Assembly (NCBI GenBank): GCA_035541755.1
Contig: DATKMQ010000174.1
Location: 1 to 64,000 of the forward strand
From: Syntrophorhabdaceae bacterium
GTDB taxonomy: Bacteria; Desulfobacterota; Syntrophorhabdia; Syntrophorhabdales; Syntrophorhabdaceae
Direction of reading: 5' to 3'
DNA length: 64,000 nt
Shown one piece after another: positions 1-64,000 of the stretch. A program made the translations under genes and the position numbers. The notes under the pieces are model-generated. The model was not told the origin of the DNA and made no database searches. It saw only the letters and a list, made by a program, of their open reading frames with translations. Each line of letters starts with the position of its first letter. Positions within the stretch are counted from its first letter, which is position 1.

Positions 1-4
1 AAGC

Positions 5-3000
5 ATGACTTTGGATAAGGCAGGCGTCGAAGAGTTCCGCAACACTCACTTTATCTTTAATATTGTTTACGCACATCTGCGCCCGGAAGATATACGGGCG
101 GTACACAAAGAGAATGTCTCCATCATATGGACACGATTCCCCATAGACCGCGCCCACCTCTATCTCTACCTCAATGCGTACAGCTATACGGGGAAGAAAG
201 AAGGGCTCAACATTCTGCTTCTCAGCGAACCGGTCATCGTACTCCCTGGTCAGTATGATCCCCACCTCTGGGCCCATTTTGATCACGTGATCACCCTGTA
301 CAATTCCCTGATAGAGAGCTATCCGGAATTCAGCAAATTTTTCTATCCGCGGTTGGAACGCCACACCCTGGGTCTTGACCCGGACACAGCTGTTACAGAA
401 GATCAAGGGGACCGCAACCGTCTCTATCCGACAGAAGGAAGAATAAACGGCATATGCATGATTAACGGCAATAAACAGTCGATCGTCCCGGGGGAACTCT
501 ACTCGAAGAGAATCGAAGCGGCACTCTGGTTTTCGCGCAACTCCAACCTTCCCTTTGATGTGTACGGCACCCCTGGCTTTTTCCTCTCCAACTACAAAGG
601 CTCCGTTGCAGTCGGAAGCCGTCTTGCAACGGTCTCTCGGTACAAATACTACCTTTGTTTTGAAAACACTGACCATCCGGAGCTGGCCATAGGCTATGTG
701 GAAAAAATCCTTGACTGTCTCGAAGCACGAACTGTGCCCATTTATCTGGGCGCGCCCGACATAGAGAGATACATCCCCCAGGGCTGTTTTATCGATTTCA
801 GAAAATTCAAAGATCTGAGAGAGCTTGACACATTTCTTACTACCATGACGGACCGCGAATATGAGGAATATATCCGTCAGATCGATCTTTTTGTGACCAC
901 GGGCGGATTAAGGCGATATTCCTGGGACACACTTTATGACCGTCTTGTCAGACTCTTCCTCAAGAGAACAAAAGGAACCGACGAAGACACTTCATGGGAG
1001 GAGTCACGCGATTGGGCCCGGGGCACATCGCACCTGTATGACAACAGTCCCCTGTCCGAGGTGCCATCGGAGCCTTTATGGACGTTCTCGGAATTGGCTT
1101 ACGGCCGATCACCGCTTGTGCGCTATGACGAACAAAAGCCCACATTCGGCGGCGCTCTCTCGCAAGATGAGCGGATTGAGGCAATTACAGAATTGCAGCG
1201 GGAGGGCCGATACGAGGAGGCCATAGACGCGTTCGGGTACGTGGGTGGAGGCGGAAATCAAGAACTGCATTACCTGTTTGCTCAGCTTCTTATGCTGGCC
1301 GGGCACTACGACGCCGCACAAATCCATCTGCATTCGGTCCTTTCCGCGAACAAAGGCCATACAAAGGCCTATAACGACCTGGGTGCGATCAGTCTCATGA
1401 AAGGGGACTTTAAGGAGGCCGTCGAACTTTTTCACAAAGCAATCTCCTGCGACAACAAGAATTATGACGCTCTGGACAATCTCATGAATACCTTGACAAG
1501 ACTCAATCTCAACGAGTACGCGGCCAATTTCATGACAGACGCGATCAAGGGATCGCCTTTCGATGACGAGTTGAGGACCATTGCCAAACGTTATGGGATT
1601 TCCACACATGGGACGGCCGGCAAGGCCGATTCCACCGGCTCCCGGAGTATTCAAGGGACGGCGGATAGGACCTTGCGAGCAGAGCCTAAGCTTAACGACG
1701 ACGTTATGATCATTGCCGCCCTTGAGCGGGATGGAGAGTATAAGAAGGCCATAGAGACTTTGAAACCGATCCTCGCGGGCGACCAAGATAACGCAGATCT
1801 CCATTACCTCCACGCGCGGCTTTTGAACGCTATGGGCCACCAGGAAGCATGGGTAGAGGAGCTTTTGAAGACTGTCGCTTTGAACCCAAATCACTCCAGC
1901 GCTTATAATGATCTGGGCTGCTATCATTTCGGTCGTGGCGATCATGAGCAGGCCTATGGGAATTTGAGAACCGCCGTCTTTATGGATCCGCACAATTACG
2001 GAGCGCTCAATAACCTCATTCAGTTTCTCCTCTACTTAAGATCGCAGGGAGTAGCGATTGATCCCGTGGGCGTGGTAAAGAGTTTGTTCCCCAAGGGCAT
2101 AACCGATATCGGTTTGCAGACGTTGCCCCCGGATGCCAAGCGGGCACTGGTCATCCATTGTGAGGAGGCCATACCCTGGTTTCTTTCGGGTATGCTCGAT
2201 CACTTCCCTTATCTTAAAGGCCACAGCATGTGGTGGGAATCAGTCGAAATGGTGCGACTCCTCAACAAGGGCGGATACATTGTGGATTACGTGGGAGCGT
2301 CAAGCCAGGACACCCTCAACGGTAATACGGGCTGGAGCCGGTACCAACTGGTCATAGATGGCGGGACAAACAATCTGGCCAAGTTCGTCCCGGTCAATGG
2401 GCAGAAGAGAATCTTCTATTCTACCGGCAAGCACTGGCTGCCTGCCAGTCTCGCGGAAATCCGTCGCGCATCCATGTTTTTCAAACGCCACAACATGCAC
2501 ATGCCCGTAGAGAGGCGCCAGCAGAACAATTTTTCCGATGAATACGCCGACTACCTCACCTACTTCGGCAACCCTTCGCAGCTCGAAGGATACAGCCCCG
2601 TTTGCAAAAAAGTGCCTCTCGATATCAGCAGCGTGCATATACCGGCTCCTCGTGAGAGAGACATAAAGACTGCCAGAAACAATTTCATCTGGCTCGGAGG
2701 TCACGGGGTAGTCCACAAGGGACTTGACCTCGCTGTGGAGGCCTTCGGTCTCATGCCTGAGATGCAACTTCACGTCTGCGCGAATCTGGACATAGAGACG
2801 CGTTTCTTAAGCTGGCTCACTGCCTTTATGAAAACCCACCCCAATATCCTTTATCACGGGGCACAGGACGTGGGTTCTATGCCATTTGAAGAACTGGCGT
2901 GGGGCTCAATCGGGACCGTCTACGTGAGCGCAGCGGAGGGCGGACCAGGATCTGTGGCACAACTCCTCCAGTTCGGTATCATTCCTATAGTTACGAGGAC

Positions 3001-3220
3001 AAGCAATGTGAGGGCCGAGAACTTGGGCTACACCATCGAAGAGGTCGAGGACGCCGAGATTATACAGGGGATCGTACGATCCGTCAGGGACATAGGGACA
3101 ACATCCGATGAAGAACTGCGTAAGCGTTCGCAGGCCGTGCGAGAATTCGCCCTTCTTCATCATACCCGGGAATCTTATTCAAAGAGCTTTGAGAACTTGC
3201 TTCTCGAGATCAACGGATAA
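5..3220 (+). CDS. GT10-like / TPR / GT4-like fusion glycosyltransferase (5' end may lie outside window)
   Basis: A three-part protein of about 1071 residues. Residues ~1-325 resemble GT10 (alpha-1,3-fucosyltransferase) proteins: the segment YKYYLCFENTDHPE followed by EKILDCLEARTVPIYLG and a conserved CFIDF is the family's nucleotide-sugar binding core. Residues ~385-690 hold tetratricopeptide repeats in two blocks (AYNDLGAI..., AYNDLGCY...) joined by a Ser/Thr/Gly-rich linker. Residues ~700-1071 look like the C-terminal Rossmann half of a retaining GT4-type enzyme (FIWLGGHGVVHKGLDLAVEAF, then SAAEGGPGSVAQLL). The role as a glycosyltransferase for a surface or flagellar glycan is inferred from the domains and the adjacent sugar genes. 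The reading frame is open to the left edge and no ribosome site is visible, so the true start may be upstream. The next gene follows after 19 bases with a good Shine-Dalgarno, suggesting an operon. Confidence 0.8.
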   Translation: MTLDKAGVEEFRNTHFIFNIVYAHLRPEDIRAVHKENVSIIWTRFPIDRAHLYLYLNAYSYTGKKEGLNILLLSEPVIVLPGQYDPHLWAHFDHVITLYNSLIESYPEFSKFFYPRLERHTLGLDPDTAVTEDQGDRNRLYPTEGRINGICMINGNKQSIVPGELYSKRIEAALWFSRNSNLPFDVYGTPGFFLSNYKGSVAVGSRLATVSRYKYYLCFENTDHPELAIGYVEKILDCLEARTVPIYLGAPDIERYIPQGCFIDFRKFKDLRELDTFLTTMTDREYEEYIRQIDLFVTTGGLRRYSWDTLYDRLVRLFLKRTKGTDEDTSWEESRDWARGTSHLYDNSPLSEVPSEPLWTFSELAYGRSPLVRYDEQKPTFGGALSQDERIEAITELQREGRYEEAIDAFGYVGGGGNQELHYLFAQLLMLAGHYDAAQIHLHSVLSANKGHTKAYNDLGAISLMKGDFKEAVELFHKAISCDNKNYDALDNLMNTLTRLNLNEYAANFMTDAIKGSPFDDELRTIAKRYGISTHGTAGKADSTGSRSIQGTADRTLRAEPKLNDDVMIIAALERDGEYKKAIETLKPILAGDQDNADLHYLHARLLNAMGHQEAWVEELLKTVALNPNHSSAYNDLGCYHFGRGDHEQAYGNLRTAVFMDPHNYGALNNLIQFLLYLRSQGVAIDPVGVVKSLFPKGITDIGLQTLPPDAKRALVIHCEEAIPWFLSGMLDHFPYLKGHSMWWESVEMVRLLNKGGYIVDYVGASSQDTLNGNTGWSRYQLVIDGGTNNLAKFVPVNGQKRIFYSTGKHWLPASLAEIRRASMFFKRHNMHMPVERRQQNNFSDEYADYLTYFGNPSQLEGYSPVCKKVPLDISSVHIPAPRERDIKTARNNFIWLGGHGVVHKGLDLAVEAFGLMPEMQLHVCANLDIETRFLSWLTAFMKTHPNILYHGAQDVGSMPFEELAWGSIGTVYVSAAEGGPGSVAQLLQFGIIPIVTRTSNVRAENLGYTIEEVEDAEIIQGIVRSVRDIGTTSDEELRKRSQAVREFALLHHTRESYSKSFENLLLEING

Positions 3221-3239
3221 TCATACAAAGGAGATCACT

Positions 3240-4265
3240 ATGAATATAGGTATCATCGGTTACGGCTACTGGGGCCCCAACCTCGTCCGCAATTTCTCGC
3301 TTGAACAGGATTGCACGGTTTCCTGCATCGCGGACAGCCGTGCTGAAAGGTTGAAAATAGCAGAGAGGCTATACCCATCGATGAAAACCACCACGAGACC
3401 GGAAGATATCCTCATGGATAACGCTATCGAGGCCGTTATTATAGCCACCCCGGTACATACCCATTATCAGCTCGCCAGATCGGCCATGGAGAGAAAGAAA
3501 CATGTACTTGTCGAAAAACCCATGACCATGTCTCACGCCGAGGCCAAAGAGCTTGTGCAACTGGCCCAAGAACAGGGGATCACTTTGATGGTAGACCATA
3601 CTTTTCTTTACACCGGAGCCGTGAAAAAGATGAAAGAGATCATCGGACGCGGCGACCTTGGCAACATTCAATACTATGACTCCACGAGGATCAATCTCGG
3701 GCTCTTTCAGCACGATATCAACGTGCTTTGGGATCTCGCCCCGCACGATATCGCCATCCTGTTGCACCTGATCGACGAAAAGCCTACGAGCGTCCAGGCA
3801 ATAGGCGTCACGCACACGAATAACGGTATCGAGAACATAGCCTATCTCACCCTCTATTATCAGAGCGGTATGATAGCCCACTGCAGTTGTTCCTGGTCAT
3901 CGCCTGTAAAGGTACGCACGACCTACATCGGTGGCACGCAAAAGATGATCGTCTATGACGACATGGAGGGCACCGAAAAGGTGAAGGTCTACGATACGGG
4001 CTTTGAAATAAAGACAGACGAAGAGAAGCACAGAACCCTTGTAGATTACCGAACAGGCGACATTTATACGCCTAAGATCGATACCAAAGAAGCCCTGGCC
4101 GAGATGGCCCACGACTTCGTTATGGCCGTCAAGCATGAAAAGGAGCCTATTTCAAGCTGGAAAGTAGGTTATGACGTGGTCAACATCCTTGAATCAGCGC
4201 AGATATCTATCAAAAGCAACGGCAGCAAGATCACCCTGCTCAACGGTCTCGGAGGCAGGGCGTGA
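3240..4265 (+). CDS. Gfo/Idh/MocA family sugar-nucleotide oxidoreductase
   Basis: A 341-residue NAD(P)-dependent dehydrogenase. The N-terminus MNIGIIGYGYWGPNLVRNF carries the GxGxxG dinucleotide-binding loop, and VLVEKPMTMS contains the EKP motif that holds the catalytic lysine in this family. The start at 3240 is chosen because AAAGGAG lies just upstream and the Rossmann motif begins at residue 3; a longer frame overlapping the previous gene adds only unrelated residues. Followed with a 4-base overlap by an acetyltransferase and then an aminotransferase, it fits the WlbA/WbpB role: oxidising C3 of a UDP-N-acetyl sugar before transamination. The exact substrate is inference; no UDP-GlcNAc 6-dehydrogenase (WbpA) is in the window, so a non-uronic 3-amino sugar is equally possible. 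Confidence 0.85.
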   Translation: MNIGIIGYGYWGPNLVRNFSLEQDCTVSCIADSRAERLKIAERLYPSMKTTTRPEDILMDNAIEAVIIATPVHTHYQLARSAMERKKHVLVEKPMTMSHAEAKELVQLAQEQGITLMVDHTFLYTGAVKKMKEIIGRGDLGNIQYYDSTRINLGLFQHDINVLWDLAPHDIAILLHLIDEKPTSVQAIGVTHTNNGIENIAYLTLYYQSGMIAHCSCSWSSPVKVRTTYIGGTQKMIVYDDMEGTEKVKVYDTGFEIKTDEEKHRTLVDYRTGDIYTPKIDTKEALAEMAHDFVMAVKHEKEPISSWKVGYDVVNILESAQISIKSNGSKITLLNGLGGRA

Positions 4266-4774
4266 AGGTCATTACCGTTGAGACCGAAAGGCAGTCTATC
4301 ATCAATGTCTCAGTTGGCAACAATGTAAGGCTCTTTAATTTCGTCAACGCGTACCATTGCTCAATCGACGATAATTCGAAGATAGGCGCCTTCGTGGAGA
4401 TCCAGAAAAACGCCACGATCGGAAAGAACTGCAAGATATCAAGTCACAGCTTTATATGCGAAGGCGTCCGTATCGACGACAATGTCTTTGTGGGGCACAA
4501 TGTAACCTTTATCAACGACAAATATCCGAGCGCGGTCAATGACGACGGTACCATGCAGACCGACAACGATTGGGGCGTCATAGGAACTCACGTAAAAAAA
4601 GGCGCATCGATCGGGTCTTCGGCCACTATCATATGCGGGGTCGTTATCGGTGAAGATGCGATCGTCGGGGCGGGATCTGTGGTCACAAAGGATGTGGCTC
4701 CGAGAACTGTGGTAGCAGGCAATCCAGCGAGATTCATAAGAAGTGTAGACTTAAAACACGCAGCTCATATATAG
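4262..4774 (+). CDS. Hexapeptide-repeat N-acetyltransferase, WbpD/WlbB/FdtC-like
   Basis: A 170-residue left-handed beta-helix acyltransferase. The GTG start overlaps the preceding stop (GTGA), indicating translational coupling. The hexapeptide repeats run almost throughout (IGAFVEIQKNATIGKNCKIS..., GASIGSSATIICGVVIGEDAIVGAGSVVTKDV) and end with the family signature VAGNPARFI. HSFICEGVRIDDNVFVGHNV with the FINDKYP segment is typical of the WbpD/WlbB group, which acetylates the 3-amino group of a UDP-2-acetamido-3-amino sugar, and of dTDP-3-amino-sugar acetylases such as FdtC. The neighbouring oxidoreductase and aminotransferase support this. Specificity between UDP and dTDP donors cannot be read from sequence alone. 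Confidence 0.85.
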   Translation: MKVITVETERQSIINVSVGNNVRLFNFVNAYHCSIDDNSKIGAFVEIQKNATIGKNCKISSHSFICEGVRIDDNVFVGHNVTFINDKYPSAVNDDGTMQTDNDWGVIGTHVKKGASIGSSATIICGVVIGEDAIVGAGSVVTKDVAPRTVVAGNPARFIRSVDLKHAAHI

Positions 4775-4790
4775 CTCAGGAGGAACTCGA

Positions 4791-5897
4791 ATGGCCGACA
4801 AAATCTCCTTTCTCGATTTGAAACGACAGTACGAAACCATCAAGGACGAAGTGGCTTCAGCCCTTCTTGATGTCTGTTCACGGACAGCCTTCTCCGGAGG
4901 GCCCTTCGTAGAAGGCTTTGAAAAACAGTTTGCTGAGTACTGCGGGGCACGGTTCGGGATCGCTGTCAACAGCGGCACCTCCGCGCTTCACCTTGCCATG
5001 ATCGCACTCGGCATCGGTCCGGGCGACGAGGTTATCGTTCCGGCCGACACCTTTATTGCCACCGCATGGGCGCCATCGTATGTGGGTGCGACGCCGGTCT
5101 TTGTGGATTGCACTGCAGACACCTGGAACATCGATCCCGCAAGAATAGAGAAGGCTATCACACCCCGGACAAGGGCGATCATCGGTGTCCACCTCTACGG
5201 ACAACCCTTCGATATAGACGCAGTACAATCAATAGCCTCAGAGCGTAACCTCTTTCTCATCGAAGATGCAGCTCAGGCGCACGGCGCCCGGTACAAAACA
5301 AAACCCGTTGGAACCTTCGGAGAGGTGGCCGGGTTCAGCTGTTACCCGGGAAAGAATCTCGGCGGTTACGGCGAGGGCGGCATCATCACGACTAACAGCT
5401 CGGCCTACGCAGAGCATATCCAACGTCTCAGAAACCACGGCAGTTCTGTCCGTTACTATCATGATGAATTGGGCTTCAACATGCGCATGGATGGCTTCCA
5501 GGGCGCTGTCCTGAGCGTCAAGCTGAAATATCTCGACAGCTGGAATGCACGCAGGAAAGAGATAGCGAATAAGTACTTTTCAGGGATCACTAATCCGGCT
5601 GTGAAGATGCAGTCTCAGCCGGCATGGTCAGACTCCATCTACCATCTTTTTGTGATTACGGCTGAAGACCGGGAGGCCATGATCGGTCATCTGGAAAGAA
5701 ACGGCATCTTCCCCGGGCTCCACTATCCGGTACCATGTCACCTGCAAAAAGCGTATGCGCATCTTGACTACAAGAAAGGCGATTGCCCCAACGCGGAATA
5801 TCTTGCTGATCATTGTATCTCCCTTCCCATGTTCGCCGAACTCACAAATGGTGAGGTTGACCGAGTCATTGAGACCGTTAACGCATTCCGTCCATAG
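4791..5897 (+). CDS. DegT/DnrJ/EryC1/StrS sugar aminotransferase (WbpE/FdtB-like)
   Basis: A 368-residue PLP-dependent sugar aminotransferase of full family length, preceded by a clear AGGAGG site. The N-terminal segment FLDLKRQYE, the NSGTSALHLAM phosphate-binding stretch, the VDCTADTWNIDP strand, EDAAQAHGA with the PLP-contacting Asp, and SCYPGKNLGGYGEGG with the Schiff-base lysine are all in place. It most probably transaminates the 3-keto sugar made by the upstream oxidoreductase, and the acetylase encoded between them would finish a 3-acetamido sugar. FLDLKRQY is typical of WbpE, WlbC and FdtB-type enzymes; the precise nucleotide carrier is not determined. Confidence 0.88.
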   Translation: MADKISFLDLKRQYETIKDEVASALLDVCSRTAFSGGPFVEGFEKQFAEYCGARFGIAVNSGTSALHLAMIALGIGPGDEVIVPADTFIATAWAPSYVGATPVFVDCTADTWNIDPARIEKAITPRTRAIIGVHLYGQPFDIDAVQSIASERNLFLIEDAAQAHGARYKTKPVGTFGEVAGFSCYPGKNLGGYGEGGIITTNSSAYAEHIQRLRNHGSSVRYYHDELGFNMRMDGFQGAVLSVKLKYLDSWNARRKEIANKYFSGITNPAVKMQSQPAWSDSIYHLFVITAEDREAMIGHLERNGIFPGLHYPVPCHLQKAYAHLDYKKGDCPNAEYLADHCISLPMFAELTNGEVDRVIETVNAFRP

Positions 5898-5931
5898 AGC
5901 GACTCCATCGAGCCGCCTCTAACTATTCTTC

Positions 5932-6591
5932 ATGATGACCAAGGAAGATCTTCTGATTTTTCCCCGTAACGGCAATGGCCTTGAGGCCCTCCACTGCGTA
6001 GGCCCCAGACTCCACTTAATCGGTTTTATTGACGACGATGAAAAGAAGCAAGGAACCGACCCCTTGGGTCATAGGGTGCTCACCAGGGACGCCCTCGACG
6101 TATATCCCCGGGCCGGAGTTCTTGCAGTCCCGGGAAGTCCCGATTCATACAGGGCGCGCATGGATATTATCCATGGTCTTTGTCCAGATGATCGCCGATT
6201 TGTCTCGATAATTCACCCATCCGCGCAGGTTTCTCCGTTTGCTCAAGTCGGCTTTAACACTCTTATCATGGCCGGTGTAGCAATCACCGGCAACGCAGTC
6301 ATCGGCAATCACGTCATCATCCTTCCTAACACGGTGATACACCACGACTCAGAGATCTCCGACTGGTCAATCATAGGCTCCGGCGTCACCATCGCCGGCT
6401 CAGTCACCATCGGTGAAAACTGTTATATCGGGAGTGGAAGCCATATCATGCATGGTCTATCTATCGGCGACAGGACGCTCATCGGTCTCGGTTCCACCGT
6501 GATCCGAACAGTCGAGGCAGATCTTAAGGCCGCGGGAAACCCGGCGCGAATAATCGGTTCAACGAATAATGGTCAAGAGAGAGGATTATGA
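5932..6591 (+). CDS. PglD/NeuD-like sugar acyltransferase
   Basis: A 219-residue protein with the two-part PglD/NeuD architecture: an N-terminal small Rossmann-like sugar-binding domain (residues ~1-85, including the FIDDDEKKQGTDPLG turn) and a C-terminal left-handed beta-helix of hexapeptide repeats (~95-200, including NTLIMAGVAITGNAVIGNHVI and GENCYIGSGSHI), ending in AAGNPARIIG. In PglD this fold acetylates a UDP-4-amino sugar; in NeuD-like proteins it acts on sialic-acid-type substrates. No convincing Shine-Dalgarno precedes the tandem ATGATG start, so the start is moderately uncertain. The stop overlaps the next start (ATGA). It likely works with the second aminotransferase downstream. 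Confidence 0.82.
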   Translation: MMTKEDLLIFPRNGNGLEALHCVGPRLHLIGFIDDDEKKQGTDPLGHRVLTRDALDVYPRAGVLAVPGSPDSYRARMDIIHGLCPDDRRFVSIIHPSAQVSPFAQVGFNTLIMAGVAITGNAVIGNHVIILPNTVIHHDSEISDWSIIGSGVTIAGSVTIGENCYIGSGSHIMHGLSIGDRTLIGLGSTVIRTVEADLKAAGNPARIIGSTNNGQERGL

Positions 6592-7565
6592 ACGATATCG
6601 AAAACAGCGTAATATTTGTAACAGGCGGTGCCGGCTTCGTGGGTTCTCACTTGGTTGAGGAACTTCTGCCCTATAAGCCGGCGAAGATCATCATCGTAGA
6701 TAATCTCTTCCGCGGTTCCATAGACAATATGAACCGCTTTCTCAATGATCCCCGCGTTCAATTCATTGAGGGAGATATCCGTGATACGCGGCTCATGGAG
6801 CGTTGTATACCGGGGACCGACTATATATTTCACCTGGCTGCCTTACGGATCAACGCCTGTGCGGCTAACCCTGCAGAAGGCTTCGAAGTCATGGCCGATG
6901 CAAGCTTTAAAATCATCGAGGCCGCCCGTAAACACGGCGTCAAGAAGCTCGTCTATTCGTCGAGCGCATCCGTCTACGGCCTGGCCCAGCATTTCCCTAC
7001 GCCGGAGAGCGACAATCCCTATGACAATAGGACCTTTTATGGCGCGGCCAAGCTCTTCGGCGAGCAGATACTGAGAAGCTATGCCTTTATGTACGGACTG
7101 AAATACGTGGCGCTCCGCTATTTTAACGTGTATGGACCGCGAATGGATACTGACGGAAAATATACGGAAGTGATGATCAAGTGGCTTGACTGTATACGGG
7201 AAAACAGAAATCCACTCATTTTCGGAGACGGCTCAACAAGCATGGACTTCGTCTATGTAAAGGACGTGGCAAAGGCAAACGTTGCGGCCCTTGTCTCCCA
7301 GGTCTTCGACGAGACCTTCAATATCGGATACGGACGTGAGACGAGCCTCAAGCAACTCCTCGAAATCCTCTTGAAAGTGAACAACTCATCCCTTAGGCCT
7401 GAGTTCCGCGATGAAAGCACCGTTAATCCCGTGAGCAGGCGCATCGCCGATATTACAAAAGCACGAAGCACCCTCGGTTTTAGCCCTGAGACTGCCCTCG
7501 AACCCGGCCTGAAACTCCTCTCGGATTGGTACTTCGAAAGACGCAACGGAGCCAGAGCAGCATGA
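6588..7565 (+). CDS. Extended SDR NAD-dependent sugar-nucleotide epimerase/dehydratase
   Basis: A 325-residue extended short-chain dehydrogenase/reductase. The cofactor loop TGGAGFVGSH, the active-site serine region YSSSASVYG and the catalytic YGAAK (Tyr-x-x-x-Lys) are intact, followed by the family segment ALRYFNVYGPR and the DFVYVKDVA motif. Such enzymes interconvert or dehydrate UDP-hexoses (GalE, WbpP and related groups). Both ends overlap neighbours by four bases (ATGA), so it is in a tightly coupled operon between an acyltransferase and an aminotransferase and probably supplies the keto or epimerised sugar for the latter. Specificity is inferred only. Confidence 0.85.
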   Translation: MNDIENSVIFVTGGAGFVGSHLVEELLPYKPAKIIIVDNLFRGSIDNMNRFLNDPRVQFIEGDIRDTRLMERCIPGTDYIFHLAALRINACAANPAEGFEVMADASFKIIEAARKHGVKKLVYSSSASVYGLAQHFPTPESDNPYDNRTFYGAAKLFGEQILRSYAFMYGLKYVALRYFNVYGPRMDTDGKYTEVMIKWLDCIRENRNPLIFGDGSTSMDFVYVKDVAKANVAALVSQVFDETFNIGYGRETSLKQLLEILLKVNNSSLRPEFRDESTVNPVSRRIADITKARSTLGFSPETALEPGLKLLSDWYFERRNGARAA

Positions 7566-8764
7566 TCCCTGTAGCTAAACCATATTTGACTTCCGATGAT
7601 GCGCAAAGCGCCTACGATACGATCCTTACCGGCTGGGTGACGCAGGGGCCGAAGGTACAAGAGTTCGAGGAACATTTTGCTGCCTACGTGGGTTCTCGCT
7701 ACGCCGTCGCCGTTTCGAGCTGTACCACAGCTCTGCATCTAGCTATGCTCGTTGTCGGTGTCGGTCCTGGCGATGAGGTGATCTGTCCATCGTTGAGCTA
7801 CATAGCGACAAGCAATTCTATTCTTTACACCGGGGCGCGACCCGTATTTGCCGAAGTACTTCCTGTCACGTACAACATAGATGCAGGTTACGCAGAGTCT
7901 CTGATTACGTCTCGAACCAAAGCGATTCTCATTGTTCACCAGATGGGTATGCCCGCAGATATCGATGCTTTCAAACGACTCTGTGAAACGTACAAACTCC
8001 ATCTCGTCGAGGATGCAGCCTGCGCTGTCGGCTCCACTTACAAGGGAAGAAAGATCGGCTGTCATTCGGACCTCGTCTGTTTCTCTTTTCACCCGCGGAA
8101 GGTCATCACCACCGGAGACGGGGGTATGATTACAACGTCGCGCAGAGATTATGCGGAACGCTTGCGACGGCTGAGACAACACGGTATGTCAGTGAGCGAT
8201 CGCGAGCGCCACGCCGCCAATAAGGTGGTCTTTGAGCAGCATCTGGAAGTCGGCTACAACTACCGTATGACCGATATCCAGGCAGCCGTGGGGATAAAAC
8301 AGCTCGAGAAGCTCGATTGGATAATCACGCAAAGAAGGAGAATAGCCGACCGTTACAACGAGGCCTTTGCAGAGATTGATTGCCTTACGGTCCCGAAGGA
8401 AGAGCCCGGCTTATTGAGCAACTATCAGTCCTATTGTCTCTACGTAAAAGAGACCGCCCCTATTTCTCGGAATGATCTTATGGCCTCTCTACTGGAAAAA
8501 GGTATTTCCACAAGACGCGGCATTATGACCTCCCATCGGGAACGGGCATATAAGGATATTTGCGCCGGTCTGAGACTTCCCGCTTCAGAAGGCCTGTCCG
8601 ACCGGAGCATCATCCTGCCCCTCTATGTCGGTATGACAGATGCCGATATCGATCAGGTGGTTCACTCTATCGGGCAGATTATGAAAGGGCACTGTCTACC
8701 TACAGAGGCGACCCCAGCTCCTCGCCTAACCCATGAGGGCCACCAGGGTTCGATCCCGAATTGA
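7562..8764 (+). CDS. DegT/DnrJ/EryC1/StrS family aminotransferase (second copy)
   Basis: A 400-residue PLP enzyme, distinct from the one at 4791. The ATG at 7562 overlaps the previous stop and puts the family start PVAKPYLTSDDAQ near the N-terminus. SSCTTALHLAM, EDAACAVGS and SFHPRKVITTGDGGM (Schiff-base lysine) are conserved. QGPKVQEFEEHFA is typical of the PseC/PglE/ArnB branch that aminates 4-keto sugars, which fits a pairing with the PglD-like acyltransferase two genes upstream. The C-terminus carries about 20 extra residues beyond the final family helix. The operon break after this gene is 110 bases long. Confidence 0.87.
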   Translation: MIPVAKPYLTSDDAQSAYDTILTGWVTQGPKVQEFEEHFAAYVGSRYAVAVSSCTTALHLAMLVVGVGPGDEVICPSLSYIATSNSILYTGARPVFAEVLPVTYNIDAGYAESLITSRTKAILIVHQMGMPADIDAFKRLCETYKLHLVEDAACAVGSTYKGRKIGCHSDLVCFSFHPRKVITTGDGGMITTSRRDYAERLRRLRQHGMSVSDRERHAANKVVFEQHLEVGYNYRMTDIQAAVGIKQLEKLDWIITQRRRIADRYNEAFAEIDCLTVPKEEPGLLSNYQSYCLYVKETAPISRNDLMASLLEKGISTRRGIMTSHRERAYKDICAGLRLPASEGLSDRSIILPLYVGMTDADIDQVVHSIGQIMKGHCLPTEATPAPRLTHEGHQGSIPN

Positions 8765-8874
8765 GCATACCGCGTCAGCCGTAGACAAAAATATCATACA
8801 CAAAATGCATAAAAAATCATGAATGTGCCTGTTTGCCGTGAGTATCACACTACGAGCAGGTATTGAGAGGACCG

Positions 8875-11800
8875 ATGAAGATACTCTATTGTTTTCCCGA
8901 AGCATCAAATCCCAACCATTACGCATATATCAACATTCGCTCTTCGCTGATTGAACAGGGCCATTCCACGGTGGATTTCGATTTTCTCGCCGCAACCGAA
9001 ACCCTGGGCCAGCAGGGCATGGTCAAGGAATTACGCGCCGTCATCGAACAAGAAAGACCGGACATCTTTCTTCACGGGATCGTGAGCGACGAGCTGCCCG
9101 TCTATTTTCTCGACGAGCTGCGCGACCGGGACGATATCCTAAGCATCGCATTTTTCTCGGACGACGACTGGAGAATTTACAATCATTCACTTCACTGGGT
9201 CGGCCATTACAACTTTGCAACCACGAACGATATCAATGCGCTGGAAATCTACCGCCGGTTCGGCTTTCATCATGTTTTTCATATGCAGTATGCCGCAAAT
9301 CCTCGGATATACTATCCGAGAAAGGTGCCAAAGATATATGACGTGACGTTCGTGGGACAGGCGTATCTCGGCAGGCCGCATATTGTCTATGAGCTCATGT
9401 CGCAGGGGATTGATGTGCGGGTGTGGGGTGCGGGCTGGGAGAAAATCCCCGAGCTCCAATCCGTAGCAGGCCCCTCCCTCCCCACGGACAAAATGATCGA
9501 AACATTCTGCGCCTCTAAGATTGTTCTCGGATTCGCCTGGTGCTCAGTTCCCACCGCAACCGGGCAACTCATGCCTCAGATAAAGGGGCGGACGTTCGAA
9601 TATCCGGCCTGTGAAGCGTTTCAGATTACTTATGAAGATGACCGTCTCAAGAACTACTTCAATTTGGGAACAGAAATAGCGACCTTCAGAGATGCAAACG
9701 ACCTTGCCACAAAAATAAGATACTACCTTGACCACGACCAAGAGCGTCAAGATATGGCCCATGCAGCATACAAACGAGTCCTCAAGGATCATACGTGGAA
9801 GCAGCGCTGGGACGCCTGCCTGCCCCTCATGGCCAAAGACAACCAGGACCTGCGGAGGGGCAAGACCTGGACCGTACCCGCGCAGTTGCAGCATGTGGAG
9901 AGCCCCGAGCGAAAGGACCCCCTCGTTTCCATAGTCTGTTACGTATATAACCGCGAGCGGTTCATTGCAGAGACCATCGAATCGGTGCTCAGTCAGACAT
10001 ACAGAAACATCGAATTTATCATACTCAACGATGGGTCCACGGACAATACGGAACGCATTATCAAAAGATATCTTTCCGATCCAAGAATCAAATATCACTA
10101 TCAGGAAAACATAGGAAAATCCCTGCTGAAATTTCATGAATTATTCAATCGTTCAGTCGGATTGTCTTCCGGCGCATATGTCTGCGCCATTGGAGCCGAC
10201 GATATATATCTGCCGGACAGAATAGAAAAACAAGTTCAAGAATTTCGGCGCCACCCGGAACTCGATATCAGCTTTTGTAACGCCCAGATCATCGACCATG
10301 CGGGCAATCCGACAGGGAACAATTTCCGTCATCCCAAAGCACTTACATTCAACAGATTCAATCTCCTCCGCCGTCTCTTCACCACGAATTTCATTGCTCA
10401 TCCGGCGGTTATGATCCGCCGACAGGCCCTCGACGAACACAATGGTTTTGAGACGGGCTATTGTTCCGATTTCCATTTCTGGCTCAAAACCGCGCAGCAT
10501 TTGAATTTCAAATACATGGATGAGGTGCTCTGGCGCTATAGGGTGCACGATGATGCGGGCACAGCAACGAAAAACAACGATCTCTGCGCCGACCAGACGT
10601 ATCAAGTCCTCGAGTTCTTCTATAACAAGTACTCTATCGAGGACTTTTACCCGGAAATCTCGGCCTGTTCCCAAAAATCAGAAGCCCTCTTCAGCGCCCA
10701 TCTTGATCTCGGCATTGATGCGCTTACCGCGCCCTTCGTCTATGCTCATCGTTTCGCCATACGGGAATTTCAAAAAGCCCTGTCAATACGGGAAGACTCC
10801 GTGGAGGCGCAAAATAACCTTGCCATAGCAATGGTGGTTGCAGGCGACAGACGTGAGGCCGCGGGCCTCTTCCGCGCCCTCGGTCATGGCGGTGACAATG
10901 GATCGGTACGGCACAACATAGATGTATTCGAGGCATCAAGCGCTGAGAACCCCCGCCTTCAAGACTACTGGATACTGGCGGAAGACACAAATAGTTCCGA
11001 GCTGAAACGCAATATCCTGCGCTTCGAACTGCGTGACGACCTCTTACCTGGATCAACCCTCACGATATCTGAGAGACCCGATGATACGGCCTCTATGCAC
11101 CGCCCGACCGTCAAAGGCCTCACATCCATCATCATAGCCACAACCGACCACGCAGACCCTCTCGAAGTTTGTCTTGATGCCCTTGAAAAGCATACCCGCG
11201 AGTCGCACGAGATTATCATAGTAGGAAACACGCCGTTCATAGAGTCGATTCGCAGTATGGAAAGACCAGACGACCCGGTGAAAAATCTTATTCTCCTCAG
11301 GAGCGAGAACCCCAATTACGTAGGCCTTATAAATCAGGGTATCGGCCGCTCAACAGGCGAGACAATAGTTGTCCTCAGAGCCGGAACCATTGTAACCGAT
11401 GGCTGGCTCACCGGTATGCTCCACTGCCTCCATCACACATCAAAGCCTGGTCTTGTCGGTCCCCTGACGAATTTTGGATCGCCGCCGCAGCTCGTGCCGC
11501 ATGCCTGCATGCAAGCTCAGGAGGATGCGTCCCGCTTCGCTTCGGAATTCAAGGGGCGTAACGAACACCGGCGCTCAAGGGTCGGAAATCTGTCCGGCTT
11601 CTGTCTCTCTTTCAGAAGGGACCTGATTTCTTCGATCGGCCTTCCCGACGATTCCTTAAGCGAGGGATCTTCCTGGGCCACAGACTACTGCCTGGCCGCC
11701 TCCGTTGCCGGATACACAAATATGTTAGCAGCCGACACCTACGTTCATCAAGAGACAAACCACGATACGGGAACAAGCAAAGCCGACCTCGGCAGGAAAT

Positions 11801-13887
11801 GGACAAAAGAGGCTATGCGACCGGACACGAACAAACGCCTCGGGGCGCTGAATGCAATAGAAGAAGCTCGCAAACTTTATGCAAGGGACAGGCTGAAAGA
11901 CGCGGTGGATGCACTCATGGAAGGGTTAAAACTCTCTTTTCAAGACAAGGATATCTATTTCTGCCTCGCCCGGATGCTGATCGATGCAGGATTGCACGGG
12001 GACGCCATTCAGGCTCTCGAATCCATGGCCAAAGAACATAAAGAAGACATCGAGTATCTCGAGCTATTTGGCTATGCCGCCGAAGCGATAGATCGCGACG
12101 AGGATGCGGAGGCGTGTGCGAGCAAAATGCTCTCAAAAGATGCAGCCTTAAGCCGGGCCATCAATCTTCAGGGCCTGATCGCGTACAAGAGAAGTCAAAA
12201 AAAGGACGCGGAAAACTTTTTCAGGCGAGCTGCGCAAGTCGACCCTGGCAACGGCGATCCATACAGGAACAGGGGGCTCTCCCAATGGTCCGAAGGCGAA
12301 AAGGAAGAAGGCTTATCCCTCATGGAAAAAGCATTCATTCTCGCGCCCGACAGCACGGACAACCGGAACTCCTACTATGCCGCCGTGTGCGATACGGGTT
12401 CCTATGGCAGGGCCGAGCCCGTTTTCATGGAAGCACAGGCGCTCTATCCTGAGAGCCGCGCAATCACGTTTCTTCTTATCGATTCCCTGGTCAAACAGGA
12501 GAAGTTCGGCGAGGCTATAGGCCAAATCGAGGCCGCCATCGTTCGTTTCGGCGCTGAGCAGGGACTCATTTCCGCCGGCCACGAAATCCGAAGGGTCTTA
12601 GGCCCTCTCGTCATCAACCCTGAGGACAAAGAGGCGCGAACCCTTTCCGTGTGCATGATCGCAAAGAATGAAGAAGACCACATGGCCCGATGCCTTGAAA
12701 GCCTGAAAGGCGTTGCCGGCGAAATCATTGTGGTCGACACCGGTTCCACAGATGAGACGAAACAGATCGCCCAAGTTTTCGGTGCACAGGTCTTCGATGT
12801 ACCCTGGACAAATGACTTCTCGGAAGCCCGCAACGTCTCCCTGTCTAAAGCAAAAGGACGGTGGATACTCGTGCATGATGCCGACGAAGTCATCTCAACC
12901 CAGGACTACAGCAAGCTTTTAGCCATCGTCGACCCGAAGGCGGAAAAGCCTGCGGCATACACGCTCATCACGAGGAACTATACGACAAACTCCTCGCTTC
13001 AGGGTTGGACGGCTAACAAAGGGGACTACCCCGACGAAGAAGCCGGCACCGGGTGGTTTCCGAGTCCAAAGGTAAGGCTCTTCACGAATGACCGCCGGGT
13101 TCGGTTTGAAAATCCCGTGCATGAGATCCTCGAACCTTCATTACAAAGGGCCGGCGTCAAGATAAAGCCCTGTGATATAGCCGTACATCACTACGGCAGG
13201 CTCAATGAAGAGAAGACCATGGCCAAGGCAGAGACCTACTATTTCCTCGGAAAAAAGAAACTCGACGCGACGGGCGGCGACCCGTCAGCCCTCAGGGAGC
13301 TCGCCATCCAGGCCGGGGAACTAGGAAGGCATGATGAGGCCTTAGAGCTCTGGAATCGCTACATTGCGTTTCAACCCGAGAGCCACGTGGCTCACTTCAA
13401 CATGTCCACATGCTATTTCGAAACGGGACGGTTCAAAGAGGCTCTCGATAGCGCCATTAAGGCGCTCACCCTTGACCCTCTGTCCAAGGAGTCCGTCCTC
13501 TGCTATGCCTCGGCGTCGCTTTGTGCAGGCTCCATTAAAGACGCAATCTCATCTTTAGAGAAACTTATGGAGAGGATTCCCGATTACCCCCCGGCCAAAG
13601 TGGTCCTTGCTGCAGCCTACTGTATGGGTGGTACACAAAGCGAGGGTCAAGACCATCTCAAGGAGATGAGGATGAGAGGATACGACTGTTCCACCGCTCT
13701 GTATTCCTTGTCGAAGAAGCTTATCTCGGCGGATAGGATGGAATCTGCCGTCAACCTGCTTGAGAACATGACTCAAGCGGGACAGTCACATCCGCGTACG
13801 GCGGAGCTTCTTAATACCTGCCGCTCTCTGGCCGACCTAACAGCGGCGGAGCATCATATGGCAGCGCAGACAAATGTGCGGGGTTGA
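8875..13887 (+). CDS. Giant multidomain glycosyltransferase (CgeB-like + three GT2-like modules + TPRs)
   Basis: A 1670-residue protein. Residues ~1-325 resemble CgeB-type glycosyltransferases (THDLH-like core HHVFHMQYAANPRIYYP, then DVTFVGQAYLGRPHIV). Three GT2-like modules follow: ~345-590 (LVSIVCYVYNRERFIAETIE, with IGADDIYLPDR as the acidic metal site), ~745-975 (TSIIIATTDHADPLEVCLDA, in which the usual DxD is replaced by RAGT, so it may be inactive) and ~1250-1450 (LSVCMIAKNEEDHMARCLES, with HDADEV). TPR-like helices lie at ~625-665, ~985-1215 and ~1470-1660. The start at 8875 is preferred to a TTG four codons upstream because GAGAGG sits before it and MKILYCFPEAS matches a Rossmann strand. 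The protein could build several linkages of a glycan on flagellin or another surface target; this is inference from context. Confidence 0.82.
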   Translation: MKILYCFPEASNPNHYAYINIRSSLIEQGHSTVDFDFLAATETLGQQGMVKELRAVIEQERPDIFLHGIVSDELPVYFLDELRDRDDILSIAFFSDDDWRIYNHSLHWVGHYNFATTNDINALEIYRRFGFHHVFHMQYAANPRIYYPRKVPKIYDVTFVGQAYLGRPHIVYELMSQGIDVRVWGAGWEKIPELQSVAGPSLPTDKMIETFCASKIVLGFAWCSVPTATGQLMPQIKGRTFEYPACEAFQITYEDDRLKNYFNLGTEIATFRDANDLATKIRYYLDHDQERQDMAHAAYKRVLKDHTWKQRWDACLPLMAKDNQDLRRGKTWTVPAQLQHVESPERKDPLVSIVCYVYNRERFIAETIESVLSQTYRNIEFIILNDGSTDNTERIIKRYLSDPRIKYHYQENIGKSLLKFHELFNRSVGLSSGAYVCAIGADDIYLPDRIEKQVQEFRRHPELDISFCNAQIIDHAGNPTGNNFRHPKALTFNRFNLLRRLFTTNFIAHPAVMIRRQALDEHNGFETGYCSDFHFWLKTAQHLNFKYMDEVLWRYRVHDDAGTATKNNDLCADQTYQVLEFFYNKYSIEDFYPEISACSQKSEALFSAHLDLGIDALTAPFVYAHRFAIREFQKALSIREDSVEAQNNLAIAMVVAGDRREAAGLFRALGHGGDNGSVRHNIDVFEASSAENPRLQDYWILAEDTNSSELKRNILRFELRDDLLPGSTLTISERPDDTASMHRPTVKGLTSIIIATTDHADPLEVCLDALEKHTRESHEIIIVGNTPFIESIRSMERPDDPVKNLILLRSENPNYVGLINQGIGRSTGETIVVLRAGTIVTDGWLTGMLHCLHHTSKPGLVGPLTNFGSPPQLVPHACMQAQEDASRFASEFKGRNEHRRSRVGNLSGFCLSFRRDLISSIGLPDDSLSEGSSWATDYCLAASVAGYTNMLAADTYVHQETNHDTGTSKADLGRKWTKEAMRPDTNKRLGALNAIEEARKLYARDRLKDAVDALMEGLKLSFQDKDIYFCLARMLIDAGLHGDAIQALESMAKEHKEDIEYLELFGYAAEAIDRDEDAEACASKMLSKDAALSRAINLQGLIAYKRSQKKDAENFFRRAAQVDPGNGDPYRNRGLSQWSEGEKEEGLSLMEKAFILAPDSTDNRNSYYAAVCDTGSYGRAEPVFMEAQALYPESRAITFLLIDSLVKQEKFGEAIGQIEAAIVRFGAEQGLISAGHEIRRVLGPLVINPEDKEARTLSVCMIAKNEEDHMARCLESLKGVAGEIIVVDTGSTDETKQIAQVFGAQVFDVPWTNDFSEARNVSLSKAKGRWILVHDADEVISTQDYSKLLAIVDPKAEKPAAYTLITRNYTTNSSLQGWTANKGDYPDEEAGTGWFPSPKVRLFTNDRRVRFENPVHEILEPSLQRAGVKIKPCDIAVHHYGRLNEEKTMAKAETYYFLGKKKLDATGGDPSALRELAIQAGELGRHDEALELWNRYIAFQPESHVAHFNMSTCYFETGRFKEALDSAIKALTLDPLSKESVLCYASASLCAGSIKDAISSLEKLMERIPDYPPAKVVLAAAYCMGGTQSEGQDHLKEMRMRGYDCSTALYSLSKKLISADRMESAVNLLENMTQAGQSHPRTAELLNTCRSLADLTAAEHHMAAQTNVRG

Positions 13888-13890
13888 GCT

Positions 13891-15516
13891 ATGGTGAATG
13901 TTGACAGGCCTCTCTGTAAAACCGAATCGGCGCCCGAAGGGCATTCGGCAGGTGCGAAAACCCGGGAAACTGCCGGTTGCGTGGACGAAGCCGAAGATCT
14001 CTTCAAGAAGTCCCTTGAGGCCGATCCTACGTCTGTCCCGCTCACACTCGATCTGGGGGATTTCTTCCTCAGACACGGGCGTCTCGATGAAGCCGAGCTC
14101 GTCTACCGTTACGCCCTTTCACTCGACCATAGGTCGTGCGCGGTATTGAATAATCTCGGAAATACTATGAAGCAGAAAGGCGATCACGCCGAAGCGGAAC
14201 GCTTCTACCGCGAGGCACTTACCGTGAATCCCCATCTTCTTGAAACACTCACTAACCTCGGTATCCTCTTTCTCAATCAAAAAAGGTTTGATGAGGCCGA
14301 GACATATTTGCGCCGCGCCACTGCGCTCAACCCTCGTTTCGGTTACGCCGCGCGTGAGTTGGGAAACCTTTCCATGGAGCAAGGTCGATACACTGAGGCT
14401 GAGGCCCTCTACCGATATGTCTTATCGGTTAACCCCGGGGACCATGACGCCGCCTTCAATCTCTCGTATGTTCTCCTTTTGCACGGCAAATATGAAGAGG
14501 GCTGGGACAGATATGAACTGCGTCTCAAAAGGGCCGATTTTCAATACCTTTGTGTTGACGGCAAGCGCCGGTTCGATCCCTCTTCAGCGAGCCAAACCGT
14601 GCTCGTCAGGGCTGAACAGGGGCTCGGCGATACCATACAATTCGTCAGGTTCTTATCCGAACTCAAGGGAAACGGCAGACGAATCATCTTCGAGTGCCAG
14701 CCACAGCTTGTGGACCTCTTAGGAAGCGTACAAGGGGTCGATACTATTGTCCCGAGAACGGTCGGGCTCAAAGCACCCGACATTGCCTTTGATGAGTACA
14801 TTCCGCTTCTCAGCCTGCCGGGCGTTTTCAAGATCACGGCCGAAACGATCCCGGCTCACGTGCCTTACGTCGCGGTCGATCAGGGCTTAATAGAGAAATG
14901 GAAAATGGCGCTCGGCTCTGAGGCGGGTCGTGAGAGGTTCAAAGTCGGCGTGGCCTGGGCGGGTAATCCCAAGAACACAGGCGACAAATTTCGCTCCCTC
15001 ACGCTCAAGAGCCTGACGCCTCTCTTCGGGGTAGATGGCGCCATCTTCTACAGCTTGCAGTATGGTATTGCCGTAGCGGAGATTGAAGCGCTTCCGACTT
15101 TTGCCAATTTGGTGGACTTTTCCCGGGACTTAAAAGCCTTCGCGGATACGGCCGCCTTTATTATGAACCTCGATCTTGTAATCACCGTGGACAGCGTCAT
15201 AGCCCATCTGGCTGGTGCGCTGGGTAAGCCGTGCTGGAATCTCATTCCTTATGTACCCGACTGGCGCTGGCTTATAGATCGGTCAGACAGCCCCTGGTAT
15301 CCTACCATGCGCCTCATCCGACAGAAGAGCCTTAATGACTGGGAAGAAACTTTGCAGGAAGTTACCTCTGAACTTGCTCATATCGTGCTTCGGAATAGAC
15401 CCGTTACATCTTTCGCCACATCTGAGAGACCAAACACCCCCAAAGAACAATCACCCCTTTTTCATACCCCGCAACACTCCCCTTCATTCTATCCAGACAT
15501 GCCCGTCCAGGCATAG
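13891..15516 (+). CDS. TPR protein with GT9-like C-terminal glycosyltransferase domain
   Basis: A 541-residue protein starting three bases after the giant glycosyltransferase stops. Residues ~30-205 hold about five TPRs (AVLNNLGNTMKQKGDHAEAER, LETLTNLGILFLNQKRFDEA). Residues ~225-500 resemble the heptosyltransferase-like (GT9/GT-B) domain often fused to TPRs in glycosylation islands: VRAEQGLGDTIQFVRFL, VGVAWAGNPKNTGDKFRSL and DLVITVDSVIAHLAGALGKP. The last ~50 residues are Ser/Pro/Thr-rich and low complexity. TPRs may dock onto the acceptor protein. It is the last gene of the plus-strand glycan island and converges on flaF with 50 bases between stops. Confidence 0.8.
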   Translation: MVNVDRPLCKTESAPEGHSAGAKTRETAGCVDEAEDLFKKSLEADPTSVPLTLDLGDFFLRHGRLDEAELVYRYALSLDHRSCAVLNNLGNTMKQKGDHAEAERFYREALTVNPHLLETLTNLGILFLNQKRFDEAETYLRRATALNPRFGYAARELGNLSMEQGRYTEAEALYRYVLSVNPGDHDAAFNLSYVLLLHGKYEEGWDRYELRLKRADFQYLCVDGKRRFDPSSASQTVLVRAEQGLGDTIQFVRFLSELKGNGRRIIFECQPQLVDLLGSVQGVDTIVPRTVGLKAPDIAFDEYIPLLSLPGVFKITAETIPAHVPYVAVDQGLIEKWKMALGSEAGRERFKVGVAWAGNPKNTGDKFRSLTLKSLTPLFGVDGAIFYSLQYGIAVAEIEALPTFANLVDFSRDLKAFADTAAFIMNLDLVITVDSVIAHLAGALGKPCWNLIPYVPDWRWLIDRSDSPWYPTMRLIRQKSLNDWEETLQEVTSELAHIVLRNRPVTSFATSERPNTPKEQSPLFHTPQHSPSFYPDMPVQA

Positions 15517-15566
15517 AATCCCTGATTTATTTCAGCTATTCCACTATTTGACTGGTTGCGCGATCT

Positions 15567-15944
15567 TTACGCCGGCGAGCCTCTGAGCCCGGCAGCAAGG
15601 TTGAGGTTTATGTTGATGACCGCGTTGAGCTTTTCGGGGGTGGGATCTTGCATGATCTCAACTATTCGTTTGTCAATAAAAATGCTCAGGCTCAAAATGT
15701 CGGCCTTGAGCTTAACCGGCAAAGGATTGTCCTCTTTGATCAGTTCACTCTGAAACACGGTCCACAGGCGCTGATTAAATGTGAGCGCAGCGTCAAGCCG
15801 TCTAAACCGATCCTTCTCGTTCCAGTGAAGTTGACAATCCTTGAGCAGGTGAGCCCCGTTCGTCAGGACCGACGCCTCAAGTTCCCTGCCTGAAGTTGTT
15901 GTGGTCTGTATCTTTCTATATGCATTGAGCCCTGGTCCTGGCAT
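15567..15944 (-). CDS. flaF: Flagellar biosynthesis regulator FlaF
   Basis: A 125-residue FlaF family protein. Recognised by LNAYRKIQTTTTSGRELEA at the N-terminus and the core FNQRLWTVFQSELIKEDNPL plus LSLSIFIDKRIVEIM. In Caulobacter and relatives FlaF is needed for flagellin synthesis or secretion and acts together with FlbT on flagellin expression. The start overlaps the end of flbT by 29 bases, so translation is coupled. It is the last gene of the flagellin operon. Finding it outside Alphaproteobacteria is notable. Confidence 0.9.
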   Translation of the reverse strand: MPGPGLNAYRKIQTTTTSGRELEASVLTNGAHLLKDCQLHWNEKDRFRRLDAALTFNQRLWTVFQSELIKEDNPLPVKLKADILSLSIFIDKRIVEIMQDPTPEKLNAVININLNLAAGLRGSPA

Positions 15945-16323
15945 GCTCCATTACCTCCTCTTCGTACTCGATGAGTTTTTTTGCCAGCTTGAGGGCTGTG
16001 TAGTATCTGCTATACAGGATGTGTTCGCTGATCTCCCCCAGTATGGCCGCTGTACTCGGCGCCGCCTGTACCACATCTTTTACGAGTGACCAGTAGAGAT
16101 TGTGTTTCTCCACAAGGTCCCTGTCATCGACGTACATAAGTTGAATCATGAAATAGATCCTTTTGCACGGCGTGACCGCGTCCCTCTCGCGGAGAATATC
16201 TTTATCTCGCAATACGGGAACGTTGTTCTCTATAATCAAGTCGGCTTTTGAGCCGCCGTTTGCCACTACTGCCCCCCCTATAATGGTCCGTTCCTGGGGC
16301 TTTAAGCTGATCTTTAGCGCCAT
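15916..16323 (-). CDS. flbT: Flagellin mRNA regulator FlbT
   Basis: A 135-residue FlbT family protein. The N-terminus MALKISLKPQERTIIGGAV and the central segment KRIYFMIQLMYVDDRD with the C-terminal helical stretch YYTALKLAKKLIEYEEEVM match the family over its usual length. In Caulobacter FlbT binds the 5' leader of flagellin mRNA and represses translation until the hook is complete; in some other Alphaproteobacteria it has a positive role. Here it sits two genes after flagellin, whose transcript has a strong hairpin next to the ribosome site (17790-17807), a plausible target. Confidence 0.92.
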   Translation of the reverse strand: MALKISLKPQERTIIGGAVVANGGSKADLIIENNVPVLRDKDILRERDAVTPCKRIYFMIQLMYVDDRDLVEKHNLYWSLVKDVVQAAPSTAAILGEISEHILYSRYYTALKLAKKLIEYEEEVMEHARTRAQCI

Positions 16324-16336
16324 AGCTTCTCTGTCC

Positions 16337-16549
16337 TCACTTCCTCAACTTGTATATGCCCTGTGTCTCGCCTATGGGAAAGAAAGGCGGAGAGTAAATT
16401 TTCGTCGCGTCCTGCGCCTTGTCTGTCTCTCCGAGGGACACGCTGTCTGCGCCATATGTCTGCGTCCCACTCGATTGCCGCTTTTTCACATCCCCGGTTA
16501 TGCTCATGACCGCGGACTTATCCAGGTTCCCAACCATTTCGATTACCAT
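16337..16549 (-). CDS. Unknown 70-residue protein between flagellin and flbT
   Basis: I do not recognise this gene. It would encode 70 residues, soluble, Ser/Thr/Gly/Lys-rich in the middle, with a distinctive C-terminal segment YSPPFFPIGETQGIYKLRK. No signal peptide or membrane segment is visible. A purine-rich GGGGTGGAAAG precedes the ATG; a second ATG lies four codons downstream. It lies 67 bases after flagellin and 13 bases before flbT on the same strand, so it is probably cotranscribed and may act with FlbT/FlaF. It could be a small flagellar regulator or filament-associated protein; this is only positional inference. Confidence 0.55.
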   Translation of the reverse strand: MVIEMVGNLDKSAVMSITGDVKKRQSSGTQTYGADSVSLGETDKAQDATKIYSPPFFPIGETQGIYKLRK

Positions 16550-16572
16550 CTTTCCACCCCCTTTGAGGCAAC

Positions 16573-16600
16573 CGGGGAAGGGGAACTATCCCCTCCCCCG
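16573..16600 (-). terminator. G/C-rich hairpin after flagellin stop (partial terminator or RNA-stabilising stem)
   Basis: On the minus strand a 12-bp stem (CGGGGGAGGGGA paired with TCCCCTTCCCCG, one G-U pair) closes on a TAGT loop, 17-44 bases after the flagellin stop. No U-run follows, so it is more likely a processing or 3'-protecting hairpin that makes flagellin mRNA more abundant than the downstream flbT-flaF part, or a leaky terminator. Confidence 0.6.
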
Positions 16601-16616
16601 TTATTCATTCTGCCTG

Positions 16617-17759
16617 CTACTGGAACAATTTCAAAACTGACTGGTTCGACTGGGATGCCAGACTCAATGCAGACGTACTCAGAGACTGCCTGGTCTGGAG
16701 GGCCAGCATGTTCGCGCCCTCTTCGTTTGTATCAGCGTTGACCAGAGAGTCAGCGCCCGTCTGGAGGGTGTTGGACACATCGGAAATCCACTGGTTACGA
16801 GCGTTCACGATGGCCAGGTTGCTGGACAGGCTCGAAGAGTTGACCCTCAAGCTTGTAAGGGCGTTGTTCATATTGTCGATATCCGCCTGAATCGTTGTCT
16901 CCGATGTCCAGGTTGCCGTTGCATTGAGACCAAGTCCCGAAGCCGAGGAGTCAAAACCCACGACTGACAGGGTATGGCTGTTGCCGAAACGAACCGTCAT
17001 GGTCTCGCTGTTCAACAGGTTCTTCCCGTTGTAGAACGCATCGGACTTCATGGTATTGAGCTGTGCCATCATCGTGTTATACTGGCTGACCTTAGATGCG
17101 AGCTCTACACCGCTTCCGATGGATGAAGCTGTTAAGTTGCTGGACAGTGCGGCCGCAAAACCGAGGTCAGTTGCCACCATGGTCATACCCGCCGTGGTCG
17201 GGTTGATGGTGATGGTGCTGTTCTGAACTGTAGCGGTCATCTTTGTCCTTGTCTCGGTCGTGAGGTTAATGGCCTGAGCAAGGGATATAGCTGCATCCGA
17301 TGTGGCGCCGCCAATGTAGAAGTTCGTGGCGCTTGCCGATGCAGCCGTGGTAACTGCCGTAAAGATTGAGTTGCCGATGGCGATGGTCTGACCGCTCGTC
17401 ATACCGGTAAGGTTGTTGATCGTCAGTGTCTGGTTGTATGCCGCAGAACCAAGTTTACTCATGGCGTCCTGGGCAACACCGATGGCGGAGTTGATCATCG
17501 TGGTGATGCTTGTAATTGCGTTATCGGCAGCCTTAATGGTCTGGATCGACTGGGATATGGCGTCTTTGTAATTGAGGAGGTCTGACGAGCGGCTCGTCAG
17601 CGACTGGGCTGTAAAATAGCTCACCGCGTTGTCGAGAGCTGAGTTCACTTTCTTGCCATTTGCCAATCTTTCCTGCGTTCTACCCATCAGGGTAACTGTT
17701 GACTGGAGGGCCAGAAGGTTCGCCCTCATGCTTGATGTTAAGGTAATATCTGATGACAT
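16617..17759 (-). CDS. fliC: Flagellin (alphaproteobacterial-type)
   Basis: The filament subunit, 380 residues. The N-terminal D0/D1 region (MSSDITLTSSMRANLLALQ, RTQERLANGKKVNSALDN, FFTAQSLTSR-like FTAQSLTSRSSDL, TIKAADNAITSI) and the C-terminal region (ADTNEEGANMLALQTRQSLS, ending SVLKLFQ) are complete. They look like flagellins of Rhodospirillales-type Alphaproteobacteria rather than the E. coli type. The central ~150 residues are Ser/Thr-rich (TTAASASATNFYIGG, TTAGMTMVATDLG) and would offer O-glycosylation sites. AAAGGAGAGATACC precedes the ATG, giving a strong ribosome site. A near-consensus sigma-28 promoter lies about 130 bases upstream. The operon continues with an unknown gene, flbT and flaF. 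Glycosylation is inferred from the flanking glycosyltransferases. Confidence 0.95.
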   Translation of the reverse strand: MSSDITLTSSMRANLLALQSTVTLMGRTQERLANGKKVNSALDNAVSYFTAQSLTSRSSDLLNYKDAISQSIQTIKAADNAITSITTMINSAIGVAQDAMSKLGSAAYNQTLTINNLTGMTSGQTIAIGNSIFTAVTTAASASATNFYIGGATSDAAISLAQAINLTTETRTKMTATVQNSTITINPTTAGMTMVATDLGFAAALSSNLTASSIGSGVELASKVSQYNTMMAQLNTMKSDAFYNGKNLLNSETMTVRFGNSHTLSVVGFDSSASGLGLNATATWTSETTIQADIDNMNNALTSLRVNSSSLSSNLAIVNARNQWISDVSNTLQTGADSLVNADTNEEGANMLALQTRQSLSTSALSLASQSNQSVLKLFQ

Positions 17760-17789
17760 GGTATCTCTCCTTTTCTAGGGATTTTTTCT

Positions 17790-17807
17790 CCCGGCGATCT
17801 CGCCGGG
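17790..17807 (-). promoter_or_regulatory. Flagellin mRNA 5' leader hairpin
   Basis: CCCGGCG and CGCCGGG form a perfect 7-bp G/C stem with an AGAT loop, ending about 30 bases before the flagellin ATG and about 16 bases before its Shine-Dalgarno. It lies within the leader predicted from the sigma-28 promoter. Caulobacter FlbT binds flagellin leader RNA, so this is a candidate FlbT target; the link is inference. Confidence 0.6.
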
Positions 17808-17889
17808 GGTACTACAATACGCGCTCGCCCACTCTAACGGTTGTTGCTTCACCTCCTTCGTGAGCATCAATTTTATCTTCATGAAGGTA

Positions 17890-17916
17890 TTATCGATCAA
17901 TGGGCCGAAAACTTAA
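17890..17916 (-). promoter_or_regulatory. Sigma-28 (FliA) promoter of flagellin
   Basis: On the minus strand TTAAGTTT, 11 bases, ATCGATAA: 7 of 8 and 6 of 8 matches to the TAAAGTTT-N11-GCCGATAA consensus. The predicted start is near 17883, giving a leader of about 124 bases before the flagellin ATG. The cognate sigma factor is encoded at 38328-39068. Confidence 0.75.
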
Positions 17917-18012
17917 GAAGAATGGGTAAGCCATGCGTAACCGTAGCGCACATACAAACCGCGCACCGAAGGTCTACCTGGAATCACTTTACCCTTGCAT
18001 ACCGCTTTCACT

Positions 18013-18030
18013 CCTCAAGGTTTTCCTTGA
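18013..18030. repeat. Perfect inverted repeat upstream of the OGT-like gene
   Basis: CTCAAGG-TTTT-CCTTGAG, 7-bp arms, 31 bases before the plus-strand ATG at 18062. It could be a protein-binding operator or an RNA hairpin; it is not followed by a T-run, so it is a poor terminator on either strand. Confidence 0.45.
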
Positions 18031-18061
18031 GTAAAGCGTCATTTCATGACACAATTAGCTC

Positions 18062-20263
18062 ATGGGAAAACTGAAATCCACCCCATCTTTACAACGTATG
18101 CTCGATGAAGGGATAAAGCGTCACCAGGCCGGGCGGCTTCAAGACGCGCAAGAGATATATCGGAGCATACTGAACAAACAGCCCGGCCAGCCCGACGCAC
18201 TTCATCTCATGGGGGTCATCGCGCATCAGATCGGGCGGCACAGGGTTGCGGTAAACCTTATCGGAGAAGCCATTAAATCAAATCCGCAGGCGGCCCCCTT
18301 TCACAACAACATCGCTGAGGCCTTCAAGGCACTGGGAAGCCTTGATGAGGCAAGGCTTCATTACGAGAAGGCAATCGCCCTCAAGAAAGATTATTTCGAA
18401 GCTTACAACAACCTCGGCGTGGCCCTCCAGGAGAACGGCCATGTAATTGATGCCCTGCCCTATTATGAGAAAGCCCTCGCCTTGAATCCACGGTACGCCG
18501 AAGCGCATAACAACCTCGGCGTGTCGCTCAAAGAGCTCGGAAGATTCGACGAGGCTCTTACACATTTCCGCAACGCCGTTGAAATCAATCCTCGTTACGC
18601 CGAGGCGTATAATAATATGGGGATTACACTACTGGCAGCCGGTCTCACTGACCAGGCTATCGATCTTTTCAAGAAGGCCATTGAGCTTAAAGCGGACTAC
18701 GTCGACGCGTACAATAATATGGGTATCGCCATGAAAGACAAGGGACTGTTTGAAGAAGAACTTGACTTGTATCAGAAGGCGCTCTCCATAAAACCCGATT
18801 ATGCCGATGCGCATTATAATCTCGGCTGCGCTTTGCAGGAACACGGCTATATGGATGAGGCCCTGAAGGCTTTTGAAAACGCTTACACGCTCAAGCCACA
18901 GGACACGATCAAGGTAAAGATTGCCACCATGCTCCCGGTAATCCCGAGATCATCGCAGGAAATCATCGAATCGACAAAGCAATTCGGAGATAATATAGAT
19001 GCCCTTCTGAAAGCCCCTGTCAGCCTCGCTCATCCGGAACAGGAAACGGAAAATACGAACTTCTACCTTGCTTATAACGGTCTTAACGTCAAAGACCTCC
19101 AGATCAAGCTTGCGTCCTTCTATGAGCGGGCATGCCCGTCTCTTTTCTACACGGCGCCGCACTGTTCTGCCCGCATGAGGCCACATCATGGCAGGATCAA
19201 AATCGGGTTGATCTCACGGTTCTTCAAGAACCACACGGTAGGTCAATACATGATGGGCATTATAGCGGAACTCTCCAGGAAGGATTTTGAGGTCGTGCTC
19301 TTTACATTTGCGCACAAACCCGACAGGATCTCTCAATATATGGAGGAAAAAGCAGACAAAGTCATTAAGCTCACCACGAACCTTAACACAGCCCGCGGCC
19401 AGATCGCTGACGAGACCCTCGATCTGCTCCTGTATGCCGATATCGGCATGGAACCCTTCACGTATTTTCTCGCTTTTTCCCGGCTTGCCACCGTACAATA
19501 TGCCTTCTACGGCCATCCGGTCACAACCGGCATCAGAAATGTCGATTACTTTATCTCGCATGAAGACTGCGAGACAGAAGAAAGCGAGAGATACTACAGC
19601 GAGAAGCTTCTCCGGCTCACGAGTTCGGTAACATACACGTGCTATCACAGAGCGGAGTTTTCCCTTCCGCTTAAATCCCGCGCTGCTTTTGGTCTTGATG
19701 AAACTCACCATATCTATATCTGCCCGCAATCGCTTTTTAAGTTCCATCCCGACTTCGACCTCACTCTCGGTAATATCCTCCGCAATGACCCTGAAGGTAT
19801 TCTCCTCATCTTTCAGGGGAAAAGTCCTCATTGGACTGAGCTTCTCATTGAGCGTATGCAAAGGACCGCACCTGATGCGGCCGATCGTATCCTTGTCTCT
19901 CAACGCAGGCCTTACGACGAGTTCTTGAGCCTTATCGCCCTGGCCGATGTCATGCTCGATACGTTTCACTTTAGCGGCGGCAGCACCACCTTTGACGGCC
20001 TCGCCGTGGGCACACCGATCGTGACCCTGCCCGGACAATTCATGAGGGGACGCCAGACGTATAGCCTCTACAAACGAATGGGTGTGATGGACTGCGTTGC
20101 GGTCGACCCGGATGACTATACGCGCATCGCCGTGAAACTCGCCACGAACCCAGACTTTCGTGGAGCAATCAAGGAAAAGATTCTCGCACAGAGCCCACTC
20201 GTCTTTGATGATGTGACCATGGTCAGGGAGTTAGAGCGGCTGCTCCACACTACCGCTACTTAA
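18062..20263 (+). CDS. TPR-GT41 protein, OGT (O-GlcNAc transferase)-like
   Basis: A 733-residue protein with the layout of bacterial O-GlcNAc-transferase-like enzymes. Residues ~10-285 contain about eight canonical TPRs (AYNNLGVALQENGHVIDALP, AHNNLGVSLKELGRFDEALT, AYNNMGITLLAAG). Residues ~365-733 form a GT41-type GT-B catalytic region: IKIGLISRFFKNHTVG, a ILVSQRRPYDEFLSLIALAD segment and the donor-binding FHFSGGSTTFDGLAVGTPIV followed by TLPGQFMRGRQTYSLYKRMG. Such enzymes attach single sugars to Ser/Thr of target proteins. Its position next to flagellin makes flagellin the obvious candidate acceptor. The ATG lacks a visible Shine-Dalgarno; a second ATG at residue 13 is possible. Its last 8 bases overlap the end of flgL on the opposite strand. 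Confidence 0.85.
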   Translation: MGKLKSTPSLQRMLDEGIKRHQAGRLQDAQEIYRSILNKQPGQPDALHLMGVIAHQIGRHRVAVNLIGEAIKSNPQAAPFHNNIAEAFKALGSLDEARLHYEKAIALKKDYFEAYNNLGVALQENGHVIDALPYYEKALALNPRYAEAHNNLGVSLKELGRFDEALTHFRNAVEINPRYAEAYNNMGITLLAAGLTDQAIDLFKKAIELKADYVDAYNNMGIAMKDKGLFEEELDLYQKALSIKPDYADAHYNLGCALQEHGYMDEALKAFENAYTLKPQDTIKVKIATMLPVIPRSSQEIIESTKQFGDNIDALLKAPVSLAHPEQETENTNFYLAYNGLNVKDLQIKLASFYERACPSLFYTAPHCSARMRPHHGRIKIGLISRFFKNHTVGQYMMGIIAELSRKDFEVVLFTFAHKPDRISQYMEEKADKVIKLTTNLNTARGQIADETLDLLLYADIGMEPFTYFLAFSRLATVQYAFYGHPVTTGIRNVDYFISHEDCETEESERYYSEKLLRLTSSVTYTCYHRAEFSLPLKSRAAFGLDETHHIYICPQSLFKFHPDFDLTLGNILRNDPEGILLIFQGKSPHWTELLIERMQRTAPDAADRILVSQRRPYDEFLSLIALADVMLDTFHFSGGSTTFDGLAVGTPIVTLPGQFMRGRQTYSLYKRMGVMDCVAVDPDDYTRIAVKLATNPDFRGAIKEKILAQSPLVFDDVTMVRELERLLHTTAT

Positions 20264-22076
20264 GATAGTTGAGGATGTTGACGGAAAGGACCTTGGACAT
20301 AGTGGCAAGCAGGGCCTGATAGGTATTCATCAGCACGTTGAGTTGCACGGCGAGCTCGTTTTCGTCGGCGCCCGTCAGACTGGTCTGCATGGTTTCAATA
20401 TTGGCGTCCTTGGTTTTATTGTTGGTGGTCATGGTGGTTGCCTGGGTACCCTGAAACGCTATGACGGCCGCATTCTTGGTGGTCAATGCCCGCGCGCTCT
20501 CCACGTTTTGAATGTTTTTTGAAATCCAGGTGGTATCTCCCGCGCTAAAGGCGTCTTTGAAGTTCTTAAGCAGCTCGAAAATATTCAGGTCCTTCACCTG
20601 GAACGTATCAGCGGTTGTCAGTGTGTCTGTGCTCGCCGTGGAGAAGGCAAACTTTATACGGTTGTTCGTGGCATTTGCCACCCCCGAACCGTCTACGAAC
20701 ATACCCGCGTCGTAATCGCTCGTATCCGACGACCCGTTGCCCACAACAGAATCTGCCGTGTCAAAGCCAAGAACACCTGCCGCCGTGGAAAGCGGATTGG
20801 ACCAGTTGAGGGTGACCACGCTGCCGGTGTTGTTTGTAATGGAGAACTTCCGTGTGGTGCTATCGTAATTTACCGAGTAACCCGCGCCGAGCTGACTCGC
20901 GATCTGGGTGGCAAGACCCGCTCCGGTGTAAGTGCCATTGGCGAGTGTGACGGCCACTCCGTTACGGTAGAAGGTGTGATTCGTATTATCGATGGTAATA
21001 TCACCCGCCGTGGTGTCCGCACCCCCGGTGCTCACGGCAATGTCGGCCGACCATGTGGATCCTCCGTCTATGGAATACTCGTATGTGGCTCTCGCGGCCA
21101 CGGAGCCCGTGGTCGGACCGTCATTTGTGATTTTGATGAGAAAGGACTTTCTCCCTGTATCGAGGTCGCTCACTGCGGTTTGGCTAGATGCGACAACTGC
21201 GTTTACGTTATTAAAACCGAGCGTGCTCGCCGAGTTAGCGGTAGACCAGTTGAAGGTAGCATCACTCCCTGTATTGTTGGTTATGGCAAACTTCCTCGTC
21301 GTAGTATCAAAACCCACAGAATAATTCGCCCCGAGCTGCGTCTGAATTTGCTGAGCGAGACCACTTCCCGTATATACCCCGGATGCGAGCGTAAGGGTCA
21401 CGCCGTTTACAACCAGGGCATTGTTCGTACCGTCGATAACGTAGGCGAACTTGTCCGTATCCGAATAGACGTCTCCTGTATAAGCATTTCCAACGCTGCC
21501 ATAGGCAATCTTCGAGCTGCCATAGAATGCAGATCTTCCCGAAATCCCATACTGCGTTTTCTCTGACTTGTCTACGTAAATCTGCGTCACGTCTTCCGCG
21601 CTCTCAGGCGTATTGAAGCTCACAGAGTAGTCGTTATTCAATTGAAACGGCGCCACGTCGGACTGTTTTCCGCCGAAAATGTAGGCCCCGCCGAGTTTAG
21701 TATTGCCCACGGTGACGAGCTGTTCGATGATGCCCTTGACCTCTTCGCTCGCGGACTGTCGGACGCTCGCATCGGAAGACTCATAATTGTTTGCAAGCTG
21801 TTCCAGGTTGGACAACTGATCGCCGATACTCGAAAAGCATGTGCCGTACATGTTAACCACGAGCGTCTGGCTCTGCAGGTTGGTGGTGAACTGGCCTACG
21901 AGACTCCTCTCGGCATCGAGTTGCACATTGGTCGCAAATTTCGTGGGGTCGTCCGACGGTGTGTTCACATTCTTCTGTGAGGAGACCTTTATCTCAAGAT
22001 CGTTAAGTTGTTTACTGATCCTGGCTATACTTTGTTCGAGCCCCGCATACCTCATGCTGTCAGATATCCTGATCAT
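20256..22076 (-). CDS. flgL: Hook-filament junction protein FlgL, with internal duplication
   Basis: The hook-associated protein 3 that joins hook to filament, 606 residues, about twice the E. coli length. The N-terminal coiled region (MIRISDSMRYAGLEQSIARI, VNTPSDDPTKF, KLGGAYIFGGKQSDV) and C-terminal helix (LTGADENELAVQLNVLMNTY) are canonical. The extra length is in the middle: residues ~215-280 and ~363-428 are clear tandem copies (both contain a VTLA..G.YTG.GLA.QI..QLGA.YSV pattern followed by TTRKF.ITNNTGS). These copies would be surface-exposed domains. The start overlaps the flgK stop by four bases. Expression probably follows the sigma-28 promoter before flgM. Confidence 0.93.
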   Translation of the reverse strand: MIRISDSMRYAGLEQSIARISKQLNDLEIKVSSQKNVNTPSDDPTKFATNVQLDAERSLVGQFTTNLQSQTLVVNMYGTCFSSIGDQLSNLEQLANNYESSDASVRQSASEEVKGIIEQLVTVGNTKLGGAYIFGGKQSDVAPFQLNNDYSVSFNTPESAEDVTQIYVDKSEKTQYGISGRSAFYGSSKIAYGSVGNAYTGDVYSDTDKFAYVIDGTNNALVVNGVTLTLASGVYTGSGLAQQIQTQLGANYSVGFDTTTRKFAITNNTGSDATFNWSTANSASTLGFNNVNAVVASSQTAVSDLDTGRKSFLIKITNDGPTTGSVAARATYEYSIDGGSTWSADIAVSTGGADTTAGDITIDNTNHTFYRNGVAVTLANGTYTGAGLATQIASQLGAGYSVNYDSTTRKFSITNNTGSVVTLNWSNPLSTAAGVLGFDTADSVVGNGSSDTSDYDAGMFVDGSGVANATNNRIKFAFSTASTDTLTTADTFQVKDLNIFELLKNFKDAFSAGDTTWISKNIQNVESARALTTKNAAVIAFQGTQATTMTTNNKTKDANIETMQTSLTGADENELAVQLNVLMNTYQALLATMSKVLSVNILNYLK

Positions 22077-23482
22077 GCCGCTGTGTTACCTCCGATAGCC
22101 AACAGAGTTGAAAACAGTGAGTCTGCGGTGTTCAAGAGCCGGGCCGCGGCCTGGTATGCATACTGGAATTTTATGAGGTTCGTCATCTCTTCATTGATGG
22201 AAACCCCTGACAGGCTGTCTCGCTGCGATTGTACGGCACTCAGAATGTTTTGATGGTACTGGTAAAGGTCCTGGGCGTTCTTGGAGAGGTTACCGACGGT
22301 GCTCCCGATCGACGCAGCGTAATCCGTGTAGGTCGTATTCTGTCCGCTGATCGTCACTGAAGCGCTCCCCAGGTTGGCAAGCGCCAGCGCAATATCGTTA
22401 CCTGATGTATTCGACGTCGACGAGGTGGCCGCTATATTTCCCACGTCTGTCTTCACCTCATCGCTGATATCGATGTTACATGCATAATCCGATGTGAGAT
22501 TCTTGAAGAAATTGATGCCGGTGGTGCCGTTCGCCGTATAGCCCGTGCTGTGGATATTGTTCACCTCGGTCATAAGCGATTGGGCAAGGTCGTTGATTGT
22601 GCCGATAAATCCTGCGATCTGGTTGTCTCTCAAGTCGATGTAACTCTTTAGCGAGCCGCCCTGGATATTATTGGTGATGTCAATACTCACCCCGCTCCCA
22701 CTGTTCCAGACCACGCTGTAGAAGCCGCTCGCACCGGATGCCTGCGCCGAGAGCTCATTAACGTTTCCTCTGTCCACAAGAATCTTGCCGTTCGACGTCA
22801 TAACGCTCATTCCGCCGTCCTTATCCTCGAAGGACTGGATATTCATTATTCCGGAAAGGTCCTTGATCAACTTGGTTCTCTGGCTTATGAGCGACGCATC
22901 ATCCTTACCGCCGGCGCCTTCCTCATACATCTTGGTGTTAACCTCGGCCAGGGAATGCAGAATCCCGTTTATGCTCGTGACCTGCTGCGCCACGTTGCTG
23001 TTTGCCTCTGCCTGAATGCTTTTCAGCTCACTATACACATTACGAATGCTGCTGCACATATTCGTGCCTTGCATTGCCACATTCGTCCGCGAAGTGGTGT
23101 TCAATGGGTCGGTAGACAGCGATTGCCACGAATTAAAGAAACTGGTAATGTTCGAAGTGAGGTTCGTATTGCTGTCGCTCAAGATGCTTTCCAGGCGACT
23201 GAAATACTGCTCATAGGTCTTCTGTTCTTCCGTAGCGGCATTTTCCTTCGACAGCGACGACTCAAGGTATTTATCATACTGGGCCATTACTTTCTCTATA
23301 CTCACACCGTTTCCCATCATGCCAAAATCGGTTTGCACCGAGGGCGCCTCATTGAATACGGCCTCCTCTCGCATGTAGCCGTCCGTGCTGGCGTTGGCTA
23401 CGTTATTGGAGACCACCTGCATTGCAGTCTGTTGCGCAAAAAGGGCGTTTTGTGCGACGTTTAAGATCGAGGTTATACCCAT
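22073..23482 (-). CDS. flgK: Hook-associated protein FlgK (HAP1)
   Basis: The first hook-filament junction protein, 469 residues. The N-terminus MGITSILNVAQNALFAQQTA followed by VVSNNVANASTDGYMREEAV is the flagellar axial rod/hook motif of FlgK, and the C-terminus GVSINEEMTNLIKFQYAYQA completes the helical core. It starts directly after the flgN stop and overlaps flgL by four bases, forming the flgM-flgN-flgK-flgL block found in many bacteria, in which FlgN is the chaperone for FlgK and FlgL. Confidence 0.95.
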   Translation of the reverse strand: MGITSILNVAQNALFAQQTAMQVVSNNVANASTDGYMREEAVFNEAPSVQTDFGMMGNGVSIEKVMAQYDKYLESSLSKENAATEEQKTYEQYFSRLESILSDSNTNLTSNITSFFNSWQSLSTDPLNTTSRTNVAMQGTNMCSSIRNVYSELKSIQAEANSNVAQQVTSINGILHSLAEVNTKMYEEGAGGKDDASLISQRTKLIKDLSGIMNIQSFEDKDGGMSVMTSNGKILVDRGNVNELSAQASGASGFYSVVWNSGSGVSIDITNNIQGGSLKSYIDLRDNQIAGFIGTINDLAQSLMTEVNNIHSTGYTANGTTGINFFKNLTSDYACNIDISDEVKTDVGNIAATSSTSNTSGNDIALALANLGSASVTISGQNTTYTDYAASIGSTVGNLSKNAQDLYQYHQNILSAVQSQRDSLSGVSINEEMTNLIKFQYAYQAAARLLNTADSLFSTLLAIGGNTAA

Positions 23483-23914
23483 TTAGATAACCTTTGAGAA
23501 AAGTACGGGTCTTTGTTCCGGTTTTTTGCCATACGCAGGAGCAGTATTCAAAAAACCGATAATATGTTCTATGGATGACCGAACATGATCGATTGAAAAG
23601 GAAAGCAGTTTCATGTTCTTCTGAAGGGCAATCTTTATTTCCTTCATGGTGTGATGCATTTCTTTTGTCAATGCTTGCCAGGTCTGGCTATCCAATATTT
23701 CTTCTTTATCACTCAAGGATTCGAAGAGTTTTTCCTTTTCCATCTTCAGGTATTCGAGTTTTCTTAATATCTCTTCTTTCCTGTTGTTTTCCTGGATGAT
23801 GCCTTCAAGGGAGAAGGAAATGATCGCATCCCTCTCTCCCTGAAGAACTTTCAAGAACTCTTTCAGGGCTTTCTGCTCTTTCCGTGCAAGTTCTATGACG
23901 GGTTTGTCATTCAT
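23483..23914 (-). CDS. flgN: FlgN-type flagellar export chaperone
   Basis: A 143-residue, almost wholly helical, charged protein (KEQKALKEFLKVLQGERDAI, NRKEEILRKLEYLKMEKEKL). Length, helix pattern and place between flgM and flgK match FlgN, the cytoplasmic chaperone that keeps FlgK and FlgL export-competent. The start codon overlaps the flgM stop by one base (TAATG), implying coupled translation. Sequence identity in this family is low, so the assignment rests strongly on context. Confidence 0.82.
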   Translation of the reverse strand: MNDKPVIELARKEQKALKEFLKVLQGERDAIISFSLEGIIQENNRKEEILRKLEYLKMEKEKLFESLSDKEEILDSQTWQALTKEMHHTMKEIKIALQKNMKLLSFSIDHVRSSIEHIIGFLNTAPAYGKKPEQRPVLFSKVI

Positions 23915-24219
23915 TACAGCAACTCATCCAAAAGCTGACTTTTCAGCATGCTCTTTGCAACCAGTTCGCCTTTCACATTGTACGTCTGGTTCTGGATCGC
24001 CTCTTTCATAGCGTCCACTTTGTCCTGCCTCGCTGCGGGCTCAGCCTTTACCCGTTCTTTCAACTCACTGATTTCCTGTTTCCCGGAGGACAGCTCAACT
24101 TTGTCGAAAGCGCCTTGGTTGCCCTTCTTTTCCGTTGCCGGTTCCTTTTGCAGCTTACTCTGTGTAGACTTTACGAGACTATCCAGAAGACCGGTTTGCT
24201 TATCATTCTCTATCTTCAT
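23914..24219 (-). CDS. flgM: Anti-sigma-28 factor FlgM
   Basis: A 101-residue anti-sigma factor that holds FliA inactive until it is exported through the finished hook. The N-terminal half is polar and disordered-looking; FDKVELSSGKQEISELKERV followed by the C-terminal helix DAMKEAIQNQTYNVKGELVA is the FlgM sigma-binding signature. AAAAGGAGGTGGA is a strong ribosome site before the ATG. A near-perfect sigma-28 promoter lies 32 bases upstream within flgJ, so FlgM is made from a FliA-dependent promoter as in enteric bacteria. Confidence 0.92.
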   Translation of the reverse strand: MKIENDKQTGLLDSLVKSTQSKLQKEPATEKKGNQGAFDKVELSSGKQEISELKERVKAEPAARQDKVDAMKEAIQNQTYNVKGELVAKSMLKSQLLDELL

Positions 24220-24237
24220 AACAGTCCACCTCCTTTT

Positions 24238-24603
24238 TTACTTACCTGTATTATCGCCGCTTTGTTTTGAAACTTTAGTGTTTTCCTGAGAATTTTCCCT
24301 ACTATTTCCCCGGTCCGCATAGCGCATAAGCATATCTTTGATGCCGATCCCTTTATCGGCGAGAAAATCAGCCACTTTTTGGTACACGATGGACATATAC
24401 GTCTCTTCCATGTACCCCTTCTTCTTTGAAAGCTCCGTGGTCTTTTGCAACTCCTTTAGCATAGTAAGCATAAAATACGACTCGAAGCCTTTGCAGACCT
24501 TTTCTTTATCCCCCCCGTTTGCGCCGTTACGGGTCACGCCCGATTCACTGAGAACGGAGGCCATCGTAGCATTAATAGTTCGCTTTATTGAGATTTCGCT
24601 CAT
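24238..24603 (-). CDS. flgJ: FlgJ-type rod-binding protein (no muramidase domain)
   Basis: A 121-residue protein corresponding to the N-terminal rod-scaffold domain of FlgJ (KVCKGFESYFMLTMLKELQK, YQKVADFLADKGIGIKDMLM). The peptidoglycan hydrolase domain of E. coli FlgJ is absent, which is usual in many non-enteric bacteria, where a separate enzyme opens the wall. The gene lies between flgI and flgM. Its 3' end also contains the sigma-28 promoter for flgM, which fixes the DNA there for two purposes. Confidence 0.87.
   Translation of the reverse strand: MSEISIKRTINATMASVLSESGVTRNGANGGDKEKVCKGFESYFMLTMLKELQKTTELSKKKGYMEETYMSIVYQKVADFLADKGIGIKDMLMRYADRGNSRENSQENTKVSKQSGDNTGK
24251..24277 (-). 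promoter_or_regulatory. Sigma-28 promoter for flgM-flgN-flgK-flgL
   Basis: On the minus strand TAAAGTTT (8/8), 11 bases, GGCGATAA (7/8 to GCCGATAA). Predicted start near 24244, 25 bases before the flgM ATG at 24219. It lies inside the flgJ coding region. It is the best sigma-28 match seen in the window. Confidence 0.85.
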
Positions 24604-24616
24604 GCCGGCCCCTTCA

Positions 24617-25999
24617 TCATATCACTTCCAGCTCAGCCTGCAAAGCCCCGGAGGCTTTGATCGTTTGCAAAATCGTGATCACATCCCGGGAAGATACCCC
24701 GGTGGCATTGAGCGCATTGACCAGCTCCCTGATCGTCACACCGCTCTCCATGAGATAGAATTTCCCTTTCTCTTCTTCGACCTTCATTGTCGTATCCGGA
24801 GTGACAACCGTCTGACCTTGCGTGAATGGCAAGGGCTGACTCACCTTCTCGCTCTCCTTAATTTGAACGCTAAGATTACCATGTGCGATAGCCACCGTCG
24901 ATATCTTCACGTTTTCACCGATAACAACCGTGCCCGTCTTCTCGTCAACGATGATTTTTGCCGCGACATCAGGCGCCACTTCGAGATTTTCAACCGCCGA
25001 AAGAAATTTAACCGGATTCGCCTTAAGACTCTGTGGCGTTTCGACAGTCACCGTACCGCCATCCTTAGCAAAAGCCGCTTCTGCAAACACCTCATTGATA
25101 CGGTCAGCAACCCTCTTTGCGGTGGTAAAGTCGGGCATTTTCAGGGAAAGTGTGGTTGAATCCATTTTGAAATTGCCGTATTCGACCTCCCGTTCTATGG
25201 TTGCCCCATTGGCTATTCGTCCTACGGTGGGGTGATTCTTTTGTACTGTCGCCCCCTGACCGCTCGCCAGAAAACCGCCGACAACTACTGGTCCCTGGGC
25301 CACTCCATATACCTCTCCGTCAGCCCCTTTGAGCTGGGTGATCAAAAGGACTCCGCCTTCAATGCTCCGCGCGTCGCCGATAGAAGAGACCGTAACGTCT
25401 ATCCTGTTTCCGATCTTCGCGAAGGGCGGCAGGTTGGCCGTCACGACCACGGCGGCGATATTGTTGACCTTTATTGCCGTGGGGTCAACTCTTACCCCCA
25501 TATTCTCCAGCATGTTGGCAAGAGATTGGGTCGTAAATATCGTGTTCGCTTTGTCCCCTGTGCCGCGAAGGCCCGTGACCAGACCGTAACCCACAAGCTG
25601 ATTGGTCCTGACCCCATTTACATATGCAAGGTCCTTTATCCGTGCAGCATATGGGGTGGCCGCCAGGCACACGAGGTAAATACATACAAGAGCGAAAACA
25701 TGGAATACACGCGCAATAATCCTCGATTTTGTCGCTGCATCGAGGACCAACGTACCGGTCGCACGCTGTGGCTTCCGTTCTTCTGTTCCCCTGGTCTTGA
25801 GCCCTGCCTTGGTTTCACAATCGTGAGACACAACCGGGCAAAGCGATCCATCGCCCTCGACAATTATATCTTTGTCCTCTTCGCATTTCCATTCTTCGCT
25901 TCCATTCTCACCGGCAGATGTTTCTTTCCCGCTTCGCGCTCCGTAAACGGTGTCGGCTATCGGTCTTCTCTCTTCGCTGTTCCATTCGTTATGTTTCAT
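24617..25999 (-). CDS. flgI: Flagellar P-ring protein FlgI, with unusual N-terminal extension
   Basis: The periplasmic P-ring subunit. The mature part begins near residue 100 (AARIKDLAYVNGVRTNQLVG, GYGLVTGLRGTGDKAN) and runs to the conserved end GVSSRDVITILQTIKASGAL. A hydrophobic export segment (FHVFALVCIYLVCLAATPYA) lies at ~94-113, so about 90 charged, low-complexity residues precede it, where FlgI normally starts directly with a signal peptide. The ATG at 25999 has a good GGTGAGC ribosome site and lies 14 bases after flgH. Internal starts near the hydrophobic segment are a TTG at codon ~83 without a visible ribosome site. Either the protein has a long cytoplasmic pre-sequence or translation starts inside. 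Confidence 0.9.
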   Translation of the reverse strand: MKHNEWNSEERRPIADTVYGARSGKETSAGENGSEEWKCEEDKDIIVEGDGSLCPVVSHDCETKAGLKTRGTEERKPQRATGTLVLDAATKSRIIARVFHVFALVCIYLVCLAATPYAARIKDLAYVNGVRTNQLVGYGLVTGLRGTGDKANTIFTTQSLANMLENMGVRVDPTAIKVNNIAAVVVTANLPPFAKIGNRIDVTVSSIGDARSIEGGVLLITQLKGADGEVYGVAQGPVVVGGFLASGQGATVQKNHPTVGRIANGATIEREVEYGNFKMDSTTLSLKMPDFTTAKRVADRINEVFAEAAFAKDGGTVTVETPQSLKANPVKFLSAVENLEVAPDVAAKIIVDEKTGTVVIGENVKISTVAIAHGNLSVQIKESEKVSQPLPFTQGQTVVTPDTTMKVEEEKGKFYLMESGVTIRELVNALNATGVSSRDVITILQTIKASGALQAELEVI

Positions 26000-26013
26000 A
26001 GCTCACCTCACCA

Positions 26014-26718
26014 TCAGAACGGCCAGAACATATCAAAAATCCTTGCAAGGAATCCGGGCCTCTGCTTTTCTCCGACAATCCCGATACCCGTATAGATCAC
26101 TTTCGCATCTGCGATCTGAGTGGAAAGCACAGAATTGTCGTAGGCAATATCTTTCTGTCTCACGATACCCTGCAGCAGGATCTCTTTTTTCTCATTGTTG
26201 ACGACGATTTCCCTCTTGCCTTCAATCGCCAGGTTTCCACTGGGTAGTACATCGACAACCCTCGCTGTGATCGTCGCGCTCAGCGATCCGGTCCTTGTGG
26301 TGGCGCCCGAGCCGGAAAAATCGTTCTGTGTGTTGGCATCGATGAATTTTGAGGGGTTGATGCTCGAGGGAAAGTTATTTGATTCCAATCCCAGGAAATT
26401 GTTGATTCCGGCGGTTGTCTGGGAGGTTCTTTTGGTATCAGTGGTCGCCGATTCCGAAGCCTGGGAGACCTCGACAATCTTTACGGTGATGATATCTCCC
26501 ACGGCCCTTGCCCTGAGATCTCCAAAAATAGTGTTCGTGGTGCTCGCACCTCTCCAGATAGTCCCAGGGGCCTGAGCAGCCGCGGGCTTGGTCTGTTTAT
26601 AGGTGTTGTCGATCACGAAAGGTTCATCTTTGATCCGTGACTCATGCGGGATATCGCATGCGATCAGTCCGTGGCAAGTCGCAGTCAAGATAAGTATCAT
26701 TGCGGTTGTCTTCATCAT
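26014..26718 (-). CDS. flgH: Flagellar L-ring lipoprotein FlgH
   Basis: The outer-membrane L-ring subunit, 234 residues. A short signal peptide ends in the lipobox L-I-A-C with the lipidated cysteine at residue 21. SLWR-like GTIWRGASTTNTIFGDLRAR and VGDIITVKIVE are FlgH signatures, and the C-terminal LLQGIVRQKDIAYDNSVLST matches the family. It shows that the organism has an outer membrane. It lies between flgA and flgI. Confidence 0.94.
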   Translation of the reverse strand: MMKTTAMILILTATCHGLIACDIPHESRIKDEPFVIDNTYKQTKPAAAQAPGTIWRGASTTNTIFGDLRARAVGDIITVKIVEVSQASESATTDTKRTSQTTAGINNFLGLESNNFPSSINPSKFIDANTQNDFSGSGATTRTGSLSATITARVVDVLPSGNLAIEGKREIVVNNEKKEILLQGIVRQKDIAYDNSVLSTQIADAKVIYTGIGIVGEKQRPGFLARIFDMFWPF

Positions 26719-26727
26719 AGTGATCCT

Positions 26728-27507
26728 CTAAAATTCCACCGTAACGGTGTTGTTTGCCGTCACTCTGCCCTGGACTTCTTTGCCGGATGTTACGTTCTGC
26801 ACGCGGATGAGATCACCCATCTTGCCTTTGGCCATGGTCTTGCCTTTGGTCTGAACGAGGATGTCTCTGTTCTCAGCAATAAGGTTCACGATCTCGCCCC
26901 GCTGGATTATTACAGGATCTTCGAGGAGCTGCGAGGTGATGACCGTATTCATGGATGCATCCTTCTTCAAAGCTCTCCCTATCACATCATCGATTAAAGA
27001 GGGATACTCCGTGCCTTTTCCGCTTAAGTATGTTTCCTTCACGGTAATATCGTTCTTCCCGATGATTTCGCCCATCTTTCCATCCTGCTTCAATACGAAA
27101 AGTTTTCTTTTGATAAGTACTCTAAAGGGGACATGGAGGCTTCTCAACTTTCCACCCGCGCCTTCGATCTCAACGGCGCAAATACCCTGGCCCTCTGCAT
27201 CGGGCACTTTGAGAAAACTCATGTTTCCGACTTTCTCTCGGTCTTTCAATTGATTGGCGATACTGACGTTATTGAGTCTTATCTCCACATCCGCATCTTC
27301 ACCATATAACTGTGCGACAAATTGGACGATCTTCGTCTCAAGCAGCGAATACTCCCGCGCGTGCGCAATCGCAAAAAACAACAAGGATGCGATGAAAAGA
27401 AGACCCATAACGTATATCCAGGTTAATCCGTCTGTACGGCCAAATCCATCCTCCAAAACAGCGGGCACCCTATTCGCTATCTTTGAGTTGCGATCCTCTG
27501 TCTCCAT
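26728..27507 (-). CDS. flgA: FlgA, P-ring assembly chaperone
   Basis: The periplasmic chaperone for P-ring assembly, 259 residues. The C-terminal SAF-like domain is clear: VLKQDGKMGEIIGKNDITVK, DVIGRALKKDASMNTVITSQ and the end IRVQNVTSGKEVQGRVTANN. The export segment WIYVMGLLFIASLLFFAIAHA lies at residues ~30-50, after a hydrophilic ~29-residue N-terminus; an internal ATG at residue 34 would give a conventional signal peptide but has no visible ribosome site. GAGGAGA lies before the first ATG with rather long spacing. Confidence 0.88.
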   Translation of the reverse strand: METEDRNSKIANRVPAVLEDGFGRTDGLTWIYVMGLLFIASLLFFAIAHAREYSLLETKIVQFVAQLYGEDADVEIRLNNVSIANQLKDREKVGNMSFLKVPDAEGQGICAVEIEGAGGKLRSLHVPFRVLIKRKLFVLKQDGKMGEIIGKNDITVKETYLSGKGTEYPSLIDDVIGRALKKDASMNTVITSQLLEDPVIIQRGEIVNLIAENRDILVQTKGKTMAKGKMGDLIRVQNVTSGKEVQGRVTANNTVTVEF

Positions 27508-27513
27508 GCTATT

Positions 27514-28302
27514 CTATCTCCTCAGATTGTTAGCCATCTGGAGCATCTCGTCCGCAGCCTGGATCGCCTTGGAATTGACTTCATATGCCCTCTGTCCTAT
27601 GATGAGGTTTATCATTTCCTGCATAATATTTACGTTGGACATTTCAAGATATCCTTGAAGCAGCGTGCCAACCCCATTTTGGCCGGGCACACTTGTCGTC
27701 GGGGTACCGCTTGCATCCGTTTCCTGAAACAGGTTCTTTCCAATGGCTTTGAGTCCTGCCGGATTGGCAAAAATGGCAAGCTGGATGTTGCCGATCTGCT
27801 GGGGTTGTGTTTGACCCTGGATCTGCGCCGAAACAGTACCGTCCGCTTCAATAGATGTTGTCAGGGTCTTAGCCGGTATGGTGATGTTGGGTACGATGGG
27901 GTAGCCGTCGCTTGTGACAATCCGCCCTGTAGAGTCACTCTTCAACGCGCCCGCTCTGGTGTAAGCCGTATCACCTGACGGTAGCGTCACCTGGAGAAAT
28001 CCGTTTCCCTGAATGGCGACGTCAAGCTCATTTTGAGTATTCTGATAATCACCCTGCTGGAATGCTTTCTGGACGGAAGCCAGCATAGCCCCAAGTCCAA
28101 TCTGAATACCCGTGGGCACCTGGTTTCCACCTTCTGTTTGTGCCCCCTGGAGTCGCAAGGTCTGATATATGAGGTCCTGAAAATCAGCCCTGCTCCTCTT
28201 ATAGCCGTTCGTGTTCACGTTGGCAATGTTGTTGGCGATAACGTCAAGGTTTGTCTGTTGAACGTTCATTCCCGTGCCAGCTGTCCATAACGCCCGTATC
28301 AT
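27514..28302 (-). CDS. flgG: Distal rod protein FlgG
   Basis: The distal rod subunit, 262 residues, the usual length. [20 protein letters not shown] then [20 protein letters not shown] is the axial-family N-terminus, [20 protein letters not shown] the rod core, and [20 protein letters not shown] the conserved C-terminus. It follows flgF by nine bases and is followed by flgA. Confidence 0.96.
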
Positions 28303-28311
28303 TCTTGCCTC

Positions 28312-29040
28312 CTAAAACTTGCCCAGATCGGTAAGCTTTGTATTCTCATCGTAAACCATCTGGTCTATTTTGGTATAGCACTCGTAAGCCCGCATGGTCT
28401 GGATCATCTCGACCATCTCGTGGAAAACGTTGACATTGGAGCTCTCATACGAGCCCTGCCGTATAGAATACCAGTCAGGGGTTGTCTCAGCCGCGTTCTT
28501 GTCTGTGTTGACGTACAGGCTTTTGCCCACGGGCTGAAGCGCGTTCTGATTCTTAAAATCCACGACCTTCAGAGTATCTACTTTGTCTTTTCCGAGATAG
28601 ATTGTCCCGTCCTGACCGATGAGGATGTCTTTGCCGTCCTTGATCGTGATGGTGATCTCTCCGTTCGTGCCCATCACCGGGTCCCCGTTCATCGTCACCA
28701 ACCTGCCGTCACCTCCCACGGTGAACTGGCCGTTACGGGTGTACGCCGGACCGTCCTGACCCTGGACGACAAAAAACCCTTTGCCGATAATGGCAACGTC
28801 GAAAGGCGCTCCGGTGTCAACGAGGGGAGCGTCAGAAAAATCAGTATAGGTGTCATAAAGACTGACATAAGAGTTTTTTAAGGGCTTGGACTCACCCGAG
28901 GCACCGGTGGTGGAGACCATATTGAATACCGGCTTAATGGCCTTAAACCCAGCCGTCAGAGAGTTTGCAAGGTTATTTGCAATAATGTCGAGTCTTCTTT
29001 CATTGACGTATTTGCCGGCTACGGTCGTATAAAAACTCAT
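28312..29040 (-). CDS. flgF: Proximal rod protein FlgF
   Basis: A proximal rod subunit, 242 residues. MSFYTTVAGKYVNERRLDII followed by ANNLANSLTAGFKAIKPVF is the axial N-terminus and GSYESSNVNVFHEMVEMIQT the C-terminal signature. It is the first gene of the flgFGAHIJMNKL block. The ATG lies only two bases after the start site predicted from a perfect sigma-54 promoter and no Shine-Dalgarno is visible, so a leaderless mRNA is possible. The family N-terminus leaves no room for a later start. Confidence 0.93.
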   Translation of the reverse strand: MSFYTTVAGKYVNERRLDIIANNLANSLTAGFKAIKPVFNMVSTTGASGESKPLKNSYVSLYDTYTDFSDAPLVDTGAPFDVAIIGKGFFVVQGQDGPAYTRNGQFTVGGDGRLVTMNGDPVMGTNGEITITIKDGKDILIGQDGTIYLGKDKVDTLKVVDFKNQNALQPVGKSLYVNTDKNAAETTPDWYSIRQGSYESSNVNVFHEMVEMIQTMRAYECYTKIDQMVYDENTKLTDLGKF

Positions 29041-29052
29041 GCTATAAGAAGA

Positions 29053-29068
29053 TGCAATCCTCGTGCCA
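29053..29068 (-). promoter_or_regulatory. Consensus sigma-54 promoter of flgF
   Basis: On the minus strand TGGCACG-AGGA-TTGCA, a complete match to TGGCACG-N4-TTGCW. Counting 12 bases from the C of the GC element predicts a start near 29042, two bases before the flgF ATG. Confidence 0.88.
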
Positions 29069-29144
29069 TGACGCTACTTGTGGATGTTCCGGCGTTTTCA
29101 GCTAATTTAGGCTCTGTGGATGGTTGAAATGTCTCTTAAGAAGC

Positions 29145-29176
29145 GGAAAAAATTTCCTACGTAGGCAAAATTTTCA
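29145..29176. promoter_or_regulatory. Tandem palindromic enhancer-like sites upstream of flgF
   Basis: Site 1 GGAAAAAATTTCC (29145-29157) is a perfect GGAAANNNTTTCC palindrome. Site 2 GGCAAAATTTTCA (29164-29176) matches 8 of the 10 fixed positions. Centres are 19 bp apart, at about -109 and -128 from the predicted flgF start, where NtrC-type activators normally bind. The same pair and spacing occurs upstream of fliK. A CCTACGTAGG palindrome overlaps the end of site 1. Site 2 overlaps the stop of the 77-residue gene. Confidence 0.65.
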
Positions 29177-29407
29177 TATGGTAATATCTATTCTGCTCTC
29201 CTGTTCCTTATTCTCCGGAGGGTCCTTGTCGTAATCATTGCGTCTCTCTTCAGCATAGGGTGAGCGAGAACCGTATCCTGCCCTGCCTTTCTTCTTGTTG
29301 TCCCTGGCCTGTTTCCTCTTCAATCCCACCGAGTCCTTTGAAACCGAAGATTTGCCATCAGGCGCCCGGACATTTCTCAATAACCCGACCTCGTAGGCTT
29401 CGCTCAT
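29174..29407 (-). CDS. Unknown small basic protein between cheW and flgF
   Basis: I do not recognise this 77-residue protein. It is very hydrophilic and rich in Lys/Arg/Asp/Glu (SVGLKRKQARDNKKKGRAGY, EERRNDYDKDPPENKEQESR) and ends in the short hydrophobic tail IDITI. It has no membrane segment. A strong AGGAGGGG ribosome site six bases before the ATG, the 21-base gap from cheW and the same strand support a real gene in the cheW transcript. The composition suggests an intrinsically disordered protein that may bind a partner through its ends. Confidence 0.65.
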   Translation of the reverse strand: MSEAYEVGLLRNVRAPDGKSSVSKDSVGLKRKQARDNKKKGRAGYGSRSPYAEERRNDYDKDPPENKEQESRIDITI

Positions 29408-29428
29408 AGACGTCCCCTCCTTGTAAGT

Positions 29429-29896
29429 CTAATTCGAGTCGATGTTCTCGATATCCTTCTTCTCCGGCGATGAAAATATCTTCTTGAGCTCAAGCAGAAT
29501 AAGTAGTCTGTCATCAAGCTTGCCCACGCCTTCAATATACTCGGATTCTATGCCGGCCACCATGGATGGAGGCGGCTCTATGGTATTATCGGGTATGCGT
29601 AAAACCTCGGACACGGAATCGACGATGAAACCGAGCACGAGTCCGTCGAGTTCAACCACGATGATCCTTGTTGACTTGTCGTAGGCCTTGTCTTTGAAAC
29701 CGAGTCTTTTCCGCAAATCCACGATAGGAATTATCTTTCCCCTAAGGTTTATTACCCCTTCGATAAAGGCCGGGGCATTCGGTATCTTGGTGATGCTCAT
29801 CATCTTATTGATTTCCTGGACTTTGAGAATGTCCACCCCGAATTCCTCGCTACCGAGTTTGAATGTGACGAGCTGCAAAATTCTCCCTTCGTTCAT
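29429..29896 (-). CDS. cheW: Chemotaxis coupling protein CheW
   Basis: The adaptor linking chemoreceptors to CheA, 155 residues. LVTFKLGSEEFGVDILKVQE, PNAPAFIEGVINLRGKIIPI and VDLRKRLGF are the CheW signature in order; IVDSVSEVLRIP is the second sub-domain. GAAGGAGGAAG gives a strong ribosome site. Unlike the other che genes it is outside the fliL-cheA operon and seems to have its own sigma-70-type promoter. Confidence 0.95.
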   Translation of the reverse strand: MNEGRILQLVTFKLGSEEFGVDILKVQEINKMMSITKIPNAPAFIEGVINLRGKIIPIVDLRKRLGFKDKAYDKSTRIIVVELDGLVLGFIVDSVSEVLRIPDNTIEPPPSMVAGIESEYIEGVGKLDDRLLILLELKKIFSSPEKKDIENIDSN

Positions 29897-29960
29897 AGAT
29901 CTTCCTCCTTCAGAAGATTAATCGGAAAATCTTTACGATACTTAAACCCATTCTTGCATA

Positions 29961-29989
29961 ATTATTCCCTTAATTTGTTTCAATGTCAA
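29961..29989 (-). promoter_or_regulatory. Sigma-70 promoter of cheW
   Basis: On the minus strand TTGACA (6/6), 17 bases, AATAAT (5/6). The predicted start near 29954 gives a leader of about 58 bases to cheW. Confidence 0.7.
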
Positions 29990-29997
29990 TCCGATAA
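29971..29997 (+). promoter_or_regulatory. Possible sigma-28 promoter of the EAL-HDOD gene
   Basis: On the plus strand TAATTTGT (5/8), 11 bases, TCCGATAA (7/8). It overlaps the opposing cheW promoter almost completely, so the two would compete. The predicted start is about 33 bases before the EAL-HDOD ATG. Confidence 0.45.
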
Positions 29998-30036
29998 AGT
30001 TAATGGTGCACATGCGAACAACATATCAGGTGATCT

Positions 30037-31317
30037 ATGCTTGAGCATACGGCAACCCGGCAGACAAATGCTTGCCTTGCCGGTGATGACGATGAGAAGA
30101 ATAAGATATTTGTCGGCAGACAGCCTATACTCAACCGGCAGAAGAAGACCTTTGGGTATGAACTACTGTTCAGAAGAAGTCTGGTTCAGTGCGCCAACGT
30201 GACCGACAATGTGAAAGCGACCGCCAATGTCATGGTAAACGCCTTGAACAACATCGGCGTCTCTAAATTGATCGGAAGCAAGAAAGGATTCATCAATGTA
30301 GATGCCAGTCTCCTCACGAGCGGCGTAGCCGATCTCTTGCCGAAGAAGATAACGGTCTTTGAAATCCTCGAAACCGTTAAGATCGATCAGACGATACTTG
30401 ATCTGTGCAAGAACCTGAAGAAGGATGGATACGAAATTGCCCTTGATGATTACGTCCATAACGACGTCTCCGACATACTGAACATCGTCGATTACGTAAA
30501 GATAGATGTGATGGCTACGAAACGTGAGACTGTAGCGGAAATGAGTAAGATACTCAAGAAATACAAAATCAAACTCGTGGCCGAGAAGGTCGAAACCAGA
30601 GAGGATTTCGAATATTGTTATGACCTCGGTTACGACTATTTTCAGGGATACTTCTTTGCCAAGCCTTCCATCATATCTGCAAAATCAATATCTCCGACTC
30701 AGGTGGTGCTTCTCGACCTTTCGAGGCTTTTGGCAAAAGAGGCTGAGTTCTTTGTCCTGGAGAAGATATTCCGCCAGAACCCTGAGCTCCATATCAAGCT
30801 CCTTCAGTTCATCAACTCCGCTGCGTTCTACACCCCTCAGAAGATCACTTCCATCCGCCAGTCTATCGCTTTGCTCGGTTATCGCAATCTCCAGAAGTGG
30901 GTAACACTCCTTCTTTTTGCGGGCGAAGGATATGATATAACATCAACGCCGCTCTTCGAGAGGGCGGTGCTCAGAGGCAGAATCATGGAGCTCCTTACCG
31001 GCGAGATTACTCATGATACGGCGAGTGCTGACAGGGCGTTTATGACTGGAGTGATGTCTCTCATCGATACCCTCCTGCAAACCCCCCTTGAGAACATCCT
31101 GAAAGAGCTGAACCTCTCCGAAGAGATAAACGACGCTCTACTCCAGAAAGAGGGATTGCTGGGTAGACTTATAACAATTATCGAGAACCTTGAACAGGAG
31201 CACTACGACGAGGTCAAGGATGCCCTGTCGGCTGTGAACATCGATATAGATGAGCTTTTCCGTATTGAAAATAACGCAATCGTTGAATATGAAAACATGG
31301 ACAAGGGCAATTCGTAA
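30037..31317 (+). CDS. Degenerate EAL plus HDOD signalling protein (YuxH-like)
   Basis: A 426-residue protein. Residues ~20-220 form an EAL-like domain (FVGRQPILNRQKKTFGYELL, IALDDYVHND, DYFQGYFFAKP). The EAL motif reads ELL and the downstream EGVE-type glutamate segment reads AEKVET, so c-di-GMP hydrolysis is unlikely. Residues ~230-410 are an HDOD domain (FRQNPELHIKLLQFINSAAF, SIRQSIALLGYRNLQKWVTL). This architecture usually acts as a signalling scaffold. AGGTGATCT precedes the ATG. Transcribed divergently from cheW, it probably influences motility or chemotaxis signalling. Confidence 0.85.
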   Translation: MLEHTATRQTNACLAGDDDEKNKIFVGRQPILNRQKKTFGYELLFRRSLVQCANVTDNVKATANVMVNALNNIGVSKLIGSKKGFINVDASLLTSGVADLLPKKITVFEILETVKIDQTILDLCKNLKKDGYEIALDDYVHNDVSDILNIVDYVKIDVMATKRETVAEMSKILKKYKIKLVAEKVETREDFEYCYDLGYDYFQGYFFAKPSIISAKSISPTQVVLLDLSRLLAKEAEFFVLEKIFRQNPELHIKLLQFINSAAFYTPQKITSIRQSIALLGYRNLQKWVTLLLFAGEGYDITSTPLFERAVLRGRIMELLTGEITHDTASADRAFMTGVMSLIDTLLQTPLENILKELNLSEEINDALLQKEGLLGRLITIIENLEQEHYDEVKDALSAVNIDIDELFRIENNAIVEYENMDKGNS

Positions 31318-31468
31318 CCGGAAAGAAAAAAATATCGACCAGCCACAATCCTCACAACAGCTACAATACTATAGCACAGCGCGGGGGCTTGCTGGCCTCT
31401 CTTTGACTTTTGCCCAAGACGCGGCATAACCCCCAGACCGGGGTATTACACCCGTATGCCGACTTACG

Positions 31469-33322
31469 TCAGTTCATTGCGCTCGCCGCTGATCCGGCAA
31501 CACTGTGAAGATGACCGTATGCCTTCTTCTGATTATTGTGATAGAGAATCACAGAAGGTATGTCCAGGATAAGGATTACCTTCCCGTCGCCCCTGATCGT
31601 GGCGCCGCTTATGCCTTTGATGTTTTTCAGGAATTCCCCGAGCGGTTTTATCACCACTTCTTCCTGTCCCACCACCGAGTGCACCTTAATGCCAATGGTT
31701 TTTTCGCCCATGTTGCATATTACCACGTACCCGTCTGTGCTCTCTTCGGCCTGCGTGCTAAAGGTCTTGAGAAGGTCGAGTAGCGGGATAACCGCATTTC
31801 TCAAAACCATCACCTCGTTCTTATCGACGGTCTTCACGAGACCCTCTTTCAGCTTCACCAGTTCCGTGACCGTGTTCAACGGGATGGCAAAGAGTTCATT
31901 ATCTACCTTGACGATCAGCGCTCTCATGATGGCGAGCGTAAGTGGGAGCTTTATGGTGAGTTTGGTCCACTGGCCTTCTTCGGAGTCGATGTAGCACTGA
32001 CCATTCATCTTCTCGATGTTCGTCTTGACTACATCCATCCCCACGCCTCTTCCCGAGACGGCGCTCACCTTCTGCGCAGTGCTCAGGCCGGGGATGAAAA
32101 CCAGATTCATCGCCTCTTTAGCCGAAAGGCTTGCGAGTTCAGCTTCGGTCATGAGCCCCTTTTCCTTTACCTTGTCCTTGACCGCCTGAAGATTGATTCC
32201 CTTGCCGTCATCGTAAACATCTATGATGACATGGTTGCCTTCGTTATATGCTCTCACCGAAAGTAGGCCTTTTTTGTTCTTGCCTTTCTTCTCGCGTTCA
32301 TCCGGTACTTCGATACCATGGTCCACGGAATTTCTGATTATGTGTACCATAGGATCAACGAGCGCCTCTATCAGCGATCTATCCAGTTCGGTCTCTTCAC
32401 CTTCCACTTTCAAATCGATATCTTTCTTGAATTCCGCGCAAAGGTCGCGCACCATCCTCGGGATCTTGTTAAAGACCTTACTGATAGGCACGAGCCTGGC
32501 CCTCATGACGGAGAGCTGGAGTTCGTTTGTGATGACCTCGATATAGTTGGTGACATCTCCCAAATTATCGAAAACGGTCTCGCCCGCATCCTCCTTCTTC
32601 GCCAGGCTGTTGACGAGGATCAGCCTGTTTTTGCCGAGAACGAGCTCACCGACAAGATTCATCAGCTCATCAAGTTTCTTCACGTCGATGCGGATGGTCT
32701 GCTCTTCTTTGCTCGCCGTCTTCTGCTTCGAGAGGATGTTCTTCATCTGCCCCTCGGTAACGAGCTTTTCCTCTACAACGATTTCGCCAATCTTTTTTTC
32801 CTTGTCCTTCTCCTGCTTTTTGAGCACACCTTCGAGCTCAGTCTTCGTGAGGATCTTCTCTTCCACGAGGATCTCGCCTAGCATCTTCTTCTCTTCCGGG
32901 GGCGCTTCCGCCGTCTTCTTGTTGCCGCTTAGGAGTCCGGCAAGCTTTTCTATGACGCTAGATGCCTTGTGGTTTTCCGATCCATGCGTGCGAATATCTT
33001 CGATCATGAGTTTCATCAGGTCGAAGGCTTCAAGCAGTATATCGGCGGTTTCTTGATCGATCTTCATTTCTCCCTTTCGGATCGTCCCGAGTACGTCTTC
33101 CCCCTTGTGGGCAAGCTCGGAGAGAAAGTTGAAACCGAGGAAACTCGATGTGCCCTTTATCGTGTGCACCGCACGAAATATGCCATTGATCGTCTCTTCG
33201 TCCTGGCTCTGTTCAATGGCAACGATGTCCTGAATGACGTTGTCCATCAACTCGCTTGATTCGACGATGAACTCATCGACAATCTCCTGCATCTCATCTC
33301 TTTGCAAAGCCTGATCATCCAT
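31469..33322 (-). CDS. cheA: Chemotaxis histidine kinase CheA, with T2SSE_N/MshEN-like repeats instead of P2
   Basis: The central chemotaxis kinase, 617 residues. P1/Hpt with phospho-acceptor His53 (AVHTIKGTSSFLGF), P3 dimerisation (TIRIDVKKLDELMNLVGELV), P4 ATPase (HIIRNSVDHGIEVPDE, DDGKGINLQ, GRGVGMDVV) and P5 CheW-like (IMRALIVKVDNELFAIPLNT) are present. Between P1 and P3 (~145-203), where CheY-binding P2 normally sits, are two similar ~30-residue repeats: MLGEILVEEKILTKTELEGV and KIGEIVVEEKLVTEGQMKNI, each ending in a K-Q pair. They resemble the repeats at the N-termini of GspE/PilB/MshE ATPases. It overlaps cheY by eight bases and ends the fliL-cheA operon. Confidence 0.94.
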   Translation of the reverse strand: MDDQALQRDEMQEIVDEFIVESSELMDNVIQDIVAIEQSQDEETINGIFRAVHTIKGTSSFLGFNFLSELAHKGEDVLGTIRKGEMKIDQETADILLEAFDLMKLMIEDIRTHGSENHKASSVIEKLAGLLSGNKKTAEAPPEEKKMLGEILVEEKILTKTELEGVLKKQEKDKEKKIGEIVVEEKLVTEGQMKNILSKQKTASKEEQTIRIDVKKLDELMNLVGELVLGKNRLILVNSLAKKEDAGETVFDNLGDVTNYIEVITNELQLSVMRARLVPISKVFNKIPRMVRDLCAEFKKDIDLKVEGEETELDRSLIEALVDPMVHIIRNSVDHGIEVPDEREKKGKNKKGLLSVRAYNEGNHVIIDVYDDGKGINLQAVKDKVKEKGLMTEAELASLSAKEAMNLVFIPGLSTAQKVSAVSGRGVGMDVVKTNIEKMNGQCYIDSEEGQWTKLTIKLPLTLAIMRALIVKVDNELFAIPLNTVTELVKLKEGLVKTVDKNEVMVLRNAVIPLLDLLKTFSTQAEESTDGYVVICNMGEKTIGIKVHSVVGQEEVVIKPLGEFLKNIKGISGATIRGDGKVILILDIPSVILYHNNQKKAYGHLHSVAGSAASAMN

Positions 33323-33695
33323 GATCTTCCTCCTCGCTCAGAAGGCTTTCAACCTTGTAGAGCAAAAAATTCGGCTGGACCGGTTTGTTGAGAAACATAT
33401 TCACGCCTGCGTCGAAGGCATCTTTCTTCAACTTGTCATCCTTCGTCGTAGTAAGCATAATCACGGGGGTATCCATATAGTAGTAATTATCTCTTAAATT
33501 CTTCACAAATTCAATCCCATCCATATTCGGCATATTGAGGTCAACAATGATGAGATCCACCTGTACGTGGCCGAGCTTCTCCATGGCATCCATTCCGTCT
33601 TCAGCCTCAGCAATGATGAAATTCTTCTTTTTCAAGATGTATGCCAACAGTTTTCTTATGGTCGCAGAGTCATCGACGATCAAAATTGTTTTCAT
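33315..33695 (-). CDS. cheY: Chemotaxis response regulator CheY
   Basis: A single-domain receiver, 126 residues. The acidic pocket (VDDS, Asp9-like), phospho-acceptor Asp52 (IIVDLNMPNMDG), the Thr region MLTTTKDD and the conserved lysine FLNKPV are present. There is no output domain. It lies between cheR and cheA, so it is probably the motor-binding CheY, for which FliM here has the standard N-terminal docking motif. Confidence 0.93.
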   Translation of the reverse strand: MKTILIVDDSATIRKLLAYILKKKNFIIAEAEDGMDAMEKLGHVQVDLIIVDLNMPNMDGIEFVKNLRDNYYYMDTPVIMLTTTKDDKLKKDAFDAGVNMFLNKPVQPNFLLYKVESLLSEEEDHG

Positions 33696-33698
33696 AGG

Positions 33699-34523
33699 CT
33701 ATCCTTTCTGATAGGCAATAGTCCCCGGAAATACAAGGGGTTTGAAAGCTCGCGAAATATTGTGGAGTGATTCCGCATGGCCGATCGTGAGAAATCCCTT
33801 GGGCCTTAATGATTCGTAGAGGTGCTCGATAACCTTCTTCTTAACCTTTTCGTCGAAATAGATGAGGACATTCCGGCAAAATATAATATCCATTTGCTTG
33901 TATACCCGATAGGCGTCACTCTCCATCAAGTTCATGAAATCTATCTTCACGTTTCTTTTTACATGTTCATGCAACTTGTACATGCTATTTTCTTCTGCGA
34001 AGTATTTCTTTCTGAGTGACTCATCCGTATTGCGTATGCTGTACTGGCTGAAAACAGCGCGCTTCGCGGACTCAAGCACTTTCTGGCTGATATCCGTCGC
34101 ATAAATCATGTAGGGTATATTCTGTCTTATCGTCTGCATGAGTTCTTCCAGAATAATGGCGAGCGTATACGGTTCTTCCCCGGTCGAGCACGCTGCGCTC
34201 CATATCCTGATAGGGTTCAATCCATTTCCATTCAGGTAATTCTTCTGAACAACGATCTTGAAGGCATCGAGCTGAGGTGGGTTCCGGAAGAAGCTCGTTT
34301 CGTTCGTCGTTACTACGTCAAAGAGATTGGCTATCTCGTTCTTGGCCTTGTCGCTGCCATACTTGAGACAATAATAGTAGTCTTCGAAAGAGCTTAATCC
34401 CAGTTCCCCCAGCCTGTTGGTAAGTCTGCTCTCGAGAAGATAGGCCTTGTTTTCTGCGAAAAATATGCCTGTCTTTTCATACACAAAATCTCGGAGGGTG
34501 AAAAATTCTTCCTTCGTCATCAT
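33699..34523 (-). CDS. cheR: Chemoreceptor methyltransferase CheR
   Basis: SAM-dependent glutamate methyltransferase of chemoreceptors, 274 residues. The N-terminal helical domain precedes the SAM-binding motif IRIWSAACSTGEEPYTLAII; RNVLIYFDEKVKKKVIEHLY and FLTIGHAESLHN are further family motifs. It lies between the HEAT-repeat gene and cheY. The C-terminal pentapeptide-binding features cannot be judged from sequence. Confidence 0.94.
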   Translation of the reverse strand: MMTKEEFFTLRDFVYEKTGIFFAENKAYLLESRLTNRLGELGLSSFEDYYYCLKYGSDKAKNEIANLFDVVTTNETSFFRNPPQLDAFKIVVQKNYLNGNGLNPIRIWSAACSTGEEPYTLAIILEELMQTIRQNIPYMIYATDISQKVLESAKRAVFSQYSIRNTDESLRKKYFAEENSMYKLHEHVKRNVKIDFMNLMESDAYRVYKQMDIIFCRNVLIYFDEKVKKKVIEHLYESLRPKGFLTIGHAESLHNISRAFKPLVFPGTIAYQKG

Positions 34524-34532
34524 GGTGTGTCT

Positions 34533-36386
34533 CTAATTGCCCTCGAGTCTTTGCAGCACCGACTCCGCGTTTGATTTTACGTCTTCATTCGAACTCGTTG
34601 CAAATGGTCTAATATACTCTATGGCCTTCCTGTCATCCAGGTCGGCCAGAGCTCTTATACACCCTATAGTGATGAGGCCGTTCTCGTCTTTGAGTCCATT
34701 AGCGAATACATCGAAGAGTGAGCCATCTTCGAACGCCCCAAGGGCGGAAAGTGCATAATATCTTGTCCACAGGCCTTTGGCCGCGTCGGCGAAAACTTCG
34801 ACCAGCCGGTCTTTGAACATGCTGAGCTTCTTATCTTTGATGACCTTGAGCACTTCATGGGGTATGTTTTCGTCCATGAGAATCGTTTTCAGAAGGGTCA
34901 GGTAATGCCCGTTATCAAGAAAATTGCCGAGGATTCCAATCGCAGCCCTTCTCACGCCTTCGTCGGCGTCCGACGCGAGTTTTTCGATAAAAGGAAAATT
35001 CTTCTCGCTGTCTATCAGGCTTGTGGCTGAGAGATATGTTCTCTTGTCTTCGTTCGAGCCATCATAGACGAAGGTTTTAATAAGGTCCATAGCCCGACCG
35101 GTGTCAAGACTCAAAAGGGCCTTCAGCGCTTTGGTCCTCACATCGGCAAAACCTCTTTGCGCAATATCTATTATTTCATTCTTCAATTCCTTAAGCGACA
35201 GCGCGCCCACCACGTCCACGGCGGACCCTTTTATATGCCCGTCTGTATCCTTTATCGCCTCTCTGATAATCGAGGCACCGTTTCCGACAGAGAGCCCCGG
35301 GACACCGGTAACGATTTCTCTTTTCACGTCTGCGGGAGACGACAGAAAAATGTCCAGCAAAAGCGGTTCTTCGAGCTTGATACCGGCGATCTTGCAGGCC
35401 TTGACCAGGGGAAAAAGGTACTTCTCGTCCCTTTTCATATAATCAGAAATTGAGTCGGCCCAGACATCGCTCATGGAAACAAAGAGCTCGAGTATGGACC
35501 CGAATTCATCGCCGTCGCGTTCCATGCCGCTCAGCACGTCGAGAATGGCTTCACAGGTCTCCGCTTGCCTGAAGTGGGTGAGCATCCGTATGACTTCGAG
35601 GGAATATTGCTTCTCGTAACGAACACTGTTCAGCAAGTGTTCGTTCAACTCGTCCCCGATTTTCTCCTTCAGTTTTTCAAAAATTTCTTCGTTCCCCTTT
35701 TCGAGGATGATCTTGAGGTATGTGTTTCTCTTCTGTCTGTCCCAGCCCTTCAGCGTCTCAAAGATTTCGTTGAGAATCTCATCGTCGCCGTATTCAAGAA
35801 GCACTTCGCAAGCCGCGATGGACAACTCCTCCCCGCTCGTCTTGAAAAACTCGACAAGCTGCGGGATGGCGCTTCTGCTTTTTGTTCTTCCGATACTGTA
35901 TATGGCTGAGAAAGCAATCCACTCCACGTCCTTCAGGGCCTCGACAAGCGCGGCCACCGCTTCGTCGTCGTCGAAATCGCCAAGCGCCATACAGGCCGCA
36001 TTCCTTACGTTATCGTCTTCTTCATGGAGCGATCTAATAAGGCTCGGAACAGCGCGCCTGTCTTTGAGGAAGCTGAGGACTTCACAGCCGTAGACCCTGA
36101 TATCCTCGTTCTCATCATCGAGCATGCCGAGAACACTCTCAAGAGAGACGCTACCTATCTTCTTCAACACGTCGAGAACCGCCATCCTCGTGACTGTGTT
36201 CTTTTGTTGGAGGAGCGGGATAATGCCCTCTACCGCTTCTTTACTCGGGGAGGCGATCAAGGCGTTGATGGCCTTCTCTTTCTCGAAATTGTCGCCGTCT
36301 CGGATAAGATCAATAAAGCGTGTGAGTTCCTTTTTGCTCATTTTCTTTTTCGGCGTCCCTCGTCCCTCACCCTTCTTTGTTTTCAT
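34533..36386 (-). CDS. HEAT-repeat protein encoded in the chemotaxis operon
   Basis: A 617-residue protein of repeated paired helices, best seen in the first third: EAVEGIIPLLQQKNTVTRMA, DIRVYGCEVLSFLKDRRAVP, NVRNAACMALGDFDDDEAVA, AFSAIYSIGRTKSRSAIPQL, and again near the end (GVRRAAIGILGNFLDNGHYL, TIGCIRALADLDDRKAIEYI). No signal peptide, membrane segment or catalytic motif is visible, so it is probably a cytoplasmic scaffold. The start overlaps the cheB stop by four bases and it ends ten bases before cheR, which indicates a role in adaptation or receptor-array assembly. The function is not known to me. Confidence 0.8.
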   Translation of the reverse strand: MKTKKGEGRGTPKKKMSKKELTRFIDLIRDGDNFEKEKAINALIASPSKEAVEGIIPLLQQKNTVTRMAVLDVLKKIGSVSLESVLGMLDDENEDIRVYGCEVLSFLKDRRAVPSLIRSLHEEDDNVRNAACMALGDFDDDEAVAALVEALKDVEWIAFSAIYSIGRTKSRSAIPQLVEFFKTSGEELSIAACEVLLEYGDDEILNEIFETLKGWDRQKRNTYLKIILEKGNEEIFEKLKEKIGDELNEHLLNSVRYEKQYSLEVIRMLTHFRQAETCEAILDVLSGMERDGDEFGSILELFVSMSDVWADSISDYMKRDEKYLFPLVKACKIAGIKLEEPLLLDIFLSSPADVKREIVTGVPGLSVGNGASIIREAIKDTDGHIKGSAVDVVGALSLKELKNEIIDIAQRGFADVRTKALKALLSLDTGRAMDLIKTFVYDGSNEDKRTYLSATSLIDSEKNFPFIEKLASDADEGVRRAAIGILGNFLDNGHYLTLLKTILMDENIPHEVLKVIKDKKLSMFKDRLVEVFADAAKGLWTRYYALSALGAFEDGSLFDVFANGLKDENGLITIGCIRALADLDDRKAIEYIRPFATSSNEDVKSNAESVLQRLEGN

Positions 36387-37411
36387 AACACCCTCATTAT
36401 CTCTTCAGATATTCTATCTATGGGAAGGACCACGTCGGCGAGATTCGCGCCGATAACCGCCTTGGGCATCCCAAAGACAACACACGTCTCCTCATCCTGA
36501 GCGATAATATAGCCGTGTTTTAGTTTCATCTCCTTCATGCCGATCAGGCCGTCGTTACCCATGCCGGTAAGGATGACACCGATGGCCTGTTGTTCGTAGA
36601 CTGTCGCCGTGGACGACATGAGCAGGTCGACTGAGGGCCGATAGATATACTGCGACCCGTTTACAAACTCTACAACGATCTCTTTTCCTCTTCTTTTGAG
36701 AGCAACATGCGTATTGCCGGGCGCTATCAGGGCAACCCCTGGTCTGAGCGGCTCATTTTCCTCAGCTTCCTTAACGTGGATCTGCGAAACGGCGTCAAGC
36801 CTCTGCGAAAAAGATTGCGTGAAAAGTTTCGGCATATGCTGGGCGATCACAATAGGAACCGGAAAGTTTTTGTGCAGGCTGGTCAGGATATGCTGGAGAG
36901 CCGGCGGTCCCCCTGTAGACGCACCAATAGATAGAACCTCATGCTTTATCTTCTGGTCAGGACTCACGTCCACGGGCTTTTTGGTAATGTCGAGTTTCTT
37001 GAGCAAGAATCTTACTTTGTTCCTGGCCACGTTCTTGACCTTAGATACGAGTTCGACTTGTTTTGCCTCGATAGAACTGGACACATTGGCAAAATCCTTG
37101 GTGACAAAATCACAGGCGCCGATGGTCAGCGCTTCCATGGTTACCTCGGCCCCCTCTTTTGTCAGCGCGCTCATCATAATGACCGGGATCGGCTCTTTTG
37201 ACATGATGCGCCTCAAAGCTTCCAGGCCGTCCATCACAGGCATCTCTATGTCAAGAGTGACGACATCAGGCTTTAGGGATTCTATTTTTTCCAGGGCATC
37301 GAGACCATCAACGCCGGTGCCGACAACCTCAATATGCGGGTCTTTTGACAACATACGGCTTATAGTTTTTCGCATGACAAGGGAATCGTCAACAACAAGG
37401 ACTCTGATCAT
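36383..37411 (-). CDS. cheB: Chemotaxis methylesterase/deamidase CheB
   Basis: Phosphorylation-controlled glutamate methylesterase, 342 residues. The receiver has Asp54 (DVVTLDIEMPVMDG). The C-terminal esterase has the serine loop SIGASTGGPPALQH, the histidine IAQHMP and the aspartate in GMGNDGLIGM. The start at 37411 is chosen because AGAGGAGG lies just upstream and MIRVLVVDDS is the family N-terminus; an upstream in-frame ATG would add 22 unrelated residues. The start overlaps the HDOD gene by 23 bases. Confidence 0.94.
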   Translation of the reverse strand: MIRVLVVDDSLVMRKTISRMLSKDPHIEVVGTGVDGLDALEKIESLKPDVVTLDIEMPVMDGLEALRRIMSKEPIPVIMMSALTKEGAEVTMEALTIGACDFVTKDFANVSSSIEAKQVELVSKVKNVARNKVRFLLKKLDITKKPVDVSPDQKIKHEVLSIGASTGGPPALQHILTSLHKNFPVPIVIAQHMPKLFTQSFSQRLDAVSQIHVKEAEENEPLRPGVALIAPGNTHVALKRRGKEIVVEFVNGSQYIYRPSVDLLMSSTATVYEQQAIGVILTGMGNDGLIGMKEMKLKHGYIIAQDEETCVVFGMPKAVIGANLADVVLPIDRISEEIMRVL

Positions 37412-38288
37412 GGTCCTCCTCTGACATCCCTTCGAAAAAACCCTTGGCGGCTTTTGATTGAGTAAAGAGACGTTCAAAAAATCTCAATTTTTCTGTTGGC
37501 GTCAATTCTATCCTAAAATCTTGAGTCATATCCATCAAATCCTTGTATTTATTCATAAACTCATCAAAGCTTGAGAGATTATCTCCTAAATCAATCCGTT
37601 TTGCAAACTTATTTCCCATGTAAATCACTCGCGCATAGTCGGGATTATCCCGCGCATCATCAGGGTTATGGTGATACATAACACCGTCACTTATCGTCTT
37701 GGGGATATTCCACATCTCAAGCGCCATGGCGCCCAAGACACCGTGATGAACCGACAACACCTCGGTCTCCGCCTGCAGACGGCTAAGCCCGCCAGAGGAT
37801 GCCAGCGTACAGATCTTCTCCCACTCATCATGAAAATAGCGATACATGATAATGGAACCGATATCATGTAAAAGCCCGCTGATATAAACTTCATCAGGTT
37901 CCGCTCTTTCAAAGCTTATGCTGATGGTCTTCGCCATAAGCGCGGACAGAATCGAATGCCTTACGAATTTGTCACGGTCAAACCCGGAGTGCCCTTTTAT
38001 CATGGATACAAACGGCATATGGAGAACGATATTGGAGAGATGTTCAAGGCCCACGATTGCTATGGCATGTTCGATGGAAGTGATATGTCTGAAGTTGCGG
38101 GTGCCAAAATAGGCGGTATTGGCCACCCTCAGGACCTCGCCGGCCATTGATGGATCCATAGTCTTCGCCAGGTCAACTGCGGAACTCATTGGGTCCTCGA
38201 TAATATTGATAACTTCCCCTACAATTCCGGGGAACGTTGGCAGTATCTCTACTTTTCTGAGTTTGCTGAGTATATACTCATGCTCCAT
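37389..38288 (-). CDS. HDOD-domain signalling protein in the flagellar/chemotaxis operon
   Basis: A 299-residue HDOD protein: LPTFPGIVGEVINIIEDPMS at the N-terminus, LRVANTAYFGTRNFRHITSI, AIAIVGLEHLSNIVLH and the HD-like segment ISGLLHDIGSIIMYRYFHDE. HLHDIG-type residues are partly kept, and HHGVLGAMALEMWNIPKTIS matches the HDOD tail. These domains usually serve in signal transduction without proven enzymatic activity. It lies between fliA and cheB, is preceded by a sigma-28-like promoter, and probably belongs to the motility signalling set. The sequence says nothing more specific. Confidence 0.87.
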   Translation of the reverse strand: MEHEYILSKLRKVEILPTFPGIVGEVINIIEDPMSSAVDLAKTMDPSMAGEVLRVANTAYFGTRNFRHITSIEHAIAIVGLEHLSNIVLHMPFVSMIKGHSGFDRDKFVRHSILSALMAKTISISFERAEPDEVYISGLLHDIGSIIMYRYFHDEWEKICTLASSGGLSRLQAETEVLSVHHGVLGAMALEMWNIPKTISDGVMYHHNPDDARDNPDYARVIYMGNKFAKRIDLGDNLSSFDEFMNKYKDLMDMTQDFRIELTPTEKLRFFERLFTQSKAAKGFFEGMSEEDHDQSPCC

Positions 38289-38303
38289 ACTGTCCTAAAT
38301 ATG

Positions 38304-38331
38304 TTATCGGATTCCCGTAAGGCAAACTTAA
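38304..38331 (-). promoter_or_regulatory. Probable sigma-28 promoter before HDOD-cheB-HEAT-cheR-cheY-cheA
   Basis: On the minus strand TTAAGTTT (7/8), 12 bases, TCCGATAA (7/8). The spacer is one base longer than the usual 11. It overlaps the fliA stop region; the predicted start is about nine bases before the HDOD ATG, leaving an AGGA ribosome site in the leader. It would boost che genes late in assembly. Confidence 0.6.
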
Positions 38332-39068
38332 CCTCTCAGGTATTTCTTCATGGAAACGCGCAAATTGAGAATAGCCTGGGAATGAATCTGACATATTCTT
38401 GCCTCGGTAATATTGAGCACCTTGGCAATTTCTTTCATGTTCATGTCCTCGTGGTAGTAGAGACTTAATACAAACCTTTGCCGTTCCGGTAATTTGTCGA
38501 ATTCTTTTGCGAGAAGCTTTTCCAGTTCGTATATCTCGGCGCATTTTTCAGGATCATCGCTTTCCTCCATAACGTAGCGGATCACCCTTTCCTTGTCCTC
38601 CCCGAGGAGTTCATGAAGATCCTCGATGCTCAGCACTGACAGGTTCCCGTAGTCTTTGATCATCGCAAAATACTCTTCAAGGTCCATGCCGAGCGCTTCG
38701 GCCACTTCCTCTTCTCCAGGGAGCCTGCCGAATTTGTTCTCAAGCTTTCTAATGACCTCATTGATCTTTTTGGATTTAGAACGGGCGCTTCTGGGGAACC
38801 AATCTCTGGCCCTCAATTCGTCGATCATGGCGCCCCGTATCCTCAAATACGCAAAGGTATTGAGCTTGATCCCCTTCTGCACGTCGAATTTCTCCATGGC
38901 CTCGAGAAGCCCCACAACACCCGCAGAGATGAGGTCTTCGATGATATCGTCGTCCTCACACCGTTTCGAGACTTTATACGCAAGGTGTCTGATGATAGGT
39001 ACAAACTCATCGATTATCTTGTCCCGTTCATCTACGTATGATTTTGCATATGCTCTCTTCCACATCAC
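38328..39068 (-). CDS. fliA: Flagellar sigma factor FliA (sigma-28)
   Basis: The late-flagellar sigma factor, 246 residues. Region 2 (DEFVPIIRHLAYKVSKRC, DLISAGVVGLLEAMEKFD, FAYLRIRGAMIDELRARDWF), region 3 (FGRLPGEEEVAEALGMDLEE) and region 4 (LPERQRFVLSLYYHEDMNMK, ITEARICQIHSQAILNLRVS) are all present. The FPRSAR segment after region 2 is typical of FliA/WhiG. The start overlaps flhG by four bases. FlgM (23914-24219) is its inhibitor; promoters of its type occur before flagellin, flgM and the HDOD gene. Confidence 0.96.
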   Translation of the reverse strand: MMWKRAYAKSYVDERDKIIDEFVPIIRHLAYKVSKRCEDDDIIEDLISAGVVGLLEAMEKFDVQKGIKLNTFAYLRIRGAMIDELRARDWFPRSARSKSKKINEVIRKLENKFGRLPGEEEVAEALGMDLEEYFAMIKDYGNLSVLSIEDLHELLGEDKERVIRYVMEESDDPEKCAEIYELEKLLAKEFDKLPERQRFVLSLYYHEDMNMKEIAKVLNITEARICQIHSQAILNLRVSMKKYLRG

Positions 39069-39811
39069 GTCACCAGCCTATTACATATTTGAGCAAGGGC
39101 CTGTGTAGCATCCGTGTCAGGAAAATGCTCGGCCCAGAGCTTCTGTCTTCTCGTCGCGATCGATATATTTCTGTCTAACGGTATAAAACCGAAATAATCA
39201 AGGTACACATCAAGAAATTTGTCCGTTACATTGAGAATGTTTCTGTATATCTCCAGGGCCTCCTTCTCGTCCCTGACCATGTTGACTACGATGTTGAAGT
39301 CCTTCCTGCCCGTCTTTTTGTGGAGGACCTTTATCACTGCATATGAATCGGTCATACTCGCCGGATCAGGTGTAATGACCACAAAGACGGCCTCACTCAT
39401 GGTGTTAAAATAGACTACGTTGGAGGAGATTCCAGCCGATGTATCAACGATGAGAAAATCATGTGCCGGCAGTGCTTTGATAGATGTGAAGAGTATATTC
39501 CTCTCATGATCCGAAAGGTGCGAAAATTCGCTAATGCCGGAGGTGGCCGGGATGATCTTGATGCCGCAGGGGCCTTCCGTAATGATTTCTTCGATGTTTC
39601 GCGTGCCCTCCATGAGGTCCTTCACATTGAATTTAGGGACCACCCCGAACATGATGTCGATGTTCCCGAGCGATAGATCAGCGTCAAGAACGAACGTCGA
39701 TTTGTTCATATTGCCCAAAACGTATGCCATATTGGAAACGATTGAGGATTTGCCCACACCGCCTTTTCCACTTGTTACGGTGATCGTCCTCGGCCCGCTC
39801 TTTGCCATCAT
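39065..39811 (-). CDS. flhG: Flagellar number regulator FlhG (FleN/YlxH), MinD-like ATPase
   Basis: A 248-residue P-loop ATPase of the MinD/ParA group. TVTSGKGGVGKSSIVSNMAY is the deviant Walker A; FVLDADLSLGNIDIMFG and DFLIVDTSAGISSNVVYF carry the other nucleotide-binding residues. With FlhF it controls flagellar number and position and in Pseudomonas inhibits FleQ. It overlaps flhF and fliA by four bases on each side. Confidence 0.94.
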   Translation of the reverse strand: MMAKSGPRTITVTSGKGGVGKSSIVSNMAYVLGNMNKSTFVLDADLSLGNIDIMFGVVPKFNVKDLMEGTRNIEEIITEGPCGIKIIPATSGISEFSHLSDHERNILFTSIKALPAHDFLIVDTSAGISSNVVYFNTMSEAVFVVITPDPASMTDSYAVIKVLHKKTGRKDFNIVVNMVRDEKEALEIYRNILNVTDKFLDVYLDYFGFIPLDRNISIATRRQKLWAEHFPDTDATQALAQICNRLVT

Positions 39812-40851
39812 AGAGTTCCCTCAATTAGTATTTTGCTGAACGTTTCCTTGTCCGGAAACACAACGTCGTTAAGATGTGTGCCTTTTGTCATAAAAGATAC
39901 GGGCCGGTTAAGCCTGAGCGCGTTATAGCAGAAGTTGCCCAGTCTGTCTTCCTCGTCGAGCTTCGAGAAGACCACACCGGCTACAGCTGAATCCTCGAAA
40001 GCGGTCAGATACTGATCCATTTTCTCGTCCCGAGCACCCGCCGGGAGCACGACTACCTTCTTGAACTCTTTGAGCGTGTCCACCGCCATTTTCTGAATCT
40101 CTATCTGACCCGTAAGGTCGATGAGCGCTTTGCCGGTCACGTGGCTCGCTTTTCTCAGCAGGTCTTCAGGACTCGTGGTAAACTGTGAAGGAATGCCGGT
40201 ACTGTCTGAAAAGGCAAGAAGGTCATCGTAGCTCGACTTCTTGACCGGATCGAAAGCGAGAATCGCAACGGGTATGCCCTTATCGAAAACCATCTTCGAG
40301 AGCTTCTTGACGGTCTCGGTTTTGCCCGCGCCCGAGGGGCCCAGGATCACGATGGGCTCCTGCGAGTCGGTGAGGCCATAGGTCTTGACCCTTCTGGCTA
40401 TCGCTGTCTTCAGGAAGAAGAGCGCCTTTGTGGAATTCTCGGCCAGGGGGCCTATCTCGGCGTACACCTCTGAGACGAGCTCCAGGGCCAGGTGGGCATT
40501 AAGACCGCCTTTTGCGATCTTTTCAAAAAGTATCTTCAAAGGCAGAGGATAAGTCTTCATTCTGTCCCGTATCATCTCCGATTCTATGAGAATAAGCCTT
40601 TCGCTCAGGTATCTCGTCGTGTATTGCCAGACGGCCTCTGTGCCGCGCCTCAACTCCAGCAGGTAGTCTTCCTCGGGAGTTTGCGGCTCACTATCCACGG
40701 CAATTGAAATCTCGCAGCCCTTCTTGGACCATCCGTATCCATTCAGATCATTCTGTTTGATATCCATGATGATCGTATCAGGACCATACTGCTCCTTGAT
40801 AGATTCCATTCCCTTTCTTATGTCTTCAAAGCTATATGTCTTAACTTTCAT
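39808..40851 (-). CDS. flhF: Flagellar positioning GTPase FlhF
   Basis: An SRP-type GTPase, 347 residues. The basic N-terminus MKVKTYSFEDIRKGMESIKE matches FlhF, and the NG domain has VILGPSGAGKTETVKKLSKM (G1) and VFSKLDEEDRLGNFC (G4). Family members define where a polar flagellum forms. The conserved GTPase motif DTAG is altered to IDLTGQ at the corresponding place, which may be normal variation. Located after flhA, with an 11-base overlap. Confidence 0.92.
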   Translation of the reverse strand: MKVKTYSFEDIRKGMESIKEQYGPDTIIMDIKQNDLNGYGWSKKGCEISIAVDSEPQTPEEDYLLELRRGTEAVWQYTTRYLSERLILIESEMIRDRMKTYPLPLKILFEKIAKGGLNAHLALELVSEVYAEIGPLAENSTKALFFLKTAIARRVKTYGLTDSQEPIVILGPSGAGKTETVKKLSKMVFDKGIPVAILAFDPVKKSSYDDLLAFSDSTGIPSQFTTSPEDLLRKASHVTGKALIDLTGQIEIQKMAVDTLKEFKKVVVLPAGARDEKMDQYLTAFEDSAVAGVVFSKLDEEDRLGNFCYNALRLNRPVSFMTKGTHLNDVVFPDKETFSKILIEGTL

Positions 40852-42898
40852 TGAGTCTTATTACCCCCACTGACTGTATCTTGATCTGCGGTGGAATCTC
40901 ATTATGGGAAATCACCGTAATACCCTGGATATAGCGCTCTAAGAACCTTCTCAATTTGCTTCTCAAGACGGGATGTACGAGGATCACAGGTTGCATGTTG
41001 GCAAGCATGGTCCTCTTCGCCTCATTGCCGATCTTTTCGATGAGACGCTGGCTGAAAGAGATGTCGAGGATGAGCATTGCGCCTTGCTCCACGGGCTGTA
41101 TGCTGCTTATCAGTTTCTCCTCCAACGATTTCTCAAGAATCTGGATGTTGAGAATACCATCGATAAGATATGGCTTGAGGATGCTCCTGGCCATGCGCTG
41201 CCTCACGTATTCAGTGATCAGTTCAGGGTCCTTAACTGAGGTCGACGCATCGGCGATCGATTCAAGGACTGTTATGAGGTCACGTATGGAAACCTGCTCT
41301 CGGAGCAGATTCTGCAATACCTTCTGAACCATACCCATGCCGACCTGGTTCTGGGTAATCTCTTCAACGACTTTGGGATGAGAGGCAGCAATCGTATCGA
41401 TCAGTTTTTGGGTCTCCTGTCTCGTCATCAGCTCGTGGGCGTTGTTTCGAATTAATTCCGTGAGATGCGTAGCGATGACAGTCGGATGATCTACCACGGT
41501 GAAGCCCTCGGCAATGTATTTGTCCCTATCCTTTTCGTTGATCCAGTAAGCGTCGAGATTGAACACAGGTTCCTTCGTGGGTATTCCGTCGAGCATTCTT
41601 TGTTTCTCTTCTGGACCCATGGCCAGAAGGTTGCTCTGCATGAGGTTCCCTCTTCCCATTTCGACCCCTTTGAGAAGAACTACATACTCGAAGGCCTTGA
41701 GTTGCAGATTGTCTCTCAATTTCATGGGGGGGACCATGATACCAAGCTCAACGGCAATCTGTTTCCTGATAGCCCTTATTTTATCGAGAAGTTCACCGCT
41801 CTGTCCCGCATCGACAAGAGGAATAAGCCCGTAGCCGATTTCCACCTCCAGGATCTCGAGGGGTTGAATCAGCTCAGCCTTTTCTTTCTCCTGCGGACTT
41901 TCCTCCGGGAGACCCACAATCTCTTCCTGTTTCTCGGGCTTCATGAAATGGCTCGCCCCATAGGTGACAGAGGAAAGAATCAAGAAGGGGATGAGCGGGA
42001 TGCCCGGAACCATGCCTATGGAGAGAATAACCACAGAGGCGAGCATCAGCGCCTTGGGCTGTGTAAAAAGTTGGCTGACCAGATCGCTTCCCAGGTTGGA
42101 TTCGCTTGCAGCCCTCGTGACAATAATACCGGCTGCAGTGGAGGTCAGTAGCGCCGGTATCTGGGTGACGAGTCCCTCGCCGATTGTCAGTATGGTGTAC
42201 ACGGATAGGGCTTCGTTCATGGGCATGCCCTTCTGGACGATACCGATGACTAAACCACCTATTATATTGACAAAGATAATGATGATGCCGGCAACCGCAT
42301 CGCCCCTCACGAACTTGCTGGCGCCATCCATGGCGCCGTAAAAGTCCGCCTCGAGTTCCACCTTCTCCCTTCGCCTTCGTGCGCCCACATCATCGATAAG
42401 ACCCGCGTTGAGGTCCGCATCGATGCTCATCTGTTTGCCGGGCATGGCATCGAGGGTGAATCGTGCGGCCACTTCGGCGACACGCCCCGCGCCTTTGGTA
42501 ATGACCACGAAGTTAATGATCATGAGGATAAGAAAGACCACGGCGCCCACGACATAGTTCCCGCCCACGATGAAGGTCCCGAACCCGCGAATGATCAGAC
42601 CTGCCGCCTGAGATCCTTCATCTCCGTGCACGAGGATGAGCCTTGTGGAGGCTATGTTCAGTGAGAGCCTGAAAAGCGTGACGATGAGGAGCACCGATGG
42701 GAAGACGGAGAAATCCAGAGGTTTCTTTATATACATGGCTATGAAGAGAATGAGAAGGGAAAGAGAGATGCTGACGCTAAAAAAAATGTCAATAAAGAAA
42801 TTGTTGAGCGGGACAATCATGATGAGAATGACAAAGACGACGCTCACAGCGATGAGAACATCGCTTCTCTCTTTGATTTTTGCTCCGATCTGGTTCAT
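40841..42898 (-). CDS. flhA: Type III export gate protein FlhA
   Basis: The largest export-gate protein, 685 residues. Eight or so membrane segments occupy residues ~15-310 (for example VLIAVSVVFVILIMIVPLNN, FVVGGNYVVGAVVFLILM-like stretch), with the FHIPEP-type loop AARFTLDAMPGKQMSIDADL and the adjacent GLIDDVGARRRREKVELEAD. The cytoplasmic domain (~330-685) includes LIPLVDAGQSGELLDKIRAI and ends ... PPQIKIQSVGVI. It forms the FlhA ring that receives substrate-chaperone complexes. Overlaps flhB by four bases. Confidence 0.97.
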   Translation of the reverse strand: MNQIGAKIKERSDVLIAVSVVFVILIMIVPLNNFFIDIFFSVSISLSLLILFIAMYIKKPLDFSVFPSVLLIVTLFRLSLNIASTRLILVHGDEGSQAAGLIIRGFGTFIVGGNYVVGAVVFLILMIINFVVITKGAGRVAEVAARFTLDAMPGKQMSIDADLNAGLIDDVGARRRREKVELEADFYGAMDGASKFVRGDAVAGIIIIFVNIIGGLVIGIVQKGMPMNEALSVYTILTIGEGLVTQIPALLTSTAAGIIVTRAASESNLGSDLVSQLFTQPKALMLASVVILSIGMVPGIPLIPFLILSSVTYGASHFMKPEKQEEIVGLPEESPQEKEKAELIQPLEILEVEIGYGLIPLVDAGQSGELLDKIRAIRKQIAVELGIMVPPMKLRDNLQLKAFEYVVLLKGVEMGRGNLMQSNLLAMGPEEKQRMLDGIPTKEPVFNLDAYWINEKDRDKYIAEGFTVVDHPTVIATHLTELIRNNAHELMTRQETQKLIDTIAASHPKVVEEITQNQVGMGMVQKVLQNLLREQVSIRDLITVLESIADASTSVKDPELITEYVRQRMARSILKPYLIDGILNIQILEKSLEEKLISSIQPVEQGAMLILDISFSQRLIEKIGNEAKRTMLANMQPVILVHPVLRSKLRRFLERYIQGITVISHNEIPPQIKIQSVGVIRLNES

Positions 42899-43962
42899 GT
42901 CGATCGTATCCTGCCCTTTCGCCGGTAAACTTCCGCCAATAACTCAGCAACGATGAGATAGAATTTTTCCGGTATGTAGTCCCCGATATTCACCGCGTAA
43001 AACAGGCCCTGCGCCAGGGGTTTATTCTCGATAATCGGCACCCTGAAGCGGAATGCCACTTCCTTGATCTTGGCGGCCACGAAGCCGGCCCCTTTTGCAG
43101 CTACTCTCGGCGCAGGCATCTTGCCCGGGGTGTAGGAAAGGGCGATTGCGAAGTGGGTCGGGTTTGTCACTACCACGTCGGCTGTTTTTACATCTTCAAT
43201 CATCCTTCTCCTCGCCATTTCCCTTTGTATGCTTCTTATCCGAGATTTGACCAGAGGATTACCTTCCCGCTCCTTGGATTCCTCCTTGACTTCCTGCTGA
43301 GTCATCATGAGGTCTTTCTTGTGCTGATACTTTTGAAATAGATAGTCGAGACCCGCCATGAAGAGGAAGATCACGCCAACCTTTAAGGCGAGCCGGAACG
43401 AGGTACTCCCGAGATAGACGATGATGGATCGAATGTCCTGATCCGCCAGGGCGGATATGGCGGGCAATTCGTTCACAATCAGGTTATAAACGATGTAACC
43501 CAAAAGCACCATCTTGAGAATCGATTTCAGAAGCTCGACGGCGGACCGCTTGGTAAACATGTTCTTTATGCCCTTTACGGGATTGATGACGCCAGGGTTA
43601 AACTTCATCGATTCCATGCTCCAGTTGAATCCGGATTGAAGGACGCTTCCCCCCACGCTTATTGCAAGGAGCATGGCAAAAATAGGGGCGACGAGACCCA
43701 TCCACTTGAAGATGCTGGATGAGAGGATACCGTACGCCGTAGACGTGTTAAGATCAAAGTTAATATTCCTTACGGAGCTCACATAGACTTTGAAAAGCTC
43801 GTTGAAAACCCGGGTGATGGTGAAAGAGAGAAAAATGGTAGAGAAGAGGATGGCCATACTGGAAGGCAACTCCCGAGATTGAGCGATCTGCCCCTTTTTC
43901 TTGGCATCTTCAAGCCTTTTATCAGTTGGTTGCTCTGTCTTTTCCTGGAAGTTCTCAGCCAT
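42895..43962 (-). CDS. flhB: Export substrate-specificity switch FlhB
   Basis: The export-gate switch protein, 355 residues. The N-terminus EKTEQPTDKRLEDAKKKGQI is the family signature, four membrane helices follow, and the cytoplasmic tail contains the self-cleaving VVTNPTHFAIALSY (Asn-Pro-Thr-His). It measures, with FliK, the change from hook to filament export. Located between fliR and flhA. Confidence 0.97.
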   Translation of the reverse strand: MAENFQEKTEQPTDKRLEDAKKKGQIAQSRELPSSMAILFSTIFLSFTITRVFNELFKVYVSSVRNINFDLNTSTAYGILSSSIFKWMGLVAPIFAMLLAISVGGSVLQSGFNWSMESMKFNPGVINPVKGIKNMFTKRSAVELLKSILKMVLLGYIVYNLIVNELPAISALADQDIRSIIVYLGSTSFRLALKVGVIFLFMAGLDYLFQKYQHKKDLMMTQQEVKEESKEREGNPLVKSRIRSIQREMARRRMIEDVKTADVVVTNPTHFAIALSYTPGKMPAPRVAAKGAGFVAAKIKEVAFRFRVPIIENKPLAQGLFYAVNIGDYIPEKFYLIVAELLAEVYRRKGRIRST

Positions 43963-43965
43963 TTT

Positions 43966-44739
43966 CTATGCCATTAATCGGATGATGTTTAAGAAGTCTC
44001 TGTCCGTGCCTCGGAAAAGTCCCGCTATGACCGGGGCCATGATGCTCAGCGAAAAAGTGAGCAGGACAACTACGATGAGTATCTTGATAGGGACCCCCTC
44101 GATGAACACGTTCACCTGGGGAATCATCCTCGCAAGCATGCCGAAGGCCAATTCAACGAGAAAGAGAGCGACAATAATAGGAGCACCGATCTTAAAGCCA
44201 AGCGAAAAGACCCTCGCCGTGGCGCCGATAATATAGTTGAGGAGAGGCTCCTTCAGGGTAGCGCCTCCGAGGGGTAGCACTTTGAGACTCGTGGAAAGCG
44301 CCTGAAGAAGAATATAATGTGCATCGATCGCGAAGAAGATCATGATGGCGAGAAGATTCTTGATCTGCTCCAGCACGGAGACCTGTGTCATGGTAAAGGG
44401 GTCCATGAACCGCGCAAAAGCAAAGCCCGTTTGCAGGGCGATAATATCACCGGCAAGAGACACGGATACGAAGATGATTCTCACGATGAAACTGATCGTT
44501 ATGCCGATGAAGACCTCTCTTCCAGCCATAAGAAGAAACGAATACGGATTCCTTAAGACATCGACAGGGACGCCAGGGCTCACCGAGCCGGAGAGCAAAA
44601 AGGCGACCGCCAGCGCAAATCCTGCCTTGAAGATGACTGACACATACTGAGACGAAAGAAGCGGCACAAGCCAGAGCACGGATAGTACCCTGAAGAACAC
44701 GAGTATGAATTTTTGCGCTTCTATTCCGATCTCTGTCAT
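43966..44739 (-). CDS. fliR: Export gate protein FliR
   Basis: A 257-residue membrane protein of the export gate with about six hydrophobic segments (FILVFFRVLSVLWLVPLLSS, VFIGITISFIVRIIFVSVSL, VALFLVELAFGMLARMIPQV). The ATG at 44739 is preferred: it follows the fliQ stop by two bases and MTEIGIEAQKFIL fits the family N-terminus; a longer frame would overlap fliQ by 90 bases. The ribosome site is weak, so coupling to fliQ is likely. Confidence 0.94.
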   Translation of the reverse strand: MTEIGIEAQKFILVFFRVLSVLWLVPLLSSQYVSVIFKAGFALAVAFLLSGSVSPGVPVDVLRNPYSFLLMAGREVFIGITISFIVRIIFVSVSLAGDIIALQTGFAFARFMDPFTMTQVSVLEQIKNLLAIMIFFAIDAHYILLQALSTSLKVLPLGGATLKEPLLNYIIGATARVFSLGFKIGAPIIVALFLVELAFGMLARMIPQVNVFIEGVPIKILIVVVLLTFSLSIMAPVIAGLFRGTDRDFLNIIRLMA

Positions 44740-44741
44740 AT

Positions 44742-45011
44742 CTATTTCACGTATGTTGGTATGTTGGTCAGGAGATTCGCAGTATACGAGATTGCAAAGT
44801 TCATCATCCAGGGGAAAAGGACCATAAGGCACAGGGTGATGACGAGAATCTTCGGCACGAATACGAGCGTCATCTCATGGATCTGGGTCGCCGCCTGAAA
44901 GATGCTGACAAGCATGCCCACCACGATGGAGGCGATGAGCATGGGCGCCATGAGGATCAAAGTCGATTTCAGCAATTCCCGAAATAGTTGCACAACGAGG
45001 TCCTGACTCAT
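44742..45011 (-). CDS. fliQ: Export gate protein FliQ
   Basis: An 89-residue two-helix membrane protein, MSQDLVVQLFRELLKSTLIL at the N-terminus with MLIASIVVGMLVSIFQAATQ and a second helix KILVITLCLMVLFPWMMNFA. Length and the place between fliP and fliR are diagnostic. Confidence 0.95.
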   Translation of the reverse strand: MSQDLVVQLFRELLKSTLILMAPMLIASIVVGMLVSIFQAATQIHEMTLVFVPKILVITLCLMVLFPWMMNFAISYTANLLTNIPTYVK

Positions 45012-45024
45012 AGAGAAACACTCC

Positions 45025-45786
45025 TTAATAGAATCCTTTTATGATGGAACCTACGAGAAGGTTCCACCCGTCCACGAGCACAAAAAGCATGAGTTTAAAA
45101 GGTAAGGATATGAAGATAGGAGGCAGCATCATCATACCGGCCGACAGAAGTACGCTGGCGACAACCATGTCGATCATGAGAAAGGGTATGTAGAGCAGAA
45201 AACCTATCTGAAAGGCCCGTTTCAGCTCGCTTATGGCGAAGGCAGGCACCACCACACGAATCGGTATTTCCTCCGGCGTGGCTGGCCTCTTCAGGGACGC
45301 GATATTCATAAACAGGGCCAAATCCTTCTCTTTGGTATACTTGAGCATGAAGCTGTTCATCTCTTTAGAGCCTCTATCCAGGAATTCTTCGAAGCCGATC
45401 TTATTCTCCATATACGGCGTGAGGGCGTTGACATGTATCTTTTCGTAGGTAGGGGCCATGATGAAGATCGTGAGAAAAAGAGAGAGACCGATAATAATCT
45501 GGTTTGGCGGTAGCTGCGGTATGCCCATGGCCTGTCGCAAAAAAGAGAGCACAATGACAATCCGGGTAAAGGCACTCATGAGCAGGAGTATGGCAGGCGC
45601 GAAGGCGAGGACCGTCAGAACGAGCACGATGTTCATGAGGCTCCTGCCTGATTCCCCACCCGCAAAAGACAATATGAAGTTGCCGCCCTGGGTTTGCGGC
45701 TTTTCTTTAAGAGCCGCCTTGGCGTTGAGCGCCGAGGGTACGATAAGTAGGGAAAGCGCAATAAGACCTATAAGCACGTATTTCAT
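45025..45786 (-). CDS. fliP: Export gate protein FliP
   Basis: A 253-residue gate protein with an N-terminal signal-like segment (MKYVLIGLIALSLLIVPSAL). Core motifs RIVIVLSFLRQAMGIPQLPP, NQIIIGLSLFLTIFIMAPTY and FQIGFLLYIPFLMIDMVVAS are those of FliP. Five copies form the export channel together with FliQ and FliR. It overlaps fliO by four bases. Confidence 0.97.
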   Translation of the reverse strand: MKYVLIGLIALSLLIVPSALNAKAALKEKPQTQGGNFILSFAGGESGRSLMNIVLVLTVLAFAPAILLLMSAFTRIVIVLSFLRQAMGIPQLPPNQIIIGLSLFLTIFIMAPTYEKIHVNALTPYMENKIGFEEFLDRGSKEMNSFMLKYTKEKDLALFMNIASLKRPATPEEIPIRVVVPAFAISELKRAFQIGFLLYIPFLMIDMVVASVLLSAGMMMLPPIFISLPFKLMLFVLVDGWNLLVGSIIKGFY

Positions 45787-46061
45787 TCTGTTTTGTCCTC
45801 ATTCTTCCACTTGGCAAGAAGCGTTATCTCCTTGTCTCCCCCGCCGATGACCAGAACATAATCCTTCACTTCCACGACAGAGATGAATTTTTTGTATCCC
45901 AGATACAGGGAACCGGCCTTTTTCAAACCATAGCCCTGGTTCTGAGAAGTAAGCGCAGGAAATTTGAACTTTCCTGAGTATCGGACAAGGAGTATGACGC
46001 CAGCCCCTAAACCGAGCATAACGAGAACAACTTTAATGATTCCGGTATAGATATCGATCAT
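45783..46061 (-). CDS. fliO: FliO, FliP-complex assembly factor
   Basis: A 92-residue bitopic protein with one N-terminal membrane helix (VVLVMLGLGAGVILLVRY) and a small cytoplasmic domain (YLGYKKFISVVEVKDYVLVI, then GGGDKEITLLAKW). Size, topology and position between fliN and fliP identify FliO, whose sequence is poorly conserved. It helps assemble the FliP ring. Confidence 0.85.
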   Translation of the reverse strand: MIDIYTGIIKVVLVMLGLGAGVILLVRYSGKFKFPALTSQNQGYGLKKAGSLYLGYKKFISVVEVKDYVLVIGGGDKEITLLAKWKNEDKTE

Positions 46062-46369
46062 CCCAGTTCCTGTACCCTTTCCTTCGGTGTAAGAATCTCG
46101 ATGACCCTCACTCCAAGGCGTTCGTTGACGAGTACGATTTCACCTTTGCCGAGGAGCTTGTCGTTGACGAAAATATCCACGGATTCACCGGCAGCCCTGT
46201 TCAATTCTACGATGGATCCTTTTGAAAGAGACAGCAGCTCTCCGATAGTCAGTTTGGTCCTTCCGATTTCCACAGAGATTTCTACAGAGACATCCAGGAG
46301 GCTATCGATATTTACCTCAAACTTCTTTCCACCTGCTGCGCTCTGAGAGTCGGCTACGAATTCTTCCAT
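46058..46369 (-). CDS. fliN: C-ring switch protein FliN
   Basis: A 103-residue SpoA-domain protein of the motor switch complex. LLDVSVEISVEIGRTKLTIG, ELLSLSKGSIVELNRAAGES, VDIFVNDKLLGKGEIVLVNE and RLGVRVIEI are the FliN signature in order. It overlaps fliO by four bases and is ten bases after fliM. Confidence 0.96.
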   Translation of the reverse strand: MEEFVADSQSAAGGKKFEVNIDSLLDVSVEISVEIGRTKLTIGELLSLSKGSIVELNRAAGESVDIFVNDKLLGKGEIVLVNERLGVRVIEILTPKERVQELG

Positions 46370-46378
46370 TGTACCTCC

Positions 46379-47365
46379 CTACCTCACGGTATCTTCGATC
46401 TTTATCGCCTTGTTGCCCTTGTAAATACCCATTCTTCCCTTGAACTTCATTTTCTCAAAGATTGCGACATCGATCGGATCGTTGACAAATCGATCAACCA
46501 TAATAATGTTATCCTCGACGAGCTTCATAAATTCCTGGATGGGCATTCTCTTCTTTCCGAGCACCGCCCGTATCTCGATAGGTACCTCCATGGTTCTCTG
46601 TCTTAAGTTTGCAAACCATTTTTCTCGCATTTCCATGTCCTCGCGGGAAGGTGTGGAGATGAGGTAAGATTTTATTGTCTCCAGAACTCCGTAAGGCATA
46701 CAAACTTTCATCCAGCTTGTGATATCGCCGATCTCGATAGAAAACTCGCACAGGCTCACGTTTTCCTCGGGAGCCACCATGGTAATGTAGTTGGGGTTTA
46801 TCTCTGAACGGGAATATTTACAACGGATGCTGTAGACCGGGGCCCAGGCCTTTTCCATCTCCAGCGAGACGAGATCGATCAGTTTCTTTATCACGTTGAA
46901 CTCTATCTTGGTAAATTCCCTTCCCTCTATCTTGGGCGCGGAAATAGAAGCACTGCCGAAGATGGTTTCGAGCACGGAGAAGATCATTTTTGCGTCGAAG
47001 ATGATGATGAAGAAACCCTTAAGATTCTCTGTAACCACGATATTCATATTCGTCGGCAGGGGGAGTGTCTTTATGAACTCGGCATATTCCACATACTGGA
47101 TAGGTTTGACGTTGACCTCTATCTCCTTTTCCATGAAAAGCGAGAGCGCCGATCTGAACGATTTGGAAAAGCGATCATAGATGAACTCCAGGGCTGGTAG
47201 CTTTTCTTTCTTGCCCTTGGTATATCTTATGAAATCGACACTCTTTACTTCCTTTTTGACTTCTGCGGGCGCAGCGGCTTGCTCAGGCGCCTCTGTTTCT
47301 ATGACGCCATCGGAAATCCCCCCGAGGAGCGCATCGATTTCAGCCTGTGATAATACCTGATCCAT
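46379..47365 (-). CDS. fliM: C-ring switch protein FliM
   Basis: The switch protein that receives CheY-P, 328 residues. LSQAEIDALLGGI at the N-terminus is the CheY docking motif. The middle domain (FIYDRFSKSFRSALSLFMEK, FFIIIFDAKMIFSVLETIFG) and C-terminal SpoA domain (VPIEIRAVLGKKRMPIQEFM) are complete. Between them is the usual Pro/Glu/Lys-rich linker. Confidence 0.96.
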   Translation of the reverse strand: MDQVLSQAEIDALLGGISDGVIETEAPEQAAAPAEVKKEVKSVDFIRYTKGKKEKLPALEFIYDRFSKSFRSALSLFMEKEIEVNVKPIQYVEYAEFIKTLPLPTNMNIVVTENLKGFFIIIFDAKMIFSVLETIFGSASISAPKIEGREFTKIEFNVIKKLIDLVSLEMEKAWAPVYSIRCKYSRSEINPNYITMVAPEENVSLCEFSIEIGDITSWMKVCMPYGVLETIKSYLISTPSREDMEMREKWFANLRQRTMEVPIEIRAVLGKKRMPIQEFMKLVEDNIIMVDRFVNDPIDVAIFEKMKFKGRMGIYKGNKAIKIEDTVR

Positions 47366-47375
47366 TACGATTGCC

Positions 47376-48062
47376 TCACTGTAGGATGATGTCGGTGATG
47401 TAAACGGCTTTCAAGTCTTCGCCATCTTTGAATAACGATTTCAGGCTTTTCAGAATCTCGCCCTTAGTGGCATTTCTCTGAGTCACGTCCATAAGGCCTT
47501 CAGGAGACTTTGTGCCGAGTATGGACAATATCTTGTCGCGGATCACCGGGATCATCTTTTTTGTCTCTTCCTGGACTTTGGGGTCTTTGACCTCTAATCC
47601 GAGGGTGACCTTGGCATACTTGGATTGATTGCCCGACATATTGAATACAAAAGGATCCAGGGACAAGATGGGGCCAAGGGCCTCTTTTTTCTTCTCCTGT
47701 TGTGACTCGCCCGCCTGCTCTGACGCCCCTGATTGCTGGTCAGATGAGCTCTGCTCTGTGGACGACGATTGCTCGTCGGTACGCTGTTCGTTCGCCGCCG
47801 GAGGCTTCTTACCAAAAAGGCCCTGCACCGTCTGTTTACCGGAAGATATGATCTTGTTTCCGAAGAAGTAATATCCCGCTCCGAGCCCCCCACAGATAAG
47901 AACGATGATTGCAGCGAGAAACAGCATGCCTTTCAATTTTCCCTTGTTCTTTTGTTTCTCCTGGGAATCATCAGGGCCTTCGTGCACCTCTTTTGACTTC
48001 TTAGGTTTCCTTGGTTCCTGAGTTTCCTTAGGTTCTTTTACTTCTCTTTCCTCTTCCACCAT
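47376..48062 (-). CDS. fliL: Basal-body associated protein FliL
   Basis: A 228-residue inner-membrane protein: a highly charged cytoplasmic N-terminus (residues 1-45, many Lys/Glu), a single membrane helix (MLFLAAIIVLICGGLGAGYY), a Ser/Gln/Glu-rich periplasmic linker, and the stomatin-like FliL domain (LGPILSLDPFVFNMSGNQSK, YAKVTLGLEVKDPK). The start at 48062 is set by GGAGGAC upstream and by the sigma-54 promoter at 48090-48105; the frame remains open upstream for about 100 codons but that stretch contains the promoter and is not FliL-like. It is the first gene of the fliL-cheA operon. Confidence 0.9.
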   Translation of the reverse strand: MVEEEREVKEPKETQEPRKPKKSKEVHEGPDDSQEKQKNKGKLKGMLFLAAIIVLICGGLGAGYYFFGNKIISSGKQTVQGLFGKKPPAANEQRTDEQSSSTEQSSSDQQSGASEQAGESQQEKKKEALGPILSLDPFVFNMSGNQSKYAKVTLGLEVKDPKVQEETKKMIPVIRDKILSILGTKSPEGLMDVTQRNATKGEILKSLKSLFKDGEDLKAVYITDIILQ

Positions 48063-48089
48063 ATTGGCCGTCCTCCGTAGGCATAACAA

Positions 48090-48105
48090 AGCAATAAGTA
48101 TGCCA
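48090..48105 (-). promoter_or_regulatory. Sigma-54 promoter of the fliL-cheA operon
   Basis: On the minus strand TGGCATACTTATTGCT: GG and GC are 10 bases apart as required, TGGCA and TTGCT match perfectly, with two mismatches in between. The predicted start near 48079 gives a 17-base leader containing the GGAGGA ribosome site. Confidence 0.78.
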
Positions 48106-48179
48106 TATAATAAGAGGCAATTATTCTGGCCAGTTAGCCTTCTTGCCAACACGGCGAACCACCTGCGTGTGCTATTTTC

Positions 48180-48193
48180 GTCATCAATTTGAC
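48180..48193. promoter_or_regulatory. FleQ-box-like palindrome upstream of fliL
   Basis: GTCA-TCAATT-TGAC, centred about 107 bp upstream of the predicted fliL start. Its half-sites and spacing equal those of the published Pseudomonas FleQ consensus GTCAATNAATTGAC. A second such box lies upstream of fleS (61141-61154). Confidence 0.6.
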
Positions 48194-48417
48194 AGAAAAA
48201 AGCAGACTCTCTCACTTGTGGCGTGTCCCGATATCCGTAGGCAATCCCATAATTCTTTACGAGATGCCGCCGGAAACAACAGAGGCGTGATCGAACATCG
48301 CAAACCACCGGAATGACCCTTGCACAAGAGGGGTCACTCAAGACATTGATGCTTGCGGATACCCTCTTGCGCACTTATGGGGTGGAGAAGTTTTTCAGGT
48401 GGTCTCCCTGCAAGCGG

Positions 48418-48447
48418 ATCACCCTTGCGGATCGCCGCAAGGGTGAT
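48418..48447 (-). terminator. 13-bp perfect hairpin downstream of flgE
   Basis: Arms ATCACCCTTGCGG and CCGCAAGGGTGAT with a four-base loop, 32 bases after the flgE stop. There is no U-run on either side, so it may be a factor-assisted terminator, a 3'-end protecting stem or a binding site. Confidence 0.55.
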
Positions 48448-48478
48448 TGATTATTGGGAGGGTGTTATGAAGGCTAAT

Positions 48479-50071
48479 TTATCGTTTCAAGTTCATCAGT
48501 TCCTGGAGCACTTCGTCAGTCGTGGTGATGACTTTTGAGTTTGCCTGGAATCCTCTTTCGGAGATGATCATTTTGACAAATTCCGTTGCCAGGTCCACGT
48601 TGGACTGTTCCAGGGAGTTGGGGCTGATCTTTCCCAAGCCTCCCTCACCGGGATTATTTGTATAGTGAACTCCGGACGCGAGGGTCTCCGAATAAAGGTT
48701 GCTGCCTTCCTTGTACAGCCCGTTGGGGTTATTGAAATTAGCGAGAGTCAACTGATAGAGCTTGAGGATTTGGCCATTTGAGTACGTCCCGGAGATGATC
48801 CCCTCAGAGCTTACTGATGTGCTCTGCAGCACGCCGGGAGGGTAGCCGTCCTGGGTCTGGAAGCTCGTCGTGGAAGAGATAGGGTATTGGGTGGTCGTGC
48901 CGCCACCGGTAGCCTGACCGAGAACAATTTCGATATTCTGATTCTGGGTCACTCCGCCGGAGAAGTTGAAGGGCACTCCCTGAGGGGTACCGCCAGACTG
49001 CAGATTGCCGTTGCTGTTAAAGGTCAGGGTGCCCCAGCCTTCCATGGTGTTTACACCCGGTTGGGCATCGGCCGCGTCAAGCTCAGCGATCCATTCCCAG
49101 ACACTCTGCCCTGTCGTCACATCCTCACTCGTTTTTCTGAAGTATATGTTTGCCGTATGGGCCTGCCCCATGGAGTCATACACGGTAACCGACGAAGAAT
49201 AGTTGGATGTTGTTGAAGGGTTTTTAGTGGCGCTTACATAGGCTGTTGAGAACCCTGTCAAGGGTAATGTCTGCGTGCCGCCCGCAGTATATGTTGCGCC
49301 TGTAGCGGTAGTTATATCAAGTCCAGATCCCTGCCAGTTTGTGTAGCTCGTTCCCGCAGCAACGGTCCCGGTGTAGGTTATGAGAGGGCCTGAGTTGGTG
49401 CCATCGGGATTAAGGGGCTGGACCGTCATGGTTAATGTATTGCCCACAAGACTGATATTGTGCGTTCCCACGCGGGGATATCCTCCGCTCGTGAGTGTGG
49501 CCGCACTGAGAGGGGAACCGGTGCCCGCGGTAAGTGTTCCGATATTACCCGCCCAGGTGGAATCCGACTGGAGGTTCACGTTCATATCTATCTGTTGGGT
49601 GGCCTTGGGCTGACTCGTGGCCTGCGAGATGATTATGTCCGTATCAACGCCGGCCGGGGCGTCGGTAGTCTGGTCCCATATCCTTCCCTGCAGTACGTTG
49701 CCGTTCGGGTCCGTGAGGTTGCCCGCGCTATCAAATCTGAATTCGCCTGCCCTTGTATAGTAGATGTTCTGTGACGCAGGAGATTTCACGATGAAGAAAC
49801 CCTTGCCGCCGATGGCGAGATCAGTGCCCTGGGTAGTCGTTTCCAGAGACCCCGCCGAGAAATTGGTGTCCACTGAGCTAAGCGCCGTTCCACGGCCCAC
49901 CTGACTCGTGCCTGATGCACCGTTTATGGACTGATAGAGCACATCTTCAAAACTCGCGGTGCTGGCTTTGTACCCTATGGTATTGACGTTGGCAATATTG
50001 TTACTCACAACGTTGATCGCGTTACTATTTGCCAATAATCCGCTGATCCCTGAGAAAAATGAACTTAACAT
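48479..50071 (-). CDS. flgE: Flagellar hook protein FlgE
   Basis: The hook subunit, 530 residues. The N-terminus MLSSFFSGISGLLANSNAIN with [20 protein letters not shown], the GGKGFFIVKSPASQNIYYTR core and the C-terminus LEQSNVDLATEFVKMIISER are canonical. The central ~300 residues are Ser/Thr/Gly-rich hook domains, longer than in E. coli. It follows flgD by 13 bases. Confidence 0.95.
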   Translation of the reverse strand: MLSSFFSGISGLLANSNAINVVSNNIANVNTIGYKASTASFEDVLYQSINGASGTSQVGRGTALSSVDTNFSAGSLETTTQGTDLAIGGKGFFIVKSPASQNIYYTRAGEFRFDSAGNLTDPNGNVLQGRIWDQTTDAPAGVDTDIIISQATSQPKATQQIDMNVNLQSDSTWAGNIGTLTAGTGSPLSAATLTSGGYPRVGTHNISLVGNTLTMTVQPLNPDGTNSGPLITYTGTVAAGTSYTNWQGSGLDITTATGATYTAGGTQTLPLTGFSTAYVSATKNPSTTSNYSSSVTVYDSMGQAHTANIYFRKTSEDVTTGQSVWEWIAELDAADAQPGVNTMEGWGTLTFNSNGNLQSGGTPQGVPFNFSGGVTQNQNIEIVLGQATGGGTTTQYPISSTTSFQTQDGYPPGVLQSTSVSSEGIISGTYSNGQILKLYQLTLANFNNPNGLYKEGSNLYSETLASGVHYTNNPGEGGLGKISPNSLEQSNVDLATEFVKMIISERGFQANSKVITTTDEVLQELMNLKR

Positions 50072-50084
50072 AACCTACCTCCGT

Positions 50085-50699
50085 CTAATTTTTTATCTCT
50101 GTCACCGAGCTCAATGGGTATTGATCGCCGTTGCTCGCGATGGCGATGAGCCCGCTGCTTCCGCTCTGTACGCTCTGCACCAGCCGGTACACACTGTTCG
50201 TACAACTCACGACCGAGCTACCCTTCAGCGCATAAGACGACAGGGTCACAGGGTTTGAGCCCGTGTACGTATACGTAAGGGCATCGCCCTTGTTGAACGT
50301 CTGTTGTGTGACGGTTCCGTCGCTTGCGGTCAGGTTCAGTACCACCTTATCGTAATCCGCCGCGGGCGTGATATTCACCTGGTCTCCCGTAGACAAAGTC
50401 GTGCTCGTCACCCCGATCTTTTTGCCGATCACACTGAGCCATTGATTAATGCTGCTCGCGCTATTCGAGCTTGCAATAGAGTCGAGGGTCGACGAGATGT
50501 TGGTCAACTGTTCCACCTGACTGATCTGGGCAAGCTGACTCAAGAACTGGTTCGTATCCGTGGGGTTTAACGGGTCCTGGTACTTGAGCTGGGTCATAAG
50601 AATATTGAGAAATGCCTCTTTGCTGATCATGTTGCTCGTCGAGCTTTTTGATGTGGTGCTTGTACTGTTCGCTGCTGAGCTTACCGGATCGGTAGACAT
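50085..50699 (-). CDS. flgD: Hook cap protein FlgD
   Basis: The hook scaffold cap, 204 residues. MISKEAFLNILMTQLKYQDPL followed by NPTDTNQFLSQLAQISQVEQ is the FlgD signature; the C-terminal half is a beta-rich Ig/tudor-like domain (GDQVNITPAADYDKVVLNLT). A Ser/Thr-rich segment precedes the signature. Confidence 0.94.
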   Translation of the reverse strand: MSTDPVSSAANSTSTTSKSSTSNMISKEAFLNILMTQLKYQDPLNPTDTNQFLSQLAQISQVEQLTNISSTLDSIASSNSASSINQWLSVIGKKIGVTSTTLSTGDQVNITPAADYDKVVLNLTASDGTVTQQTFNKGDALTYTYTGSNPVTLSSYALKGSSVVSCTNSVYRLVQSVQSGSSGLIAIASNGDQYPLSSVTEIKN

Positions 50700-50711
50700 A
50701 AATGCCCTCCT

Positions 50712-52175
50712 TTATGCCGCTGACTCTAAAAAGACATCGAAGTCCTGCTTCGCTTTCTCGTCGGCGCCCTTGTCCTTCTGCTGCCGATTTTGTTCCCGCT
50801 TCTGATAGCCTTCGTTGTTCACATCCACATAGATGTTAGCGTAGATATTCTTTCCTTCAAGCTGCTTTGTGATTTCTTCCTTTTGTGACTGGAGAAATGA
50901 GCCCATGCCTTGGCTCGTTGTCTTGACCTCAACGGTCACCCGCTGTCCCTGATCCTTTAAACCAACGAGCAATGTCTCTTTGTCGTCGACTTTAAGCCGT
51001 ACGACCATGTCCATGGAGCTATTCTTATTCGCATACTGCTCCACGATTTTTTCAATCTTGTCCGTCATGAGCGATGCAAACGGCGTTTTTTCCATTGTCT
51101 TGGAGTTCGCTTTATCGGTGTGCTGTGTCATCCTTGCATAGTCGTCGTTCTGCATCATGAGCTGACTCTGATCCTTACCGGTCGTATCAGCGGTCCCCTT
51201 ATCGGCGGTTTTTGAGATAGCATTCTCAGACTCACCACTATCGGTAATGAGCACTTTCTCGGCTTTGCCTGCCAGAGGAGAACTTCCAGCGGCTTCTTTG
51301 CCCGATGGGGCAGGGCTATTACTTTTCGCCTCATCGTCTTGTGTCGATGCTCGTCCGTACGAGACCACCTGAAACATATCTTGCTTACCATCAATCTTTT
51401 TGACTTCGATCTTTTGTAAAGACTTAACCGATGCGTCCGATAGCTGCACAACCTCGCTGTTTTCCTTGCCGGAGACAATCGGTATGTATGTCTTGCTATT
51501 CGGGGGTGCCTGTTTATCCGTGGCTTGATCCGCCTCGCCTGTATTGCCGCCCGTCTTTTCTGTGCTTCTCACAACCTGCACAGTGTTTTCGCCCTGGCTT
51601 GATGCTTCCGGGGCAGCCTTCTGATCCATCATAGATGCGAGGTAGCTCACCAGGGTGGCAAGGTTCATGATGGTCTCAGGCGTAAGAGACTCACCGTTCG
51701 CTTCATCGGTTCCGCTTTTTTGTTCGCTTTTGGACCCCTGTGACGCAGGAGTCGTTGCGCTCGTTGTTTCTGTCGTTAATTGCACACTCTCGCCATCGCC
51801 CAGAAGGTCGAAGATGTTCTTCAAGAAGCTCTCTAGATTGATTAATCGATTGGTATCAAGTCCGGCAGTCTGCGCATCATTCACATTCATACAACTTTGA
51901 AGGAGTGCAAAAAGACCCTGCGTATCCGATGAATCTTTGGCCGATTCCTTCTCACCCGCACCCTCAGTCGTCGTGTCGTTTGCTTCCTTTGATGTGGCAG
52001 TGCCGGCAAGGTCTTGAGCGGACGCGACGCCTACGCCCATCTTGCCGCTGAAAAGACTTAAGAAACTGAGCGTTCCAGCTCCATCCTGTCCGTTCGCCGC
52101 CTCCGACTGTGATGTCAATCCCTTTGCCAGGGTCGCACAATTCGCAAATAAAAGGTTTATGAGTAGATTGTCCAT
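50712..52175 (-). CDS. fliK: Hook-length control protein FliK
   Basis: The hook-length ruler, 487 residues. Most of it is low-complexity, rich in Ser, Thr, Ala, Lys, Gln and Glu, as expected of the secreted ruler; the C-terminal switch domain appears at ~390-470 (MDMVVRLKVDDKETLLVGLK, GQRVTVEVKTTSQGMGSFLQ). Assignment rests on the C-terminal domain and on the position before flgD-flgE. The ATG at 52175 is chosen over an upstream TTG because a sigma-54 promoter predicts transcription to begin three bases before it; no Shine-Dalgarno is visible. Confidence 0.85.
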   Translation of the reverse strand: MDNLLINLLFANCATLAKGLTSQSEAANGQDGAGTLSFLSLFSGKMGVGVASAQDLAGTATSKEANDTTTEGAGEKESAKDSSDTQGLFALLQSCMNVNDAQTAGLDTNRLINLESFLKNIFDLLGDGESVQLTTETTSATTPASQGSKSEQKSGTDEANGESLTPETIMNLATLVSYLASMMDQKAAPEASSQGENTVQVVRSTEKTGGNTGEADQATDKQAPPNSKTYIPIVSGKENSEVVQLSDASVKSLQKIEVKKIDGKQDMFQVVSYGRASTQDDEAKSNSPAPSGKEAAGSSPLAGKAEKVLITDSGESENAISKTADKGTADTTGKDQSQLMMQNDDYARMTQHTDKANSKTMEKTPFASLMTDKIEKIVEQYANKNSSMDMVVRLKVDDKETLLVGLKDQGQRVTVEVKTTSQGMGSFLQSQKEEITKQLEGKNIYANIYVDVNNEGYQKREQNRQQKDKGADEKAKQDFDVFLESAA

Positions 52176-52188
52176 GCCTGTCTGTATA

Positions 52189-52204
52189 AACAATTTGCGT
52201 GCCA
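52189..52204 (-). promoter_or_regulatory. Sigma-54 promoter of fliK-flgD-flgE
   Basis: On the minus strand TGGCACG-CAAA-TTGTT: the -24 element is perfect, and the -12 element has GT in place of GC. Spacing is correct. The predicted start near 52178 is three bases before the fliK ATG. Confidence 0.7.
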
Positions 52205-52270
52205 GAGAAGCTCATTCAATTATTTCAATAAGTTATGAAATCTGAGGTCCTTGTGGCGCCGCATGCTCGC

Positions 52271-52302
52271 GGAAATAATTTCCCTCATGGGAAACTTTTT
52301 CC
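52271..52302. promoter_or_regulatory. Tandem palindromic enhancer-like sites upstream of fliK
   Basis: GGAAATAATTTCC (52271-52283) and GGAAACTTTTTCC (52290-52302; extended to ATGGGAAA...TTTCCCAT). Both are perfect GGAAANNNTTTCC palindromes with centres 19 bp apart, about -99 and -118 from the predicted fliK start. The same pair is upstream of flgF, displaced by 10 bp, one helical turn. Confidence 0.68.
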
Positions 52303-52376
52303 CATCAGCCCTTAAGGAATATGAGCGTGTAGATGGAGGGATGTGGCCTTACGCGCGTGGAAGCCGGGCGGTCTCG

Positions 52377-52805
52377 CTATATTTTCTTTTCGTCTATTCT
52401 CAGGGCGATATCATCGAGGAGCTTCTGCTCCCGTCTGTTTGAGGATTTCTTGAGGGCATTGAGAACTTTAGTCCGGAGAGTACCGAGCATCTTGAGCTCT
52501 TTCAGGAGTTCTACGAGCTCGTCCTTGAGCAGTGATACCTTTTCCTCTATGGATTCTTTCTCGCGCTTAAGGGCGTTCTTCGAATTGTCCAGATATTCGA
52601 TAAAATCCCTGATCACGGTGAAATCATTCCCCTTCAACGGCTTTGCTGTGATCTTTTGGTATGCCTCATCGATATCCGCATCGACCATTTGGATCTCCCG
52701 GCTGACCGCGTCAAGTTGCGCTTTCTCCGCTTCAATCTCGCGTTCCTTGTCTTCCATCATTTTTTCTTTTATCTCAATGATGCGCTCAAGGCGGTTCTTC
52801 AGCAT
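52377..52805 (-). CDS. fliJ: Flagellar export chaperone FliJ
   Basis: A 142-residue coiled-coil protein (RLERIIEIKEKMMEDKEREI, LKREKESIEEKVSLLKDELV) of the right length and position, after fliI, for FliJ, the stalk of the export ATPase ring. FliJ sequences diverge, so context carries much of the weight. A 130-base gap separates it from fliI. Confidence 0.84.
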   Translation of the reverse strand: MLKNRLERIIEIKEKMMEDKEREIEAEKAQLDAVSREIQMVDADIDEAYQKITAKPLKGNDFTVIRDFIEYLDNSKNALKREKESIEEKVSLLKDELVELLKELKMLGTLRTKVLNALKKSSNRREQKLLDDIALRIDEKKI

Positions 52806-52935
52806 ATGAATCCTTGTTTTTGCTCCGTGAGCTTATCGTGGCCGGCTTTGCGCTCGCCATTCATTGTCTCAAACCCCCATCGCGGCAGACGCGCGCGCTA
52901 CCGACGATCTCTCAGCCATAAGCCCACAGGTTTGA

Positions 52936-54261
52936 TCATACATAGAAGAGTATTTTCATGCTGTTGCAGGTTTCATCGAGGGTTACCCGATCGTCCACTT
53001 CCTGGACCAGAAAAGTCTTGACCTTGTCGATCATGGACACGGCGTAGTCGACTTTCTGATTGTTTCCCGGCGTGTAAGCGCCAATATTGATCAAATCCTC
53101 GGCCCTCTCGTATTCCGACAGTATCTCGATAATTTTACCCGCATATTCTATCTGTTCCCTGGGCGCAATGTCCTTCATGAGCCTGCTCACGCTTCTTAAA
53201 ACATCCACGGGCGGGTAATGGTTCTGATCGGCGAGTTTCCTCGAAAGGACGATATGTCCGTCAAGAATGGACCTGGCTGAATCTGCGATGGGATCATCCA
53301 GGTCATCCCCTTCGACCAATACGGTATATATAGCCGTCATGGTTCCCTGTCCTTCTCCGTTGCCTGCTCTTTCAAGCAACTTCGTCAAAAAGGAGAAGAC
53401 GCTTGGCGTATAGCCCTTTGAAGTGGGCGGTTCTCCGATCGCCAGACCGATTTCCCGCTGGGCCATGCTGAAACGTGTCAGGGAATCCATGAGCAAGAGC
53501 ACGTCACTTCCTGCATCACGGAAATATTCTGCGATAGCGATGGTGAGGAAGGCGCCGCGGACCCTGATGAGCGGCGGTTGGTCCGACGTTGCGACGATAA
53601 CCACGGAATGTTTAAGGCCATCACCTAAGTCCCTTTCGATGAACTCCCGCACTTCCCTTCCCCGCTCACCGATAAGACCGATCACATTGACGTTGGCCTC
53701 GGTGTGGCGGGCTACCATACCGAGCAATACGCTCTTTCCCACGCCGGAGCCTGCAAAAATGCCTATTCTCTGCCCTTTTCCACAGGTGAGAAGTCCGTTA
53801 ATACCGCGGAGTCCGAGGTCGAGAGGTTCATGGATTCTTTTCTTTTTCATCGGATTGACTGTATCGCGGTAGATCGGGATCGATTCGCTGCTCTGGATGG
53901 GACCTTTTCCATCCATCGGGTTTCCCAACCCGTCTATAACCCTGCCGAGCAGGCCCTCGCCCACGATCGCATCCACTGTCTTTCTCTTCGACAGGATCCG
54001 AGAGCCGATACCCACGCCTCTCAAGTCGCCTAAGGGCATAAGCAGGGTTTTGCCATCCTTGAATCCAACGACCTCTGCATCTATGGGCGCGCCTGAGTCG
54101 ACGGGATAAATAAGCGCCGCATCGCCGACCGAAGAAATAGGGCCCTTACCTTCTATGACCAGGCCCACAACCTGGTTAACCTTACCATAGACCCGATAAG
54201 GATAGAACTGGGAAAGAACTCTCTTCGTTGCGGATACGTGCGGATCAATCGATCTTTGCAT
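52936..54261 (-). CDS. fliI: Flagellar export ATPase FliI
   Basis: The export ATPase, 441 residues. GIFAGSGVGKSVLLGMVARH is the Walker A loop, DVLLLMDSLTRFSMAQREIG the Walker B/RecA-family segment, and GEPPTSKGYTPSVFSFLTKL is typical of type III ATPases. The gene overlaps fliH by 17 bases. Confidence 0.96.
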   Translation of the reverse strand: MQRSIDPHVSATKRVLSQFYPYRVYGKVNQVVGLVIEGKGPISSVGDAALIYPVDSGAPIDAEVVGFKDGKTLLMPLGDLRGVGIGSRILSKRKTVDAIVGEGLLGRVIDGLGNPMDGKGPIQSSESIPIYRDTVNPMKKKRIHEPLDLGLRGINGLLTCGKGQRIGIFAGSGVGKSVLLGMVARHTEANVNVIGLIGERGREVREFIERDLGDGLKHSVVIVATSDQPPLIRVRGAFLTIAIAEYFRDAGSDVLLLMDSLTRFSMAQREIGLAIGEPPTSKGYTPSVFSFLTKLLERAGNGEGQGTMTAIYTVLVEGDDLDDPIADSARSILDGHIVLSRKLADQNHYPPVDVLRSVSRLMKDIAPREQIEYAGKIIEILSEYERAEDLINIGAYTPGNNQKVDYAVSMIDKVKTFLVQEVDDRVTLDETCNSMKILFYV

Positions 54262-54847
54262 GGGTCAATTCTTTTCTCAGTTCATCGAGCTGAATGGAGA
54301 TTCTTCCATCGATATCGCCGAAATTGGTCTCGATAATAAAACCAGGTTCTTTCAACGTATCGTCCTTTATGATCTTGAGGTGACTTGTCTCGTCCGGGGC
54401 AATGAGTTCGGCGTCTTCTTTTCTCAGTCTGATTTGTATATCACTTCTCTCCTCGCAAAGCTCCATGGCTTTTTTTACCATCCTCATGACCGTATCTCTT
54501 TTGTCTTCACACTCTCTTAAGATGATAGCCTCGGCAAAAACAAGGGCCAGATCCGTGGCCAAATTTCTCGAACGTTCCAGCAGATCCTCTTTAAAGAAAG
54601 TCAGCTCCGAAATATAACTATTCAACCTTTTGATAATCGGATCGACTTTCTTCATGCCCAGCTCGCGTCCGGCTTTTTCTCCCTCGGCAAAGGCGTCTTC
54701 AAAGATTGACCGCGTCCGTTCCTCTATAGTCATTGAACGGTTCGCCGAGATCTCACGGGAGGCATTTTCCTCAAAGTAGGCAGTGAATTCGTTCTTGCTT
54801 TCCGGTTGGAAATCGTCGTTCAGATTATTGAAGATAAAGGGTTTCAT
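54245..54847 (-). CDS. fliH: FliH, regulator of the FliI ATPase
   Basis: A 200-residue protein with a central helical region (RTRSIFEDAFAEGEKAGREL, ERSRNLATDLALVFAEAIIL) and a C-terminal domain (SDIQIRLRKEDAELIAPDET, INFGDIDGRISIQL-like segment). It joins FliI to the C-ring protein FliN. Position between fliG and fliI confirms the call. Confidence 0.9.
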   Translation of the reverse strand: MKPFIFNNLNDDFQPESKNEFTAYFEENASREISANRSMTIEERTRSIFEDAFAEGEKAGRELGMKKVDPIIKRLNSYISELTFFKEDLLERSRNLATDLALVFAEAIILRECEDKRDTVMRMVKKAMELCEERSDIQIRLRKEDAELIAPDETSHLKIIKDDTLKEPGFIIETNFGDIDGRISIQLDELRKELTHAKID

Positions 54848-54867
54848 TTCTTCCCGGTGTGCTATGG

Positions 54868-55866
54868 CTACACAAATTTCTCGTTGCCTCTGGAGAGGAT
54901 AATTTTGCCTTCCCCTTCAAGCTTTTTCGCCACCATTGCGATCTTCACCTGCGCCTTTTCCACGTCAGAGAGCCTCACCGGACCCATGGCTTCCAGGTCT
55001 TCTTTTAGCATGGCGGCAGCCCTCTCGGACATATTGGCATATATCTTGTCCTTCATGGCATCAGAGGCCCCCTTCAAAGCGAGACCGATATCCTCGGAAG
55101 AGACTTCTTTGAGAAGGACCTGAATGCTCTTGTCGTCAAGCTGGACTAAATCTTCGAAGGTGAACATGAGCTGCCGTATCTTCTCCGCCAGATCTGGGCT
55201 TGACTCCTCAAGCCTTCCCAAAAGCTCGGATTCGAGGGTTCTGTCCATCTGGTTGAGAATCGTGGCCACAACCTCGACGCCTCCGAGTTGCTTGCCCTCA
55301 GCGCCGCCGATGTTCTCGAGTTGATCCTTGATCACACCTTCTACTTCCCCGAGTATTACCAGATCAACCTTCTGCAGGCTGGCCATGCGCATGATCACCT
55401 CGGCCTGCGCTCTCTCGGGAAGTGCGGAAATGGCGTCTCCCGCCTTCTTTGGTCCAAGAGTCGAAAGCACGAGCGCAATGGTCTGCGGATGTTCGCCTCG
55501 TAACACATTTGCCAGTAGTTTCGGGTCGCAACGCCGAAGGAATTCGCCGGGCATGCCTCTTTTCGTCTCGAGATTGCCTAAAAACGTCTCGGCCTTCTCG
55601 TCACCAAAACTCTTTTTAATGAGCATCTTGAATTTTTGTTCGCCACCCACGATCTGCCGGCTTCTCTTACCCAGTTTCGTGGTGAACTCTTCCTGGACTT
55701 TGGTTACTACATGGTCGGGGATCAATTTCAGTTTGGTTATTTCCTGGCCGATGGCATCGATCTCCTCTTCCTCGAGGTCCTTCATAATCTCCTTGGTCAC
55801 CTCGTCATCAATGGTGAGAAGGAGTATGGCCGCCTTCTTTACGCCCGAAATTGAATCGTTATCCAT
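54868..55866 (-). CDS. fliG: Motor switch protein FliG
   Basis: The rotor protein contacting the stator, 332 residues. AAILLLTIDDEVTKEIMKDL, FLRRCDPKLLANVLRGEHPQ (the EHPQ linker), and the C-terminal torque region FTFEDLVQLDDKSIQVLLKE with the charged SEDIGLALKGASDAM segment are conserved. The start overlaps the fliF stop by one base. Confidence 0.96.
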   Translation of the reverse strand: MDNDSISGVKKAAILLLTIDDEVTKEIMKDLEEEEIDAIGQEITKLKLIPDHVVTKVQEEFTTKLGKRSRQIVGGEQKFKMLIKKSFGDEKAETFLGNLETKRGMPGEFLRRCDPKLLANVLRGEHPQTIALVLSTLGPKKAGDAISALPERAQAEVIMRMASLQKVDLVILGEVEGVIKDQLENIGGAEGKQLGGVEVVATILNQMDRTLESELLGRLEESSPDLAEKIRQLMFTFEDLVQLDDKSIQVLLKEVSSEDIGLALKGASDAMKDKIYANMSERAAAMLKEDLEAMGPVRLSDVEKAQVKIAMVAKKLEGEGKIILSRGNEKFV

Positions 55867-57470
55867 TAGCTACCTTCTCGCACCCATTCTTTGATAATCG
55901 AACCAACCACGACCTTGTCCTTCATGGCGTCAGCAAGCGCTGACTGGGCCTTGTTTTCAATGGGGGTCACCTCCGGACCGGCGGTACCTCTCAGATAGAC
56001 ATCCTTGATCGGGCTTAAGGGTGCTCTTTCCACCCTGGACCTCAAGATATTGAGGAGCGGCTTCACCAAAAAGAGGAAAACGGCAAAAAAGATGGCTGCG
56101 TAGAAAGCATATTTTCCTACGCTATACATGACCTCTGTCTTTTCGGCGCTGTCAAGGGCCCCTTTCTCGTCGGCCAGTTTTTCAGCTTCGAAGGGCACAT
56201 TGAGGATCTCGATTTTGTCCCCTCTCTGTTCATCTAATCCAACGGCCCTGGCCACGATGCCCTTGATATCGGACAATTCTTTCTGTGACCGCGGGCTGTA
56301 CCTCAGTTCTTCTCCTTTTTGCACTTTTACCTTTTCGTATTTACCATCGACCACGATGGCAAGCGATACGCGTTTAATGTCGCCGTATGGTTCCACGATC
56401 TTTCTGACCGTCTTACTCACATCATAAGAAACCTGTGATTCCTCTCTCTCCGACTCGTTCGTACGTTCAGCGCCCGTCTCCACCTTTGGAGTCGTTCTGC
56501 CGGCCACGTTCGGAACGTTTGAGGCCACACCTGGAACGCCTCCAGGTCCTGCGGTTCTGTTCACGGTCTTTTCCTTGCTTTTCTTCTCTGAGGTAATGAC
56601 GCTCTTGTTCGGCTGTACCTCTTCCTCAACCTTCTCCACCTTTCTAAGATTCAATTCAACATTTGCCCGCACGATAGATTTGTTGGAGGGTATGAATCTA
56701 TCGAGCATAGATTGCACCGAGTCTTCAAGCGTTCTTTCTACGCTTTGTTGTAATTCGAACTGCTGGCCGGAAAGCACAACCGCCGAGGCAGGCCCACTCC
56801 CGCCGTTCTTGTAAAGGATCTTCCCGGATGAGTCTACCACGGTGATGTTTTCCGGCTTGAGACCCTCAACACTGCCGGCCACCAGTTGAACTATGCCGCT
56901 TACCTGATCCTTGGACAGGTCCTTGCCCGGCTTTATTTTCAGAAAGACTGACGCGGTAACGTCCTTTTCTTTTTCAGTAAAAAGTGTTTTTTCAGGGATG
57001 GCGATATGGACTCTAGACGCCTTTATCTCCGGCATCTGGTTGATCGTCCTTGAAAGTTCCCCCTGGATTGCCCTCTTATAATTCACGTTCTGCATAAACT
57101 CGGTCATACCGTAATTTGTCTTATCAAAGAGCTCGAAGCCCATTCCCGCACCACCGGGCAATGCATTCTGTCCGGCAAGCATGAGCCGGATATCATAGAC
57201 CCGATCTTTGGGTACATAGATGGCTGACCCCCCGAGGCCGAGCTTATAGGGCACTTTGAGTTCTTTGAGTTTGGCTACGACCATGGAGGCGTCTTCGGTG
57301 GAAAGACCGGCAAAGAGCGTGCTGTAGTTTTCCTTCTGCAACAAAGACAGGCCGAGGATGGACCCACCAACAACCACAATCAAGAGGAATAGATACGTAT
57401 AGAGTTTGTTCTTGGGCGTGGTCTTCAGGTAATTTCTCGCGTTGTTAAGGACGTCGTCGGATCCAGCCAT
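55866..57470 (-). CDS. fliF: MS-ring protein FliF
   Basis: The MS-ring subunit, 534 residues. The first membrane helix (YTYLFLLIVVVGGSILGLSL) is followed by the ring-building motif domain (YSTLFAGLSTEDASMVVAKL, GMGFELFDKTNYGMTEFMQN, SRTINQMPEIKASRVHIAIP). The second helix (YAFYAAIFFAVFLFLVKPLL) precedes the FliG-binding C-terminus. An acidic/basic linker at ~290-350 is low complexity. Confidence 0.96.
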   Translation of the reverse strand: MAGSDDVLNNARNYLKTTPKNKLYTYLFLLIVVVGGSILGLSLLQKENYSTLFAGLSTEDASMVVAKLKELKVPYKLGLGGSAIYVPKDRVYDIRLMLAGQNALPGGAGMGFELFDKTNYGMTEFMQNVNYKRAIQGELSRTINQMPEIKASRVHIAIPEKTLFTEKEKDVTASVFLKIKPGKDLSKDQVSGIVQLVAGSVEGLKPENITVVDSSGKILYKNGGSGPASAVVLSGQQFELQQSVERTLEDSVQSMLDRFIPSNKSIVRANVELNLRKVEKVEEEVQPNKSVITSEKKSKEKTVNRTAGPGGVPGVASNVPNVAGRTTPKVETGAERTNESEREESQVSYDVSKTVRKIVEPYGDIKRVSLAIVVDGKYEKVKVQKGEELRYSPRSQKELSDIKGIVARAVGLDEQRGDKIEILNVPFEAEKLADEKGALDSAEKTEVMYSVGKYAFYAAIFFAVFLFLVKPLLNILRSRVERAPLSPIKDVYLRGTAGPEVTPIENKAQSALADAMKDKVVVGSIIKEWVREGS

Positions 57471-57473
57471 GGC

Positions 57474-57773
57474 TTACACCTGTATCCTCATGATTTCTTC
57501 ATAGGCGCTGATGATCTTGTTCCTGACCTGCATCATCATCTGGAAGGTCAGATCGGCCTTTTCAAGGGCTATCATCGTACTGTGGATGTCCTGCGTCTCC
57601 ATATTTACAAGTTTTTCTACCTCCTGGTTGGTTTCCTTCTCGATTTCACCCACTTTCTTGATGGAATCTTTCAACGCATCACTGAAGGAGGTCTTGGCCG
57701 GTTCAGCCGCTCCACCTTTCTTGATCTGATTCACATCGGGAAAATTATCGAACGTAAAGGTTTCAACCTTCAT
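57474..57773 (-). CDS. fliE: MS ring-rod junction protein FliE
   Basis: A 99-residue adaptor. SFSDALKDSIKKVGEIEKET followed by MIALEKADLTFQMMMQVRNK and the end AYEEIMRIQV is the FliE signature. It lies between flgC and fliF as usual. Confidence 0.94.
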   Translation of the reverse strand: MKVETFTFDNFPDVNQIKKGGAAEPAKTSFSDALKDSIKKVGEIEKETNQEVEKLVNMETQDIHSTMIALEKADLTFQMMMQVRNKIISAYEEIMRIQV

Positions 57774-57782
57774 ACATCACCC

Positions 57783-58217
57783 CTATTGTTTTCCGATTTC
57801 AAGAGACTTTATAATCATCTCTTTGGTCGTGTTGAGAACATTGATATTCGCTTCGTAGGCGCGGGTAGCAGCAACCATATCGGTCATTTCTTCCATAAGA
57901 TTCACATTCGGGTATGTTACGTAACCGTCCTGGTCTGCGTCGGGATGATTAGGATCATAGACCTTTTCAAAGGACTTGGGACTCTCCTGGATGGAATCGA
58001 CCTTTACACCCTCGATGCTCTTGGAGAGAAGTCCATTGAAGCTTTTGTCTTCCGACACATCGGACGTGGTAAAGACAACTTCCTTCTTCTTATAGGGCCC
58101 GCCTTCAGCCGTCTTGGTCGTGTGGACATTGGAAAGGTTCGAGGCGACGACCTCCATCCTTGTCCTCTGCGCCTTTAACCCGGACGCGCTGATTCTTAAT
58201 ATATCAAGAATTCCCAT
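57783..58217 (-). CDS. flgC: Proximal rod protein FlgC
   Basis: A 144-residue rod protein. ILRISASGLKAQRTRMEVVA followed by SNLSNVHTTKTAEGGPYKKK and the C-terminus YPNVNLMEEMTDMVAATRAY are typical of FlgC. It starts four bases after flgB ends. Confidence 0.95.
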   Translation of the reverse strand: MGILDILRISASGLKAQRTRMEVVASNLSNVHTTKTAEGGPYKKKEVVFTTSDVSEDKSFNGLLSKSIEGVKVDSIQESPKSFEKVYDPNHPDADQDGYVTYPNVNLMEEMTDMVAATRAYEANINVLNTTKEMIIKSLEIGKQ

Positions 58218-58221
58218 AACG

Positions 58222-58575
58222 CTACTTCCCCTCCCTGATGATATATCTCATAATGGAAAATTGTTTGGCTGCGACCTGAACCAGGGAGTGAAACATGAGC
58301 TGGTTCTCCGTAAGTTTCACCATCTGGTTCTCGAGATTAACCGTATTGCCGTCGATGCTGGACAGACCGTCATTCTCCTGATTCTCTGTGACCTCGAAGT
58401 CGCTGTTTGCAAAGCTCGCTTGATCAGAGTCTATTCTTCTCGCAAGCTCTTTTTTAAAATCGATGTCTTTCTCTTTGTAGGCCGGAGTTTCCGCATTGGC
58501 AATATTTCCGGATATCACCCGATGGTAGTATGTCCGAATGTTAAGCGCCTTCTCGATCAGGTTGATCATGTCCAT
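58222..58575 (-). CDS. flgB: Proximal rod protein FlgB
   Basis: A 117-residue rod protein. LNIRTYYHRVISGNIANAET, PAYKEKDIDFKKEL and the C-terminal LMFHSLVQVAAKQFSIMRYI match FlgB. It starts one base after the stop of the sigma-54 regulator, so it is transcribed together with fleS-fleR. Confidence 0.94.
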   Translation of the reverse strand: MDMINLIEKALNIRTYYHRVISGNIANAETPAYKEKDIDFKKELARRIDSDQASFANSDFEVTENQENDGLSSIDGNTVNLENQMVKLTENQLMFHSLVQVAAKQFSIMRYIIREGK

Positions 58576-58576
58576 C

Positions 58577-59872
58577 TCAATACTCCTTAACAGGGACCTC
58601 TATGCCTGACGTCCGGTACTCGTTGATCTTGTTCCTGAGCGTTCTCACCGTGATGCCGAGGATAGAAGCTGCTTTGGTCCTGTTGCCTCTGACCGACCTT
58701 AAAGCATCAAGAATGAGTTTTGTTTCCATCTCTTTCATCGAGCCCGAGCCGGCACAACTTTCCTGCGTATTATCGATATCCTTCAGGTGCGTCAATTTAA
58801 TAACGGCAGCTCCCGACATGATGCACGCCCGGGAAATGAAGTTCTCCAGCTCCCGCACATTGCCTCGCCACGGTCTCTCTTTCAGGTATTCGACCGCCTC
58901 ACTTTCAATACCCACGTCGGCGCCCTTGGCATGTTTTCTCAGAAAGTAATCGACCAACGGCTCGATGTCATCTTTTCGCTCACGAAGGGCCGGCACGGTG
59001 ATAGGGAAAACATGAAGGCGATAGAAAAGATCTTCCCTGAATTTTCCTTCCTTTACCTGTCTCATAATGTCACGGTTCGTCGTGGCCACAACCCTCACAT
59101 CCACATGCTTGGGATACTTGGACCCGATGACCTCAATCTCTTTTTCCTGAAGCACTCTTAAGAGTTTTGCCTGGAGCCTCAAGTCCATTTCCGTTATCTC
59201 GTCGAGCAGGATCGTTCCCTTATCCGCAAGCTCGAATTTCCCCAATTTCCTCGCAATCGCTCCGGTAAAGGCACCCTTTTCATATCCGAAGAGTTCGCTT
59301 TCGAGAAGCGTCTCGGGCAAGGCCGCGCAGTTCACGGCAATAAAAGGTTTGTCGTGCCTTTCGCTATTCTCGTGAATATATTTGGAGATCAGCTCTTTTC
59401 CCACGCCGCTTTCGCCGAGTATCAGGACCGTGGCGTCCGATTTTGCCACCCTTTCCGCCTTGAGGAGAACCTCTTTCATGGGTCTCGAAACGTGTACTAT
59501 CTTCCCGTTATTCGCTCCGAGCGCCCTTTTGACGAGGCCATACAGGGTGTCGGTGTTAAACGGTTTCTGGATATAGTCGTAGGCGCCTTCTTTGATGACC
59601 CGCACGGCGTCTTGAACCGTCCCGTATCCCGTGATGAGAATAACGGGCATGCAAGGGGATGATTCCTTAACGCGTTTGAGAAGGTCTATTCCGGTAACAT
59701 TAGGCATCTTGACGTCGGTAATGAGGAGATCGAACATATGCCTTTCCATTTCCTCAAGAGCTCTCTTCCCATCCTCGGCCAGGGCCACGTTGTAACCTTC
59801 CCGCGCCAGGGACTCCTTAAGGGCGATTCTCATGTGGTTGTCATCATCCACGACCAGGACATTTGTTTTCAT
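58577..59872 (-). CDS. flrC: FleR/FlrC-like sigma-54 flagellar response regulator
   Basis: An NtrC-type activator, 431 residues: receiver with Asp53 (ITDVKMPNVTG), AAA+ domain with GESGVGKELISKYI, the sigma-54 contact GAFTGA (ELFGYEKGAFTGAIAR) and ILLDEITEM, and a Fis-type HTH at the end (NRTKAASILGITVRTLRNKI). The ATG at 59872 overlaps the kinase stop (ATGA) and gives the proper receiver start; an upstream start would add 17 residues. With the kinase before it and flgB after it, it is the likely activator of mid-class genes (fliK, flgF operons). The name follows this position and is an inference. Confidence 0.88.
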   Translation of the reverse strand: MKTNVLVVDDDNHMRIALKESLAREGYNVALAEDGKRALEEMERHMFDLLITDVKMPNVTGIDLLKRVKESSPCMPVILITGYGTVQDAVRVIKEGAYDYIQKPFNTDTLYGLVKRALGANNGKIVHVSRPMKEVLLKAERVAKSDATVLILGESGVGKELISKYIHENSERHDKPFIAVNCAALPETLLESELFGYEKGAFTGAIARKLGKFELADKGTILLDEITEMDLRLQAKLLRVLQEKEIEVIGSKYPKHVDVRVVATTNRDIMRQVKEGKFREDLFYRLHVFPITVPALRERKDDIEPLVDYFLRKHAKGADVGIESEAVEYLKERPWRGNVRELENFISRACIMSGAAVIKLTHLKDIDNTQESCAGSGSMKEMETKLILDALRSVRGNRTKAASILGITVRTLRNKINEYRTSGIEVPVKEY

Positions 59873-60969
59873 ACGATCGATAACCTTTCCTTCGGGATAT
59901 AGATGAGAAAAGAGGAACCGCAATTCTCAGCAGATTCCACTTCGATGTAGCCGCCGTGGGCCTTCACAATATTATAGACAATGAACAGACCAAGTCCCAC
60001 GCCTTTGTCCTTTGTTGTGAAAAAAGGATTGAAAATGTTTTTCCTCACTTCTTCAGGCATGCCCACACCATTATCACCGATAATGAGTACCGAGAATCTA
60101 CCGTTCTCTTTTATGTCTACCTTTATTCTTCCCCTGGCCTGCACGGCCTCTATGGCGTTGCTGATCAGGTTCATGATCACAAGCTTCATGAGGTCAGGGT
60201 CAAAATAGGCATGCCCCTCGCAGGAAGGATTGAATTCAGTTTCTATCTCGCGGACGCTGATTGAGACGCTCATGAATTCAAGGGTGTCTCGAACAATATC
60301 GAGTAACGGGGCCTGCTTCAAGGCGAGCGTCCTGGGCCGTGTATAGGAAAGTATGTTATTGATTACCCTGTCCACGGTCTTGACCCCGAAAAGGATATAG
60401 TCGACATACTTTTTTTGGCTCTTCTTGAGTTTTTCCGAGAGGAGCATGGAAAGAAAGAGCTCCATGCTTCCCAGGGGGTTCTTGATCTCGTGCGCGATGC
60501 GGGCTGCCATCTCCCCCATGGCCATGAGGCGCTCATCTCGTTCCGTTCTTTCCTTTGCCTTCTCGATTTCCGTCACGTCTTCGATGGCTATAACCTCTTT
60601 TCCATCGAAACCATTGGGAAGTTTCTCTTTTTTCCATCGGTAGAATCCTCTTCCGTTTTTCACCTCTCCGGTCTTACGCACGTTATTATTTAAGGTGCTG
60701 ATCAAGCCTTCGGAGACAAGTTCTTCGGCCTGTTTGTTAACAAACAACACCGATTTCTTGTCCACGACTGCAACACCTACGGGCAGAGAATCGAGAATCG
60801 TATAGAGGTACTCGCTCGCCCGCTCAAGGGCCCTGTTCTTCTCTTCGACCTGATCTTTCAACTCTCTTATCTGATTCTCCAGGACCGCATAGTAATTGAC
60901 GATAGAGTCTGAGGCTTTTGAGAATTCGTTGAAGGCGTTCTCGAGTAATTTCCTATTCGGTATTGGCAT
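59869..60969 (-). CDS. flrB: FleS/FlrB-like cytoplasmic PAS histidine kinase
   Basis: A 366-residue soluble kinase: N-terminal coiled coil (RELKDQVEEKNRALERASEY), PAS domain (~55-140, ILDSLPVGVAVVDKKSVLFV), HisKA with His160 (MGEMAARIAHEIKNPLGSME) and HATPase (MNLISNAIEAVQ, GDNGVGMP, FFTTKDKGVGLGLFIV). No membrane helix, as in FlrB/FleS and FlgS, which sense basal-body or export-gate assembly. The ATG sits one base after the start predicted from the sigma-54 promoter, and no ribosome site is visible. Confidence 0.88.
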   Translation of the reverse strand: MPIPNRKLLENAFNEFSKASDSIVNYYAVLENQIRELKDQVEEKNRALERASEYLYTILDSLPVGVAVVDKKSVLFVNKQAEELVSEGLISTLNNNVRKTGEVKNGRGFYRWKKEKLPNGFDGKEVIAIEDVTEIEKAKERTERDERLMAMGEMAARIAHEIKNPLGSMELFLSMLLSEKLKKSQKKYVDYILFGVKTVDRVINNILSYTRPRTLALKQAPLLDIVRDTLEFMSVSISVREIETEFNPSCEGHAYFDPDLMKLVIMNLISNAIEAVQARGRIKVDIKENGRFSVLIIGDNGVGMPEEVRKNIFNPFFTTKDKGVGLGLFIVYNIVKAHGGYIEVESAENCGSSFLIYIPKERLSIV

Positions 60970-60980
60970 GTTTTACAATT

Positions 60981-60996
60981 TGCAAGAAGTGTACCA
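60981..60996 (-). promoter_or_regulatory. Sigma-54 promoter of the fleS-fleR-flgBC-fliE-J operon
   Basis: On the minus strand TGGTACA-CTTC-TTGCA: GG and GC are 10 bases apart, TTGCA is perfect, and the -24 element has two changes (TGGTACA against TGGCACG). The predicted start near 60970 is one base before the kinase ATG. Confidence 0.65.
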
Positions 60997-61140
60997 GAAG
61001 GATAAGGGTGACAACCGAATGGTGATCGTTAAGCGAGAAATATGAATGTTGCTCTTGATTTACCTATTGCCGGGGTGACTCGCAAGGTTCTCATTGATGC
61101 TACTGAATGCCTAACCACCGGCTGCTTACTTTCTTTGTTC

Positions 61141-61154
61141 GTCATTATTTTGAC
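61141..61154. promoter_or_regulatory. FleQ-box-like palindrome upstream of fleS
   Basis: GTCA-TTATTT-TGAC, the same half-sites and spacing as the box upstream of fliL and as the published FleQ consensus. It is centred about 177 bp upstream of the predicted fleS start and 10 bases after the stop of the FleQ-like regulator. Confidence 0.58.
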
Positions 61155-61163
61155 AGAATGGTT

Positions 61164-62633
61164 CTAATCAATACCGAGACGCTTCATTTTCTCGATAAGG
61201 GTGGTCCTGTTGATATTGAGGACCTGAGCAGCCCTGCTTTTTACGCCCTGTGTCTCGCCCAGGGCCTTAATGATCAGGCTCTTTTCGAATTCAGAGACCA
61301 GGGTATCGTATCCCTTTTCGATGTTAAGGGATGGGGTATTATCCTGGCGGCCCGATTCCCTGGCGTATAATTTTTCGGGGAGGTCATCGATATCTATGTG
61401 GCCCGTCCTTTTCAGCACTACCACCCTCTCAACAATATTCTGAAGTTCTCTGACATTACCCGGATAGTCGTAATCCATAAGAGCAGACATGGCTTCCTCG
61501 GAAAAACCCTCTATGGCCGCCGAGTTCATCTTGTTCGACTGTTCCAGAAAATAGTTGAGCAGCAGGGGGACGTCCTGCCTTCTTTCGCGAAGGGGCGATA
61601 TGTGTATGGGCACAACATTCAACCTGTAGTAAAGGTCCTCTCTGAACTTGCCTTCCCTTACAAGATCATCGAGCACTCTGTTCGTGGCAGCAATAATCCG
61701 AACATCCACTTTAATGGTCTTCGATCCCCCGATCCTCTCGAAAGCCCTTTCCTGCAAAACCCTGAGCAGCTTTACCTGGAGATTGAAACTCATGTCCCCT
61801 ATCTCGTCGAGGAATATTGACCCGCCGTTTGCAAGCTCAAACCTTCCGAACCTCGTATTGACCGCCCCCGTAAACGCGCCTTTTTCGTAACCGAAGAGTT
61901 CGCTCTCAAGCAGGGTTTCCGGAATGGCGCCGCAATTGACAACCACAAGCGGGTTGTCTCGTTTCGAAGAATTGTAGTGAATAGCTCTCGCCACAAGCTC
62001 CTTACCCACACCGCTTTCGCCTGTCACGAGAACGGTGGCGTTCGTATCGGCCACCTTTTCAATCATCTCGAAGACCTTCTGCATGGCAAAGCTGATGCCA
62101 ATGATATTTTCAAACTTGTATTTATCCTTGAGGCAACTCCTGAGGATCGTGTTCTCCCGTATAATCTTATTCTCCGCGTAACGCCTGAGTAGATTTGCCT
62201 TGAGCGTCAAACCCTTGGGGATCGTATCGCTCTTGAGAAGACTGTAATAATACATAGCCGAATCGACTGTGGTAAGCACCTCTTCAAACTTAAAGGGCTT
62301 GAGGATATAATCGAAGGCGCCGCACCTCATGGCGCTTATGGCGCTGTCCATACTCCCGTATCCGGTCATCACGATTCCCAGCGTGTCCAGATACTCCTTC
62401 TGAATGAAATTGATAAGCTGCAGCCCGTCTACCTTGGGCATCATCAGGTCGGTAATCAGCACCTGGTAGCCGTTATTCTTGAGCGCTGAGAGCGCCTTTT
62501 TGCTGTCTATATACGGATCAACCGTATAACCGTTCACGGTTAAGAATTCGCTGAGCATGCTGAGAATGTTCTCCTCATCCTCAACAACGATTATCTTGCC
62601 CTTCTCAGTTCTATTGTCCGCTTTGCTGTCCAT
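61164..62633 (-). CDS. NtrC-type sigma-54 regulator, candidate flagellar master activator
   Basis: A 489-residue activator: receiver with a normal acceptor Asp62 (ITDLMMPKVDG), a long linker (~135-175), AAA+ domain (VTGESGVGKELVARAI, ELFGYEKGAFTGAVNTRFGR, GGSIFLDEIGDM) and a C-terminal Fis-type HTH (KSRAAQVLNINRTTLIEKMK). GAFTGA is intact, so it can work with sigma-54. It precedes the whole flagellar cluster, in the position expected of a FleQ/FlrA-like master regulator, although it keeps a phosphorylatable receiver, unlike Pseudomonas FleQ. No kinase is next to it. GAGGACAGA precedes the ATG, which overlaps the small secreted-protein gene by 23 bases. Confidence 0.85.
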   Translation of the reverse strand: MDSKADNRTEKGKIIVVEDEENILSMLSEFLTVNGYTVDPYIDSKKALSALKNNGYQVLITDLMMPKVDGLQLINFIQKEYLDTLGIVMTGYGSMDSAISAMRCGAFDYILKPFKFEEVLTTVDSAMYYYSLLKSDTIPKGLTLKANLLRRYAENKIIRENTILRSCLKDKYKFENIIGISFAMQKVFEMIEKVADTNATVLVTGESGVGKELVARAIHYNSSKRDNPLVVVNCGAIPETLLESELFGYEKGAFTGAVNTRFGRFELANGGSIFLDEIGDMSFNLQVKLLRVLQERAFERIGGSKTIKVDVRIIAATNRVLDDLVREGKFREDLYYRLNVVPIHISPLRERRQDVPLLLNYFLEQSNKMNSAAIEGFSEEAMSALMDYDYPGNVRELQNIVERVVVLKRTGHIDIDDLPEKLYARESGRQDNTPSLNIEKGYDTLVSEFEKSLIIKALGETQGVKSRAAQVLNINRTTLIEKMKRLGID

Positions 62634-62889
62634 TCTGTCCTCGTTGGTCGATAATAATGTTCATTTTCTTGAGCATCTCCCACGCCTGCTCTTTGTCTCT
62701 ATCCTCCTCTGTCTTTCCATTCTTGTCGGGAGTCTGCGAGGAACCGATCGTATAGGTTGTCTTGTCTTTATCCTTTGTTACTGCTATATCATCCCCGCCC
62801 ACGGCCTGAGAGAAAGATCCGCATATGATCAGAAAAAGACATATGGAAGAGAGGCATAAACCCCTCCTTATGAACAACCCCACGTTCAT
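62611..62889 (-). CDS. Small secreted protein upstream of the sigma-54 regulator
   Basis: An unknown 92-residue protein with an N-terminal signal peptide (residues ~8-30: RRGLCLSSICLFLIICGSFS), followed by a polar mature part of about 60 residues (KDKDKTTYTIGSSQTPDKNG) ending in a Gln/Gly-rich tail. LIIC lacks a proper lipobox, so cleavage by signal peptidase I is more likely. It overlaps the regulator gene and is thus coupled to it. No clear Shine-Dalgarno; a TATAAT element lies six bases before the ATG. The function is unknown to me. Confidence 0.6.
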   Translation of the reverse strand: MNVGLFIRRGLCLSSICLFLIICGSFSQAVGGDDIAVTKDKDKTTYTIGSSQTPDKNGKTEEDRDKEQAWEMLKKMNIIIDQRGQNGQQSGQ

Positions 62890-62895
62890 CTTCTC

Positions 62896-62901
62896 ATTAT
62901 A
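62896..62901 (-). promoter_or_regulatory. Possible sigma-70 -10 element before the regulator operon
   Basis: On the minus strand TATAAT followed by GAGAAG and the ATG at 62889. If it is the -10 element, transcription would begin at or next to the ATG. A good -35 with 16-18 spacing is not evident (TTGCTG is 20 bases away). Confidence 0.4.
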
Positions 62902-62957
62902 TCCTTTTTTCCTTGTTTGAGCAGCAAAAAAAATCTTTCTCGCTCTTATTCTCCGCG

Positions 62958-64000
62958 TCAGACTTCCCTTATGGCCCGAATGTCCTCACGCAGTAATCTG
63001 AGGATGACAAGCCCCGGTAAAGCCGCGAGTGTAGTAATAAGGAAGAAAATGGGCCAGCCCACAGCCTGTACCACAAAACCCGCCGAAGGCGAGATGGCAA
63101 AAACACCCCAGGCTGCGAAAGAGGATAGTAGTGCATATTGCGTCGCACTGTAGCTCCTGTTGCAAAGGGCCATGACAAAAGCAACAAAGGCAGCCGAACC
63201 CATACCGCCCGCCACATTCTCGAATAGAACCGCCGTGATCATAACAGAGTAGTTCTTTCCTGTCCAGGCAAGGACCATAAAGGAAAGGTTCGATACCATC
63301 TGAAGGATGCCAAAGAACATGAGTGATCGATAGAGTCCGAGTCTTACCATAAGGGCGCCGCCAAAAAGGGCCCCGACTATGGTTGCAATAATGCCTATCG
63401 CTTTATAGAGGGTACCTACCTCCGTAAGCGTGAAATGAAGCCCTCTTAGCAAGAATGCCGTGGAAAGAGCAGTGGCATACGCGTCCCCCAGTTTATAGAG
63501 AATGATGAAGAGTATCAAAACAAGGGCGTGCTTTCTTGTAAAAAAATCTTTCAGAGGCTTATACACAGCCTGTTCCAGCGTTTTGGGGGGAGAGACTTGA
63601 GCGTCCGGTTCCCTGCCGAGTAACGTCCCTGATATCCCCACAATCATGAAGATCGCCATACAAAAATACGTATTTTGCCACCCCATCCTGTCTGCCGCTA
63701 TGAATGCAAGAGGACCTGAAACAAGCATGGCTATGCGGTAGCCGAATATGGATACTGCGGCCCCGGGCTTGCGCTCATTATCATCCACGATATCCGTTCG
63801 GTATGCATCCACCACAATGTCCTGAGACGCAGAGACGAAAGCCACGACAATCGCGATAACGGCAAGTGCCAGGGGCATCTTTGCCGGCGAGGCGAGCGCC
63901 ATGGCAGAGATACTGATGATAAGAAGAAATTGCACGGGTAAAATCCAACCCCGCCTGCGACCGAGCCAGGGTGGCACAAATCGATCCATAAGAGGAGACC
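62958..64000 (-). CDS. ampG: AmpG-like MFS muropeptide transporter (N-terminus beyond window)
   Basis: The C-terminal ~346 residues of a major-facilitator protein; the reading frame continues past the right edge with codons S-P-L before MDRFVPPWLGRRRGWIL, which is the AmpG loop PL(M)DRxxPPxLGRRRGW, so residues N-terminal to it are missing. Around nine or ten membrane helices remain (FLLIISISAMALASPAKMPL, SQDIVVDAYRTDIVDDNE loop, HALVLILFIILYKLGDAYAT). AmpG imports anhydro-muropeptides into the cytoplasm for wall recycling. It ends 69 bases before the small secreted-protein gene and is not obviously linked to the flagellar genes. Confidence 0.85.
   Translation of the reverse strand, partial: SPLMDRFVPPWLGRRRGWILPVQFLLIISISAMALASPAKMPLALAVIAIVVAFVSASQDIVVDAYRTDIVDDNERKPGAAVSIFGYRIAMLVSGPLAFIAADRMGWQNTYFCMAIFMIVGISGTLLGREPDAQVSPPKTLEQAVYKPLKDFFTRKHALVLILFIILYKLGDAYATALSTAFLLRGLHFTLTEVGTLYKAIGIIATIVGALFGGALMVRLGLYRSLMFFGILQMVSNLSFMVLAWTGKNYSVMITAVLFENVAGGMGSAAFVAFVMALCNRSYSATQYALLSSFAAWGVFAISPSAGFVVQAVGWPIFFLITTLAALPGLVILRLLREDIRAIREV

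Follow-up and report, generated by a model that had tools for sequence, protein, structure and literature searches.

A flagellin, FlbT and FlaF module with a conserved double-hairpin mRNA leader in a Syntrophorhabdus-like deltaproteobacterium

FlbT and FlaF are familiar chiefly from Alphaproteobacteria. In Caulobacter, FlbT is reported to interact with the flagellin 5'UTR (PMC3930126), FlaF is a secretion chaperone (PMC3930126, PMC7591256) and the flagellins are RpoN-dependent with FliA being unused (PMC3930126). A 2015 review treats FlbT as an RNA-binding regulator whose recognition sequence and mechanism are unknown (PMC4347634). The CsrA-FliW control of flaA in Campylobacter jejuni, to which FlbT/FlaF have already been suggested as an analogue, involves two tandem leader hairpins of a sigma-28 gene, the second of which lies over the ribosome-binding site (PMC4894983).

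The locus analysed here lies in a stretch of 64,000 nucleotides (the window). It resembles the Caulobacter system in having the same protein families beside the same flagellin type and differs from it in the promoter (RpoN in Caulobacter, sigma-28 here) and in gene order (flaF-flbT in Caulobacter, flbT-flaF here). The hosts of such loci, unlike the Alphaproteobacteria, are Desulfobacterota and others with FliA/FlgM. The original FlbT paper, by Anderson and Gober in 2000 (cited in PMC3930126), may cover part of the Caulobacter leader. The window shares the tandem hairpins, the covered ribosome-binding site and sigma-28 with the CsrA-FliW leader, but has an AGAA(N)-type in place of an ANGGA loop, and CsrA and FliW were not found in the genomes with FlbT (FlbT+). 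The flg-Rhizobiales RNA motif (RF01736), whose name marks it as a flagellar candidate RNA of Rhizobiales (PMC2864571), had no match in the window leader or in seven loci; no Rfam family reached its gathering threshold in seven loci and the leader element was without a match up to an E-value of 5. The sigma-28 promoters and the tandem-hairpin leader element of these flagellin genes, with its link to FlbT, are new here.

The annotated features are listed in Table 1. The preliminary description of this DNA had placed flagellin, FlbT and FlaF within 15567-17759, which is borne out by Pfam and NCBIfam matches; all three genes lie on the minus strand, and both flagellin ends that it quoted (KKVNSALDN and ADTNEEGANMLALQTRQSLS) are present in the translation. 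The sigma-54/sigma-28 cascade that it read in the cluster is represented by a sigma-28-type factor, flgM and two sigma-54 activators, and its pairing of FlgM/FliA with FlbT/FlaF on one filament gene agrees with the finding of a sigma-28-like promoter (17916-17890) together with an FlbT-type leader. It overlooked the absence of FliS, FliD, FliW and CsrA and the conserved RNA element. FlgL, FlgK and FlgM are encoded upstream of flagellin-flbT-flaF in the same direction, FlgL being unusually long (606 aa) with repeats in its central part. The host is a Syntrophorhabdus-like deltaproteobacterium with a FliA/FlgM-type flagellar cluster; its genome (a 3.85-Mb draft) has one copy of flbT, for which the best matches among named relatives are from Syntrophorhabdus and Deltaproteobacteria MAGs. 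FlbT covers the full PF07378 model (positions 1-125 of 125) with 145.5 bits against a gathering cut-off of 27 and stays below both NCBIfam equivalog cut-offs (PRK12791, 123.4 of 153 bits; PRK00794, 105.9 of 125); judged by these scores, it is a member of the FlbT family outside the equivalog range. FlaF exceeds its cut-offs (PF07309, 111.2 against 23.6 bits; PRK12794, 121.1 against 91 bits), and the flagellin comes nearest to the NCBIfam flagellin subfamilies PRK12688 and PRK14708, far under their cut-offs (189.6 of 614 bits for PRK12688, the best match).

Table 1. Features annotated in the window.
Feature	Position	Strand	Remarks
Two large TPR/glycosyltransferase genes facing flaF	8863-13887, 13891-15516	+	
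flaF	15567-15944	-	Pfam PF07309 3.4e-32; overlaps flbT; FliS-like fold in model
flbT	15916-16323	-	Pfam PF07378 1e-42
70-aa ORF, possible remnant of flagellin-like gene	16337-16549	-	only PPFFPIG motif kept
Flagellin, FlbT-associated type	16617-17759	-	Flagellin_N and Flagellin_C (Pfam)
Proposed FlbT-responsive RNA element (model R1)	17757-17809	-	56.5 bits, E 1.6e-16
Hairpin 2, CCU-AGAAA-AGG	17769-17779	-	Shine-Dalgarno in 3' arm
Hairpin 1, CCCGGCG-AGAU-CGCCGGG	17790-17807	-	
Flagellin mRNA leader, -10 box to ATG	17760-17889	-	about 130 nt
Upstream GGAGG	17852-17856	-	about 95 nt before ATG; 48/64 long leaders
Predicted sigma-28 promoter of flagellin gene, TTAAGTTT-N11-ATCGATAA	17890-17916	-	0/60 shuffles reach window score
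TPR and glycosyltransferase-41-like protein, divergent from flagellin	18062-20263	+	
FlgL	20256-22076	-	606 aa
flgM, anti-sigma-28	23914-24219	-	Pfam PF04316 9e-16
Sigma-28-type factor (fliA)	38328-39068	-	sigma-70 regions 2, 3, 4
Sigma-54 activators	58577-59923 and 61164-62633		

A sigma-28 site was found upstream of 92 of the 96 related flagellins, with a median of 136 nt from the -10 box to the ATG. Sites were scored by a weighted match to TAAAGTTT-N11-GCCGATAA and counted if no more than three of 60 shuffles reached the score; this shuffle-controlled match was used instead of a strict regular expression, which caught only 16 of 100. The promoter predicted from the window sequence matches the sigma-28 consensus at 13 of 16 positions with exact spacing. 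Further downstream, 48 of the 64 long leaders have a GGAGG (7.2 expected), placed 89-134 nt ahead of the ATG, and this Shine-Dalgarno-like sequence is a possible ribosome standby site.

The end of the leader next to the ATG contains two hairpins. Hairpin 1, with a stem of at least four pairs and an AGAA or AGAU cap, was found in 69 of 86 distinct leaders compared with 0.012 per dinucleotide-shuffled leader, and AGAA is far ahead of all 256 tetramers as the loop. Hairpin 2 lies about 10 nt downstream of hairpin 1 and holds the Shine-Dalgarno sequence in 68 of 83 leaders, where 0.62 were expected. All seven pairs of hairpin 1 vary on both sides in the model-aligned set, with a covariation of 0.403 against 0.146 in shuffled and at most 0.13 in slid alignments, and a smaller hairpin-selected set agrees; as one of these alignments was chosen for the hairpin and the other fitted to it, both lean towards the structure, and the shuffle test of the AGAA hairpin carries less bias. 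From 29 leaders a covariance model (R1) was made, which gave about 95 matches at E<0.01 when run on both strands of 98 FlbT+ loci (1.65 Mb); almost every one of them ends at a flagellin start. Its single match in the window (17757-17809) is also the best of the whole genome. Among the 70 genomes scanned, the best match lies at a flagellin in all 19 with FlbT (28.4 to 60 bits), while in genomes without FlbT (FlbT-), with a background of up to 34.4 bits, R1 scores at flagellins were found only in G231, which carries the leader element at two FlbT-type flagellins and in which FlbT was not found.

The loop of hairpin 1 differs according to the presence of FlbT. AGA loops occur in 77 of 86 FlbT+ leaders and in one of 19 FlbT- leaders, whereas a GGA-containing loop is present in nine and 14 of them respectively; the AGAA hairpin was found in none of the 19 FlbT- leaders. 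The GGA loops of the FlbT- relatives lie mostly 34-42 nt before the ATG, in the position of hairpin 1 and in a layout like that of CsrA on Campylobacter flaA (PMC4894983). With an AGAU loop, and with CsrA and FliW not found in the genome, the window leader does not classify as a CsrA-type leader. Three FlbT+ leaders have AGGA in place of the AGAA loop, and two FlbT- loci from the window's family (L246 and L247) have a hairpin in the usual place with an AUGAU-type loop, not GGA, together with a diverged CsrA. In Alphaproteobacteria, 14 of the 17 flagellin leaders adjoining FlbT contain an AGAA(N) hairpin (1.6% expected for each) and three are without it; these 17 are not independent cases as several come from related species.

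Other readings of the leader were tried and rejected. Hairpin 1 is not followed by a U-tract, and its distance from the ATG is about 35-43 nt in almost every relative, which argues against a terminator. An ORF of 33-40 codons starting just behind the promoter was observed in the window (17780-17884, minus strand) and in leaders L069, L071-L075 and L077. In the Syntrophorhabdus group it stops at a UAG in the hairpin 2 loop, possibly as a leader peptide or by chance. A leader peptide that stops at the UAG within CCUAGAA was rejected as a general feature because only 16 of 49 leaders have an ORF with an ATG start; ORFs ending at this sequence are long mainly in the Syntrophorhabdus group.

FlbT was found in 19 of 297 genomes sampled across the phylum, FlhA being present in 188 of them, and a named genome collection yielded at least 520 candidate stretches. 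Named records with FlbT include Geobacter sp. OR-1, Geotalea, Geomonas, Desulfosarcina, Desulfatitalea and Nitrospirota MAGs; this set was picked by similarity to the window, many of the genomes are drafts and the Alphaproteobacteria come from plasmids only. Nearly all of the non-alphaproteobacterial loci have the order flagellin-flbT-flaF with flbT and flaF overlapping, and the alphaproteobacterial plasmid loci that hold all three genes have the order flagellin-flaF-flbT. On plasmid pCMU02 of Methylorubrum extorquens CM4 (L220, 22.6 kb) a flagellin between two FlbT genes forms a minimal mobile set, a gene content which indicates that such sets can be mobile.

The relation of FlbT to the usual filament helpers was analysed by family score cut-offs in 70 flagellated genomes, 19 of them FlbT+ and 51 FlbT-. 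FliS was above its cut-off in none of the former and 41 of the latter, and FliD, FliW and CsrA each in none and 40; one FliS and one FliD score below the cut-offs in FlbT+ genomes are left out of these counts. No genome of the 70 had both filament systems above cut-off. In 11 tree-independent pairs on the FlhA tree the second gene, where it differed, was always opposite to FlbT (median p of 0.016 for FliS, FliW and CsrA, and 0.031 for FliD). About ten flagellated FlbT- genomes are also without FliS, FliD or both, and most FlbT- genomes lacking FliS come from families in which FlbT+ members occur too. Six genomes with FlhA (G057, G070, G141, G168, G184 and G259) have neither FlbT nor FliS, FliD, FliW or CsrA, for which draft gaps, lost filaments or a third system are the alternatives. 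As judged from gene content, the FlbT/FlaF gene set replaces the usual FliS/FliD/FliW/CsrA helpers, and the presence of one or the other would provide a genomic rule that predicts the control type of a flagellum.

The module transfer suggested in the preliminary description stands in part. FlhA tracks the host family and flagellin and FlbT do not, so the flagellin module does depart from the host lineage; a recent import from Alphaproteobacteria is unsupported, and the arrangement is not a single case but recurs across the phylum and in Nitrospirota. The window FlhA clusters with FlbT- members of its own family (SH-aLRT 99), the presence of FlbT requires at least 11 changes on the FlhA tree, and forcing all FlbT+ FlhAs into one clade was rejected (p-AU 3e-140). 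The flagellin tree has a 100/100 split between FlbT-associated flagellins, those of Alphaproteobacteria included, and FlbT- flagellins, so that the family members G097, G201 and G224 carry a clearly different flagellin type. Together with the exclusion of FliS, FliD, FliW and CsrA, these incongruent trees argue that the export and translation-control set moved between lineages as one unit while the basal body stayed resident. It is rather unlikely, but deserves some weight, that there was no transfer and that a phylum ancestor had both filament systems, of which lineages dropped one or the other. The module is scattered over many families, the FlbT tree is poorly resolved, and forcing the two FlbT+ family members together on the FlhA tree was rejected only marginally (p-AU 0.031), all of which would fit such losses. 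Repeated loss would, however, be expected to leave some genomes with both systems, and none of the 70 holds both above cut-off. In addition, the window FlbT belongs to a 12-row Syntrophorhabdus-like clade (support 98) that includes G047, whose FlbT and flagellin nest in this group and whose FlhA belongs to another family (f11), a placement for which contamination is a possible source as G047 is a draft MAG with 5% contamination. A recent horizontal import of flagellin-FlbT-FlaF from an alphaproteobacterium is very improbable. When the flagellin tree is rooted on the FlbT- (classical) flagellins, the non-alphaproteobacterial FlbT flagellins fall within alphaproteobacterial diversity, so an old origin there is conceivable, and small flagellin-FlbT sets are present on alphaproteobacterial plasmids. 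Against a recent event, the window FlbT is 70-76% identical to Desulfobacterota relatives and at most about 40% to the alphaproteobacterial copies (plasmids only), the order of flaF and flbT is reversed between the groups, sigma-28 promoters extend across the whole non-alphaproteobacterial set, and the non-alphaproteobacterial FlbTs stay together on one side of the tree, the exception being two Methylobacteriaceae rows with long branches.

The AGAA double hairpin, from its distribution, is probably the landing site of FlbT and is proposed as a candidate. A partner is not named by strong hairpin conservation, GGAGG is conserved as well, about 95 nt before the ATG, and RNA recognition by FlbT is given as unknown in PMC4347634. 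The module could therefore be real with its hairpins read by some other factor (a nuclease, a ribosomal component or another RNA-binding protein are candidates) or stabilising the mRNA, and with FlbT bound elsewhere in the leader. Because the leader always shares a transcription neighbourhood with FlbT, their association could also be exaggerated by linkage. We consider such a reader unlikely, since the element follows FlbT across families, is lost or re-keyed to GGA loops beside CsrA/FliW, and occurs also in Alphaproteobacteria, where FlbT acts on the flagellin 5'UTR (PMC3930126). Found beside FlbT in two major bacterial groups, this conserved and covarying element provides a concrete candidate binding site.

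FlaF was predicted as four helices (pLDDT 86), and the best fold matches of the model are FliS structures (TM 0.60-0.69, probability 1.00) with weak E-values of 0.06 and up. The two differ in family (PF07309 and PF02561) and never co-occur in the 70 genomes; with this FliS-like predicted fold and FliS not found in the genome, FlaF is proposed as a candidate flagellin export chaperone. The predicted FlbT model has five short strands and then four helices (pLDDT 92.6), and no PDB relative was found by sequence or Foldseek. Its first 45 residues are colinear with CsrA (hhalign P 0.004 in a single comparison, probability only 8.5), and one of 300 column shuffles aligned equally well; the similarity is a suggestive lead to a CsrA-like domain and falls short of establishing FlbT as a CsrA homologue. 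In 69 of 89 loci the space between flagellin and flbT holds an ORF, the long forms of which are diverged paralogues of flagellin (hhalign P 1.9e-7; Flagellin_N 2.4e-7 for L100). This previously undescribed flagellin-like family has the motif IVKNYPPFPxGSEER (for example L109 9376-9996 and L100 8754-9629), and in the window the ORF has shrunk to 70 aa. Because FlbT binds the flagellin paralogue FljJ in Caulobacter (PMC7591256), the intervening protein is a candidate FlbT partner.

We favour, with a probability of about 0.7, a self-contained filament module that would do the job of FliS, FliD, FliW and CsrA, exchanged between lineages on a resident hook-basal body and with FlbT and the leader acting as a checkpoint. 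The genes, the promoter, the leader element with its FlbT link, the absence of FliS, FliD, FliW and CsrA, the incongruent trees and the FliS-like FlaF model were computed here. The module would consist of the flagellin with its mRNA leader, FlbT as RNA regulator, FlaF as export chaperone and, in most relatives, the flagellin-like partner gene. On completion of the hook FlgM would exit and sigma-28 would transcribe fliC, after which the leader would serve as a second checkpoint. FlbT, probably with cytoplasmic flagellin or the flagellin-like partner, would bind the two AGAA-capped hairpins, one of them with the Shine-Dalgarno sequence, and would block translation or expose the mRNA to decay. 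As FlaF takes subunits to export the partner would be depleted and FlbT released, so that flagellin output would equal the export rate. Function is throughout deduced from sequence, including the binding of FlbT to the hairpins, the sign of its effect and the role of the partner. The filament, its export chaperone and its translational control would then be one exchangeable package on a resident motor. As a more tentative extension, which may well prove wrong, the AGAA two-hairpin code read by FlbT could be common to Alphaproteobacteria and Desulfobacterota and be the equivalent of the CsrA-GGA code, with which it would be interchangeable, such that a module swap keeps the layout and changes the loop key; the five-stranded FlbT N-terminus would be perhaps diverged CsrA-like and FlaF a diverged FliS.

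Three TPR/glycosyltransferase genes lie around the flagellin gene. At least one homologue of the three window proteins was found in 53 of the 65 long FlbT+ loci (only FlbT+ loci were surveyed), and the product divergent from flagellin is a candidate flagellin glycosyltransferase by analogy with FlmG of Caulobacter (PMC7591256). The region 3108-15516 also contains sugar-nucleotide genes, namely two DegT aminotransferases, an oxidoreductase and epimerase-like and acetyltransferase-like ORFs, and together with 18062-20263 on the plus strand around the flagellin it looks like a flagellin glycosylation island.
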